Below, one piece after another: positions 1 to 64,000 of a DNA stretch of 64,000 nt; the stretch's first letter is position 1, and the number at the start of each line of letters is the position of its first letter. The DNA is taken from assembly GCA_021399445.1 (NCBI GenBank), contig JAJTUQ010000006.1, positions 1,798,001-1,862,000 on the forward strand, given 5' to 3'. Origin of the DNA: Xylogone sp. PMI_703 (Eukaryota > Ascomycota > Leotiomycetes). The notes beneath the pieces were generated by a model. It was not told the origin of the DNA. It saw only the letters and a program-made list of their open reading frames with translations, and did no database searches. The position numbers and the translations under genes are program-made.

Positions 1-169
1 GGCCGATGATGCCGGTTAGGGAGCCCTTGTTGGCGAAGCCGGAGACGTCGTTGAGAATGACCTTATCGTGAGCTTTTGCGCCTCGGCCGGTAGGGACGGA
101 GAATGTGACATGGTGCCAGGAGAGGCCGCGCGAGGGAGAAGCATCTGAGGTTATTTCTGGTTCCTCCAT
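1..169 (-). CDS. ABCG-type ABC transporter, N-terminal fragment (cut by window edge)
   Basis: The reverse strand gives an open frame from the ATG at 169 to the window edge, about 56 residues, beginning MEEPEITSDASPSRG. It contains LSWHHVTFSVP, then VILNDVSGF and GSLTGIIG, the strand and turn that lead into a Walker A loop of an ABC-G (white/PDR half-size) nucleotide-binding domain. The Walker A lysine itself lies outside the window. Such proteins export hydrophobic compounds across the plasma membrane or vacuole. It lies downstream of an MFS drug transporter on the same strand (318 bp apart), so this edge may be an efflux locus. The family call rests on the short N-terminal motif only. Confidence 0.7.
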   Translation of the reverse strand, partial: MEEPEITSDASPSRGLSWHHVTFSVPTGRGAKAHDKVILNDVSGFANKGSLTGIIG

Positions 170-487
170 GGCTGGCTTGGCTGGTTGGTACGCTGCTGGC
201 AGCAGAGTCGATTTGAGTTGCAGCAGGGAACCTGACCCTTGTATGAATGAATGAGGTCTATTTCACTCGGCAAAGCCTGAAAGGGCACTAGTCTGTAAGA
301 CATACATACACGCACGCAAGCGAGGCGATTGCAGGTGCGGGCCAACCGCCTTTATAGCTATGGAACCCCCGGTAGTTACAGTAGCTTACGGTGGTTGAGC
401 CGTCCCTGCCGGCCCACCCCGCCGTAATAATCCCCAAATCCGTCTATGTGTTCTATGTGTTCTATGATCTAAATCGCAATGCAAGCA

Positions 488-2333
488 TCAAGCCTTCTGT
501 GCGTTCTTCTTCTCATCCTCCATCCTTACCTTCTTCTCCAATCTGGCAGCCCTCCACTCCTGTCCCCAAAGCCAATTAACCACGGCAAGCGGCGCTATAC
601 CTACCGTAATTAAAGCCAAGCCCAGAAACGCCGGTGCGGGACCTACATCAGTTATCATAGTCTCAACAAAGGCGACGCCGACAGCACCCAGCCCACACCG
701 CACCAGGTTATTGATTGCCGTGCTACTGGCGCCCTTGCCGGGACACAGGTCCGACACGAGTGTCTGGTTAAGCGCGAAGACGGCGTTGCTTGTTGCCGCG
801 ATTAGGAACTGCAATGCAAGTGGGACCGCAATCCAGCCGGGCTTAGACGTCAGATTGGGCTTCGCGAGTGAGAAGCCATACGCGGCTGTAGAGGCCACAA
901 ATAGGCCCGTGATCCATGGCAAATTGCATAGGCGTGCATGCTCGATGGGGAAGTCGGTAGGTACGTTTTTGGCCGGGAGCTTGTAAGTCGGCGGCAGGTT
1001 GTGCGCGACTTTGTATGCCACCTCAGCAGCTTTATAGTCGCGCGTCATGAGCTTGCCGATAATGGTGGAGCCGACAATAGTTCCCAACCCTAGGGCAAAA
1101 GCATGTATGTTAGCCGGATGCTAAAGCTGGAGGCGGTCGGTGGAAAGCGACGTATATGGACGTACCATTTGGCAGGAAAGCCAGACCAAGGAGAAGATCG
1201 CTTAGGCCGAAGCGCGACTTGAAAAGCCCAGTAGTACTAGAGGTCACCATACTCCAGATGGTGTATATTACGCCGCCAAACAGCAGATTTAAGAAGATAT
1301 CCTTCTCGGCCAGAAGCTTCAAGGGCTCAATGAACGTTATAAGCGTCACCTTTTTCCACTGAACAGTATCATCAGGGTCCTGCATGTATATAGGCTCCGT
1401 GATAAATCGAGCGATGAGCGGCTGATAGATGCCAGTGACTCGCAGGGAACCGTTGCCGGCGATACTGCGCAGCGTTTCGGGCAGAAAGACTATAATCATG
1501 ATAATAACTAAGGATGAAAGAATAACGAGAAAGATGAAGATAGAGCGGAAGCCAAAGAAATTTGCTAAAAGACCACCAAGGACGGGACCGATAGCAATAC
1601 TGAAGTTGCGAACTAACCGGAGAATTGCTAGTTAGAAATACTAACTAAATGATTCTTTGTGGACGTCTTGTACTTACTGGCTTGATAGAAGCTGATAAAA
1701 GCACCTCTTTCGGCTGGAGGAGAAATGTCCTGAATGACTCCATTACCTTTTTATATATTAGATATGGTAACCCTGGAAGCTAAGCGGCGTAGTATATTAC
1801 TTACCAATGCTAACAGTTGAAGCACTACCCGCGGCTTGCATGCCTCTAAAGATAAGTAGGATGGCAAAGTTGGGAGAAAAGCTAAGAGCAATATTGGAAA
1901 TAATGTAGACCGTGAAAGAAGCAATGTAAATGGGCCGTCGTCCCACTGTGTCCGACAATGAACCCCAAAACAATGGCGATATGCCTTGGATGATCAAATA
2001 AGACGTAATAGTCAAGGAAACAGCGTTGATGCTGACATTAAGATCCTGTCCTCTTGTTAGTCACCACTACATCATCTGGAGAGCATCTGCTTGACTTACT
2101 TTTGCAATGGCATCTAGCGATGGGAAGTAGATGTTTGATGGCAAGCCTGAGAACAGACCTGCGACCCCGATGATGCCAATGAGGAGCTTTTTCCGGCTCA
2201 TTGAGAAGACATGGTACGGCGGTTCTGGTTTAGTCGCTGGAGGCGCCGAATTTTCCGCAACTTGTGTTCCCGGAGCTACCGTGTTGGAATCGTCGAAAGG
2301 ATTTTCTTTCTTGTTCGCGAGTGCTCCAACCAT
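488..2333 (-). CDS. MFS drug:H+ antiporter, DHA1 (Qdr-like) family
   Basis: Five exons can be joined on the minus strand: 2333-2100, 2045-1805, 1746-1678, 1612-1166 and 1089-488. All introns are GT-AG with good donors (GTAAGT three times, GTACGT once), and the total of 1593 nt keeps frame and gives 530 residues. Exon 1 holds a polar N-terminus and TM1 ending SNIYFPSLDAIAK. Exon 2 carries the DHA1 motif A loop (WGSLSDTVGRRPIY), and RGMQAAGSAS follows. The end of exon 3 and start of exon 4 give the motif C-like IAIGPVLGG. The last exon carries the C-terminal helices and a basic tail. The protein should be a 12-helix plasma-membrane proton antiporter for drugs or small organic ions. An in-frame open stretch continues upstream to 2672 behind one TAG codon, so the true start could be further upstream. 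Confidence 0.85.
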
Positions 2334-2672
2334 ATAGGCGTCATCAAATTGGTTTGGCGGGACTCGCTGTTGCCCTTGGCTGGAGCCACCATTTTGTGGT
2401 AAGGTAAGAGATGTTGCATACTGATCCTGCCCATTTGGTTGATAATATCCGCCCTACAGAAAGTAATTCGTCTTGGACTGCCGGGTCAAGACCGGCTCGT
2501 CATCGTGATATTGCTCCAAGTCGTACTGCGCATCAACAGAGATGAGCTGGATGCCAGCCGCGGCTGCGGAGTACAAACTGTCTCTAACCCCGCTCAAGTC
2601 GATGGTAGTTAGACGGCGCGAGGAACGAACAGTAGCGGCCACCAGAGATCTAGGACGATCCTGTCGTTCCAT
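2334..2672 (-). other. Possible 5' coding extension of the MFS gene, interrupted by one TAG
   Basis: A 72-codon frame starting at the ATG at 2672 runs to a TAG at 2456-2454. The same frame then stays open for 40 more codons (GGYYQPNGQDQY...) straight into the MFS start at 2333. The TAG sits in TTTCTGTAG, a good intron acceptor, and GTACGA about 70 nt upstream could be the donor. Three readings are possible: a 5' intron, a nonsense mutation of a CAG codon, or a 5' UTR that is open by chance. The composition (acidic and Gln/Tyr-rich, YDLEQYHDDEPVL) looks like a real cytosolic tail. Confidence 0.4.
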
Positions 2673-2984
2673 GTTGACTTTCGACTGCGCCCGATATTAG
2701 TTAGGTACCTGCCCGAGACAGACTTGAAGGAAGGGGAGAGGCCATCCGGCGTCTATAAGGCAAGTGTAAGAAACCTTCAGGATTCGAATCCGCGGCCCAT
2801 AAGTGGGTCGCACAGCTTCAATCATCCTTTTTGTTGCTCGAGGCAGTAATGAGCCAGCTACAATGTTGCATAACAAAACGATTGAAAACATCGACATGCT
2901 AGTGCAGATATTTTGTAACAACGTTTGATGCTTTAAGGTAGTGCCCGCAGGGCCAGAAGATGCCAAGAATGGCAGAATTCTGCG
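2673..2984. other. No gene recognised
   Basis: I see no convincing coding exon here. A 98-codon minus-strand frame (2697-2993) has no recognisable family feature. Confidence 0.5.
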
Positions 2985-3640
2985 CTTTGGCATTGTATTC
3001 CCTATCTGAAGCGTTGTCGTAAGACTTGTATGTCACCATTATCAATTGATAGGTTCAAGATGTCATGTCCGGCAGTTAGAGGCCGCAGGTGGGTCGCGAT
3101 CAACCAGGACGGAGAGTTTCTAAAGTTTCACTCTCTTTTTAGTATAGTGTCGGAACAAAAGGGGGCCTTCCTGTTCCGGCTGCTTATGCCCGCTTATAGA
3201 CTCCTTACCTTCCGGCATCATGTGGCAGCAGCTACCCCTACCTCTATCTTTCTAAAGTCCTTCGTAGTCTAAGAAGCATATACGTTTAGCTTTGACAAAG
3301 CTAGTTACTGTAGTACAGAATAGCCTGCTTTTTAAGTAACAAGCGAAAAGCACTTTATTTCAGATCGATTTCACGTTCCTTAAGACAGAGATAATCACTG
3401 CAATAACAATGGAGAAAGGCGGCAACGACGACAGTTACAATATTTATAGCTCTAAGCGTAAATCTAATATTGTAACAGTAATAACAACATTAGCAAGCAT
3501 GATCTCTGCTGCCAAGATTGATGCCCAGGCGCTAGAGTTGAATCGCACTGTGATGACGACGCACTCTGCTCGACTGAGCGGTGCGATAAATCCGTCTAAG
3601 CCAATACGATGTAATAGTTTCATTTTAGACCAATCAGAAT
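2985..3640 (+). repeat. Diverged duplicate copy A of the sequence flanking the copia element
   Basis: This stretch aligns by eye, in order, with the sequence around the copia insertion. The block near 3119-3155 (tail TTTTTAGTATAG) matches 3745-3769. The block 3247-3353 (TCTAAGAAGCATATAC, AAGTAACAAGC) matches 10161-10268. The block 3430-3530 (GACGACAGTTACAATATTTAT) matches about 10505-10600. Copy A lacks roughly 170 bp that copy B has between the last two blocks. A weak frame at 3409-3786 is the decayed counterpart of the Thr-rich frame in copy B. Boundaries are approximate. Confidence 0.6.
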
Positions 3641-3764
3641 TACAACGCCGGAAGTGCATGCACAGACGCGGAAGGAGATTTATCCAGCCATGCATTATGC
3701 GCCACTGTTTGAAACTCAGCGTGAAAACGCAACAAAAGGAGTTTTTAAATTTTCATTCTTTTTT

Positions 3765-3769
3765 AGTAT
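3765..3769. repeat. 5-bp target-site duplication (left), AGTAT
   Basis: AGTAT directly precedes the 5' LTR and is repeated exactly at 10104-10108 after the 3' LTR, as expected for LTR-retrotransposon integration. Confidence 0.9.
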
Positions 3770-3974
3770 TGTTGGCAGTCATGTGACTGCACGCAAAGGC
3801 CACTCTCCCGGCAATATGTACACTAGTCCCAAATAGGTAGTCGTAGCGAAGGTGGGAGGGAGCATATACACTCTCTCCTCCACCACCACTTCAATACACC
3901 ATTCAGCTACCAACCACCATATCAATACGTACGTGTAATACGTGACGTATTATCGGTGGTGAGGCGTAGCCACA
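3770..3974 (+). repeat. 5' LTR of the copia element
   Basis: 205 bp, starting TGTTGGCAGTCATG and ending GTGAGGCGTAGCCACA. It is almost identical to 9899-10103. It contains a CT-rich stretch (CTCTCTCCTCCACCACCAC) and the near-palindrome TACGTGTAATACGTGACGTA. Confidence 0.95.
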
Positions 3975-4422
3975 CTGATCAGTTAAGCTTTTCAGATCAG
4001 AGCATTCGTTTTTCCATATTTCACTGAATCACGCCGCTGAACCCTGAATTCACTTCAAAACTTCACCTTCTTCACGCCCCTCGAAAAGGGCTCAATTCCA
4101 CATCACACACCTTCCCCATCAATTACACGTTTTCCACCGAATTAACACTTCCCACTCAATCACATACCTTCCCACGCTTTTCGTCCATCATTGCACTCTA
4201 CTCCATTCCCTCCCAACCGCTTACACCTCTACACTTCCGGACAAGACCAAGAAGAAGCCACTGGTGCCTATAGACGCTACTGAAAAGCCTCTGGGAGTAC
4301 GTCTGTACGCAGAGTTTACTACCTGAGGGCAAATACTCTTCACGTACATTCCAAACCACACGTAGCCAGTTCTCGCTGTCCAAGCTACCCATGCACCTTA
4401 CAGTCATTTCCCGCACTTAACA

Positions 4423-7400
4423 ATGGCTCCAAATACACCAGGAACTTTCCATACAGAAGGGCAGGATAGTGAAAGCGAAAGAGGCATATCAGGGAATGGA
4501 AGTATGCCAGGGAATACACAAGGGGAACCAAGGAATACACAAGAAAACAACCCTGACAACGAAGACTAAGACCTCGACGTACAACGAGCATCAAATAAAG
4601 ACATCGAGGTATACGTCAAATACAAACAACAACTCTACATGACCCTGGAATAGACAGACTACATGTTGTAGGAAACCTTCAAAGATGATTTTAAAAACTT
4701 TACTACTGCGACATTCGAAAAAGTATCAAAATACCGACTGAGAGACCTCCGTCTGTTCTTACGCACAAGAGGGGTTTGGGTCAACAACGACAATAACCAA
4801 CCGGTTGTACGATACCTGGCAGATGTTTTAGGAGAGGAAGAACCGACAGAATGGACCATTGAAGAGATCAATACTCATACCAGGAAATACAGACCCTTCT
4901 TATCGAAGGTAATCAATAATACTCAGTCAAACGCGAGACCAACCGTTATCAACGCCCCGAATACTCCAGAGAAGTCAACCGACGATAACAAACACTTCAA
5001 CGACCCTGTCATATACCCCAGATTAAGTAATATTCTTAGGAAACACACGATTCAACTATCATCACCGACAGGTCTCTTCAGAAATGTATCACCAACTCTA
5101 CTGACATTTACTCGGAAAGAACCTACTCACTTTCATGAATCACTGATATTCCCACGAAGAGAACCCACACTTCCCCAGAGAGGACTTTCTTATACTCAAC
5201 AAACCCTATACATCCAACAACCTTCTCCACGGACTACTCATGAGACTAATACACCTCAACCGACATTATCAAGGGACTATAGCAAGGGATTTAGCACTGT
5301 GACAAAACTATATACTGAAGAGGCAAAGTATGGAGGAACAGGCGACAACTTCGACCACAAACTCAATATCTTCCATGATATCTACGACAAAGTCAAGATA
5401 CTGACTAACGAACAGACAGACGTATTCCCACTTATGCTAAAAGGTTTTGCACTAGACTTTTATTATGATAATAGAGCAAAACTGAAGTCTTCCTTCGAAG
5501 ATATATGTAATATAATACGAGATAACTTTGAACCACCTGAATACAAGAGAGCGATCTTGAACAAATAGAATAACCTGAGCCTCAGATCAGTCATAACTTC
5601 TAATAAGAGCAAGTCAATTACTGACTGTTTCCAAATACTCGTTAACGATCTCCACAACTTCCAGCATAGCCTAGAACCGACACTGAGAAACAACACGTTT
5701 ACACATAACAAGCTTATCATCGCCTGTCAGGATGTACTAGCATGCCAATATACATACTATAAACCATCACTAACTGTACCAGGCTTACTCAATGACTTAC
5801 GGTCATCAATAGACACATGGAAGAAAACGAATAACAACGTTCAAGGCAATGTATACGTCAGAAAAGTGCAGAACAGCACCAACATCTCAGAACATTACTT
5901 CCACAAGGACAGACACCACTCCAGGAACCGCAATTACAGCAGGTATAATCACTTTAACCGTCGCTCACGAGGCAAGTATTTCATGTACAAAAAAGAAAGT
6001 TATCATTCCTGGAAACATACACCTCAAGAACAAGAAGAGGAAAAAGCCAGGTTCAGAGCCAAAAACATACACCGCTTCAACACCAACACACACAACACAC
6101 ACAATTTCAATAAGCGTTTTGACGAACAGTATAGACAGTATGTTGCCCAGTACAAGGACAACAACACCGAAAGTAATACTGAAGATGAACTGGACGAGAT
6201 CTTCAATAACATCGACTTGGACGAGGACAGCCTGGGACAGCCACAAGATATAGAACAACCGGAATTCCACGGAACGTTCATGACCACATTTAGCAATCTT
6301 TCCACTGAATTAGCAGTCACCACTACTGAAAAGCTTGCGAATAGAACTACAATACATCAACTGACAGCTGAGGAACCTGAATCACTTATTAAAATGGCCC
6401 TAACAACAGACGTGGTAAGTGCTTATTCGACAAATAGGTATAACTCGGAAGAGTTTCATGGAATCATAATTGATACAGAGGCCACAAGATACTCTACAGC
6501 GGGGATTGGACAGTTCCAAGCCCTAAAACAAGTCGACAAGTGTATTAAACTTGATGAGAGTACCAAAAGCATAGCTACCATTCAATTCGGAATAGGTGCG
6601 ACGTCCTCAATCGGCTCAACGGAGATAACCACCCCGGTTGGTAAGATACAGTTCCATATCATGGATACAGACACTCCCTTTTTGCTCAATATCTGTGATA
6701 TGGACAGGCTAAGTGTATATTTCAATAACATCACGAATAAACTGGTTTCACTTCAAGGAGACATACTTATTATTCGCCACTTCAGCCACCCTTTCCTTGT
6801 ATGGGAAGTCTCCCAGACATGCTTTATCACTTCACCCGATAATGATATACGGTTCTTAACACAAACGTATATTACTGAATTACTTGATCATAACTCATGC
6901 TTTCTGACGAACGTCAAATTACAACGACTCTATCGCCGTTTCAGTCACCCCTCGGTGAACAGACTCTGTACAATACTAGAGCACACTGGCCATGAAGTCA
7001 ACAGAGAGATCGTCGAATATCTCACGAAATATTGTACACACTGTCAAGAACATGAAAAAGCACTAAAACGTTTTAAGTTCTACTTAAGAAACGACGTTAA
7101 CTTTAATTATTCGATTATCGTTGACATCTTTTACATCAGAGGAAAGTTAGTCTTACATATAATTAACGAAGCCACCCGATATCAAGCAGGGAAATAATTA
7201 CCCACTGTTATAACAAAACAAGTCTAGGATACAATACACATATGTTAGATAGATACATACCTTGGACCACCTGACCAAATAGTTACAGATACAAGAAAAC
7301 AATTCACTGGCAAAGAATTCCAACAACTGGCAAGTACTATAAGATCCACCGTCAAAGTTATACCCGTAGAAGCACATCATTCCATCGGAATAGTTGAGAG

Positions 7401-9822
7401 ATATCATGGTCCTGTTCGACGAGCATACCATATTATTACAACAGAGATACCCAATATTTCGAAAGATGCAGCACTCCAAATGGCTTTCAAGGCAATCAAC
7501 GATTCAGCCGGACCTGATGGACTTGTCCCCACTCTTCTAGTATACAGAGCCTACTCATGCATATCTGAGTTCGACGTCCCCTCCCTGTCCATGGCACAAA
7601 GAGCAATCACAGTCAAGAAAACAATGGAGGAAATACAGAAAGAAAGAGCTAAGCATCAGGTCAAAGATACACTGAATATACAGAACGGCCCGAACCTTGA
7701 AAGCATACATAACTTACCACTGAATTCTGAAGTCCTTGTATGGAAAGAGGGAAAAGGAGGCAGCAAAGGAAACTGGGAAAGCCCTTATAACCTTATTAGC
7801 ACGGACGGTGATACCTGCATACTGAAACTCCCACACAGTAACACACTTTTCAGGTCAACTTCAATAAAACCATTTCTTAGGCCATAAAGTAAAGTAAAAG
7901 AAATCGAACTACCAGACCTAAAAATACCAGAAGAACAGCCAACCGGAGGGGATAAACCAATCGACGAGCAACCACCCAGCGAACAGCCAAAAGGTGAGAC
8001 GTCCCAGGGCATGGAACCTCCAACACTCGTACCACAACAACTAATGAAACGAGGACAAGGAAAGCCACAGAAATATCCAATCGATATAGGACAACTGAAT
8101 GTAAAGGTATCCTTACAGGAAATCGATAAAGACCAAGAGACTATCGATATACGTACGTTCTTACAAAATGACAAAGACTCTGCACAATATACAGAATCAC
8201 GACAGTTAGAAATGACAGGCCTCATACAGAAAAGAACCTTCCAAAAGATGAAAATTAAAGATATCCCTAAAGGTACACAAATCTTCGATGCAAAATTCGT
8301 CGACGAGATTAAGCATAAAGGAACAGAGAGAGTATACCCAAAGTCAAGACTCGTGATTCAAGCATATAAAGACGAAAGAAAAGGCCAAGTGTTAACACAG
8401 TCTCCAACAATACAACGTGCCAGCCAACGTCTTATCTTGTGCATAACAATTATCTATAAAGATAAGGTCAAAGTATTCTTGCACAACATTACACAAACCT
8501 ATATACAATCCTTGATGCTCTTGAGACGACTTTTTTATATATAAGCACTTCGCGAACTAGCTATACGACTAAATTTGACGGAAGACGAGGCACTGTGGGT
8601 GATCCGACCATTATACAAAGTCCCCGAAGCCGGAAATCATTGGTATGACACATACCATAACCACCATATTGTTCAACTCGGCATGAAAACCTCTATGTAT
8701 AACCTATGTTTATTATACAACAACGAACCACGGGGAGTTATAAGACTACAAACTGACAATACCCTGTTCGTGGGGGATGTTCAATTCGCCCAAAAGGAGC
8801 AAAAAGAGCTTGAAAAGGCAAAGTTCATAACGAAGGACAGAGAGATGCTGACCCGGGAGACCTTAATCAAGTTTAACGGCAATGTAATACGACTTCAGGA
8901 TAACGGATTAAAACTTACTCAGGCTCGTCAATATACTAATATACAACTTGTGAACGAAAAACCAGCAAACACGACCAGTTCAAGGGGGACCATACGCCGA
9001 AACCTCTCCACAAAGGACCAATATGTTACACACAGGGCAAAAGGAGCATGGATTGCGTCATGTTGTCAACCGGAAGCCGCTTACAACTTATCAGTAGTGG
9101 CCCAAGCCAAAGAACCAACCACGGAAAATATTAAGAACTTAAATCAGTGCCTGAAATGGCAAATGGAGAACCCTGAACGAGGATTACAGTATGTTGAACT
9201 AGACGAGAAGACCCTACAACTGCTTGTCTTTTCCGATGCCTCTTTCGCGAATAACAAAGATATAAGCTCTCAGGTAGGTTACGTACTAGTTCTGGCCGAC
9301 GCAGGTGGCAACGGCAATATTATATACTAGTCTTCCACAAAATGTAAAAGAATCACATACAGTGTGTTAGCCTCTGAACTTTATGCAATAGCAAATGGGT
9401 TTGACATAGGGGCATCAATAAAGGTAACCATTGACAAGATCATGGAGAACAATATACTACTGATTCTGTGCACTGACTCGAAATCCTTGTTTGACTGTTT
9501 CGTTAAATTAAGTACCACCCAGGAGAAAAGGCTTATGGTTAACGTTATATGTCTCCGGGAGGTATACGAGAGACGCGATATCGCAGAAGTCAAGTGGATA
9601 AAAGGGGACACAAATCCGGCAAATGCTATGACGAAAAGAAAACCATCGAACGCCCTGAAACAACTGATTGAGACCAACAGAGTACAGCTAGACGTGTTGG
9701 AATAAGTAGAAAGGGACGGCATGGTCACGGAAAGTAATATAGAAGTCGATATTGGAGGCGATACAGGAATTGATATCGGAGGGATGGAACCCCAGGTCAC
9801 GGGAGAGACTAAGCCTGAATAA
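4423..9822 (+). pseudogene. Copia gag-pol polyprotein, disrupted by in-frame stops
   Basis: All open segments lie in one frame from ATG 4423 to TAA 9820-9822 (1800 codons). Internal stops are at 4567, 4651, 4669, 5566, 7195, 7225, 7246, 7885, 8542, 9328 and 9703. Gag occupies roughly 4423-6430. The protease site near 6470 reads DTEA where copia proteases have DTGA. A His/Cys GAG-pre-integrase finger lies near 6930-7060 (YCTHCQEHEKA). The integrase core includes VTDTRKQFTGKEF and VEAHHSIGIVERYH. The reverse transcriptase second catalytic block near 8750 reads LQTDNTLFVGD, with Asn where the second Asp of the DD pair is expected. RNase H ends near 9620 (WIKGDTNPANAMTK). The stop at 9328 stands where WSSTKCKR-type tryptophan is usual, so it fits TGG to TAG. 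Every stop can be explained by C-to-T on one strand, suggesting RIP-like mutation. Confidence 0.9.
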
Positions 9823-9898
9823 GCAATTAGTATACAATTCGAGTTCTCGATTTTTATTACGTTTTTGAGCGATTCAGCCATTTTCAGAGTTGGCCCAG

Positions 9899-10103
9899 TG
9901 TTGGCAGTCATGTGACTGCACGCAAAGGCCACTCTCCCAGCAATATGTACACTAGTCCCAAATAGGTAGTCATAGCGAAGGTGGGAGGGAGCATATACAC
10001 TCTCTCCTCCACCACCACTTCAATACACCATTCAGCTACCAACCACCATATCAATACGTACGTGTAATACGTGACGTATTATCGGTGGTGGGGCGTAGCC
10101 ACA
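9899..10103 (+). repeat. 3' LTR of the copia element
   Basis: 205 bp, starting TGTTGGCAGTCATG and ending GGGCGTAGCCACA, directly followed by the AGTAT duplication at 10104-10108. Confidence 0.95.
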
Positions 10104-10108
10104 AGTAT
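10104..10108. repeat. 5-bp target-site duplication (right), AGTAT
   Basis: Exact copy of 3765-3769. Confidence 0.9.
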
Positions 10109-10925
10109 AAAGGAAATTTTTAATTTTTATATATTATATAATAATAGTTATTTCTGCTTTTATTTCCGTAAAGTTCTTTATAATCTAAGAGTATATACAC
10201 TTGATATTAACAAAATTGGTTATTATGACATGAAATGGCTTACTTTTCAAGTAACAAGCAAATAGCACCCTTATTCTCAATCAATGTTCATGTTCCTCAA
10301 GACGAAGATAAAGAAGAAGATGATGATGACAATGATGATAGTGAAGAGAGAGAGAAGTTAACACCCACGCAGATAGTTCCTACAACGAGGGCTCGGCCAA
10401 GCATATCTGCAAAAACAACAACGCTAGCGTCAGTAACAGTATCACAAACGACGTTGGCAGAGCAAGCAAGTGCTCTAGCGGCGATCACAGCGGTGACTAC
10501 TCTAGTGCAGGCGACGACAGTTACTATATTTATGACCGTGAGCGCAAACCCAGTGACAGTGACAGTAACAGCAACACCGGCGAGCGTAATCTCTGCCGTC
10601 GAGACGGCGACGACAGCAAGAGACGGAATGGGTTCTAAGGCGCCGGGATTGGAGACTCTGGGGGCAAGTGCAGCACCGACTGCGATAACCACAGCCTCTG
10701 CTCAAACAAGTAGTGTGGCAATCTCGAGATCGGGTGGTGTGTTCATTGGTGGGGTGGGAGCGGCAGGTATGGCTTTCTTGAGAACGCTGCCACTTGTTGA
10801 GTACAACTTTGCCGGGGAAAGACGTCGCTGACTTGCACTCATAGCTGGACTGTCAGTTCTAGGAGTCGTTGCAATCCTCATTTTGCGCAGAAATAGACAG
10901 AAGAAGAAGAAGAAGAAGCAACAGG
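10109..10925 (+). pseudogene. Thr/Ser-rich single-pass membrane protein remnant (duplicate copy B)
   Basis: A frame from 10235 to a TGA at 10829 encodes an acidic patch (DEDKEEDDDDNDDSEE) and a long Thr/Ala/Val-rich stretch (TVTVTATPASV). After the TGA the same frame continues with a hydrophobic segment and basic anchor (ALIAGLSVLGVVAILILRR, then poly-Lys) and reaches a possible splice donor, CAGGTATGC, at 10926. A Ser/Thr-rich ectodomain, one membrane helix and a basic tail is the general plan of fungal wall-stress-sensor-like proteins; I cannot name the family. The single TGA could come from CGA by C-to-T change. The 5' part aligns with copy A upstream of the copia element. No intact gene is visible. 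Confidence 0.45.
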
Positions 10926-12241
10926 TATGCGGCTAATGTCCATTATCGAGCATTGTGAACAGAGTTTTTAACACGATGGTTCTCTCAGGAAATGCAGTCA
11001 AGCCTTTTCTTATGACGCAAGCCTCAAGATCACATAATCAACAGCTTCCGGGTTTCTCAGATCATATAAACATTTACTGGTATAAAAATAGAAATAGAGC
11101 TATGGAGGTGATACACATACGGCGAGCGGGTCAAGCATGGTTGGTTTTCTTGCATCTTGCGTGGATCGAGCTTTAAGTCTTGGTGCGACTTGGAAGTCAG
11201 AGATAAGTAATCGGTGGTGGTATCGCATTGCCACAATCACCCAGTTTGCTTAAAGTTGACAAGAAATTTATTGCACACATCTCTTGCAAGTATATTCATA
11301 TCGTCTTGTCCATCAGAGTATTTCACATCACGAAGGCTTTCAAACATGGCGAGAAACTCCGGTACATACTCCCGGTCGCACTGTTCAAATTCCTCAATAA
11401 ACACCCCTTTGATTAAGCTAAGCTGCTCGCTGTGGACGCTCTACCCTTATAAGGTCTTAGTGTGATACTGTAGTATACTGTATAACGATGAACCACGACA
11501 CCGTTTTCTCTTCCGAAATAGCCCGGTGGTCGTAAGTTCCGACACAACCTGCTGTCCAACTCTGTGAATCTCTTCTTTCTATACTGCTCTTACCAGATAT
11601 TAGCCGCAACCGCATGCCAGCCTGTAATGCGCTCGACCCGGCATACATTGTATTCGTTTTGAGTATAATGTTCGATACAGCTGGTAGCCCGGAAGCTGGG
11701 ACGGGGTACTTGGTAGCCTGCGAATCACTCGGCTCGAGACTGCGGCTGTGGCTGATACTAGATCACATCACGCAGCTCAATTTCTATAAATAAATCTTTG
11801 ACAGCCCACTTTGCGACAAAGTAAATTCAACATGTTTTAAGAAGTTTGCTGTCTCGGAAAACGTTAACATTATATAAGAAGTTAACACATCCTTCGTGTA
11901 TCGCTTTAATAAACCTCACATATAAGGGGGTATAAACAGTCAGGCAATAGGAGTTCTCCATTTATTCTGGCAAAGCCACTAAAAGAAACTTTGATTAACG
12001 TCAGGCGTGAAATAAGGAATGGCATGACATGTAAATAGCACTAGAGTATTGCAGTGCAAGGGGCTCTAAATCCCCCCAGCCATGCAAGCCCATTCGTAGA
12101 CAGGAAGGCTCTGGCACGTCCCGCTGCCCGCTCACCTCTATATTATTTCCATCTGTGTCATCCCTTGTAAGACCTTTCTAGTATGGAACATCCGCACTAT
12201 GCTCATTCCCTCGGGTCTCAATGACCGTCTCAGCCTTCCAT
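10926..12241. other. Gene-poor stretch with one coding relic
   Basis: Apart from the relic at 11237-11436 I see no gene. ATCGGTGGTGGTATCGC at 11211 weakly resembles the copia LTR end and may be an old LTR fragment. The rest is AT-rich, with TATATAAG/TATAAGG strings around 11870-11935. Confidence 0.4.
11237..11436 (-). pseudogene. C-terminal coding relic, family not recognised
   Basis: The reverse strand reads without stop for about 65 codons to a TGA at 11239-11237. It includes EQLSLIKGVFIEEFEQCD and EFLAMFESLRDV, and ends CNKFLVNFKQTG. It looks like a helical, acidic protein C-terminus with normal codon use, unlike the AT-rich surroundings. No start or upstream exon could be found, so it is probably the stub of a lost gene. 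Confidence 0.35.
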
Positions 12242-12571
12242 CTCCTCAGAATGAAAATGCCAGTAGATCTGTTAGAATTGACTCCCAAAATTTCGTCGAG
12301 GTCTTATAAGAATATTGAAAAAAGCGTGGCGGGAATATGGATAGTCGGCGAAAATACAATGCCTACTGCAAACATTAGAATATTCCCATAGACGACGTTA
12401 TGGGACAAGTGACACTTACCATTCTTCATGGTCATCTTGTTGGTCTCAGAATGATTGGTAATATTGATCAGGAAGGCGAACAAGGCTCTCAATAGCATCC
12501 AATTTTCATGTGGAAGCTTATGAACAAGCACATTCAGCGGGGCCACTTTCTCCCGGGCAGTATCCAGTTCT
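12242..12571 (-). pseudogene. RhoGAP domain remnant
   Basis: On the minus strand, codons from about 12571 read VSELDTAREKVAPLN, then VLVHKLPHENWMLLRALFAF and NITNHSETNKMTMKN. A 54-nt GT-AG intron (GTAAGT...TTTGCAG) follows, then VGIVFSPTIHIPATLFSIFL. This is the second half of a Rho-GTPase activating domain: the LP.N...L..L..HL block and the N.M...N..IVF.PT block. A TAA codon (12306-12304) ends the frame right after FSIFL, followed in frame by DLDEILGV. The first half of the domain, with the arginine finger, could not be found upstream. It is therefore a truncated pseudogene. Confidence 0.65.
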
Positions 12572-12599
12572 GAAACAGTTAGTTTTCCAATGGTGTATG

Positions 12600-14949
12600 C
12601 AGAAAGCTGTGCACCCTTGCTTTTGACCGACCATTATTTACTCCGGTACTTAGATGACTTTTTGAATAGACTTCCCATGTCACAATGGTCTGGTCAGGTG
12701 AGTGCAATACTGAGTTTCGAAGCATACATCATGAAAGGTATACTTTGGAATGTGCCATACGACATATTTTCCAGGTGTAAGATTAATAACCCTCGATCTC
12801 AAAACGTAATCAGCTGGATATGAGAGCCGAATGATATAAAAATCCATTTCCAATTTTTCTGTTCCTCTTCCTTTCCAAGCTGTGTGAAGGAATCCTATCT
12901 TGAAAGTTATAGCACTTCGTGAGAAAGTGCAATGGCAACATTTGTTGCAAAAACGTGTGAATCTGTCCCCTTTTGTTGAGATCGGTATCCGCAGATATGT
13001 CCGTCTCATAGGTTATATATACATATACAGAGCGATATCGTTGGCAGTCAGTCTGTTGGACCAGGCAGGGCAGTATGAACTCATGGATAAATTTTCGCAA
13101 GACATCCTCAATCTCCTCCTACCTACAGTAAAACGATACTTGACGGCAAGTCTTCTGCTGCCAGGCACAAAAGTGACTCTTTACAAGACTGACCTAGATG
13201 CTAGCATTTATCAATCTTAATTTGTCGCCAATAAATTACTCAAATGGTCCTGAAAATTCTAACCTTCGACTATGGTAATATTTTGGCCGATCCTTCCTAA
13301 TTTATTTCTCCAGTCTTCATCTAGCGTACATCACAGCCCTTGCTATCAGCGCTGATACCACCCACGTACAAAGATGTGACGTTTCAGAAATGCCCACCAT
13401 ATGTCAATTCGCGCTTTTATCCACGATGAAGATATAATTGCTTGATACCTTGTAACTGGCTAATTAGGGAAAGGTCGCCGTTGGGAACTAAAAATAACCG
13501 GGGGCCACACCTTGCAACCCGTACAGCTTTCATAACTTACCTCTCCACCTGACCGGAAGATGGACCGTCATTTCAGGCGGCCATCAAATCCTAAAACGAA
13601 GGACCAGCCGTTCTTCCACCTTGGAATCCTCATCATGCACAATCCAGTTATCCTTTTAATGCAGAACTGTCTCCCCACTGTAGGTTTTGGGGTTGTAGTG
13701 GTTAATGTCTCATTGCCAGATTTTGTTTTTACGACATGAAAGGAGTCCTACGGATTCTTCCGAGTTCAGTGACGACGACCTTAACCAGCTGGGAGACCCT
13801 GAGGAGCAACCATTGCTTAATCAGCGCAGATGTGACGGTTCCCAGTCAAACAATTCCACCTGGGCCAGCGATGGATGGCTTGGCAAGAACCAATTGATGA
13901 GAGTTTACTTATGCAAACTTTCAAATTATACGCACTGTGCTTAGCTCTCGAAAATACTGCGAGTTCATTGGCTCAGTTTAGTACTTTTACTCCCGGTGCC
14001 GGTTCGGAGTGCATTTAGCTCAGGTCTTGAAATAAAAGCTTTAAGGCTCATGAGTCTTAGAATGTACGGAACCTATAAAGAAGACTTGGAGCCTTTAAGT
14101 TAATCATAGGGTTATTACGAGCTTATATAACTTCATGATGTATTGTAATGACTGGTATATCTAAAAAGGCTCAACAATTCTAGTTTTAGTAAAGTTAATA
14201 TTTAGTTCAGCTTCAGTCCAATTTTGACTGACTGCACCCTCAAATTCAACTCGACTCAACTTATTAAAAGCACTGATAGTGACAACGTGTCTCACCATAA
14301 AATGCAATAACTGTTATATCATATGCCAGATGTGTAATAGAAAAGTGGGCAATGGTATAATTGTTATCGCTGTCTATTTTATGTACCTAAGTTTATCGGT
14401 ATCTCATAATTTTCAACAAATATACATGAGAGGATGTGATAGTGGTGACGCCGTCGGCAGATTGAACCCGCAAGTAGAAATAGCAACGCTTCATAAGTGA
14501 ATTGACCTCTATCCTTTTAAATATCTACTTGGGCTAGATGGAGTTGTACTCAAACTTTCTCCAATGCAGGACAAGTCATATTTTACAGTATATAGATATC
14601 AGGTGGAGTTCCATCCCGTTACCTACTTGTCACGGTACACCCAGGTTATTTCAGACAGAAAGCCAACTCAGTCATACTGCGTGCTGCAAATAGTATAATA
14701 AGGCTTTTCTCATAAGTATAGAATTGACTCCTGTCTCTAAGAAGAATTTATGTAATTATCAATTTGCATAAATAGTCCTGCCCGAGGCTGAGCAACCCTG
14801 GGACACCCACCCCCTCGAAGCAATCCTTGAGCAATTTACCCCATGATTTCACTTGTCCGGCTAATTGCATTTTGATCTAATTACCAACAATTTTGAACTA
14901 GAACCCGGTGCTTTAGCAGTGTCATCTTTTGCAGTAGGTTGTACGATTA
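12600..14949. other. No gene recognised
   Basis: Several open frames occur (minus 12680-13009, plus 12900-13220, plus 13705-13944). None shows a family motif. The 13705-13944 frame has a polar, acidic stretch (SSEFSDDDLNQLGDPEEQPL) that might be an exon of a decayed gene. The rest is AT-rich with frequent stops. Confidence 0.4.
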
Positions 14950-15120
14950 TTACAAATAGACGAAGTTACTCTCAAGCTCCTGGCGATGTCTAGAGACATT
15001 AATCAATGCAGCGCCATTCCCAACTTCAATATCGCCTGGAGCGAGACCTTTCTGCATCTCCATATCATGCGCCGAGCCTTCGCATCCCACAATAGTTGCA
15101 TTGGCCACCCGAGACCTTCT
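14950..15120 (-). pseudogene. C-terminal coding relic, family not recognised
   Basis: The reverse strand is open for 56 codons to a TAA at 14952-14950 and reads RRSRVANATIVGCEGSAHDM, EMQKGLAPGDIEVGNGAAL and INVSRHRQELESNF. The regular Gly/Asp turns look like genuine protein, but no start codon, splice site or neighbouring exon supports a gene. I do not recognise the family. Confidence 0.3.
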
Positions 15121-17061
15121 CTGGTGTCATTCCTTTGATTCCTGTCTCTGTGTTCTTGTTTGAGGAGAGGTTAGGACACCGCGAGTAGAGCGCTGTGATA
15201 GTCTACGGCGCTCTAGAATATCTCGGTTATCTCCGGGATAAGCGTTCTGGAACCTTTTACAATTGGTTGATCTCAAGTGGTTCTGACTGAATCAACGCAT
15301 AGAACGCCGATCCAGAGCCACGTTACGGGGTGGTTCCGGAGGCCGTTTTCATGGACGGAGATTAAGCTAGACAAAAAAAAAGTCTCATAGGGTCAGAATC
15401 ACATAGGAGAGATTTGGTAAAGTGATGGATTGTTTATACACGGGGAATCAGTCCCTCGGTGATTGCCTTCATCTACTTCCGTACCCTGCAGATATGACTC
15501 TGTTAAGTCCAATTTCTCTCTCTCCGTTATTAAGGTGCTGTTTGGTATAGCCTCTAGTAAAGTGTATTCATTCTTTCGGAATTTCCTGCATGTGTTGTTT
15601 GGTTAGCAGGCTTCTGACTGCCGTTGATATTTCCACCATGGATCCGAGCGTACGCTTTGAGCTGAGTCCAGGCTCAATCGGAATTTTCCAGCTTACCACC
15701 GTTGCACGTACTGGACGCCTGGAGCTGGTAGCAGGCTCCAGCATCTACCAGTAGAATATCATCGCGCTGCAAGCCCATGGCACCAATAATGCAACGTTGT
15801 ACACAGTATGACGGAGTATACCGTGTCGCAAATAGCTGAGGGCGAGTGACAAATATCTACTGAGCTGCTAACAGCGCCTGTTGCTAGACGCAGAGCTGCA
15901 ATCGATGCTTGTGCGTTCAAATCGAGCATTTGAGTCGAAGGTAAGCCCACGAAAGCATCGTGGCTCTCTCCATAGCTGGCTACTTCGAGTACCTGGCAGC
16001 CATTCCCCCGCTGTTGTCTACGGTTCCAGAAAAAGAAAAAACAATCAAAAGGAAAAGTCACACTTTCCTGTCTGTGCTCTATTGCATCAAGAACTTTTCC
16101 ATGCCGTATTATTCTACGAGCTATGCACAGACAGGAAAGTGGCATATTGCGCCCCGTACGGAGTTGACACATCTTCCATTTTTTGAGGACTCTAGTTTAA
16201 TTTGCTCAAGATAGATAATGGCAAAGCAAGCCGCCTTCACGGCTGCAACGCTTCAAGCCGTGGCGGGAGGAGATCGATAAGCAACAGTGTCGGGGAACTA
16301 CTATCCTTGCATTCCGATGGAAAAGCTGAATCCCACTCCCCGGCTCTACATGGCACGCTGACCGGACACCCTTCCGCGGAGGTCTGAGTGGCCGGTGAAC
16401 CTTGTCACGTTTGTGCCTAGACTTTGGAGCTATCTGCGGGTTGAGCCGTGATCTGGAGAGCGAAGCCCCGCTGGAAGACTTGCCTCTTGATCTGCGTAGG
16501 AGTAGAATACTGGTGCTCACAGGGGAGCGCAGTGCGCCCACCATCCCTCGAATAAAGCAGATGACCAGACTCTGCTGCAGGAGCTCGAACTCAAAGACAG
16601 GGATTCTCTGTTGTCGCCGTTCTAAAAATGATTGAATCCACATGCAAGCAGATTGGAGATGCTACAGCAATCAAACGGAACACCGGGGGATAGAAGTTCT
16701 ATCAGCCTTGGAAAACCTCATACACCAATCATGGCATTCTTGTTGCATTCTCTCAAACCATAATCCCTATAGCCACCCGCATAATCACACAAATTCTCTC
16801 GTAGTTGTAATTTCACCACTCAAAGACTTCGTTCATCCCTGGGATGGCCCTGGGGGTTTACGTACGGCTCCATTGAAAAGGATCTCTTTTCCGAGTAGTA
16901 GATCCCCACAGATGACCCTTTGCTTTCTTGTTTCCGCTTCCTCACTCAGTATAGTCAAATTAAGACTACGCAATTCGAATGTCACTGTGATTGCTAAGAC
17001 GTTGATCGAATTAGCAGAACTGCTAGTGAATAGACTATAAGGAAAGCCACGGGGTTCAGAC
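15121..17061. other. Gene-poor stretch
   Basis: Contains the 17-bp inverted repeat described separately. A relatively GC-rich block at 16205-16640 has a 145-codon minus-strand frame rich in Arg/Ser with no recognisable domain; it may be a transposon relic. Confidence 0.4.
16061..16141. repeat. 17-bp perfect inverted repeat (hairpin)
   Basis: CACTTTCCTGTCTGTGC at 16061-16077 is the exact reverse complement of GCACAGACAGGAAAGTG at 16125-16141, with a 47-nt loop. It could be a relic transposon end pair or a small-RNA hairpin. Confidence 0.75.
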
Positions 17062-18639
17062 ATGGCGGAGAGTTTCTCTAAGAGCAAGTTCGCGGTGGAA
17101 ACATGGACACTATATGGTGTTGGAATGTGCTTGACCTTCACAAGATTGTGAGCCTTCGTTTGCTATCGTCACTCTTGCTTGTCTTTATGAGTTGTGCTAG
17201 TTCTATTATCATAATCGATCTCGGGCCAATGAACACTTTTTGACATCATTTGCTGATTTGCATCTTTTCCTTGTTTTACAGGATATCTCAAGCTCGCCGA
17301 CTCGGAATCCGTAATATGCGCTCGGACGACTATGTGATGATTACAGTGATACCATGGTATACACTTCTCGTGGTATCGAGTAATAAATCATCTTTGGCGG
17401 TGGTTCGAATTTTATGACTCCAGAGGAGATAGTCGCACTGACACCAGAGATCAAGGCGGCGAGAATTGCAGGGAGCAAGTGGGTTTTGTTAAATGAAGAG
17501 GTTATGGTTATGAGTATATGGACCTGTAAGGTCTGTATGTTGTTGATATATGGGGGATTGACGTAAGTTGAAATAAGTTTTCTTTGACGGTACTGGCTAG
17601 CTCTTAAAATGAAAAGCTGTGAGAGAAGCTGTCGTTATGACTGTTCTATATTTTGTCCTGTTTATGCTTTAAATATAGCCTATGACCTAAAGCCCTGTCT
17701 CCTTGTGTTTTTACTTTCTAGCCTTTGACTGCTTTCTGTGATGCTGTTGAAGATTCAGTGACTAACTTCTAGTTATAGTGAAGGACTTGAAGAGGAGCGA
17801 ATAATTAATGGAGTATTCATATATACAATTGCCGGATTCATTGCTACACAGATTGCACTGTTTACTACTTGTCGTCCGTTCTCAGGGTATTGGTCTGTCC
17901 CAGCAATAAATGGTAAGTTTAAAAGATACAAGCTCTTTTACACTTATACTATTTATTATTGAAGGCTAAGTTCTACTTAGATCAATGCTGGTCATATTTC
18001 AACTTTGAAATAGTCGAAGCGACTTTTAATATCAGCGCTGACCTCATGGTTCTCCTCGTTGCCCTCCCTCTTCTCGCAAAACTCCACGTGCCAATTCGGC
18101 AAAAAGCTATTCTGCTTGGTGTCTTTGGCATGGGTGTCTTCATCATTATCGCTGCCATTCTCACCAAAGTTTACTCCCTCGATCCAAACCTCGTTTCATA
18201 CGCTTATCTCAACTGGTATTTCCGTGAAGCAAGCGTCAGTGTCTATGTCACCAACGGCCCTGCGATATGGGCCCTGATAAGAGACATATTCCCTAATATT
18301 AGGCATTGGGGATATCCAACCGGGACAGCCGATTTGTCGAGTTACTTGAACAGAGTACGAAGTGGCACTAGCAAGGCTACAGAGAGAAAGAGTTCCTGGA
18401 GTACTCGAGGGCAAGCATCAAGGGGAAGAGGGAGTGAGAATGACGGCTCATTAGAGTTAATTGATAGACTTGGCGGTAAGAACTCTAACGAAGAAGAGGG
18501 AACAGATATGGGGGGAATGGACAGCCAGGTACATATCATTCCCAAGAATATGCTGCAAAATGAAGCGAAGGACGGGAATATTCACCACAATGTAACTTTC
18601 AGCGTCACTGAGAGTTTAAGGCCTTCTAGGCCGCCGTAA
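17062..18639 (+). pseudogene. Pth11-type rhodopsin-domain integral membrane protein, one frameshift
   Basis: Four exons fit: 17062-17147, 17282-17562, 17773-17912 and 17981-18639. The product would be a seven-helix fungal rhodopsin-like (Pth11/CFEM-less) membrane protein of about 385 residues. Diagnostic pieces are RARRLGIRNMRSDDYVM, GGGSNFMTPEEI, CRPFSGYWSVPAIN, DQCWSYFNFEIVEATFNISA, IRQKAILLGVFGMG and a polar cytosolic tail. In exon 2 the frame breaks at about 17383: the codons before it (TLLVVSSN) and after it (IIFGGGSN) are both family-like but lie one base apart. Read literally, the frame ends at a TGA near 17417. This is a one-base deletion or a sequence error; no plausible intron removes it. 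The protein would sit in the plasma membrane and may sense surfaces or ligands. Confidence 0.75.
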
Positions 18640-19767
18640 TAATATGAAGATGAATTACCGATGCTGCCTCCCATTATAATTCTTATGAGTTATTATCAGA
18701 TAAACAGATAGCAAACCCCAAGGCTTGCAATCATACTGTCCTAGCACAGCAGAAAATATCACAGAGGACTTGAAACAAGTTTTGATAATATTGGGATATG
18801 GCTGTTCCAAACTGTACTCCACACCCCAATTCTCCTGAAATGAATCAGACCAGTAGTATGCTAGATTGACCTCCCCAGGTTATCCTCCCCGGACTGTTCA
18901 CTCCAAATTGATCTGACTTTACTCGCCTGAATTCTCTCGATAGCTTCTTACTAGTATGCACTGCTACATAATTAGAATAGCAGCAGGTGGTCGATTGGTC
19001 CACATCACATGAGCCCCCTCTCGCGCTGCCCGATGGCAGGTTTAGCCAAGCGGCTAAGTAGAACTGATGGGTGGCTATCCAGTAGATCGCAACGTAACAA
19101 TACTGTACAGGTGTATTCCGTTTGTTGCATGTCATGCCCACATGCTGGTCTCTCAGGGTGGCGGCGGCATGCTGGCGTGAGCCAACAACAGCAGCGGAGA
19201 CTCGTTTTTGTTGCACGTCGTAGCATGAGAGGCCTCCCCTGGGGTGCTAACTAGGCGGAATCATATATAGTTTAATCTGGATTAATATAGAAAGCCTACT
19301 CCATCAGCCCGCTGTCTTTTTAGTGCAGCCTTCCCCCTTGGTGTAATGTGAAGAAACCACAGCGTGATGAAAGGGGGTTGCCCGCATAGCTATTCAGGTA
19401 TGTGAACCATTTACATCATCCGGCTTCAATCACTCTGTATAGCTGCTAAACTTCAGGAGTATTAAGTGTATTAGATGATATCCATCATCATTTGCACACT
19501 TGATCGTGAAGGAGACGTCCTATGTGTTATCCTTTTGGAATCAAGGTGGCCAAGCATCCAATTGTCTCCAGCCTCGCTTGATTATTCTCTCACTTCCGCA
19601 GCTGGTTACTTTGGACAGCTAATCTGAATGCTCCGGCAACTCTGGTATACTGTTAGCAAGCGCACTTATGTATATATATCTTATTTCTGCTAGTATATAA
19701 TAAGCGTTGTCTTATAATTATAAGTTATATTTCTTTTCTTAATTATGGATAATAAATAATTATTAAA
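18640..19767. other. Intergenic, no gene recognised
   Basis: No exon-like sequence. The last 100 bases before the next gene end are very AT-rich (19660-19767), as expected for a 3' flank. Confidence 0.5.
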
Positions 19768-22700
19768 TTATCCAAGAGCAGCATACTTCATGAAGTCCTC
19801 GACGTGGGTTCCCGTTGTGGAGCTGATGCAATACACTCTGACGGTAGTGCTGGCGATTAGCCAAGCTAGATCACCGCCCCAGACCTGCGATGACATTTTA
19901 TCAGCATCGGGATATGATACTTGTGCCTGGCGACATAATAAAGGCAAGGTATGAGTAGTTGAGACTTACCACCCAGGCTAGACTGAGAGCCGTTTCATTA
20001 TCGAACCCTTCCCATGGCGGGACACTGGACAGAACTCCGACGAACTGGGTCACGGTGGCTCCGATCTCTGTCCAGATCATGTGGGCCCGGGGCGTCCATG
20101 CTCCAGGTCCGCTTGCCGTGGTCCACGTTTGATACCTCCTCTGCTGACGCGCCAACTGAAATCTCATTCCCGTGGACCGGCTGGCAAGGCTTTGTGCGAG
20201 GCTGAGCGTCGTGAATGCCACACAGACATACCCAGCCCCGATCGCGCCGGCACCGGTGAAAGTGCGAAGATCGTTGTCGAGGGAAAGATCGGTGGGCTTT
20301 GTGCCATTGAAATATCCTGCCAGTGTTTCCTTCGTCACCCTCCCTTCCAATCGAGGTGGTGTACGATGATACAGGAGCTTATAGACGATTGTCGTGGGGA
20401 TCGCCATCAGCAGCGAGAAGCAGTTGAACAGTGTAAATGGACGGTCTTTACCAGCAATAGTGTGCCACAGAGCAGTGAATACGGGGATATCGATCGGGGT
20501 CTCTCCCAACGCCCGAACGGTGGCAATCAGCAGCTCTGCCGCTTTGAAGATAACCGTGGCCGAGTTCTCGATTGACTTGAACGCAGCATCGCAGACGTCA
20601 TTGTCGATGTTGAAAGAAGCTTCGTTCCTCTCATCGTCGGACCCAAAGACATGCGGGATTTGGCTTCCCAATTGCTCCGCAAGTCTTTTGATCACTTCGA
20701 ATTCCTTGCAAATTGCGTCCCAGATATCGCTCAACAACGGGTTGCTCGCCCCTACTGAACCCTTCCATTAGTGGTTGGGATTCTCAATCAAGTTCCTCTG
20801 CGTATCATGGAGGCGATGTCTTACCTGCCCAGGGTGGTACTCTGTCAGGCCCATAAAAATCGCCATGATTGATTTGGTCACCCACTCAATTGAAAGAGAC
20901 GCTGTACTTGATCAGTTGGTCCGCCTGTGGAATGATATCTTTTCTCTCCACTCTCTCCACCCTGGACAGTTCCTTCCGTTGAGATTCCAGACCACCGCGC
21001 CTGTAAGATTGGACAAGTTCCTTGGTGTCATTGATCCAGCTCTGGATGGCGTCGTTGACTGATTCCAACTTCTCCTGTCCGTAGCTTAAGCCCACACTTA
21101 TCAGTGTTGAGATGCTATCGGATGTATGCACGATATCGGACCAATTGAAAATAAAGCCCGCAAAGTCGATCAACTTCTTCACCACCACACCACTCTTCGC
21201 GAGCAGCCACCCGATAGCCCTTAGCACCGTTTCAGCCGTGGACAGCACAAAATTGTATACCTCTCCCGCCAGCTTTACGGTTAGAGTCCACAATGATTCT
21301 GTTTTATCAGGCATTTAGCAACTCCCCCTCGATGATCGGACTAACAGGGGAAAAGGAGGTAGTACTTACTGGCCGTGTCAATAACCCAATCTGTAGCTTC
21401 CTGGGCTTTTTCTTGAACCCAGTGAAAGGCAGCCCAGGCGGAGTCGACCAGGTCAGAAAAGAAGAAGTGCTTGAGAGTCCCGGCTTTGAGGAGTTTGGAC
21501 CGATAATCAATATGCGTGTCCAGATGAGCACAAAGCCGGGCAATATTCCTGGCAATGGTATCCGCGTCACTTTCACTGAGGGACCCTGGTTCCACGAGCT
21601 CCTGGCCGGACTGCGTCTTGGCTGTCATTAAGTCTTTGCCTGATCGGATTTGACGGAGTTTTTTGACGACTTTGGTGCTTGCGTCCATCAAAGAAGAATG
21701 GATGGGCTGATATTTGACCTCCTCACCCGTCGCATTCGGCGGCAAGTACCCATCAATATGGATGGAGTGACATGCGACGTCGTTAGTTCCCATAATAATC
21801 AGCAGGACACCCTGAGAATCCGTGCGAAACCAAGCTCCATTGCTTGTCAGATTGGTCGCTCGTCCATTGACCAAGGCTCGAGTGTACCCGGAGCTGATCA
21901 CATGGAGTTGACAACCAGCCACGACCTCGAGTTCCGTTGTCACGTCTGTGTCTTTCTCTGGATTTGTCTTTGCTTCTGGGACGGCTTGAATCCGCAGCGC
22001 GTAGCCGTCCATCTCAATGTTATCTGTCCGAGACCCGACGTAGAACGGATGGACTTCCCAGATCTTGGTATCGGAAGCCTCCTGTAGAAGAAACAGGTCT
22101 CCCGCCGTATTAACCAAGATCAAGGTTTGGACCAAAATGCTGCTGCTGTCGTCCTTGTCCAAGGCTGATCGGACTGCGAGAATCCCCGACAGTCGACCTC
22201 CTTCTCCTTCTTTGAGGAGTGGGATATGTTTACCGTCCGTCATTGAGTCCATGTGCGTGGCGTAGTAGTGGGCACTGTTATCGGCAACAGTATACCAAAT
22301 CGTGAGATTCTCATCCACAAGCGCAGCGTGGATCCCCTTGAGCCCCTGTGCTTTGTCTGCGGAGACAACTGTCGTGCCGGTTCCCGTGGATTTTGTATAC
22401 TGCTTGTATGTCAACTCCGTTACGCCATTGCCTCCGACTAACAGCACGGAATATCCGGTGCTGGGGTGGAGGAACGAGGTTAAACATGTTGCGCCCAGTC
22501 GCTGTTAGCTCTTTTTCAATACATATACATATATAGGGTACGTTGTCTACATAACGTAGATCATACCGGTTGGACAAGTTGGCTCGACCGTAAAGTCTGT
22601 GCCGTCTAATGTGAGGAACTGGAGTTTCTTGCTGTCTCCCGTCTGGTACAATACGAAGACGCCTTCACCAACGGGACATTTGCCGAACGCAATAGCCAGA

Positions 22701-23379
22701 ATCTTCTGCGGGTTGGTAGCAAGCTTCCAGGTATTGAATTGCAAAACGGGTTTGCCGTCCGTCACAGTGATATCGACAAATCCCAGCTGCTCTTCCTTGG
22801 TAATTCGATCCTCCCGTTCGAATGCCAGAAAGACCAAAGGGAATTCTTTGCCCGCAACGGTTCGGGTGAAGTCACTCTGATATGGATTAGTTAGACGCGA
22901 GTTGCGAGATTGTCACACTCTTTAAATCACGATATATAATTAATAGAAAACCTTAAAGGGGGGGAGCCTACCATGAAAATTCGTCTTGTCACGGGTACCT
23001 CTGTAGCCCCCCCAATCGTGTAAGCTTCGAGGTTCCCGCCTTCCCAGAGATGGTCCGGGGAAGCTCGCTGTACCAGATGGAACGTTCTTTTCCCGTTCGA
23101 TCCCTGAGTGACCAATCCGATATTTAGAGTCAAGTCCGAGTGTTGCTGCAAATCGAATGCGAGAACGGAACCCTCATACGGCAGAATGTTGCGGAAGTTC
23201 ATCATCGTGGGTTCTCCGTTATCATCCATAACCAGATTGAGCTTCCCATGTTCACTAAGAGAAAAAAGTGCTACGTTCGAGCTAGTATCCTTGAATGCGA
23301 CGAAATGGTTGCCCACGGGGATTTTCTCTGCCGCGAGCAAACTGGTCATCAGTTCGGCATCATGCTTGATATAAACCAT
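19768..23379 (-). CDS. Large conserved-looking fungal protein of unknown function
   Basis: Start ATG at 23379, stop TAA at 19770-19768, about 1080 residues in at least seven exons. Main exons: 23379-22972; 22876 to about 22567; about 22490-21390; about 21310 to 20910; a 17-nt microexon near 20830 (spliced as KVPPWAVGAS); about 20756 to 19972; and 19886-19768. The first 550 residues are beta-rich with repeated hydrophobic/polar alternation (VALFSLSEHGKLNLVMDD, GFVDITVTDGKPVLQFN, LLVGGNGVTELTYKQ), like a propeller. The remainder is helical (SWINDTKELVQSYRRG, DAAFKSIENSATVIFKAAEL) with hydrophobic stretches such as AIPTTIVYKLLYH. One splice near 22560 needs a weak donor (GTTATG) to keep frame. 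I do not recognise a named domain. It is divergent from the gene at 24432. Confidence 0.7.
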
Positions 23380-24431
23380 GTTAGGAGTCTGTTGTAGTCT
23401 GATGTATGCAATGCAGCTTAGTTGCGTATGTTCATGCGTGTATAGAGGTGTAACGGTAGGAGGGCAGCTGGGAGAGATTTTCGCTCATAAGTGGAATTGC
23501 TTTCCCCTAAGAGGCTCTTCACAGTGAACAGTAAAGGGCTTGAAGTAAAACGAGTTGAGCTCTATCATGGGGTTGCCCTGTGACCCAAGCGTAGCCATAA
23601 TGCGGCTCTGCTCTTTCTTCTCCTTTTCTTCCATTTTCTCGAGTACACTCACGTAATATTCCTTAGCTGCATATTAGATTGAAGACATGGCTGGCTGGAA
23701 ATTGAGAATCCCGCCCCGGTACAGTGTTCTTGTCGGAATCACCGGCTGATGCCCTCAGCTTCTGCATCATTTAATTAATGCCGCAGCCACGAACCACACG
23801 GCTGTGACAGGCCTTTTGATTTGTCAACTTGACATCAACAGCAGGTAGCACCAACGGCGGGGTTACGTTTGCATGACAGAGATAATGATGGTATTTTGTA
23901 AGAGAGGGCTGTGCCAATCACACTATACTCGGAGTAGAACTGCGAATGTGTATGTAGTTATTGATAGTCGATCATGTCCAACCCCACCCCAGTAAAAGGA
24001 AAATTATAACCAGGCCAGAAGGCTCCATTGGACGAGCGACCGGAAGAATTGGAAATCTGCTTTTCAGCTTTTGCGACACGGTTCTTGCCATAAGTGTTAG
24101 TTGGGCATCCTTGCAGAAAACCCCAGTACCTTACACAATACCAAGGTTACGCCATCATACAACGAGGCCAGCTCATTGATGCAGGGTCCTTGACTGCCAA
24201 TCTAACCTGGACGCCACAAATGTCGTGCATGCAAATCCTCCAAAAGGCTCCGTCACTTCTCCATGCGGCTCTTTTGGCGGCCGACCTCAATACGATGTGC
24301 TAGCGGCGAAGATAAAATGGAAGTCGGAGATCTGCTGTTCATCGAGATGACAGTTTATTTGACACACAACTATCGCAATCGATTTTCTTACATTTCATTA
24401 CTGAAAAAGCACGGAAGACACGGAAGACACA
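23380..24431. promoter_or_regulatory. Shared 1.05-kb intergenic region between two divergent unknown genes
   Basis: The two start codons (23379 minus, 24432 plus) face away from each other across this stretch, which holds no gene. It would contain both promoters. No specific operator could be picked out. Confidence 0.5.
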
Positions 24432-26767
24432 ATGACTGACGTCTTTACTACAAGTCAGGTCAACTTCACTAACCCCAAGAAATACGACCAGGTAATCATG
24501 GTGACTCAAGTCGACAATCAACACGCAATTACACAATCTGTGGGCTTTGGAAGAAGAAAGTTCCAAGCTCCGTACCTTGACCATGTCTAACAGTGGAGGA
24601 TCAATCGACGCCAAGCTGGAGGCTCCGAAGATCGAACTCAACGTCAAAGACAGCACGAAGCCAATCTATTACTATCTCACTTTCAAGTCGGGCACACTCA
24701 AGGTCTATAAGAGTGATGATCGAGCCGACACAAGCACTCGAGACTTCGATGTTAAAGGCTGGACCATCTGCTTTGCAGCGCAGATTTGTGAGCTGTCCAT
24801 CTTTTATTCCAAAATTCATCTTGGAACTATATCGATACGGGGGCTGACCAGTTCTTTTTCTTTTTGAAGCTCGCAAGATTGTCACTGGCGATGAAAAGGA
24901 GTTTGATATATACGCTACGAAAACCGGATTGAAAGACTGTCTTTTCGTTGGCGAAACTATATTTAGATGCAACTAGTGCGTCCAAACACCTTCATTAGAT
25001 ATATGAGGACGAAACTCCGAATGATTGTAAGGCTTGCAGCTGATTTCCGTGTAAAAACACGGCGTCAACGCTTCCGATCCAGGCCAACAGCTCGTACTCC
25101 AATACCGACTGGAAGAACGAGACTAGCATTGTGCAAAGTAACTTTGATACATTATGTCTCGATGGGTGGTAGATATGGGCAAGGCCCAGAATAACGTCAT
25201 GGGCTACTCGGTTCTGGCAGGAAACACTGGCAGTGGTACAACCTTGACCTTGTTTCTTTTCTCTCTCTCTCTATTTTCCTTCTTTATTTTCGTTTTAACT
25301 AAAGGATCTCAATGTAACCAGTCAATCCCCATGCACCCACGTTTCCTCCGACCTCGATCGATTATTACAACTATCCCTGGCGCGATCCCTCCAGCTATGC
25401 CAATTTGGAGACCAACAAAAACGACAAGGACGGCCTAGACCAAAATGGGTTCAGCTATCTCATCACGACCCAGAAAAAGGACCCTCCGGAAGCTCGACTT
25501 CTCGAATACTCAGCTCCCTTCATCAACAAGACCCACGGGGCTGTGTTCTGCATGAACCGAGAGCTTTTCTGGGGATCCTGGATGCTGCAGCGTCTCCAAA
25601 ATCTCGTCCGAGGGACGGAGTTGATACCCCAGGAGGCATATCTGGAAGATGTCACGGCGCAGAACCCGGGGTACGCCTCCGTTGTTTCGACGGAACCCAG
25701 GTTCGCATTCGGCACCAACCCGAACCATCCCAATGCACAGGACAGCTATTTTGCACTAACGGATAAGGGCTCCGAGTGTAATTGGAGCAAGTCTGCTACT
25801 CCAAGCACGGTGTCTGTGGATGTCCCCAGCACCAAATCCACGAGAACGGTGACAGACAGGTATGTCCTGCCCCAACTAAGATCCAAGTCTAACAAAAAAG
25901 CTAACTGATTAAAGCGCAATCCACCATGAAGGTCACTTTCGACTCCGGTGGTCACAAGATCGCCATCATGGGTTCCAACTCGTTCAAGTTCCAGTACAGT
26001 TCCAGCGAAGGTGGCCGGTACGTTGATTTCCTGTTCCCTTTCCTCTTCTTTTCTCTCCCATCTTAGCCTGAGGTGAATCTACGTTTCTAAACTCCTACCA
26101 AACAGTGCCACTCTCACGACCCAGACCTTGTGGCATTTGAACTTCGCTCTAGGGGCCGTCAACGATGGCGGGTTACAGATCACACGGGTGGCCGATCCCC
26201 CCGGGGTGGAAAGCGTCACGACCACGCCTCCCTTTGAGAACGACAAACTCAGTTGGAACTACCCCTTCAGGGATTTTGCCACAGCCATCTCGAGCACACT
26301 GAAAAGTTGGTTCAACAACCACCTGGCGTGGCTGACGAACGATTTGGTCGGCGCGTTACAGCATCACCACAAACTGTATCTGCCCGCATCGGGGGTGTTC
26401 CTCATGCAAGATGCTAAGTTCAACAAGCGAGGAGACCTGTTGGTGGGGCTGCATTATAACGGGTGAGTTAATGGCTCAGTCCTTTTTCTCTAGCTAGCCG
26501 TCAAGGAAGTAATGCTGATCAAGATGGCCAATCTACATTAGAGCCGAACCGCCAACCACCTCTACTATTACTACAGGTGACGCGGGACAAGGACTAAAAC
26601 AGGCCCTGTTCAAGGTGGAAGGGGTCAATGTGCCCGACGCATTCAGCAAGTTGCCAATAGCTTGGAAGGACCTACCCAAACGGCAGAAATTGGGCCTTGT
26701 GACGCCTGAGTCGCATCTCCCCCTACTACCAGACTCAATTCCCCAGCCAGTGCCAGTGTTTGGTTAA
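24432..26767 (+). pseudogene. Large unknown-function protein, 5' half broken by frameshifts and stops
   Basis: Start ATG 24432 (MTDVFTTSQVNFTNP), stop TAA 26765-26767. The 3' exons are clean: NNVMGYSVLAGNTGS joins through an intron (GTACAA...ACCAG, about 25230-25319) to VNPHAPTFPPTSIDYYNYPW; then NGFSYLITTQKKDPP, NRELFWGSWMLQRLQ, KVTFDSGGHKIAIMGS, GAVNDGGLQITRVADPPGV and KFNKRGDLLVGLHYNG, separated by three further short introns. The first third is damaged. The frame jumps near 24509 (before STINTQLHNLWALEEE), near 24935 (before LAKLYLDATSASKH) and near 25172. In-frame stops lie near 24995 and 25048. Pieces on either side of each break still read like one protein, so it was once intact. Function unknown; no signal peptide or membrane helix is evident. 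It forms a head-to-head pair with the 19768-23379 gene. Confidence 0.65.
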
Positions 26768-28350
26768 TGAGATGCTACTAAATCATATTGACTGTTTGGG
26801 TTGCAAGTTCCCTAGTTTGAAATTAATGATGATAAAATGTATCTAGACGTTAATAGATATATTTTTATACCTAATGCAAGTCATGTATCCAGTCAAGTAG
26901 GTATGATTTACAATTGGATCCGCTAATTGAAAATAATTAAGTTGTTAATATTGTTAAAACTATTATACTATATTTTACAACAAAGCTCAGTGCCATGTAA
27001 GACCATGTATCTAGTTCAAGATCTACATTAGATATAACGATAAGAAGTTAAGATGATGGAGAATTTTCTCCCTTCGTGATACCAATTGCAGAGAAAATCA
27101 ATCGGAAGATGCATATTATATCCTATAAACAAGAATGCTTGTGTGGTGAACACGGGTGACAGAGAAAGCGGTGTCCATGATTTACTGTGTAGCATCTTTC
27201 AATCAGTAAATCGCGAAATACACTTAACATCTGTCTGCATGGTTCATTTTGCCTTTACTTTACTTTTGCGAATTATCTCGAATCCAACTTCGCCTCTCTA
27301 CAGCATATTTCTCAGCCTCTTCTTTATTTTCGATTTATCTCTTTCATTCAATGCGGTTCTGGTACGTGCCTTCCTCGCTCGATTCCTGGCCGGCTGAGGA
27401 GCCTCCCCTCCCAAGCCTTAACATGTGGAAATTCATTGATATCCACCACGCCCAGCCAGCCGCAGCTATCCAGCCCTAATGAAAAATATATGCAATAGAA
27501 AGATGATCCTCAACAAGATAATCTAATGAAGATGAAGACAGGTGCTTGCCCAAGACACCATGGAGTCTCTTCGTCTCATTCTGATAGCGCATAATACCAT
27601 GTTCAATGCACTCAGGAGTATATCGGTTGAAGTGGTCTGCTTGCCCCTGCAGCCACTACGCCAGCATTTTGAAAGAACAGCCAATTGCTCATCTCATAAT
27701 ATTCATGAGTACCTCGAGGGTAGGAGATCTTGTAATGCGAATCATACCGGTCGGTAATTGAATATGCTTAAACTATGTGTGCGAGGGGGCTACTTCGGAG
27801 GTTGACTCCGTTAAGGGGCCGGAGACGGGTTCCAGTGTGGATCGGCAGAGTTGTAGATTGGCTCAACGATTATCAATCAACTCGACAATAGCGCATCGGA
27901 GTGACTAATAATTGGAAATAGATATGAGTAGCGTGGAAATGAGTGGTGTGGTTACTTCGAACAGGTATACTACTGTAAATTCTCATACACCACACTTTTC
28001 TGTGTGTGCACTATTGCCCTAACAGCTACTTTTCCATAGCATTCCACAGAAGTGTGAAGTATTGCGGCCTGCAGTAAAGTAAGTCGAGTTATAGCTGGCT
28101 GCCCAATCATGTTTACCATAAGGATCTCCCTAGATGTAGGTAGCCAGGACCTGAACTACATGTGCCTTTAGCGTGTCTTTAGCCTGACAAAGTATATATG
28201 GGAACAGTGTGTCTGATATTTCCGATAAATCTTTCAAGCCCTCATCGTTGTGGCTCTACTATTACACATTCTGCCTGTTGTTCCCATTCTCCTCACGAGA
28301 ACAAAGTTTCCGAGTTGATAATTTAAACATCACACGCATACATAAACAAG
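26768..28350. other. Intergenic, no gene recognised
   Basis: AT-rich. Small frames at 27086-27480 and 27542-27757 have no family features. The stretch before 28351 (TATATATGGGAACAG at 28190, then C/A-rich leader) is probably the promoter of the following GST gene. Confidence 0.5.
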
Positions 28351-29016
28351 ATGCAATTTTTCTTCCTTCCTCACACTTGTGCGCTTGCAGTCCACATCGC
28401 ACTTTGTGAAGCTCAGCTCGATACCCAACTTAAGAAAATCCGTCGCGATCCAGATGCTGCGGCTCTCAAACTTCAAGACGATGACTCCGAATACCTCACC
28501 ATTAATCCAAACGGAAAAGTTCCCGCCATCGAGTTTCCTTTGGAGAAGGGCAAGATATTGACTGAGACTCAGACTATTCTGCAGTATATTGCGTGGGAAT
28601 TGGCGCCAGACAAGTTACCAATTCCTCAGACAGGCGCGGCCCGGTGGCGGGCGTTGGAACTGTTAAATTTTATTACGACGGAGCTACACAAGGGCTTCGC
28701 TCCTTTGTTCAGACCAGATCTCTCGCCTAGCAGTCGGGAGTTCTTCAAACGCGAATTGGGAAAAGCTTTTACCTATCTACAAGGGGTTATTGCTGAGCAA
28801 GACGAAACTGGAGGCGATGGTAAAGAGAGCTTTATCTTGGGCGATGAGTTCACCGTTGTAGATTGTTACGCTTGGGCCGTCTTAACTTGGACGACTTACT
28901 TTGATGATATTGACTTGAGTCCCTGGCCGACTTTGGTGGAGTACCGGCGAAGAATCTTGAAGAGGCCTTCTGTCCGGAAAGCTTTGAAGGAGGAAGGAGT
29001 GAGCCTCGAGTTTTGA
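28351..29016 (+). CDS. Glutathione S-transferase, beta-class-like
   Basis: A single uninterrupted exon of 221 codons. The thioredoxin-fold N-terminal half starts MQFFFLPHTCALAVHIALCE, where the Cys and following Ala-x-His match the bacterial beta-class pattern. It continues through NPNGKVPAIEF (cis-Pro turn of the glutathione site) and LTETQTILQYIA (Glu-Thr/Ser pair binding the glutamyl end). The C-terminal half has LNFITTELHKGFAPLF and GDEFTVVDCYAWAVLTW, the folding-motif Asp of GSTs. It should conjugate glutathione to electrophiles in the cytosol. Lack of introns beside intron-rich neighbours and the beta-class residues suggest possible bacterial ancestry, which only a tree could show. It has its own promoter. 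Confidence 0.9.
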   Translation: MQFFFLPHTCALAVHIALCEAQLDTQLKKIRRDPDAAALKLQDDDSEYLTINPNGKVPAIEFPLEKGKILTETQTILQYIAWELAPDKLPIPQTGAARWRALELLNFITTELHKGFAPLFRPDLSPSSREFFKRELGKAFTYLQGVIAEQDETGGDGKESFILGDEFTVVDCYAWAVLTWTTYFDDIDLSPWPTLVEYRRRILKRPSVRKALKEEGVSLEF

Positions 29017-30915
29017 AAGGAGAAAATGATGTACGCCCTGCTTTTCAATAATATACATATAACAAAGGGCTGTATCAATGGGGGTGAACTACAACACTAG
29101 TAAAGAGTGCGTATCATTTTTGATAACCATAATATAAAGCTAGGAGATTGAGCTGATATCAACCTTGTGCACAGACAAATTTGTTGTTAGGTTACAGGCA
29201 CCGATTGTAGTAGATAACTAACATATAATTATATTAAATTGAGCTATTAAACTAGCTACAATATAGTAGGTTACTGTTAGCAGGATTAATAAGCGTATCG
29301 GATTTTATGATACTGTTCATTTCATGTATGATGATTGTGTATTGGAATGTTTTGTCGTACCCAATCTGGAGCACTGCTCACCCATAGAACATTACCAATA
29401 TATCATGGTGGCGCGTAGCCCTACCATAACACCTGTCATCAAATCTTTATCTCCTGAGTTTCCTGCTTAGCAACCTTATTATCAATTATGGACGTGTGAC
29501 CTCGGCCACCGACCTATGAGTATAACTGTACTTAAAAATGTGATATTTGCCATTGTAGGTATTTTATTAAGGGGTTGAGTTCAACCGTTACCACTGTATT
29601 ATACACACAGCAATAGAGCAAGTGTCGTGGCCGTAAGTCGCCTTTTTCGTGGCATCTAGGCTATGACACTAATAGTGCATATTTCCTATAGTGCCTTTAA
29701 CGGAGGGACTGCCATCTAGAACAAGCGCACGGCTTGAGCTTTAGTATATTTATACGATTACTTAATCTTCACCGTTGAATCTAGTTGAGTTACAAGTTTA
29801 TCCCACTCGCCTTTTAGGCCTTCCCAAAGACATAGTAATGAGTATGTAGCCTTAGTAGTCTCACATTTCGTCGAGAAGAGATAGGTCGTTTAAGTAGTCA
29901 GGATCATTAACCAGTCACCGTAGAAACGCAAAAGTAACTATCTAGACAGTTAATCCTTACTTTTCTGCCTAATACTTGGTATAACGACGAGATAAGTGAT
30001 AATCGATACGATCTTCTTAGAATTGTTCTGCTATAAAAGTGATAATAGACAACATCTTTCAATCTGTCTACAAGTATCCTCTCTAAATTGGTAGACTCCC
30101 TTTGTATGACAGACCTTTCAATTTGGCTAATTGTAAATGAAATACATTTCCATTCTTTTGAGAAGTTATCTGCACCTTTTTCGCTCTCGATATCGGGCTA
30201 TTACTGGTTAAAGTCGAGCTTTCCTTATGGTGTGAAGCGAACACAGTGCCTCTGGGTGAACAGCCTACTGTAATGGATTGGGTGTGGCGCCGGGACCGAT
30301 GCTTGTCCGGACTCAACTCGGGGTTTATTATGGAGAACCTGCTTCAGCTTGTCCCATAAATCAGCTGCTATATAGATTATGAATTCCTGAAAATTCCTGA
30401 ATTGATCACCATACTGTTTTTACTGTAATGCAAGATAGATAAGGTTAGTTTATTGAAGCGGGCTTTTGTAAACTCCTAAATTAATTATAATCACAAAATA
30501 TACAAACGCTATACATGCCCCACAGTTTGAGCAGTCTTAGGCTGTTAGTGCCCTCTAAGGCGCTGTAATTTTTGGTATATCTCAAGCAAAGAGACGAACA
30601 TTCGGGTTACTTTTGTTAATCTCATTCATCTCCTTGAACAGCGTGATTACCTTGATCAGCCACTCCTAATTGTTACCCCAGTTATAAAAGCAAAGCACAT
30701 GTAAACTAAATAAACGAATTATCCACGCCTATAGTCTTAACATTCAATAAGAAGGAATTTTGCGTTTATATTACTTTAGAGTCCTATTTTACTAGAGTGT
30801 GTATTAAGCTTATACCGTAATAACTGGTAGAGATGGTTACATTTTCTTGTAGTAATACATTGAACTCCCTTTTTACATCCCGTCAATCATTTACCTAAGC
30901 CTAGCAAGAACTTAC
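29017..30915. other. AT-rich stretch, no gene recognised
   Basis: Very AT-rich with dense stops. It includes the dispersed hairpin repeat at 29387-29434. On the minus strand around 30060-30130 a short open piece (EWKCISFTISQIERSV) may be transposon debris. Nothing assignable. Confidence 0.4.
29387..29434. repeat. Dispersed ~48-bp repeat with internal hairpin, copy 1
   Basis: GAACATTACCAATATATCATG, a near-palindrome (TGGTGGCGCGTAGCCCTACCA) and ATAACAC. The same arrangement occurs at 47966-48014 with the hairpin centre in inverted orientation. The inverted strand begins TGTTATGG, like an LTR terminus. Confidence 0.6.
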
Positions 30916-31777
30916 TCCCTGTTTCCTTGCCATCACTTCTGCCCCCCGGAAGGTAGGTGACGTTAGGATTCTGGGCTAAGGTCTGAGCAATTTGTCTGTA
31001 ACTCTCGATCCTTCTGACCATAATCAAGCTATCGCCCGCCTGTGCCATTGCTTTGCTAATAAGTGCCGCAGACTCAGCTTCACCCTCAGCCCGGATAATG
31101 TTTGCTTATCTCTCCTGCTCTGCCTTCTCCACGATGAACCGTGCCCGTTCGGCATCCTGCTGTGCGATCTGCTTCTGCTCAACAACCTTTATAAACTCTT
31201 TTCCGAATGTAATGTGTGTAATAGAGACGTCTTCCAGGACGATGCTAAAATTCTGAGCTCGCCTTTGCAGCTCGGAGCGGATTCTGTCGCTGACTGCTTC
31301 ACGCTGCGTGATCAATTCCTCTGCATCAAACTGCCCGATCGTGGATTTGAGAACTTCGTTTACGATGGACGGAAGGACAAGCTCATCGTAATCTTGGCCA
31401 AGATTCTAGACTCTCTGTTAGTATATAGGGATATGGTTCGGAGCATAAAGCCATACGCGGTAAATCGTGGGCAGATGCAGAATCTCAGGCCTGTGAAGAA
31501 CTCTTAAAGTTATGCCGATCATCTGCAGGTCTTTACTTCCAGTGTTCGTCGAGATGTTCCTTGGCTTAGTTCTCACATCGTAGATAATGCTCTTCTGCAG
31601 CCACGGAATCAGGAAATGTGTCCCCTCGCCGATGACCTTGTCCTTCACTCTAGAGTATCGATCGAATATAACGACTCTCGTACCTCCTTTTACATCATAC
31701 ATCGAAGTCCGGAGCAGTGAGGTTCCGATGGCCAACGGAATAGCCACCTTGTAGATGCCAATCAATGCATCCGGCAT
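30916..31777 (-). pseudogene. Prohibitin (PHB1-type) paralogue with one nonsense codon
   Basis: Exon 1 (31777-31457) reads MPDALIGIYKVAIPLAIG, then YDVKGGTRVVIFDR, EGTHFLIPWLQKSIIYDVRT and LTLRVLHRPE-like sequence, the SPFH domain of mitochondrial prohibitin 1. A 51-nt intron (GTATGG, ACTAAC, ending TCTAG) leads to exon 2 at 31405: [40 protein letters not shown] and [24 protein letters not shown] at 31108-31106 follows EKAEQER. The same frame then continues ANIIRAEGEAESAALISKAM and QNPNVTYLPGG, the normal prohibitin tail. One CAA-to-TAA change therefore separates it from a full gene. Prohibitin is a conserved ring protein of the inner mitochondrial membrane and normally single-copy, so this is a diverged second copy. 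A truncated product of about 205 residues could still be made. Confidence 0.85.
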
Positions 31778-34093
31778 CTTGTTTAATTGTACAGGGCGGT
31801 TGGTCGTCTAACGGCTGGGATAGAGATATTATCAATCTAATGCCAACTCGCCTGTCAGGGGCGCACAGGGATTTCACTTTGTGGTCTGGTTAGCTACTGT
31901 ATAAGGCCTTGTCACACCAACGTTTCTGAGAGGACTGCAAGGGCGATGCGAAATGAGGAAGTTTGATCGAGCATTATTGAGACGGTGGGTACAACTACTT
32001 TGATTCTAGCGCAGTTCGGTCAGATCTTGGTGTGAGAGTTACAGCAAATAGGATCTACAACGTTTTAAAACCTCTTTGCATGATCTAGCATAAAATCTCT
32101 CCTCAAGTCAGTATTTAGACTTTATGCCCTTTACGTTACCGAAACTTTGGTTATTTAATCAATATCACTGCCATCACATTCGGGTGGCCCACACCTTTAA
32201 CAAAGTTAACCCAAATATGATCAGAAATACCCACCATCGAAAGATGAGTCTATCAGGAACATGTTTTGAGCTTGGACCTTGATCTGTCTAACTATATTAT
32301 AATTTGACCAAGTATCAACGCCACTGCAATCTTGATGCTTGGCCCAATTCTCATCGTGGCCGCATTCCCTATTATTGTGCTCACACATCGGCCAAGATTT
32401 GACGGAGATTCAGGCCCAATACTCTACAAGCCATTTTAGAAATCACCATAGCTAGGCATAAAAACACACAAGAAACCGCAGCAAAGGCAGCCGACTCCAT
32501 CACGAGCCTTCGTTAAAGTGAACGGGGTAGAATATTAGTAGAGTTATCGTGCAACTGATTAGTCAATATCTTATTTATAAAAGACGAGACGACAAAAAGG
32601 AAAGGATAACTTTCTACCACATAGGAAATGAGGTGGCTAAGAAGACGTAAATACAATTTGTCGTCAAGGCTTCAAGGTTCGGTCGAGCTCGTTACCTACA
32701 CTATGGGACTTTTGCTCGCATGGATGAAATGTTGATTTAAAATCTCAGACCCAAATTGACCAACTTCATCCATTGTGCTGACTACTATTGGGGCTCTCTC
32801 CAGTGGTGGGCTCTCTCCCGTGGTGGGCTCTCTCCCGTGGTGGGCCCCCTTCTGTTGCTGTGGGCTCTGTCCCGTAGTGGGCCGGTAGTGGGCTTTCTTC
32901 CGAAGAGAGGCAAATTTACGCAAAATATCGGAAACTGAGTGCTACAGCTGAACCTTGTTGATGTGGGCTTTCGCATGCCAAAAAGAGCCGAGTATATTGC
33001 AATATGCAGTATGGATGCGAATCCAAAACAAAAACAGATATCTCCAAGCCTAAGAATAACTATCGCAAAACCAGGTACGAGTGATTAGTACAGCTAGGGT
33101 AGTATGTACCTTACGCTACACAACGTAACCAAGTTGGATACAGCTCTTTCGAGCTTAGCAGTCAATAGGTGCAATATCCTGCTTTCCGCGGGACCTCCTA
33201 AGGTTTTCGCCTGTGTCTGTCAAGTTCGTGCTTCAGCCGCAATGCAGGAACCTGTCTCTTGTTGTGATAGGATCACTGATCTAAGTAATGGGTCAAATTA
33301 CAGCATTACCTTTCTAAATTAAATGGTTCCTGATCCTTTCCTTTTTTATCGTGCAACTCTAGCATGATAACTTATACGCTGTAAAGTAACGCCTAGTAGA
33401 ACAGTATCATTCAAGTCTCGACAAGAACGACCTAGTTAGAACTATGTATTAAAAGACATCTGAGGAGGCACTGACGCAGAAGTTTCTACATTTATATACC
33501 CTTTATAGCATATTCAGTTTGATTTTGGATTTTCTGTTTCAATCCCTGGGGCTATTACCAAAAAGCGGAGTATTAAAAATATTGAGCCTCGAAAGACTGA
33601 CCTCAGTAACGAAGAAATGACAAGTATGGTACGGGAATTTTGCAATCTCTCCCCCTTCCGGTATCGGGTAGCATATTATATTTTTGAAACTAGGGTGGAA
33701 GTATGTGAGCAGCGGTGGTCAATTAAATTCAACCGCAAGAGGAGCCATGATGTCTCTCACAGATGACAAGAAATTTGTTTTTATTTTATCAATACAACAA
33801 ATAGGAGTGCTGTTATTAGAACATGCCAATTGGAACCATAATCCTGCGACATAGTTTCAAGAATTACTACGCAATTGTATGCTGGCTACATATCAGTAAG
33901 CCATAAACTTTCTCTATATGTAAAGTTCTTTCCTATTTTAGCTCCTTTCCACGAAGAACCCAATAATATTTTAACATCAGTCATTGCTAGACCGTTCGTA
34001 GTGTTGTGTTGATAGTCTTAGTACAAAGTGCCGAATGTTCGGTGCCACGGTTTGTCAGAAGATGGAGACAGCTACCTTGTGTAAGCAATTGGT
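31778..34093. other. Intergenic, no gene recognised apart from a minisatellite
   Basis: AT-rich, no exon-like frame with family features. Contains the minisatellite at 32795-32893. A frame near 33104-33322 has nothing to support it. Confidence 0.5.
32795..32893 (+). repeat. Minisatellite, unit about GTGGTGGGCTCTCTCCC, locus 1
   Basis: At least four to five imperfect head-to-tail copies of a roughly 17-bp unit (TGGTGGGCTCTCTCCCG), degenerating at the 3' end (GGGCTCTGTCCCGTAG). The same unit recurs at 39775-39868. Confidence 0.8.
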
Positions 34094-36177
34094 TTACATG
34101 TCTTTGTATTTGCAAATGAAGTCATGTAAATCTTTCACTGTCTCAGTGGGCGCGATATTCATATAGCGACAGCTTTGATCTCTCAACTGTCCAACCTTTA
34201 AAATTGTTCTCGTAAGCCACCAGAATTCTGTAGCATGTCTCCCTAATGCTGTTTGGCGGTGAAGTTTAAAGTCTTCGCTCTTAGTCACAGTGTCCCAGAA
34301 TACTTTCCATGTGTCTGTTGCGCGAAGGATTGTCCCTGCAGTTGCCTGCGACAAGAGACTAGATCTTGACACAATAGTAATGGACTGAAGCGCTTCGGAC
34401 TTTTAGTTCCAACTTTTCCATAGTAGTAGGCAGTAACTCACCACAGATAGTGACCAGCAAATGGAAAACTGTCATGCCTCTATACCTGAGGTCTTGAGGG
34501 TCTGGCCCGAGCTCTTCGAAACAGGATGAGACGAAGTCGGACGGTGATGGAGGTGGCGCACCTATAGATTCCAGTGATGCCAACTGCTCGAAGCGGGGAG
34601 CAGTATCAGCTTCAAAAAATTCTTCCGGGCAGGGAAAGTCCCCAATCATCTCGGAAATTGCCACTCCTGGGGGACTATTAAAGAACATTGCGAAGATAGT
34701 GTCCGTAAGGAAAGTCCAGATTGCTATTCTGGATTGCAGTTATTAGCCAATGCACATAGCGCAATTAACAAACTGTACCTTATGCGCATCTCATCGAAGA
34801 TGAATTGTTGCCAGTTAAATCCGGCAGGATCCTGTAAAGAACACCGACGCCTTACTCGGAACAAACCAGAAAGTCTCACTGCAGTTACAAGACATGGATA
34901 CCTTTCAAGTCGACTCCGCCGTTGCGCGGTTATGTCATTCGTACTGTTCTGCATTATTTGGACGAGAAGTGCTGCTTGCAAAGCCTGTATCGTGTCGGAG
35001 GTACTTCTTGCTTCATGATCGTACTGAAATGATCGTCCGAAAGTTGGATGACTAAATACAAACTCTTCTACGATGTCTAAAAATTTCTGCGTCGATGTGG
35101 CCAGATCTAAAGGCACGGAACATTGAGACCCGAAGAGGAAAAGTGCAAGAAGAAGTGGTAGAGATGCACTCTCAATATTAAATGTCGGTCGGTGTATAAT
35201 CGGGATATGGCCATGAAAGCGGTCGAAATAGACTCTGACAAAGTGCCTGAGGTTGGCGACGGTGAATACTGATTCTGCAAGCTGTATATTGAAGTCTCCC
35301 TGGAATCCATGGCGGCTCCGCAACATTGAATTTGTAATGGACAGTTGTGAGACGATATCACTCATGCGAGATTCTAGAACGACAGATCCCTGAAGTTGAA
35401 AAAGCGGATCATATTGGCTGGAACTGTATTCTTCAACTGACTCTGAGGAGAACATATCAACTAGACTAATGAAGCCATCTCCCAGGTCCCAAAAAAACAT
35501 ACCTGTAGTGAAACTGTTATCCGATGGCTGAAGGTAAGAGTGGGTAATCTCACTCTCCATGTAGGTTTGCTCAATACTAACTTCGGCAATTGCTGTAGAC
35601 GTAGCGTATGGAGAAGGATCGGTAAACTCCATAAGAAATGAGATAGGGATTCGGCCATAGAGGCGATTTTGGTCAACACTACTGCGGTGATTGCTGGCAA
35701 CACTGAGCGGGCGCCTAGGAGACGTGTAAGGGAGCAGCCGTTTGTAGGTGCATGCCGCCTCACGAGTGCAGCATCGCTGGCAAGGTGAATTTGCGTCACA
35801 CGAAACCTTCAGCTGTGAGCATCTGTCACACGCCTGCCGCCTCTTGCCACGCTTCTCTTTTGGAAGTTCAATGGAGTGTCCATCAGGAGAACATTTGCTG
35901 ACATGCCGGCGAGCTACGTCCCTATTCAAACTCAACATAAGTCCGGTATGAGTGACTGGGACACGTTACGCTCTTGAAAAATCCCGGTCGCAAAAGGGGC
36001 ACAGTAACGCATGCCTGGTAAAATCTAGCAGTCGTAAGCAACAAACAGTCAAAATATCAAAACATTCTTACGCGTTGCTTCATGCCGACGCAAATGGCTA
36101 TTGGATGAATAATCTTTCCCACATGTCGAACAGTGATACCTGCCAGGGGAAGAATTATTGATACGTGGGCTTGGCAT
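34094..36177 (-). CDS. Transcription factor with two C2H2 fingers plus a Zn2Cys6 cluster
   Basis: Start ATG 36177 (MPSPRINNSSPGRYHC). Exons: 36177-36072, 36024-35970, 35921-34779, 34728 to about 34450, and a last exon ending TAA at about 34094. Splicing gives two C2H2 fingers in the first 60 residues (YHCSTCGKDYSSNSHLRRH and LCPFCDRDFSRADVARRH). A Gal4-type cluster follows directly (ACDRCSQLKVSCDANSPCQRC). After a Ser-rich linker comes the fungal-specific TF domain (HIPIIHRPTFNIES, LDIVEEFVFSHP, then WTFLTDTIFAMFFNSPPGV). The splice after LVTICGELLP is uncertain because the final exon (FWDTVTKSEDFKLHRQ) lies in another frame. Double C2H2/Zn2Cys6 regulators often control secondary-metabolite clusters. 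It stands at the left edge of the NRPS-like/pterin region, and a foldback element lies 44 bp before its start. Confidence 0.85.
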
Positions 36178-36220
36178 GTTCTGAGCTGGAACACGGGGCA
36201 CTTCGAAAATTAAAGAAAGC

Positions 36221-36389
36221 GGTAATAGTTGGCTCGCTCGGTTGCTTGGATATCGCTCGCCCCTGGGTGGTTGGGTGGTTGGGTGGTTGGGTGGTTGGGT
36301 GGCCCCCTGGGTGGTTGGGTGGTTGGGTGGTTGGGTGGTTGGGTGGTTGGCGAGCGATATCCAAGCAACCGAGCGAGCCAACTATTACC
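36221..36389. repeat. 169-bp foldback element: 41-bp perfect inverted repeats around a GGGTGGTT array
   Basis: The arms 36221-36261 (begins GGTAATAGTTGGCTCGCTCG) and 36349-36389 (ends CGAGCCAACTATTACC) are perfect reverse complements over 41 bp. Between them are two blocks of the octamer GGGTGGTT: four copies plus a GGGTGGCC variant (36265-36304) and five copies (36309-36348), each block preceded by CCCT. The array has many GGG/GG runs, so it can form G-quadruplexes on the plus strand. No target duplication is obvious. It lies in the 5' region of the regulator gene that starts at 36177. Confidence 0.9.
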
Positions 36390-37572
36390 CATCTCGCCAA
36401 ATCCCTGTGCTATAGCGCTTACCTAAGAGGATATATGTGAACCAAGTTTAACGTTTTTCCGATCCGATCGAACACCCGGTCCAATCAACAACATTTATTT
36501 GAATAAATCTAATGACTAGCTAAATCAGGACATTCAAGAATCAAGCCCTTAAATATTACAATTATCCAGCATATTTAGGACTATTTAAACATTATTTTTA
36601 TCCTAATAAGACACTATACAGAAAGAAGTCAAGTCATTATACGGTATCTCAGGGGTTTCGTTTTACGTTAATTTGCATACTACATCCTATTATAGTACTA
36701 TAATTGAGCATGCTCTAACTTATAATTGACAAGGCATGTACATTACTATATAGTCACTAAAATACAATACTTCGAAAGCGATCACGCTAAGATGTAACGT
36801 TAAAAACCAACCTGCTCACAGCTGCAGGTCTAGTACCTCTACTTCAGGAATCTACTTCGAAAAATTTTCTATAGCTACGCCCATAAACAAAGGTAAGATC
36901 TGCTTCTCTCTCCCCGGAATTAGCCGGGTCATTTGAAGGGCTGTTACTCGTTTGACTTCCACCCTAGGACAATTTTCATCAAATACGTATTATACGAAAT
37001 CCGTTATTTTAGTACAATGATTCGGACTCTCTAATTTACAGAGAAAGCTATAAACTGTCCTCTAAGTAACTCTCATTATTTTTCTACAATGAAAAGGGAA
37101 TTCGTTGGCACGCCAGGCGAGCCGTTACAACATCGAGAAACTTGGGCACTAAAATGGTCGACGTTTCAATCACCAGGGGCTAGGATATCAAGTAATGGGC
37201 TATGGTATGACAATGATCTGGTTGGCCTTATAAATACTTACCGATGCAATAATTTAGCTTAACCCTTTTGTTTTTTATTTCAGTTTTCTAGGATAATATT
37301 CTGTTGCAATATTTGTCAGCATCTTTTCATGTATTTAAACGACGGCCTGCTCCCACACGTCATCAAACTCCAACGTATGAATTCAACATAGTATAATCAC
37401 CATGCAACTTGCTATATATACCTATAACAAGGTAAGTAATATTAGACGAACGACCTCCTTATATAAAGGATCCACAATATTCAATAAAGCTTTTGATTAG
37501 GAACCCACTTCACTCCTAAATAATCAAACGAACATGTTATATTTGGGAGATATATATTGCACAAACAAAACT
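36390..37572. other. AT-rich intergenic stretch, no gene recognised
   Basis: Stops in all frames and no motif. It probably holds regulatory sequence of the TF gene and the 3' flank of the membrane-protein gene. Confidence 0.5.
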
Positions 37573-38987
37573 TTACGTTCTGTAAGCTCTTTCCAATACC
37601 TCCTTCTTATTCATTTCGACGGCCTGCCTTCGCCTTCTCATCTGCACCCATATAGTAAACGGCTGGAGCGCAATAGAAACTGCCACCCAGCTGATCAGCA
37701 CTCCGAAGTTCAGCCCCAGCAGATTCTTTGTCCCGAAGAGGAGCGCTTTTGACCCTATCACCACATGCCGAAGTGGCCACGCTAGGCCCCACAAATAGAA
37801 ATTGCTCAGCGATTCGATGGGGAAGAATCCCGTCGTCACATTGCTGATGACCCAGAAAACGAAGAAGACAGGCGTGATGGGCATCCCAACGACATTGTTC
37901 ACGTTCTCGATCGCCAACCCGAACGCCATCATCCCAGCCCATGAAAGCATCCAATAGATGACGTACCCCGAAGCACCGTAAAACCGGCTGAAGCTGATTT
38001 GCCAGGCGCATGAGAGAGCGAGGTAGAGGAGCGAGAGGAAGAGGTACACGACTGGGAAGACAAGCAGACGGTAAATGTAATAGCGCACATTAGGCACCTT
38101 GCCCATCATAGCTTCGTGTAGGAAATTGAACATTAGAATAGAGAGAAAGGAGACTATTATAAGATCTATGTCGTGTTAGAAGCGGAAGGACGAGAGATAG
38201 GCTAGGTCTTACAAATAGTCCCAATTTCTGTTGCAGCTTCGGCAGTACTAGGTTCGTAGGGTGCCGTATTAATGAGGGTGTAACCAATTGGAAGAGGGTT
38301 GTCCGCCTGTCTGGCCAAGGCGGCAGCATTTCCAGAGTTTGAAGCGGCTAGAGATCGCTGTTTCCGTAAGGTAAAGGACGTGAGAAATTGGTCGAGAAAT
38401 TCAGTCAGAATAGGGTAGATGAATTCGGAGATTACGAGAGAGTTTCTGCCTTCCTCGAAAAATACTTGTACTAACCATGATGGATCATAGCTCGAATTTC
38501 CAACAGAATAAGCATGATTCATGGCCGTGGTGGCATTGGCCTCGACCACAATAGCTATCCAGAATTCCTCCTCCCTCAACGCGTGGGTGACCATCTGGTT
38601 GGAGTAATTATATTTCGATCCTGGTACGGATATGAACCCTAGAGTCTTGCCTAAAGCTGCTGCCCGAGTTGCGGCGCCCATTTGCTGCAGAGAGGGGCCC
38701 ACCTCTCCATTATCGAAATCTATTATAGCAACAGTGAAAACAGAAAGGTTGTATTGAATGCTGTGAAGTGCCCCCCAGTATATGGACATGATCCCCATAA
38801 TAATTGTAGTGAGCAGGGCGACGAAAATAACGAACACTTTCGTCCATGTTTTTCTCTCCATCGTCATAAACGGAGACCAAAGCCTTGGCAGTTCATGGTC
38901 CAAGAGCTCTTTCTCTTCAGATGGAGCTATCCCATTCCTAGGGAGCGATGCATCCTCAGTAGCAGTTTCTGTTGAAGGGTCGCTCAT
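37573..38987 (-). CDS. DUF3533/Sng1-type multispanning membrane protein
   Basis: Two exons (38987-38213 and 38165-37573) joined by a 47-nt intron (GTAAGA...CATAG) give 455 residues. Residues 1-45 are polar. TM1 follows (VFVIFVALLTTIIMGIMSIY), then a large extracytosolic loop with FTVAIIDFDNGEVGPSL, VTHALREEEFWIAIVV and FFEEGRNSLVISEFI. About five C-terminal helices follow, including YLFLSLLYLALSCAW and FFVFWVISNVTTGFFP. This is the plan of the yeast Sng1 (nitrosoguanidine resistance) family, distantly related to ABC-2 permeases. It may export a metabolite or alter membrane leaflet composition. The next gene along is the NRPS-like enzyme, divergent from it, so it may serve that cluster. Confidence 0.85.
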
Positions 38988-40596
38988 CTCCAATGCTCAG
39001 GGAGGGGAAACCCCGATGGTTTTAAATTGGCCCAGAACAAATTTGAGTATAGAGAGAAAGGGTACTAGTACATGATAATATGTATATATATATATTTAAA
39101 TATAGCTAAAAGGATGAATTGGAACAGATACAAAGGTGTTGTTGTTGATGTCGTCATATGACGCCGCACAAGTATGCCTTTCATGTTTTCACATTGCAAC
39201 ATCAGGTCCAGACCTTCTCTCTCACATTTATGTGTGTAGAAAATTGTCTCAGGAGACACATATCGCCGACTCTCCCGGCGTTACGGGTTTTCCTGTCCGC
39301 CCTTCCTTTTCCCGTCTCTTTCATCTCAGGTCTAGCTATAGAATGTCTCTCGTTTGTCTGTGGCCATGTGTTGACCTGTACAAGTAAGGGCTCCCAGTAG
39401 TATTCGGTTTGACGGACTTACTCGGAGTATGTCACATGAACCCTAGTCCCGCTAATTGGAGGCTGGGGATCGCCATGCAGAGCAGAACCACATTGGCGTC
39501 CAGGGACTCCCAGACAACAAAGAATTAGCTATATTGATTCTATAGTCATTTCTCCACTACACACTCTTCCCCATTACAGGGCTTCAAGATATTTCCTCCG
39601 ACTAGAAGTGTCCAATAAAGTTCGATAGTTAAGAAAATAGAATACATATTATTTGTTATCGAGAATTTCGTCATTTAATTAAGCTTGTTAACTGGTAACA
39701 AATAAAAGGTTAGTTTAGAATTGAAGCTGGATCGTTCTATTACTTAGTGGACATCCTGGTAAGTTCTTCCCTGTAGTGGGTTCTCTCCCGCAATTGTGGG
39801 CTCTTTCCCGTGGTGGGTTCTCTCCCGCAACTGTGGGCTCTTTCCCCGTGGTGGGTTCTCTCCCGAGTCGACTTTCATGCCGGGTCGGAACTTGTAAACT
39901 TCCGTTGCTTAGAAAGCACACTGGTCGGGTTGGTTATCTAGAAGATTTATCATCGTCTCCGTTATAGAACCAAGTTTGAGGATAAAGCTCGGAGTCACAA
40001 TCCTCCGATCTTCTACAATACTGCTCCGCAATATAACCACTCATATGTACGTGTGATCGGCAATAACAATCCATGTGATGACACATGATGTAAAATCGAT
40101 GAGAGAATGTGCCGTCCTTGTGATGGCATTCTTGGCTTCTGAATGATGTCTCGGCATTCCCGTTTGTCATAAGCACCGATGGGAGTCGACCGTGTTTGCT
40201 GGAAGCATCTACAAGTTCTTGATTTTCCTAATTGGAGTTGGCTGTCATCAGGTAGTGGTGATCATGATTAAATGTGCTCATGCGATCCACAAATCTTCTC
40301 TTTGAGCGTTACAGATGCCTTATCTTTTCGGTTAGTTACTCTACTACTGTGATATGAGTGGTGGAATCTTATAACTAGCTTAGTGTCACCTAAATACATC
40401 AGCATGGTTATGAGGTGAGATGTAAACTAAGTAGTACAAGAGAATTGACAAAAGTCTAGTAAAAGTGGATATAAACCCCTGAATGTACTGCATTGGCATC
40501 TTTTCATTATAATCAGATAAATCAACGAGAGAATATTCCAGTGTTATTCAAACTGTGTCCTGATTAAGCATCATTTCTTAATATTCTGTGCCAATA
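38988..40596. promoter_or_regulatory. Divergent intergenic region between the Sng1-like and NRPS-like genes
   Basis: No gene recognised. It contains the second minisatellite locus and must contain both promoters. The stretch before 40597 is AT-rich with a C/A-rich leader. Confidence 0.45.
39775..39868 (+). repeat. Minisatellite, locus 2, same unit family as 32795-32893
   Basis: Alternating units GTGGTGGGTTCTCTCCCGC and AATTGTGGGCTCTTTCCC, five in all. The shared core is GTGGGYTCTYTCCCG. Confidence 0.8.
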
Positions 40597-43500
40597 ATGT
40601 CGGAGATACAATCAGGCCTTGGCAAACGTCGTTTAGTAACGCACATTATCGATCAGATTGCAGCCGAGGACCCGTCTCGTCCTTGGATATCTGTTCCTCG
40701 CACATCTGATCCTGGGGATGGGTGGCGCGACATTACGTACGGTCAATTTGCGAATGCTATCAACATTGTTGCACATGAGTACATTAAAGAGTTCGGCACC
40801 CCAGTTCCAAACACCTTTCCGACCATTGCCTACATTGGCCCTAATGATGCGAGATACTTCGTATATTCCATTGCAGCGGTCAAGGCCGGATATCAGGTAT
40901 GTGACATACATCATATGATTGCTCTTGGCAAAGTGGCGCTATCAGACGCAACCAGACGGCTTACAGAACATGGTTTTATAATAGAACCTCCTTATATCCC
41001 CTCGAAACAGTGAGCAAGGACAGCTATCGTTGTTTGAGGCTACTGATTGCAATGCCATATACTACACATCGACCTATAAGGCGGCCATCCAACCATGGCT
41101 GCAGAAACGGGAGATGTGGGTGGTTGAGATCCGCAATATCCATGGGCTGCTTGACGACTTAGAGCAGGCAGAAGCATTCCCCTACAACAAAACTTTTGAT
41201 GAGGCGGAATGGGATCCATTAGTTGTAATGCACACGAGTGGCAGCACCGGAATACCAAAGCCTATCATCATCCGCCAAGGCACAGTAGCAACATGCGATA
41301 CTTTCCGTGAACTGCCTAAATTCCATGGTCTTGATGTTTGGACAAACGCATTCTCTCGAATCTCAACGAAATGCTATATTCCAAGTCCGCTACCCCCTTC
41401 CCGTTATAACGTTGAAATCAAAAGTCACTAATATCGGTGCTAGTGCCGTTATTCCACGGCGCTGGATTCGCTGGTTGCGTTATGTTTGGAATATATGGAG
41501 GCGTTCAGATCGCTTTAGGTGTTACAGATCGTCCGCTATCATCTACCTTAGTCATAGAGTCATTAGCACACTGCGGAGCTGATTCCACATTGCTCTCGCC
41601 ATCTATCTTGGAAGAATTGAGTCGTATGAATAATGCCATCGATTTACTTGGTAAACTGAAGATGGTTGTATTTGGTGGTGGTAAGTGTTACCCTTTGAGA
41701 TTTTAAAGTTCCTATCGAGATCACGAACGCTCGTCCATTTGCATGTAACGGCTCAAGTTCATTTTTACTTAGGAAGCCTTGGAAAGGAAGCAGGCGACAA
41801 ACTCGTTAGCAGTGGCGTCAATTTGGGAAGCTTCATATCTACCACAGAGTGAGTCTCAGCGTCTCTGTAACGTCTCAATAACGATGCTAAAGGATATATA
41901 GATGCCTTCCTTATCTTATTTACTTGGATAAGGATCCTGCCAACTGGCAGTACTTCGTTTACAACGACGATCTGTTTGGATGTGAATGGCGTCCAACTAC
42001 TAGCGAAGACGACGTATTCCAATTGGTTATTGTGCGTAAGGGGAAGGAACCTGGCTTACAGCCCTGCTTTTATACGTTCCCAGAGGACAATGAATATGAC
42101 ACCAAAGATCTATTCAAGCGCCATCCTACGCTTCCTAACCGTTGGAAATTCCATGGGAGATCTGATAGCATCATTGTCTTCTCTAATGCCGAGAAGTTGA
42201 ACCCAGTTACCATTGAGGAAATAGTTACTAGTCACCCAGATATTAAGGGTGCTGTTGTCTTCGGACAAGGCCATTTCCAACCAGGACTGTTAATCGAGCC
42301 TGTAGAAAATCTTGAAAATCATGAACAAGCGTCCAAGCTACTGAACAGTGTCTGGGCTAAGATCAAGGAAGCCAATGAAGTTACCGTGGCCCATGGGCGA
42401 GTCTCACGGCAATTTGTTATTTTCACGAACCCGGAAAAGCCACTTCCCAGGGCGGGGAAAGGTTCAATCCAGCGAGCTGGCGCTCTCAAGCTGTACAAGA
42501 ATGAGATTGACAAGCTGTACGCCCATACGGAAGGCGATCTCTCGATAGATGATGTTAAGTTAGATATCAGCTCAGAGAATGCTTTGGCAAAGTGTATCGT
42601 AGCACTGTTCCGATTCTCACTCGGGATAGCCAACATAGACGACTCTAATACTAATATCTTTTCTGCTGGGATGGACTCGCTCCAAGTTATGGATGGTTCT
42701 CGAATGCTGCGATCTGGGCTCCAAGCGGCAGGGTTGAAACCCGAACTGGCGGCAGTAGCTAACCGCGATATCTACGACAATCCAACAGCCCATAAGCTTG
42801 CCGTACATATTTTCTCTCGTTTTTCTAATCCAGACCAAGGAGAACAGCTCAACAAGGATAGTGATGAGAGGCAAAATGACATTGCGGATGCCCTTGTGGT
42901 CAAATACACCAATGAAATGCCGATCTCAGCCAGCGGTAAGCCACAGCCAGCAGCCACCGGGCAAACCATCATGATTACTGGCTCAACCGGCAGTCTGGGT
43001 TCATACATGCTAGATATTGTACTCGAAAGCTTATCCATCGGAAAGGTGATCTGCCTGAATCGTGGCGATGATGGTGGTCGGCAGAGGCAGGCCAAGATCA
43101 GTGCTGAACGGGGCCTCAGAACAGATTTCACAAAGGTAGAGTTCTACAGCGCCGACTTATCGCGATACAACCTGGGACTCAAGACCTCAGTCTACGCGGA
43201 CCTGCTCAGCAAAGTCGATCGTATTATTCATAATTCTTGGTCTGTTAACTTCAACATTGATGTCGAGACTTTTGAACCGCACATTCATGGAGTTCGGAAT
43301 ATTGTTGAATTTGCATCTAGATGTTCGAAACAGGTTCCCATTGTTTTTCTTTCATCTATAGGTTCCGTTATGAAGTGGAACAAGGACGGGCCTATTCCAG
43401 AAACTAGTCTTCCGGACTTTGCGATAACTGAGGGAGGTTATGGGCGTGCCAAGCTTGCTGCCAGCATGATTCTGGAAAAGGCGTCACAAATCTCCGGAAT

Positions 43501-44062
43501 CTCTGCCGCATCCATTCGCGTGGGCCAAATCGCCGGCCCTCTCGGCGAAAAGGGTGAGTGGAACCGCCAGGAGTGGCTTCCAAGTCTTATTTTCTCATCT
43601 GCTCATATTGGAGCACTGCCGGAGAGTTTAGGTCCCATGAGCTCGGTCTCGTGGATGCCTGTCGAGACTGTAGCCCAAGCGGTGCTTGAACTCTCTGGGG
43701 CCATCTCCTCAATTCCACTTTCAGATATCACTGGTTATTTCCATTGCGTGAATCCCACGAAAGCAACCTGGCAGGAGCTTTTGCCTGCCATCTTAGAGTT
43801 TTTTAAAAGCCGCGACTGCAAGCTGGAGGTTGTCCGTCTCGCGGATTGGATTCACAGAGTAGAACAGGAGAAGGATGTTAGCAAGAACCCAGCTACGAAA
43901 TTGCTTGAGACTTATCAAGGCTGGTTAACAGCAGAAAAGGCAGGCCAGACTGAGGTCGAGCTCTCTGTAGAAAGAACTAAGACTTACAGTAAGGCAATTC
44001 GGGAAATGAAAGCGATATCGCCAGAGCTGATGTCTCATTGGTGTCAGCAGTGGTATAGGTAA
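40597..44062 (+). CDS. NRPS-like adenylate-forming reductase (A-T-R)
   Basis: Five exons (40597-40896, 40985-41384, 41444-41680, 41773-41848, 41902-44062) total 3174 nt and give 1057 residues. Adenylation domain: about residues 20-520, with VVMHTSGSTGIPKPI (A3 core), KMVVFGGGSLGKEAGD, WKFHGRSDSIIVFSNAEKLN (A7-A9) and PLPRAGKGSIQR (A10 lysine). Carrier domain: about 560-640 with NIFSAGMDSLQV, whose Ser takes the phosphopantetheine arm. Reductase: about 690-1057, NAD(P)-binding ITGSTGSLGSYMLD, substrate-side VFLSSIGSV and the GGYGRAKLAAS Tyr/Lys pair. Such enzymes activate an aryl or amino carboxylic acid and release it as aldehyde or alcohol. The donor at 41385 (GTCCGC) is unusual but restores the MPLFHGAGF motif and the frame. 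It is probably the core enzyme of the cluster. Confidence 0.9.
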
Positions 44063-44219
44063 GAAAATTTGGTATCTATATCGTAAATATCTGATGTTTA
44101 TAATCATTCGTGATATAATATTGATAGATACGATGGTGAAGCATTAATGATCAATGGAATTTTAAGTTCCACAGAAAGTAGAAATAATAGTAATGCAAAG
44201 AGGGCTAAAGAAACGGTAC

Positions 44220-44888
44220 TTACATTGTAATTTCACATTCACATTCAGGGCATCCACAGTGATTACACGCCATCGAGAGGCAGCTACGCCTGCCAATATT
44301 ACTGTACGTGTACCGATGTGGACGGGCGACTGATATTTGGACGGATCTATTGCCCGTATCACTGCAAGCTTGCGTTGACAAGGTTGATTGATTGATCGCT
44401 GATGATGAATCAGTCAGTGCCACGCTCGAGCCGAACGGAAGAGCCAACCCAAATACGAAGCCAGAGGAAGGCAGCTGATCATTTGACCTCGCCACCGAAC
44501 TAGTGTCTGTTGGTCACAGAGCCGGCTGTTGGCATTACTTCGCCTCTTCCTCTTCCATTTGCTTCTCCTCTTCAGCTTCATTTTCTGATCTAACGTCTTG
44601 GAAATCCATTACAACATCTTTCCAGTGCGTTTCCAGGGTAAGGACAGCTGCTTGCTAAGGATGTAACTTGGCTGCCCTGGTACTACGTTCTTACGTCAAA
44701 CGGACTCCCCCCGACTTGATCACAGCCCAATCACGCCTGGAAGAACGGGACAGATAGCACTTCTCCCAGCCAAGGTCACCTTCAGCACAACGATCCAAAC
44801 TCCCAGAAACCACACACTGCTGATTGTCGTGCTCGCAAAAGCTGCAAGGGAAAACATTTTGATTCATTAGGCTCGAATCTACCAACAA
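44220..44888 (-). pseudogene. Cys-cluster protein of repeated fungal type, stop-ridden
   Basis: On the minus strand, 44888-44691 encodes NVFPCSFCEHDNQQCVV and SLDRCAEG, a C-x2-C plus downstream Cys pattern seen in abundant short fungal zinc-cluster-like genes. After stops the sequence continues with an acidic piece (SENEAEEEKQMEEEEAK) and then 44495-44220 (SNDQLPSSGFVFGLALPFGS). Stops near 44691, 44640 and 44530 break it. It is probably a dispersed, decayed repeat gene and not part of the cluster. Confidence 0.5.
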
Positions 44889-45151
44889 GCAATAGGCTCC
44901 ACAGAAATAATGTTGCTACCGGAAGTAAAATTAGATGCCTACCGATATATGTGACTTACTAATCAGTATAGTCTACTATTATAGTATAACGGTGTCCGAG
45001 AATTTCCAGATCATATTGCACCCCTTTCAGCATTCTATGACAGATTAGAAGAACACTGCCAGCTATTGAGGCAAGACTTTTCTTACTGCACCTTTTCGTT
45101 GACTTCGCACTGAAAACCGGCTAGTGCTGTGGAACCCGTCATTTTCCTGTT

Positions 45152-46293
45152 ATGGCATCCCTAACTGATCTTATACAGGCTGCGGTAAGCTGTTCAATGT
45201 CAACCCCTATTCAAGTTTTGTATCCAGAGCCAGAAAATAGCGATGGAACTCGTCAGATTCAGGGAATGTTAATTGAAATCCCTGACAAGAACGGTGTTAT
45301 CCGCATCATCAGCTCTGCAATCGCAAGGGATAGGAAGATTACCGTGTTTTACCATACAGCGGTTCCAACAGAAGATGCAGTGCCATCTTTCTATCACCAA
45401 GAGGCTTACACCGCTGTCATAGTGTGGAGCGGGCGCTTCCAGTTCTGGAATGGTGATAAGGCACATGAATTGTACCGCGGAGACTTTGCCTTTATCCCGC
45501 CGGTGAGTGCATTTCATCGTCATGTTGTTTACCATGTGGAAGACTTACTTCTATCAAATGTTAGGGGACTGTCTACGGCTGCCAACCACTTACATCGGAT
45601 TCAGAATTACTGGTCCTCACTACTCTGGAGAACCCATCTGACCTTTTCCGATTGGTAAGCCCAGAAAAAGGCAAGATGCTGCCAACTACACATACCAGTC
45701 TGCTTGAAAATATTTCTATATATTCAAATGACACTTATGTCAAGCATAATTATTGTCCACCCAAGTTGATGAATTATTTAGACTCGGACAATAGAGTGCC
45801 AGAATCACCACAGCCATACTTCCTTCGTGTCCAGACTAGCCATAGGTGGGCGTTCGACGGGGTGATGTCAAGACCCTGCGTTAGAGCAGTGCAATCCGGG
45901 GGCAAATTCTCAATCTCGGCCATGGAAACGTCCCATATGAATAGAACAAGGCTGTTCCTCAATCGGTGGCTAAAATTCACGAGAGTAGACCACTGCTTTT
46001 TGGTCATTGAGGGAATATTTAAGGTGAAGTTCAAAGGAGAGCCGGAATGGACACTTGTGCGAGAAAACCAGGTTATTGCAATTCCAGCAAGACACGGGTT
46101 CACTGCCGATGTGGGGAGTGAGTTTCTTCGGCTGGTTACGTTCGCCAACGGGGCTGGTATTGATGAGTTAATATACAAAGCCGGCTATGAATGTCAGAGT
46201 CTAATCCTACCAGAAGTAGCGAGTCGTTGGAATGGTTGGGATGAACTCCGGTTCAAGTCAGCTTGTGTGGAAGTAGGAGCTCTCCTTGAATAG
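45152..46293 (+). CDS. Bicupin, quercetin-2,3-dioxygenase-like
   Basis: Exons 45152-45502 and 45565-46293, with a 62-nt intron that has a consensus GTGAGT donor and a TTAG acceptor; 359 residues. Splicing at this point joins DFAFIPP to GTVYGCQPLTSDSELLVL, restoring the usual cupin strand (FIPPGTVY); without it the two halves lie in different frames. The N-terminal cupin (about 55-150) has FYHQEAYTAVIVWSGRFQFW and GDFAFIPPGTVY. The C-terminal cupin (about 225-330) has VDHCFLVIEGIFKVKF and NQVIAIPARHGFTADVG. The metal-binding His/Glu set is only partly canonical: the first domain keeps H-x-E, the second replaces much of it. Bicupins of this kind oxidise flavonols or act on aromatic metabolites. 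It is transcribed in the same direction as the NRPS-like gene 1.1 kb upstream. Confidence 0.75.
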
Positions 46294-46529
46294 CCTGTAC
46301 GATAGGTTCCTAGCATGCAACAAACGGATAATGAACACATAATCACGATATTTTGTGGCCGTATCATTTGCTTGGTATGACTCGACGGTGCGATGTGAAC
46401 AGATAGTTGGCTACTGGCTCAATTGTGCTAGGGTGTCAAACTGTCAGATATCGGGGTAGTAGCAAGATGATCGAGAGGCAGTGATATGAAGCCAATTAAT
46501 GTATTTATGAGAGAACAATAGCACTATTT

Positions 46530-47263
46530 ATGAATAAAAAGTATTCTAGATACAGTACTTCCCTAATCTTGAGTTTAAGTTTTCGAACCATATTCGGAAT
46601 CACTCACAATCTAATAGTTGCCTCTCTGATGGTAATCACTTACACTCCTCCCTGTCCACAATTTGTATTCTTAGGCAGCCGCTATGTTGGCCAATCAGAC
46701 CGGCAATTCACAATTCCCGATAAGCCGCTGTTTGCACGTGATATGACCCAGGTTTGGTGGGGCGACAGGGGCCTCAGCCTCGCGAGGTAAGTCCGGCCGT
46801 TTCTTAAGCGTCTGTATTCCTTTAACGCCACTTATATCGTACTCTCCGGCCATTCTTCAAAGTTTATTCTTTCCATATCCACTGCAGCCATTGCACCCCC
46901 TGCGGTTACTACAACACTAACTCATCTGCATCTCAGGTTGTCCCGATTCACTCTGCAATTCTTCCCGTCTACCCATCGATAGGCATCCACAGTAACCACA
47001 TGGACATGACAAAATTTGATAGCGAAGATAATCTAGGCTTCGTGAGTGTCGTAGGAGAGCTTCGGAGATGGGTGAAGGAGTTGAAGCCTATCGACTTAGA
47101 AGATACCACTTTGGCATCAAGGGTACCTTGCTCTGGAGAAAATGCCGAAAGTCCTGATGCCAACATTCATAGAGATACGGCTCATTACGGCAGTAATATG
47201 AGGGCAAATGTGATATATGGTAGCAGTCAGACCGTCCATAGCGGGTTGACTTTTAGTAGGTAG
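46530..47263 (+). CDS. Hypothetical protein, two exons likely
   Basis: An open segment ends VGQSDRQFTIPDKPLFARDM and WWGDRGLSLAR at a GTAAGT donor (about 46788). An acceptor CTGCAG near 46888 leads to HCTPCGYYNTNSSASQVVP and then GFVSVVGELRRWVKELKPID, ending NMRANVIYGSSQTVHSGLTF near 47263. I do not recognise the family. The start is uncertain because the first 45 codons look like promoter rather than protein. The C-terminal 25 residues, rich in Asn, Gly, Ser and beta-formers in a roughly repeated pattern (HYGSNMRANV/IYGSSQTVHS), resemble short fungal amyloid-type signalling motifs, which is speculative. Confidence 0.35.
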
Positions 47264-47965
47264 AACATTTCCTTAGTAATGCTGAATGCAAGCCATATTC
47301 ATTGATAACATTATCATATACAGAGTGAGGGCCTAGGGCAAATGGTACCTACGTTATATTCATAGGTTGAAAGAGCGAAAAAATCTCGCTAATGCATCTT
47401 GTCACGGACGACCTAAGGAAGTTATCGGGGAAATGGAAGACATTCAGTAAGAAGTCCGCAGGAGTCGCACATGGAATATAAATATGTATTATAGTCCCAG
47501 CTAGGAGCCTACTAGTCCCGTAGCCGAGCTTCCCAAGAGTTAGCCCCTTTTAGGACTCTTCGGTTTCTTGGATTACAATAATAGTTTAGCTGTTATAATA
47601 CGAGTTGCACTGTATAGTACAGGCCCTACAGGCTCAGGGCTTCGCTTACAGGCTTAAATCCCTGTAAGCAAAGGCCTGTAAGCAAGCTAAAAGAGCCAAC
47701 GGCCGCAGGGCGTTAGCGATACGGTACAGCCCATACAGTACAAACACTAAGTATACTTATACGCATAATCTATTGTTTTATTCTTTGTAAAATGTTACTT
47801 ATATACTTATACGTGCGCATGAGACTGTTTTCTTGGTTCAAGCACTTCTGATATCAGTAATTTGTTGTGCATTTAGGTAAACGCGTTGTACATTTAAGTG
47901 TACCTGATAATAATTAATTGTAGCCGGTCTCCGAGCTTTTGTCTCAATAGTCAACCGTATCTATG
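47264..47965. other. Transposon debris, no gene recognised
   Basis: AT-rich. At 47607-47739 a GC-richer segment has repeated subterminal motifs (GCTTACAGGC, then CCTGTAAGCA twice) between ACTGTATAGTACAGGCC and GGTACAGCCCATACAGT. The ends share an inverted ACTGTAT, which is compatible with a short hAT-like MITE. The element boundaries are not firm. Confidence 0.4.
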
Positions 47966-48014
47966 GAACATTACCTATATATGATGGTAAGGCTACGCGT
48001 CACCATAACACTGT
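47966..48014. repeat. Dispersed ~48-bp repeat with internal hairpin, copy 2
   Basis: GAACATTACCTATATATGATGG, a near-palindrome (TGGTAAGGCTACGCGTCACCA) and ATAACAC. The flanks match 29387-29434 directly but the hairpin centre is its reverse complement. Confidence 0.6.
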
Positions 48015-48119
48015 ATAGTCTAGCTACCGAGCCTTAGGCCTCTACGTTAGGCTAGCTTGTGACATGAAAACTTTATAGAACTTAATTTAATTACAAAAAC
48101 AACATAAAGTTATCCAGTT

Positions 48120-48480
48120 AAAGCTCTAATAACACAGGAGCCTTTATCTACTTACTAAAATTACGATTGCTCAGCTTATAAAGGGGTGCCAGATAGCCAT
48201 GCATAATGTTATGTCTCTGGGCAAAGAAGTGAAAGAATTAAAAACTGTCAACCAATCAATACAACAAAAATCCAAAAGGTATAAAAAGCAAATTACTTAT
48301 ACACACTCCTTAATGGCATAGGAGGAACAAGAGTTTAGCTTAATCAAGTACAATTGCTTAAGAAGTAATAAAAGTAACAAATCTAGAGAATACGACTTGC
48401 GCTTTATCAACACCACAGCGACCGCCACCCAAGTGCTTAAAGTGTGTAAAATTGAAAATATAGAATTACTAAATGCTCTA
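48120..48480 (+). pseudogene. Pogo/Fot1-type DDE transposase, C-terminal remnant
   Basis: An open piece reads ITIAQLIKGCQIAMHNVMSL, GKEVKELKTVNQSIQQKSKR and YKKQITYTHSLMA, then a TAG, then EEQEFSLI. This is the coiled-coil and basic tail that follows the catalytic domain in fungal pogo/Fot1 transposases. A degraded Cys-knuckle-like region follows (ATATQVLKVCK). The catalytic DDE core is not present, so it cannot act. Confidence 0.6.
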
Positions 48481-48626
48481 GTTTAACTAATAACCAGATA
48501 TATTGCAATATAACTGTTTTGTGGTTGAATATTTAGTATCATATGCTCAGGTGGTGAAGAAGGTGGTTAGTAGGACTGGGGATTGTAAAGAAATGCAAGA
48601 TACGTGCACGGAAAGATAGCACCGTA

Positions 48627-48780
48627 TCCCCCGGAGCCCCTGCCTCTTTTAGCGCGAGGCATCAATGGATATTGAGCAATCAAGAAAAGTACTGCTTGTT
48701 TTAAACCAATAAAAATCTGTTACGGCCTTAGGCATCAAGCCAAAAGAGGCAGAGGGGGCTCCGGAACCGTATCCGGGGGA
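48627..48780. mobile_element. MITE-like element with long inverted ends and TA duplication
   Basis: Left end TCCCCCGGAGCCCCTGCCTC (48627 on) and right end, on the other strand, TCCCCCGGATACGGTTCCGG followed by AGCCCCCTCTGCCTCTTTT. The two are complementary apart from a 12-nt insertion and small gaps. The dinucleotide TA flanks both sides (48625-48626 and 48781-48782), as in Tc1/mariner-type insertions. No coding capacity in 154 bp. Confidence 0.7.
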
Positions 48781-48782
48781 TA

Positions 48783-50085
48783 AGCACAACATCTATAGTG
48801 GTGGAACTAGCGAATCACCGCCCTGTTTTTAGTAATTGTCAGCAGCCACCAATACCACTCGATAGAAAATCTCAAATTTGTTTTCCTCTATAGAGTTCCG
48901 TACCGTATATTCTTTGACTTTTAATAGCCCGTTTACGCTCCGTAGATGTCAGCAGATAAGCCAGGTCAAGGCGTGCCAATTATACAGTACTTATTGTTTC
49001 TAAAATAAAGAATAAGTGGGCCGAGTAGGCCATTTTCATCAGCGGAGGACAAAGCCCCATTTATTACTCTATATAGCATGTTTGCCGAATAAATTATCTT
49101 CTAGTGCTGACAATACGCGCAGTATATGTTGCATTATCCCTTTCTCTGTCAAACTCAAATCCAATTACCTTCACCTCCCGAGCCTCCGAAGAATATACGG
49201 TGTAATCTCATATCTACCAGAGTTAGACCATCAGGGATGGGGGACAGACCTTATGTCAGCAGCCACCCATTCAAAAGGAGTTCAAGATCCTTGTATGATC
49301 AGCAAGATCTAATACGGATTAGGCTAGCCTAACTCTGGTACAGTACCGCAGATTCTCATGAAATCGGATCAGGAGCTATGGAGCGAATGTAATGCTAAAC
49401 AGTGCGAATGTGGCTTGAGACAGTGCCCATTGTCTATACTAGGAAAGTTAACCACTCAGTAAATATACCATAGAGAGTAATACAGGGGGCTTAACTCCTA
49501 ATCCGGTTTCATGAGAGATAGCGGTAGATGTGAGATTCTGCGGTATTTTTCTCTAAATTTTAGAGGCCAGTTGTTGAATTAATTATCTATTTAGTTTCTC
49601 GTTACTATATTATATTCAAATTCTCTATTAATCATAACAGATAAGTTGAGGAAGCAATCTCGTATGAGGAGAATTAGAGGTAATTATCCACAGTTTATTG
49701 TTTTGAGCGTTCAGATCTGTGCTTCAGCTAAACTATAGAGATATGATCAGCTAAATCTCACTAAACCAATTGCAGATTAGGTTAGACCTACCATCAAACA
49801 TGTGGATAAGCTGACAAATATGAGGTATTATTCGTGAGTACAATAAAATAGGGGATTATTGATCGAGATCTAACTGACATGCCCTTTACTTTGTATACTC
49901 TGTTCTATACCATCTTGACAGTCTAAGTTGATTCGTTACATTAGCTAATAACACCTTCACAAACAACTTTGTTTAACTCTTCTACTGTAAGTTCTCACGT
50001 CTCACAGCTTTGAACTCGCAAGGGGGTTTTAGATTGACCAAATTCATTACTGGCACAATAACGACAGTAGAACTTGAACACTACA
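48783..50085. other. AT-rich intergenic stretch, no gene recognised
   Basis: No supported frame. Repeated TCCGGTTTCATGA-like and GATTCT motifs occur but no clear element. The last 100 bases are probably the promoter of the next gene. Confidence 0.45.
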
Positions 50086-51950
50086 ATGCAAAACCACTTA
50101 AATCAATTTATCAATGCTCTTAAGGCTTTTCTCGACGAAAATGATCTTAAAAACATTGATAAATTGGCCTCTCGTCTCAAACCGTATCGACTTGAAAGCC
50201 GTCACTTCAGAACTGGCGGTAGAATGAGTTGCGAACTTACCTTAATACTTGAAGACGAGAAAATGGCGAGGTATTCTATTTAAAAATAGCATCATTACGG
50301 TCATGCTAACGACAGACTTATACAGGTCCCAACAATTGTTACCCTCTCCAACACAAGGAAATAGTTATACCAGCTCCCAGACAATATCAGAATGTTTCCG
50401 GCTTAATGGAATTAATCCTGAGATATCGCAATTCAGAGATCTAGGTTCTAATGGGCTAGAACATTCCCCACCACAAGAGTTACGAAGTGGTGTTAATTTC
50501 GAGCCATTACTTGACAACACCGAGCTACCCTGCACCAACCTAATCGATACGCCCTCAATACAGGTGGCAAACGATTGGACGAACCCCAATTACCTTTGCC
50601 TTTGTGATGCAGATAGAGCTATAGTACAATCCATAGAGGCGTTAGCGCCAACTCCTAATGGGGAATGGGATGGTCCAGAAGGGGAAGTAGCATTACTTGA
50701 TAATCCCGTCCAACCCTATCTTAATGTGGTCGGTACACCCTTACTGCAGATCGCAAGCAACTGGACAGACCCTAGTTGTCTTTGGCTTGGCGAAGCGAAT
50801 ATGAATATATTGCAATCTAGGATATTAGAACTAGCTCCTAACGACCAGGGACTCTCAACATCGCAAGACTATTCGGAAGATGAGATTATCTCTGAGCGAT
50901 TACTTGGTAACGCCGTCCAACTGTGCGCCCATGATACAGCTGATACATCCCTGGTACAGATAAAGCCCTAAAAGCCAGTTCGTGAACAGTATTAGTAACT
51001 AACCTACGATAGACCAGTCCTAGGAATACACGTACTATCGCTGTAGTGAATGAGGGGACTGAGTCTATCACATATCCCCCGACGCCAGGATCAGATCTGG
51101 CTTGCGAAATGCACTTGCGGGGTGGGCGGAAACCACAAGATCTCATCGCACCCGAAATTTCAGTCGCTCCGATATGCATTAGAGCTGACTATATCAGCTT
51201 TATAGAACGCAATCTCCCTCGCTGGGCGCAGCATGGACTATGGCAGAATACATCACTACCGAATCCAACCACCGGCGGCGTCAACTCTGAAATTTTGAAA
51301 AATGTGTATGCATGTGTCTGCCAACTCGATTTGCAAGCTGATGATAATCCGATCCGACAACGTATAGCGTTGATATTACTTCACACCGTGTACGAGGTAG
51401 CTTATAACGAATGGAAAATGAGGCCTGAGCGGCGTAAGGAGATGACGAGTATTGGACGCGGCGGTGCCTCCCAAATGATTGACCACATCCTCGAGCGAAT
51501 TCACTCAGGATGGTCCAGATTTGACGCTAAAGTGAGATCTGAGCTACGGGCAAAGTTTCATTATCGTAAAAGATTTGGAAAGAGGTGGTGGATTCTATCT
51601 AACGGCCTTGGCCCCAGTATAGTACTACTTTGTTCCTCTGATCTTTCCACAGCTATGTAAGTCCACTATCTCACTGAATTTTACAAATAACTAAAATAAA
51701 CTTTAGTAGAAACACAAGTGTTACAATTGGGGCACTTGAAGAACTTATCCATACAGTCAAAATATGCCAACCAGTGGCAATGAATGTCTTGAAGTTGTTG
51801 GATCCGGTTGCGGAAAGCTTGTATGCTGATAATAGTTATGACAAAGACCAGTTACAAGATATTCTCAGGAATATTGGACTACTTACTGGAGAACTTCAGG
51901 ATAGTGAGAATAATGTTGAAGAGGAAGTTGACTTTTTTGGCTCGCAATAG
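50086..51950 (+). CDS. Unknown fungal protein with about 46-residue internal repeats
   Basis: Probable start ATG 50086 (MQNHLNQFINALKAFLDEND). An intron of about 90 nt (GTAGAATG...GACAG) leads to the 50330-50970 segment, a further splice (not resolved) to about 51030, and a 56-nt intron (GTAAGT...TTTAG, 51659-51706) to the last exon ending TAG 51950. The middle has two and a half tandem repeats of about 46 residues, each starting LLDN and containing TP.(I/L)Q(V/I)A..WT(N/D)P..L(C/W)L. The C-terminal third is helical and basic (HYRKRFGKRWWILSNGLGPS), then acidic (NNVEEEVDFFGSQ). I do not recognise a named domain; RKRFGKRWW suggests a nuclear or nucleic-acid-binding protein, which is inference. 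Confidence 0.55.
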
Positions 51951-52363
51951 GAAGCTATGTCAACTGACAGACTCCAAGTGTGCCGGCACCGACGGATACA
52001 GGACGACATGTGTTAGTCTTTCCAACGCCTCAGAAAACTTTTTTGACTAAATAGGTTTGCCTTGCTTCGCAGAGCTACATTGTGAATAGATATTTGTACA
52101 GACTGTTCCTTCATGCGAACTTGAGAAACCGCGACCGTTCCTCGTAATTACCCCTTTCCTTCCCCTTATGTTAAACCATACCTTCAAATCCGGATCCTAA
52201 TTCACCCGAATATTTTACCAGTCAGGTTTCTTTTTCTTTTTTCGGGTTAAGTCTTCCTTGCTCAATAATGAACCTTTTGTGTTTACATGCATGTGTATGT
52301 GGAGCGGATGAGGGTGAGATAGTTTTAGAAATATTTATCCCGTGTATTTCGCTCTTTGACTAA
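51951..52363. other. Intergenic, convergent 3' flanks
   Basis: Between two convergent gene ends; T-rich with no gene seen. Confidence 0.6.
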
Positions 52364-52867
52364 TTATGATGATTCCTCGCTCGGCACGACATCGTTCTCG
52401 TACCAAAACGACAAGCCATGATCTTCCTCGATCCCTACCCCCAGCTTATTGATCCTTGGCCCCACCACTGGCTCAAGTTGCTTCCAGATGTAGGCTGCGA
52501 GAGACTCTCCAGAGATATTCCGCACGGGAAGTTCCACAACACCCTCTTCCGGAAACTGCCACTTCTTCGTATGAAACTGCGCCTCAACGACGCCGTGAGT
52601 GCGCATTATCTGCACTAATGGGCTGTCTCGTGGCAGAAGGGTTTTCTGATTGAACAGAGCACAGACTTTGCGTAGCGCTTCTATTGGCTTTTCAATATCC
52701 AGAAGCAGGTCGTGGTTATCGAGGGTATGGCCGGAGCAGGAAACCTTGACATAGAAGTTGTGGCCGTGAAGCTCTTCGGTATTTTCGGGACCAAATATGG
52801 TGAAATGGGCTGCAGAAAAGCGATATTCTCTCCCATCAAGGAGGAATCGGTAGGTGCTAGTCATCAT
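52364..52867 (-). CDS. 6-pyruvoyl-tetrahydropterin synthase-like protein with altered active site
   Basis: A single exon of 167 residues, a normal length for the T-fold PTPS/QueD family. The zinc ligands are kept: His21 in FSAAHF, and His34 and His36 in LHGHNFYV. ISGESLAAYIWKQL and the pterin-anchoring Glu in GVGIEEDHG are also present. The catalytic Cys expected before the HGH motif is missing (FGPENTEELHGH has Glu instead), and the Asp-His relay pair before the LLP motif reads Asn73-Gln74 (FNQKTLLP). PTPS converts dihydroneopterin triphosphate, the product of GTP cyclohydrolase I, to 6-pyruvoyl-tetrahydropterin. With these changes the protein may do a variant reaction (some Glu-type PTPS make 6-hydroxymethyl-pterin) or only bind pterin. 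A GTP cyclohydrolase I gene lies 6 kb away on the same strand. Confidence 0.85.
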   Translation of the reverse strand: MMTSTYRFLLDGREYRFSAAHFTIFGPENTEELHGHNFYVKVSCSGHTLDNHDLLLDIEKPIEALRKVCALFNQKTLLPRDSPLVQIMRTHGVVEAQFHTKKWQFPEEGVVELPVRNISGESLAAYIWKQLEPVVGPRINKLGVGIEEDHGLSFWYENDVVPSEESS

Positions 52868-53645
52868 GCTAAGCTGTAATACGAGCGAGCAGTTAAGAAA
52901 CTTGAGTATGATTGTTTGGGATCAATGAAGCTTATAACTATCGGTTTGAGTTGCAGAGGCGACTGCTCAATGATATGAGTGAGGAAAAGAATTGTGGGAC
53001 GCATCAGATGCATGAAGCTGGATAGCTGCATCTATGGACCTAGGCATTCAGATACCTAGAGTTGCAATGATGTCTCCACTCTCAAGCGTATCAGACTACC
53101 ACTAAGGCTACAGAGGGATTATTTCCTTAACAAAGAATACTCTAAAAATACATAAATGATTGCAAATCAGTTTCGAACTTCCTCACAAATTCGTCGAATT
53201 TACAGTATTCCCAGTTAAAATTACGCAGCCTCCGCTATGGACTGGTGTTTTATTGCCGTTAAATACTCTACGTTCAGAGGATAGGCGGGCAAAGAAACCT
53301 ATGAAGCTCATCTGCGTATTTCCTACTACGCCATTTCCTATACGTAAGGCTGACTGCCGCGTAACTTACCCCTCAAACTTGCGATTTGTATCTCGATATG
53401 CACTACTATGATAAGTATTCGAGTCTATGTGGATTACGTATCTGCTCTACCTGGCATGTTATAATTACTCTTCGTCCATTTGTATAAATCTCCTTGATGT
53501 AGGACACATATGCATTATCGAGCACAATATTGAACAAAGTATGTATTGTTCTAAATATCAACTATATTCTCCCACGACTACGACTCTACCCCTTCCCTTA
53601 GACACACAAGCATGAAACAAATCCCCTAGTATTCTCCATCCCTCA
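52868..53645. other. Intergenic, no gene recognised
   Basis: Holds the promoter of the PTPS-like gene and the 3' flank of the peptide gene. Short frames at 53160-53411 and 53427-53615 have no support. Confidence 0.5.
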
Positions 53646-53889
53646 TCAGCCACCTGTCTCCACTACAACCTCAAGCACAGCATGATACGGCTATTAAACG
53701 GATGGCTTTTTAACATTAGCGAAGTTTTGGTTCTCTCGTCTTGACACTTACATCGAGCCCGGTGCATCGGCGATCGACTGAAGTATTAGGCTCTCCGAGA
53801 GCACATGAGGTGTCTGAATTGGGTGGGATACTTGGAACAGCAATGGCGGCGGCTGCGAAAGCCAAAATGCAAATGAGGTTAAATTTCAT
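53646..53889 (-). CDS. Small secreted peptide (60 residues), two exons
   Basis: Exon 1 is 53889-53752 (46 codons) and exon 2 is 53690-53646, joined in phase 0 by a 61-nt intron with GTAAGT donor, GCTAATG branch and AATAG acceptor. Residues 1-18 (MKFNLICILAFAAAAIAV) form a classic secretion signal with a likely cut after AIA. The mature part of about 42 residues has two Cys (Cys29 and Cys42), a dibasic RR (SVDRRCTGLD) that could be a Kex2-type site, and an acidic/hydrophobic tail (AVLEVVVETGG). It is too short for usual ORF cut-offs. It may be a secreted effector-like peptide or a precursor peptide for the nearby UstYa-type oxidase. There is only one copy of the core, unlike typical dikaritin precursors with many repeats. 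Confidence 0.7.
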
Positions 53890-54000
53890 GGTGTTTAGAG
53901 CTGACTGGTGATCGTAAAGTCTCTTATATAATGTTTGTGATGAGTGTGGTGATAAAAGTGTGTATTTGAGCAGCTATAGTCACCAGCTTTATATACAAAT
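53890..54000 (-). promoter_or_regulatory. Core promoter and leader of the secreted peptide gene
   Basis: Reading the minus strand, a TATA box GTATATAAAG lies at 53996-53987, about 100 bp before the ATG, and a second TATATAAGAG at 53930-53921. Between them is a CA-rich leader (TTATCACCACACTCATCAC), and the start context is AACACCATGA. This layout is typical of strongly expressed mould genes for secreted peptides. Confidence 0.6.
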
Positions 54001-54987
54001 TGCCCAGCTGGCAACTCTCTGCTGACGGGGTTTTCTCTGGCTTGAGCAGGTGCATAAACAGAGATTGCTGGTCAACGTAGAGTACTATCCCACTTGAATG
54101 TACAATACTTGCCAGGGAAAATAGTTATCATAAAAGTGGATTTTGATACAACTTCGAGTAAGCATTGCCAGGGCCCCTTTTACTCGATTAGGAAGTTTTG
54201 AATCTACTATGCTGAAGTTTCAGTAGATCAAAACACCAGAACTAGTGTAGTTGCGGTTAAGCGCTTTTAAAGGGAGAATAGTAAGTTAAGACGACGCGTC
54301 AACAGGTTAAGCTAACTGAATATCTCCTACTTTTTCACCGCTGGTCTGCTGCTGGTATCATTTGACGATTAACTTAGTGATTTGGTACTGTATTCATGAA
54401 TAATCATGGCGAGCTCGCAGTAAACTTGGCTTTAAAAAGGCATTAAATAAAGCAGTTTCAAATTATCTTTAAATAAATATGTAATATACAGAGAAAGACT
54501 GCAAATATTTTGTCTCAGGCAGTACTAAGCCTTAAGCTAATACAACTGATCTTCTCTGTCACATTGTACCAAAACCTAAGAGTGACTTAGTGTTACTGGA
54601 TATGCTCTAGCTGTGCTTAATCATCAGTCAATCGGTATATGGGCCACAAATTAATGATAATGCGAAATCGGTGAAGGGATGCATGTTTGTACCCTTAACG
54701 GCTAGACAACATTGTCACGAGCAAGAACATTGCAAAGCGGATCGGTTCGTCCAGTATCACATTAGGCTATTAATGACTATCCAGCTACCCTAGCATAAGT
54801 GTCACCTTGCACACTCAACCAGCTCCTCTACGTTTCACGTTTGTGGTCTTAAAATTATGCACTGTTATATCTATAAGTGCTAGAACCACTGTTTGCTTGA
54901 TTTGACCGGTGCAAGTCCGTGTCAGAAAAAACCCATTGGTCACTTATCAAGCATCAGCCATACCAACCATTGAGAGCACATGCCAAA
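54001..54987. other. AT-rich intergenic stretch
   Basis: No gene recognised. It lies between divergent promoters of the peptide and SDR genes. Confidence 0.5.
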
Positions 54988-55872
54988 ATGAAGACTGAAC
55001 ATAGTGGACCAGACGTAGAGCGCTTTGCCAGCACCCGTCATACAACTTACCCCTTCATTTCCGATAACCATCTAGGTCTCTCTGGCAAGTCTGTCATGAT
55101 TACAGGAGCGTCAAAGGGAATCGGAAGAGTCATCGCTATCCGCTTTGCTAGATCTGGTTGTTCTCGAATCGCTCTCGTAGCTCGATCCTCCCTCCATGAA
55201 GTCGAAGCGGCAATCCTGGCAGCTGCAATAGCTGCAAATCATCCACCACCGCACATCTATGCGCTTCGCCTTGATGTTAGCTCCCCTGAGAGTGTCAAAG
55301 CTGCTGCCGCCGCGATCGGCACAGCCTTTGGGGGGAGCTTGGACGTGTTAATCACCAACGCTGTTGTCATGGAGGAGTGGCGGACCATTACTGAGGCTGC
55401 TCCAGAGGAGTGGTGGAGAACTTGGGAAGTTAATCTAAAGGGGGCATTTCTCTGCGCTCATTTCTTCATCCCTCTTTTGCTGAAGTCGGAGAGCAAAATT
55501 CTTCTCACCGTCTCTAGCGCAGGCGCATATAAACTTGGGATCGGAGCTTCTTCGTACAATACGTCTCGGCTTGCCGCTTGCAGGTTTAACGAGTTCATTG
55601 ACCACGAGTATGGAATGAATGGACTGATATCTATTTCTGTAAATCCTGGGAATGTGAAGACGGACTTGTCGCTCAGATTTCCTAAGTGTTTGCTAGGAAA
55701 CCTAGTTGATGATCCGGAACTGGCGGCTGACACCATGGTCTGGCTGAGTGCGGAGAGAAGAGAATGGCTGTCCGGTAGGTATATTAGCTGTAACTGGGAT
55801 ATGGAGGAACTCGAGAGCAGAAAGCTTGAAGTCATAAACGCAGACCTGTTCAAATTTAGATTAGCAATGTAG
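54988..55872 (+). CDS. Short-chain dehydrogenase/reductase with Arg in place of catalytic Lys
   Basis: A single exon of 294 residues from the ATG at 54988; an in-frame GTG upstream is less likely. The Rossmann motif TGASKGIG is at residues 39-46. LDVLITNAVV stands where NNAG is usual, so that motif is degenerate too. The catalytic Ser is near 177 (TVSSAGAYK) and Tyr190 is in YNTSR, where the fifth residue should be Lys. SVNPGNVKTDLS and DDPELAADTMVWLSA match the large fungal classical-SDR group. The fold would bind NAD(P)H and reduce a carbonyl; sepiapterin reductase, the third enzyme of tetrahydrobiopterin synthesis, is also a classical SDR. The Lys-to-Arg change may lower or change activity. 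It is an intronless cluster member lying between the peptide and UstYa genes. Confidence 0.85.
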   Translation: MKTEHSGPDVERFASTRHTTYPFISDNHLGLSGKSVMITGASKGIGRVIAIRFARSGCSRIALVARSSLHEVEAAILAAAIAANHPPPHIYALRLDVSSPESVKAAAAAIGTAFGGSLDVLITNAVVMEEWRTITEAAPEEWWRTWEVNLKGAFLCAHFFIPLLLKSESKILLTVSSAGAYKLGIGASSYNTSRLAACRFNEFIDHEYGMNGLISISVNPGNVKTDLSLRFPKCLLGNLVDDPELAADTMVWLSAERREWLSGRYISCNWDMEELESRKLEVINADLFKFRLAM

Positions 55873-56528
55873 AGATCGAGGACTCTAGATTATTCGCTCA
55901 ATCAGCCACAGAATTGCTACTCCTAAACCATAATGTAAACCTTTTATTACGTAATACTTCCCAATCCTCTAAGTTATCCATAAAGCCACATCTATGTGAA
56001 ACAGCCGTGTTTTTTTTTGCTCTACCAAACCTAGTAATGAATTCGTAGCCCGCGTGCTGCATTTCTAAAGCAATCTTCTCCTGTTAGTGTCAGAAGAGAC
56101 TGCTTAGATTGAAGGCCTCAGCTAGTAACGTAAAAGCCAGGCTCTTCAGTGGGTAAAATCTGTTGTATCTTAGTTATTGATGTTACTAGATCGTTTCACG
56201 ATACTACGGTGACGACCCTCCTAGGTGCTAGGAACTAGACAAACTCAGGAGTCTTGACCGAAAATGCCACTGGGTTATATATGTATCTACATCTCGTTGT
56301 GAAAACTCTAACCACTCTACTTCTGCCACGGAAATATTTGCCCTAAGAGCGTGTACCTCTTCGACAACATATTCATACAACCCACACCAGTTCTATAAGC
56401 CTAACTTTAGACTTTTGAACTAAAGTTCTAGCATCATCGGATCCTTTGGTTGCCTTTATCTCGACAAATTTGATTTCCCAGGTTTAACAAAGACCGGGAA
56501 AACCATCGAATTATCCCTCGAGTCTACG
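55873..56528. other. Intergenic, no gene recognised
   Basis: Contains a T run (56011-56019) after the SDR gene. No frame of interest. Confidence 0.5.
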
Positions 56529-57389
56529 ATGGAGCTGCAGGAAAGCAGGTATAACCGCATTGAGCAGGTATAACCGCATTGAGCAGGATAGAGATTGCGA
56601 CAGCGTGGATTGTGCTTATTCAGGCAAATATTATACAAGTCTCACACTTCTGAGATGGTCCCTCCTGGTAAATTTTGCTTTGACGTTGGGCGTGATCGGT
56701 CTAGGAGCTAGCTTCCTTTGGCAAAATTACAAATCAACCTCCGCGGTGTACAACAACGAGATTCTTAGCAGCCAACTACTAGAGAAACAGTATGGAGTTT
56801 CAATCAAGATTCCAAAGACTTACGAGTTTTTTCAGAATGACTTTGATCCTGACGACTTCAAAAAAGGTGATCCTTACTGGGAGGCTCTTTTTCCAAGTAA
56901 GACTATTCTTCTGAAACTCGCTATCGAGATGATCCTGACACGGAACGCAGGGGAAACGGCGTAGTATTCCTGTCCGACGAGCTCGTGGAGGCGTACAGGC
57001 TCCCACCGGCTGCAAGACATCCACAGAGAGGGAACCGTTCTGTCTACGAGATCGCGGGATACCACTCCTTGCACTGTCTAGTGAGTCCGTATGGTATCGT
57101 TAGATGTCAATCATTGCATGCTAATATTGTGAAGTCAGCTGTGCGAGCGACCACCAATAGGCTGCTGAAAGCTCAGGAAACTTCCCAGCCATACATCATG
57201 GATCATACTAGGTGGAATCACATCAAACATTGTATAGGAGACTTGCGTCAATACCTACTTTGCAATTTTGACGAGACCCTCTTAGTGGGACACGATTCGA
57301 TACACCCAGGCAAGGACCAGACGAAGCTGTGTAGGGACTTGGGTCCGATCAATAAATGGATAGAAGGCCATTACATTCCTTTAGAATGA
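56529..57389 (+). pseudogene. UstYa/DUF3328-type oxidase, disrupted by a 19-bp tandem duplication
   Basis: From ATG 56529 the frame reads MELQESRYNRIEQV then TAA. A 19-bp unit (AGCAGGTATAACCGCATTG) is present twice, at 56544-56562 and 56563-56581. If the two units were one, the frame would run directly into DRDCDSVDCAYSGKYY and the rest of the protein, so the duplication breaks the gene. Downstream are a single membrane anchor (WSLLVNFALTLGVIGLGASF), a stalk, and the two diagnostic His/Cys motifs: YHSLHCL and HIKHCIGDLRQYLLC. A second frame change near 56895-56955 is not resolved by a normal intron (a GTAAGA donor gives the wrong phase). UstYa-type proteins are membrane oxidases that cyclise or desaturate peptides and other products in fungal clusters. 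No other in-frame ATG would rescue the N-terminus. Confidence 0.75.
56544..56581 (+). repeat. 19-bp perfect tandem duplication inside the UstYa-type gene
   Basis: AGCAGGTATAACCGCATTG occurs twice head to tail and is followed by a third partial AGCAGGA. Because 19 is not a multiple of three, it shifts the reading frame. Confidence 0.95.
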
Positions 57390-57980
57390 GTAGCACCAGC
57401 GACAAACTGTGATCAACTTTAGCTTAGAATAGTCAAATAGAACCTCCCTGATAGCGCCTGCCAAGATCAGAGCTCATATTTCAATTGGAGTTTCTTAAAT
57501 AGGTTAGTCAGCACTAAACTCGGCTCACGCACTTTCGTTGAATAAATTCAACGAAAAGGAGCTGTCAGCTGAATCCATATTGATGTTGCGCTTACGCGCG
57601 GCTCCGTTCAGCCCCTGTTCGCGAACCTTCCAATGTCGCATTTCATCAGACGGATACCCTTTTCAGCAAGCACGGATTTTGTAGTGGAACCAATCTCTTT
57701 ATGTTAGATCGCAAGTCACAAGCTGTGATAATCAGTCGCTCTCTAGACTCTCTGTGTGCTCGATTGGAAAGGTGTGTTCTTGCCTCTGCATTTAACCGTT
57801 TGCCCTGTCTAGCCGTTAAAGTAAGTTGTCCGATCTGAGAAGATCATCATGTAGATGACAACGTGAGGTCGCGGACTCCTCTGGTGACGCCAAGTAGCCC
57901 GGGGTTACGGTCTCTCATATCTTCAATTATCTGTTGTGCTGGTATGATACATTTGGATTCTAAGTGCTACCCGACATTAT
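57390..57980. other. Intergenic between convergent genes
   Basis: A perfect palindrome-like CGTTGAATAAATTCAACG lies at 57536-57553 and may act as a transcript-end hairpin. No gene seen. Confidence 0.5.
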
Positions 57981-58834
57981 TCAGCGACGAAGCGTTTGCC
58001 AGAAGTCGTCCCTCAGATCTTTCTCCTTATCAAAAACTCCTAGCATACAGGTTGTTACAGTTGTTGCTCCAGTTTTCTGGACGCCGCGCATTACCATACA
58101 TCGATGGGAGGCTTCCACAACCACTGCCACCCCACGAGGTTGCAGGACGTCAAACATGCAATGTGCAATCTCCGTTGTCAGCCGTTCCTGGACTTGCAGC
58201 CGCCGGGCAAAGACTTCGGTCAGACGTGCCATTTTTGATAGACCTACAACGCGGCCATCAGGGATATAGCCAATATGAACCTGTGCAGATATTAGTCGCC
58301 CTTCCCAATATGACATCAACTCATTCTTACCTTCCCGATAAATGGGACTAAGTGATGCTCGCAGAGACTGGAGAAATCAATGTCTCTGACTAGAACAAGG
58401 CCCTTATGATTCTCCTGAAACATAGCATCTTTCAGGACACTGGTAGGATCCCGCGCGTAACCATGCGTAAAATACAGCATGGCTTTTGCGAAGCGGTTAG
58501 GAGTCTTGGTAAGACCTTCTCTTTTTGGGTTCTCGCCCAGCACCTCCAGCACACTCCGTATGGCGCGGGCAACTCTTTCTTGCTTTGAATCTGTTTCCGA
58601 ATCTAACGGATATTCCAAATGTTTCCGTCCCATGTCTGGAACATTATTTAGCAAGGCGCGTATCTGGAAAGGGAAAGGGCGTGCGATCTCACCGCAATGA
58701 GTCGTCTCGTTGTAGTCCAGAATCGGAATGCTTTGGACAAGTACCTTCTCTTTCAAGAAACTAGTTCTGAGTCCTTGTAGGATAGATTCGCGATCTACTG
58801 AGATACCACTGGAAATGGTAGGCGGCATTTCCAT
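57981..58834 (-). CDS. GTP cyclohydrolase I
   Basis: Exons 58834-58331 and 58280-57981, with a 50-nt intron (GTAAGA...GCACAG) splitting GK/VHIGYIP, give 267 residues. Residues 1-75 form a fungal N-terminal extension. The catalytic domain has NPKREGLTKTPNRFAKAMLY, VRDIDFSSLCEHHLVPFIGK and GYIPDGRVVGLSKMARL. It continues with RRLQVQERLTTEIA, GVAVVVEASHRCMVMRGVQK and TVTTCMLGVF. The zinc ligands (Cys and His in CEHH, and the later Cys in HRCMVMRG) and the catalytic His are kept, so the enzyme looks functional. It converts GTP to 7,8-dihydroneopterin triphosphate, the first step of folate and pterin synthesis. Fungi need one housekeeping copy; this copy sits among cluster genes, so it is probably a second, dedicated one. 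Confidence 0.93.
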
Positions 58835-59991
58835 TATCTAAATGCCTTGCTCGCTTTATGCTTGTATAGACAATTTATTAGGACTGTTAGTCGAGTAATT
58901 ATGGGAGAATTGAGGTAGTATAGTAGAAGTCTAACAATTTTTTGTCTTTGAGTTTCCAGCTCGTTCTTATAAAGTCTACACAATATCAGTCCATTTTGCG
59001 CTACTGGAATCGCATAGATATCATCTACGCTAGTTTGATATCTTAGTATATAGGAATCCCCACTTCGTACAGTACTATTGGAAAATCCGGAGCCCAGTTC
59101 TTTTACAGAGAGACTGAAACCTAACATCAATTTCCGCTTACATATCGGATTATGAGGCTGCAAGTGGCTTGGGATGAGGCTCGGGCAATCACGACCTCGT
59201 AGTGCTGTCGCTCTTCTGAGAATGATTAGCATCATCGCCAAGGGGACTATTGATGCTTTGGGAATGAGTGACACTTCCAGCTAATCTTCAGAGTCTTCTC
59301 AGCTTATATCTGCGCTAATATCTCACAATTGTCATGATCATTTTTGATATGCATACTAAATCTTCTGGGTTAGTAATCGGCTTCTAGTGCTGTGAGAGCA
59401 GTAGTGCATGGGCGACTCCTATGAGACAAGTCAGAAAACTCAGTGGGTTCATTTTAGATTTCGTAAGCCTAAAGATCAAAATATCTTAGGCCAGTAATGA
59501 GCATTAGAAAGGTCGTGCTTATATGTCGTATACACTTAATGGGTCATGCCCATGTCTGGTAACGGATCTGACCCGTGCTGCCTGTCAATCAATTATGGTA
59601 GGATTTGCGGCAGGAAGAAGCTTCAGGGTAGGATTATTTCTACTTACAGTGAATCATCCATCCACCGGGTTGTAAAGGTAAATACCTCATACTTTAGCCA
59701 GCTTCAAACTTTTGATTCTAGTGAGATACAGCAATTGCCCGGAATCCTGTTTAGCAAACAACGTTAATTACTTATCTTTGCACCATAGTACGGTAATCTC
59801 TTTGAAGACCGGTAGTTCTACTTGTTAAAAATGGCACTTTATCCCTGAAATCAGCTCCGCGTACGCCAGATCAGCTCATGGTAGCTGGATGGAAGCAAAC
59901 TAAACTAACATCTTTATAGAAAATTGTGCTTTAGAAAAAAGAAGGTCGTTGTATCATATCGAAAAAATCTTTCATCCATACTAGAAATATT
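58835..59991. other. Intergenic; one 146-codon minus-strand frame of doubtful status
   Basis: The frame 59274-58834 (minus) ends just before the GTP cyclohydrolase start. It has no recognised motif and an uneven composition, so it is more likely promoter and leader sequence. The rest is AT-rich. Confidence 0.4.
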
Positions 59992-61029
59992 ATGGCTGCT
60001 AAAGAATTAGTTAAACCAAGCGAGATGTTCACACACGCTGCTGCTGGGGCGATGGGGTCAATTGTAACACTGATTCTGACGTTAGTATATCGCTTCCCAG
60101 CTGCTTTCCAAACAAGCTAACCCACCCGAGTCAGATATCCTTTGCAGATGATATCCACAAGTGCACAGCTAGGAGGGCGTATCTTCGAGCCAATGCCTCT
60201 TTCAAGAAGCTCTATTCTACTTAATTTCCGAAATATTGCTTGTCTATATGTCGGGATCGAGTCTGCGGTTTTTGGTATTGCGGTCACAAATTTCGTATAC
60301 TATTATGGTTAGTTTCAAGACAACAGTGCGTACTTTCTAGGTTCTGGTCTCACCACAACAAGTGTACGAAAGTGTAAAAAATGTCTACAGCAACTCACAA
60401 GATGCGTCGTCTCTAGGATATATTATTGCTAGCTCCGTATCTGGGATAGTGACGGTTCTGATAACAAATCCCATCTGGGTTATCAACACACGTATAGTAG
60501 CGAATGCTCAAGATATCATGACTCAATCACAGGCTGTTGGTTCTTTTTCGACGTTTTGTACGCTTCACTCTATGATGAAAGATGCGGGCTTCTCAGCCCT
60601 TTTTGCTGGAATTAAGCCGGGTCTGCTCCTTATAACAAATCCAGTGCTGCAATACACATTATTTGAATATCTCAAGCATGTTGCAGATGCAAAACACAGT
60701 CCGGCAGCCCTGATAGTTACTTTACTTTTGGGTGGATTCACAAAATTCGTCGCGACTGCTCTGACATACCCTCTTATCATGATTACCAGTAGAGCACATG
60801 CGATAGACCGGGAGAATCATTCTCTTGATATTCTTTCTTCTCTTAGAATCATTTTCTTGAAGGAAGGGTTCTTAGGGCTCTATCATGGTAAGCCATACTA
60901 TGGATATAACAAGAGATAGGCTAACCGTAATAAGGCTTTATTCCAAAAGTTATACAATCTGTCCTCTCTGCTGCTCTTCTTTTCCTCTTCAAGGAACTAT
61001 TCTACATAATCGTCTGTGGCTGGAGCTGA
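59992..61029 (+). CDS. SLC25 carrier, peroxisomal PMP34/Ant1-like
   Basis: Four exons (59992-60080, 60135-60307, 60363-60887, 60935-61029) join in frame. The three carrier repeats can be followed, each with a P-x-hydrophobic-x-x-x-(K/R)-like kink: TYPLQMISTSAQ, TNPIWVINTRIVANA and TYPLIMITSRAHA, plus GFSALFAGIKPGLLL and EEGFLGLYHG-like blocks. The second motif, NPIWVINTR, is characteristic of the peroxisomal adenine-nucleotide/CoA carrier group. The last exon supplies FIPKVIQSVLSAALLFLFKE. First-repeat residues are less conserved (Q for the usual acidic residue). It should exchange nucleotides or cofactors across the peroxisomal membrane. Its place next to the pterin genes may mean that part of the pathway is peroxisomal. 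Confidence 0.85.
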
Positions 61030-61983
61030 GTATTAAGCTGAAAGGGTATAAAGTACAAAGATTTCGTCTCTTATAGAGGATATAAACTCATAATTTTAGA
61101 TGAAATAAAGAAGCTTATCTGTCCATCCATTGTAAGAAACTAGTTTAAGTCTGTCGTGAACATTTTTGAGACCGGACCGGCCAAGCTATGGAACCGTAAT
61201 GTCCAGACTAAACCCTTTAACTACGAAAAACCCTTTAGAAGTGACTTTTAACGATTAAAATATAATATTGCTACTGGTTAGAATTACTGTCCTTTAATAG
61301 TTAATTATATCATATACATTTTATTACTGGACACCTACTTTCAGTACGTTTCTTCTATACGTTTCATCTATCTAGATGTCCGGTTAATTAATAAATACTT
61401 GTGGGTCCTAACGCAAGCTTCCTTTCTTCCTCTTCTACTGAATCCTATCTTTTTGATTGTTCAGTTGCCTTCTCAACGCGTTGCATCTTACGGCCTTACA
61501 GAGAGCTCTCATACATACTGCATACAGCTGCTGTACGTATCGTATCAACCGTACGTACATACACTCCACTAGCGCTCCCACAACAGTATTAACACAGCAT
61601 TAGCAGGGGCATCACACCTATCATGTGGGCCGTAAATAACTATAATCTATTAGGAATAGTCAAGAGAACCCTGCTATGCGAGGGCATTCAATTCGTTGCC
61701 CCTTAGTGCAAGTCTCACTATAAATTGAGCTGTAGTTGCACCGTAGGGTAGTTAATTCAATTAATTAATTCTTTAGTATTACCATAAATACGGACCCATG
61801 TCTATCCGATACTCCCTAAAGACATCACTGATGCCGAAGTGTGACTGAATCGCTATATTGCGTGGATTTGATAAATAATAATGTCAAAATGATGCGTAGG
61901 TTTTATTTGGGCATTCTTCTTCTACAGCAGCATAGAACTTACCGCTTTAGTGAACAGGAACTGCTGGAACTGCAGAAATTTAT
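61030..61983. other. Intergenic, no gene recognised
   Basis: AT-rich, with a TTAATTCAATTAATTAATTC stretch near 61750. No gene. Confidence 0.5.
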
Positions 61984-63414
61984 ATGCCCACTGAACCGAA
62001 AATCTACCATAGACAAGCTCGCAGGACGTCATTGCTGCTGATCGTCGCATTATCCGCACTTACAGCGTGCTTTCTCTGGCTCGTGAATGACCGCCAGCGT
62101 AGCCAGCGGTACGACCTACAGTACGTCCCACTCCGTGACAATACCCTCAATGGCAGTAATGCCGAAACCAGATACAACCATATCCCGCGGCAAATCAACC
62201 CTTTGTGGAGCCAAGGCTCGAAGCTGGATGTAGTTATTTATCTTCATCATTCTATGGAAGTCTCCTCTCTGAAGTCATTGCCGCAAGAGAGCCTTATTTT
62301 GAAAGAGAACAACTTCACCCTAGGCAGCAAAAATGAGGCACGATATGCAATTACCACTTTCACGACGACGTTGGAAATGCAAAACGAAGGTGCCATATGG
62401 ATCCATGGCTACGTCGGACTCTCCGGTTCAGAACTTGATCCCCTGAGCTCTAACTACGACGCTTCCAAGGCATACCATTTTGTTCGGCCATTAACATGGT
62501 ACAATCTCAAGTGGTCTTCATCAGACCAAGTCTGGCACTGGGAGCCGTATTCCGAGAACGACTCCAGCTTGCGTGCAGTTCGGTCCCATTACCACCCTGA
62601 GTTGATGCTCTCCATTATTCGTGACTCCGAATTTCTCGATTATGGGCAGCTAGATCCGCTCATCCGACAGTTTATTCAACTGAGTCCCGAAGTAGACCCC
62701 AGATTCTCAAGAATCGGGGACTACTACCCGATATTCTACGATAACTCACTTTCACATATGACCGGATACATGGCTGAATTTAATTCCTCAGTCAAGCATA
62801 TCAAACTAAAAGTTGAGATTAATACTCGAAGCTATGGTTCAGTGATAGCTGCTGTCCATGGATTCAACAGAGACCACAAGCATTCAGCCAGGGGGTTGAC
62901 GCTTCCCGCAAATTCAGAGATAGAAAGGGCTTTGGCCAGCATTCCAGGCACCAATTACTTTTGGACGGGGAGGGTCGGTCAGTGTAGGCCAGGGGAGCTT
63001 GATTCCACACGTGGTATAGCGGAGACGGTAGCTCTGACTAGGAGTGGCGCTACCATCGAGAACAAACTGCAAGTAGCAGGGATTGCTATGCCATTCTATC
63101 CTGAATCGCCATATTCTGAGGCCGAGTGGGACTATGCTTCAGCCCAGTACGGACTTCAGACATCGGACGAGTGTTGGATTGTCTACGGCACGTGCATTAG
63201 GCCAAGAAACTCCTGGCACTCTTTTGAATTTCCTATGCTAACGACTAGTGGGAGAATGCGGTGCATATGGGCTCTACCGTGGCCGGACCTGCTCCGTCCC
63301 AACTTACTCTGGAGCGAGATTGGCTACGAAGAGGAATGTTATGCTAGGAGAAAGAGATATATAAAGAAGTGGAAATTGCAACTGGATCTGGATCAGGATC
63401 AAGATAGAATGTAA
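61984..63414 (+). CDS. Chimeric protein: CLPTM1-like N-terminal half, putative toxin-type C-terminal domain
   Basis: A single exon of 476 residues. Residues 17-35 form a hydrophobic signal anchor (LLLIVALSALTACFLWLV). Residues about 60-310 follow the lumenal part of CLPTM1/cleft-lip family proteins: VVIYLHHSMEVSSLKSLP, YVGLSGSELDPLSSNYD, AYHFVRPLTWY, HYHPELMLSIIRDSEFLDY, YYPIFYDNSLSHMT and NSSVKHIKLKVEINTRSYG. The multi-helix part that should follow in CLPTM1 is absent. Instead residues about 330-440 contain NYFWTGRVGQC, a Gly/Ala helix, GIAMPFYPESPYSEAEWDYA and IRPRNSWHSFEFPMLTT. This order resembles a domain found in putative secreted toxins of bacteria and fungi (likely ADP-ribosyltransferase fold, from memory). 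Function is unknown. The join lies near residue 315 (about 62930) without a visible intron. Confidence 0.65.
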   Translation: MPTEPKIYHRQARRTSLLLIVALSALTACFLWLVNDRQRSQRYDLQYVPLRDNTLNGSNAETRYNHIPRQINPLWSQGSKLDVVIYLHHSMEVSSLKSLPQESLILKENNFTLGSKNEARYAITTFTTTLEMQNEGAIWIHGYVGLSGSELDPLSSNYDASKAYHFVRPLTWYNLKWSSSDQVWHWEPYSENDSSLRAVRSHYHPELMLSIIRDSEFLDYGQLDPLIRQFIQLSPEVDPRFSRIGDYYPIFYDNSLSHMTGYMAEFNSSVKHIKLKVEINTRSYGSVIAAVHGFNRDHKHSARGLTLPANSEIERALASIPGTNYFWTGRVGQCRPGELDSTRGIAETVALTRSGATIENKLQVAGIAMPFYPESPYSEAEWDYASAQYGLQTSDECWIVYGTCIRPRNSWHSFEFPMLTTSGRMRCIWALPWPDLLRPNLLWSEIGYEEECYARRKRYIKKWKLQLDLDQDQDRM

Positions 63415-64000
63415 GACGTTGAAAGAAGAGTTTCTTTGTTTTCGAAGCTTGTTTTGTTTACTAGAAGAGTAAAGCAGTACCACATTTACCATTAACTTTC
63501 TCAAATGTTAGATTTAATATTTTATTTCAATATTAATGATGATAAATAATCTATTCCATGGGAATCTCTATTGAATTCTAGATACATCATCTTTAAGGAG
63601 TGAGTGCTGATGATATCAGGAATTGATTCAGAAAATTAACGCGCGTTAGAAAGTTATCACTGATGTTGATCTTCAGTCGAACGGTGCCTCCAATGGCTCG
63701 CGCACAAAGACTGATCAAATTCCAGGTGGACATGTATCCGGCCTTGTGAAAGTTGTACCATTGATGGAAACCTCTCAGTTACGTCCTCTCCTTTGAAAAG
63801 ACTTCCCCTTAGCTAAGTTTGCATAGGCATCATCCTTAAAGTATAATCCGTAGCGATTTCCATCTTTTGCGGGGCCATGCCGAGGAGATGTCAGATCCGC
63901 CATCAGATCCCAGAATCCGCCTAGAAACGCCGCCCCCGGGTACCGGCAAAAATCACGAAGCATGACCTACTATTATTACACCATAGCATTATGGGGAGGC
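63415..64000. other. 3' flank and a short minus-strand coding fragment
   Basis: A minus-strand frame at 63963-63775 reads MLRDFCRYPGAAFLGGFWDL, then LTSPRHGPAKDGNRYGLYFK, and ends KGKSFQRRGRN. It may be the last exon of a gene outside the window. I do not recognise the family. Confidence 0.3.

What the first reader, a model, noticed from the sequence alone, without database searches (positions are those of the whole stretch)
52364..58834. Clustered pterin-pathway families (GTP cyclohydrolase I, PTPS-like, SDR) with a UstYa-type gene and a secreted peptide
Within 6.5 kb lie homologues of the three enzyme families that make tetrahydrobiopterin (GCH1, PTPS, sepiapterin-reductase-type SDR), mixed with a DUF3328/UstYa oxidase gene and a short secreted-peptide gene. 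An NRPS-like reductase, a bicupin, a Sng1-like membrane protein and a C2H2/Zn2Cys6 regulator lie on the left. This combination suggests a metabolite pathway that makes or uses a dedicated pterin. I know of no described fungal product from such a set.
Basis: partly seen in the sequence, partly recalled or inferred. Interest (0 to 1): 0.88.

Follow-up and report, generated by a model that had tools for sequence, protein, structure and literature searches.

The report
Fungal pterin module with bacterial-type PTPS
A fungus (Xylogone) carries, side by side, a spare copy of the enzyme that starts pterin synthesis and a bacterial-looking second-step enzyme, which suggests a private supply of a pterin building block for an unknown metabolite; some neighbouring genes look damaged or generic, so the product is a guess.

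The parts
52364..52867 (-). PTPS, 167 aa, one exon; PTPS-III motif EELHGH (Glu31), zinc-type His21/His34/His36 (zinc role recalled); Asp73 of the family reads Asn
53716..53889 (-). small secreted-peptide ORF, 57 codons as an unspliced frame; a GTAAGT near its end leaves a spliced C-terminus possible
   Evidence: no Pfam match; no clear paralog
54988..55872 (+). short-chain dehydrogenase/reductase, 294 aa, one exon, YxxxK reads YNTSR
   Evidence: PF00106 4.5e-31; alignment to 3rih
56530..57389 (+). UstYa-family gene with HSLHC and HIKHC; ATG-led frame ends after 14 codons at a 19-bp tandem repeat, so probably broken as assembled
   Evidence: PF11807 4.8e-14 on the C-terminal piece, no match on the N-terminal piece
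57981..58834 (-). GTP cyclohydrolase I; exons 58331-58834 and 57981-58280, intron 58281-58330 (50 nt, GT-AG) at the same codon as in the C1 and C21 copies; CEHHLVPF and HRCMVMRGVQ intact
   Evidence: NCBI's own model is P0004, 210 aa, with one more intron in the N-terminus
59992..60919 (+). mitochondrial-carrier family gene next to GCH1 (start approximate, by eye); possible member
   Evidence: PF00153 2e-20 on 60341-60919; 41% paralog at C1:4419154
41891..44062 (+). NRPS-like reductase, C-terminal part; membership uncertain
45125..46293 (+). cupin-type protein, membership uncertain; one cupin domain just under the cut-off, second half unmatched
37573..38996 (-). DUF3533 (Sng1-like) membrane protein, membership uncertain
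34724..35965 (-). Zn2Cys6 regulator, membership uncertain

Best explanation
A dedicated pterin-supply module. The extra GCH1 turns GTP into 7,8-dihydroneopterin triphosphate and the PTPS-III-type enzyme cleaves its side chain to 6-hydroxymethyl-7,8-dihydropterin, in one step and apart from the folate aldolase. Neighbouring oxidoreductases (SDR; UstYa if it is functional in other strains; perhaps the NRPS-like reductase and cupin on the left, or P450 and BBE oxidase on the right) would then modify this pterin into a specialised metabolite. Shown: identities, the extra GCH1 and its clade, PTPS class by motif and fold, the pterin branch of folate synthesis elsewhere, the neighbourhood. Inferred: catalytic activity, reaction product, co-regulation, the tailoring steps, and the acquisition of PTPS from bacteria.
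For: GCH1 at three places, the window one in a 7-row clade (100/99) apart from the C21 clade and from PlmC; key GCH1 segments intact (alignment to 37xd). Only PTPS hit of the genome, ExxHGH, best solved-structure matches by sequence and by fold are Plasmodium PTPS, whose Glu37 the entry titles call the catalytic residue. folB (C20), folK-folP (C21) and a GCH1 beside thymidylate kinase (C21) are present, so folate need not depend on this pair. Co-location p about 7e-4. Bacterial members of this PTPS family also lie by pterin-type genes: a GCH1 in the fetched locus in 2 of 80, one of them L020, the best match to the window protein; an SDR within 2 kb in 67 of 80 and a YhhQ-like transporter in 63 of 80.
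Against: PTPS Asp73 is Asn (Asp in 23 of 23 other rows), the window differs at 12 of 48 near-invariant columns, and the branch is long (2.92); it scores below NCBIfam's cut-offs for the PTPS/QueD families. SDR lacks the catalytic Lys; UstYa start is out of frame; the four promoters share no 8- or 9-mer and 7-mer sharing is at control level. The fungi whose GCH1 is nearest (Thozetella, Phialemonium, Akanthomyces, Cordyceps) gave no PTPS hit, so the pair is not shown to travel together. The fungal SDR is 22-28% identical to SDRs in only 15 of 80 bacterial loci, and the 80 loci are not independent.
Confidence: 0.5

Rival explanations
1. Chance neighbours or a decaying cluster: a gained PTPS and a spare GCH1 lie together, but the other genes are unrelated or dying and no metabolite is made.
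For: UstYa start out of frame; SDR Lys to Arg; PTPS Asp73 to Asn; no common promoter motif; UstYa abundant in this genome (108 pieces); no fungal ortholog of the PTPS seen.
Against: PTPS and GCH1 are open along their length with conserved cores; PTPS fold predicted at pLDDT 95.9; consecutive enzymes of one pathway 5.1 kb apart, p about 7e-4.
Confidence: 0.3
2. Tetrahydrobiopterin (or biopterin-like) pathway: GCH1, PTPS, sepiapterin-reductase-like SDR.
For: The three enzyme families are present. Plasmodium-type PTPS is recalled to release some 6-pyruvoyl-tetrahydropterin as well (recalled, from no call).
Confidence: 0.08
3. A second, folate-directed route: GCH1 plus PTPS-III bypass folB and raise folate flux or resist antifolates.
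For: PTPS-III works in folate synthesis in Plasmodium and various bacteria (PMC5041015 passages).
Against: folB (two exons, the first over the Pfam cut-off), folK-folP and a housekeeping-looking GCH1 are present; a setting beside UstYa and SDR is not a folate setting; PMC4224340 found no clear pattern of PTPS replacing folB in eukaryotes (passages).
Confidence: 0.12

Closest known systems
PTPS-III (folate-type PTPS; Plasmodium PTPS, PDB 2a0s/1y13)
   Same: ExxHGH signature, aligned Glu and His residues, fold over 156 residues at 1.6-1.7 A
   Different: 22-28% identity; Asp73 to Asn; set beside a spare GCH1 in a fungus that keeps folB
Bacterial PTPS family found (named rows: Acidobacteriota, Gammaproteobacteria and others)
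   Same: closest sequences, up to 44%; same motif; often beside an SDR, in two loci with a GCH1
   Different: bacterial; no description of its function met in what was read; Asp73 kept in the 23 rows
PlmC of Aspergillus flavipes (penilumamide cluster, link inferred from name and species)
   Same: fungal specialised metabolism with its own GCH1, 55% identical
   Different: another GCH1 clade; product is a nonribosomal lumazine peptide with a pterin-specific adenylation domain (title of Heard 2023 seen in a reference list; paper not held)
Pepteridine cluster, Photorhabdus luminescens
   Same: GCH1, PTPS, pteridine reductase and NRPS-like parts in one locus (abstract and passages)
   Different: bacterial; [quoted passage not shown] no UstYa mentioned in the passages seen
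UstYa/DUF3328 oxidases of fungal clusters
   Same: Pfam UstYa match and two HxxHC motifs (role recalled)
   Different: start out of frame as assembled

Membership tests
PTPS-III | ExxHGH motif | tested here: met
   EELHGH in the window; Glu31 aligned with the Glu of both Plasmodium chains; motif from PMC5041015 passages
PTPS-III | fold nearest to Plasmodium PTPS | tested here: met
PTPS-III | makes 6-hydroxymethyl-7,8-dihydropterin | not testable with these tools
   needs an enzyme assay
PTPS-II (BH4 type) | CxxxxxHGH motif | tested here: not met
   no Cys in the eight residues before HGHN, GPENTEEL
PTPS-I (QueD) | CxxxHGH motif | tested here: not met
   same stretch; NCBIfam QueD 41.9 bits against a cut-off of 89.25
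GTP cyclohydrolase I | NCBIfam/Pfam cut-off and conserved zinc segment | tested here: met
   TIGR00063 247.7 bits, cut-off 181.6; CEHHLVPF and HRCMVMRGVQ (zinc role recalled)
Sepiapterin reductase | nearest SDRs are sepiapterin reductases | tested here: inconclusive
   none of the 60 structures shown is named so, but 528 matched
Sepiapterin reductase | catalytic YxxxK of SDRs | tested here: not met
   YNTSR against YGASK of 3rih
BH4 system | aromatic amino-acid hydroxylase as user of the cofactor | tested here: not met
   PF00351: no match and no first-look candidate; exon-by-exon search, and other users of BH4 were not sought
UstYa RiPP (dikaritin) cluster | intact UstYa and a precursor peptide | tested here: inconclusive
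   UstYa start out of frame as assembled; the one peptide ORF shows no repeated core by eye; no other precursor was sought
Penilumamide-type cluster | GCH1 of the PlmC clade | tested here: not met
   window and PlmC in different starred sets
Penilumamide-type cluster | NRPS with pterin-specific adenylation domain | not tested
   reference sequence not at hand

The most novel reading that the evidence does not exclude
A fungus has joined its own duplicated GCH1 to a PTPS-III gained from bacteria, making 6-hydroxymethyl-dihydropterin outside the folate pathway as the building block of an undescribed pterin metabolite: the first such eukaryotic natural-product route.
Probability: 0.3. Interest if true: 0.72.

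Novelty: new variant of a known kind. Interest (0 to 1): 0.5.

Why it matters
Pterins are mostly known as cofactors. A eukaryotic cluster that makes its own 6-hydroxymethyl-dihydropterin would add a route to pterin natural products beside penilumamide and pepteridine. It also marks a GCH1 clade (Xylogone, Thozetella, Phialemonium, Akanthomyces, Cordyceps) that can serve as a hook to mine for fungal pteridines, and it corrects the automatic reading 'PTPS means biopterin'.

Tried and rejected
BH4 pathway: disfavoured on motif, fold, SDR and missing hydroxylase match. Folate bypass because of missing folB: the first search gave no folB at E 0.001; a laxer one found two collinear pieces (E 0.0018 and 0.0027) and Pfam put the first over the cut-off, the second under it, so this was dropped. 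Shared regulatory motif: none in four promoters. Horizontal transfer by tree: the window PTPS falls inside a 41-row set of bacterial and unnamed rows (95/81), but on a long branch, and holding it together with Plasmodium is not rejected (AU p 0.35), so transfer rests on similarity (42% against 26-28%) and on the lack of fungal hits. Papers: searches gave nothing; others listed the papers that I looked into. That this combination is undescribed rests on these ten searches of an open-licence library only.

Full report
What is there. The window is C22:1798001-1862000 of a 50.13 Mb fungal assembly. NCBI's model of its GCH1 is named Xylogone sp. PMI_703, on a contig of the same length, 3,954,366; Xylogone is placed in Leotiomycetes. 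Pfam confirms PTPS, SDR, UstYa and GCH1 at the reported places, and on the left the Zn2Cys6 regulator, DUF3533 protein, NRPS-like reductase and, just under its cut-off, one cupin domain; the second half of the supposed bicupin is unmatched. To the right of the window lie a fungal transcription factor, a P450, an alpha/beta hydrolase and a BBE-type oxidase, so the outer limits of any cluster are open.

GCH1. GCH1 is found at three places (7 exon matches). The C21 copy lies next to a thymidylate kinase and falls in an 8-row set (100/100) with Mollisiaceae, Cadophora and Sordariomycete rows, so it is the likely housekeeping gene. The C1 copy groups with Leptodontidium and Drepanopeziza (96/97). 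The window copy is 56-57% identical to them and joins a clade of seven (100/99) with two Thozetella genes, Phialemonium, Akanthomyces, Cordyceps and one metagenomic row. The tree held 49 rows, 46 of them picked by me from the 120 listed; it is rooted at the midpoint, and the program flags long end branches, two of them (Cordyceps, Phialemonium) in this clade. PlmC of Aspergillus flavipes is in a different clade. The intron after GK(V/M) is, by eye, at the same codon in all three copies, so the window gene is a fungal paralog.

Origin of the PTPS. A direct search of 5.8 billion proteins gave itself and two unnamed sequences at 41-43% (3 of 34 candidates; the search needs shared 5-residue words). 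A profile search listed 120 of 6446 matches; the rows that name an organism name bacteria and none names a fungus, but most bear no organism. A scan of prokaryote genomes found 176 relatives, 80 kept. The motif with Glu at -3 is read in 78 of 80, the other two not ending in HGHN; one of the two scan patterns contains it, so this is partly by construction. Two of 80 loci (L020, L021) hold a GCH1; 67 have an SDR within 2 kb and 63 a YhhQ-like transporter (the YhhQ name is recalled). The tree of 62 rows nests the window PTPS with Acidobacteriota and unnamed rows, but does not exclude other placements.

Folate is covered elsewhere. HPPK and DHPS lie together on C21, a two-exon folB is on C20; a folB-folB / folK-folP split is reported for Pezizomycotina in PMC4224340 (passages). 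Later folate steps were not sought. No Biopterin_H match, with the limit that the same exon-by-exon search missed folB at that threshold. So the pair is not needed for folate as far as tested, and no BH4 hydroxylase is seen.

The rest. The SDR is generic and has YNTSR for YxxxK. UstYa keeps two HxxHC motifs but its ATG-led frame stops after 14 codons at a 19-bp tandem repeat, and the frame with the membrane helix has no ATG before it; with 108 UstYa pieces in the genome one near by is not remarkable. The peptide ORF has no clear match. A carrier-family gene beside GCH1 has a 41% paralog elsewhere. Four promoters share no 8-mer or 9-mer, and the one shared 7-mer is within the level of 300 random draws (213 of 300 reach it).

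Judgement. The pair GCH1 plus PTPS is the solid part: an extra fungal first-step enzyme beside a unique, bacterial-type second-step enzyme (p about 7e-4 for such closeness, after the fact). That this feeds a specialised metabolite is the best reading (0.5); a decaying or chance group is the main rival (0.3). Pathways of similar logic are known: pepteridine in Photorhabdus, where deletion of the GCH1 or PTPS homolog abolishes pepteridine A (passages), and penilumamide in Aspergillus. The statement that the penilumamide cluster is uncharacterised (PMC9861175, passages) seems overtaken by Heard 2023, of which I saw only the citation.

Noticed in passing
window 3770-3974 and 9899-10103: Two 99% identical 205-bp direct repeats flank long ORFs (4672-9330) that look, by eye, like a retrotransposon; the one ORF tested (5569-7197) had no Pfam match. 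Observed only.
   Followed up: no
window 36221-36389: A perfect 41-bp inverted repeat encloses a TGGTTGGG-type minisatellite.
   Followed up: no
L009 (C1:8751800-8761799): Another extra GCH1 (C1) lies between a DIOX_N oxygenase gene and a 1039-aa ORF with FAD-binding, phosphomevalonate kinase and phosphoribosyltransferase domains.
   Followed up: partly
L020-L099: In many Gammaproteobacteria an ExxHGH PTPS sits beside an SDR (67 of 80 loci within 2 kb) and a YhhQ-like transporter (63 of 80); I met no description of this set.
   Followed up: partly
L015-L016 (right of the window): Transcription factor, P450, alpha/beta hydrolase and BBE oxidase about 1-16 kb right of the window look like a further metabolite cluster.
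   Followed up: partly
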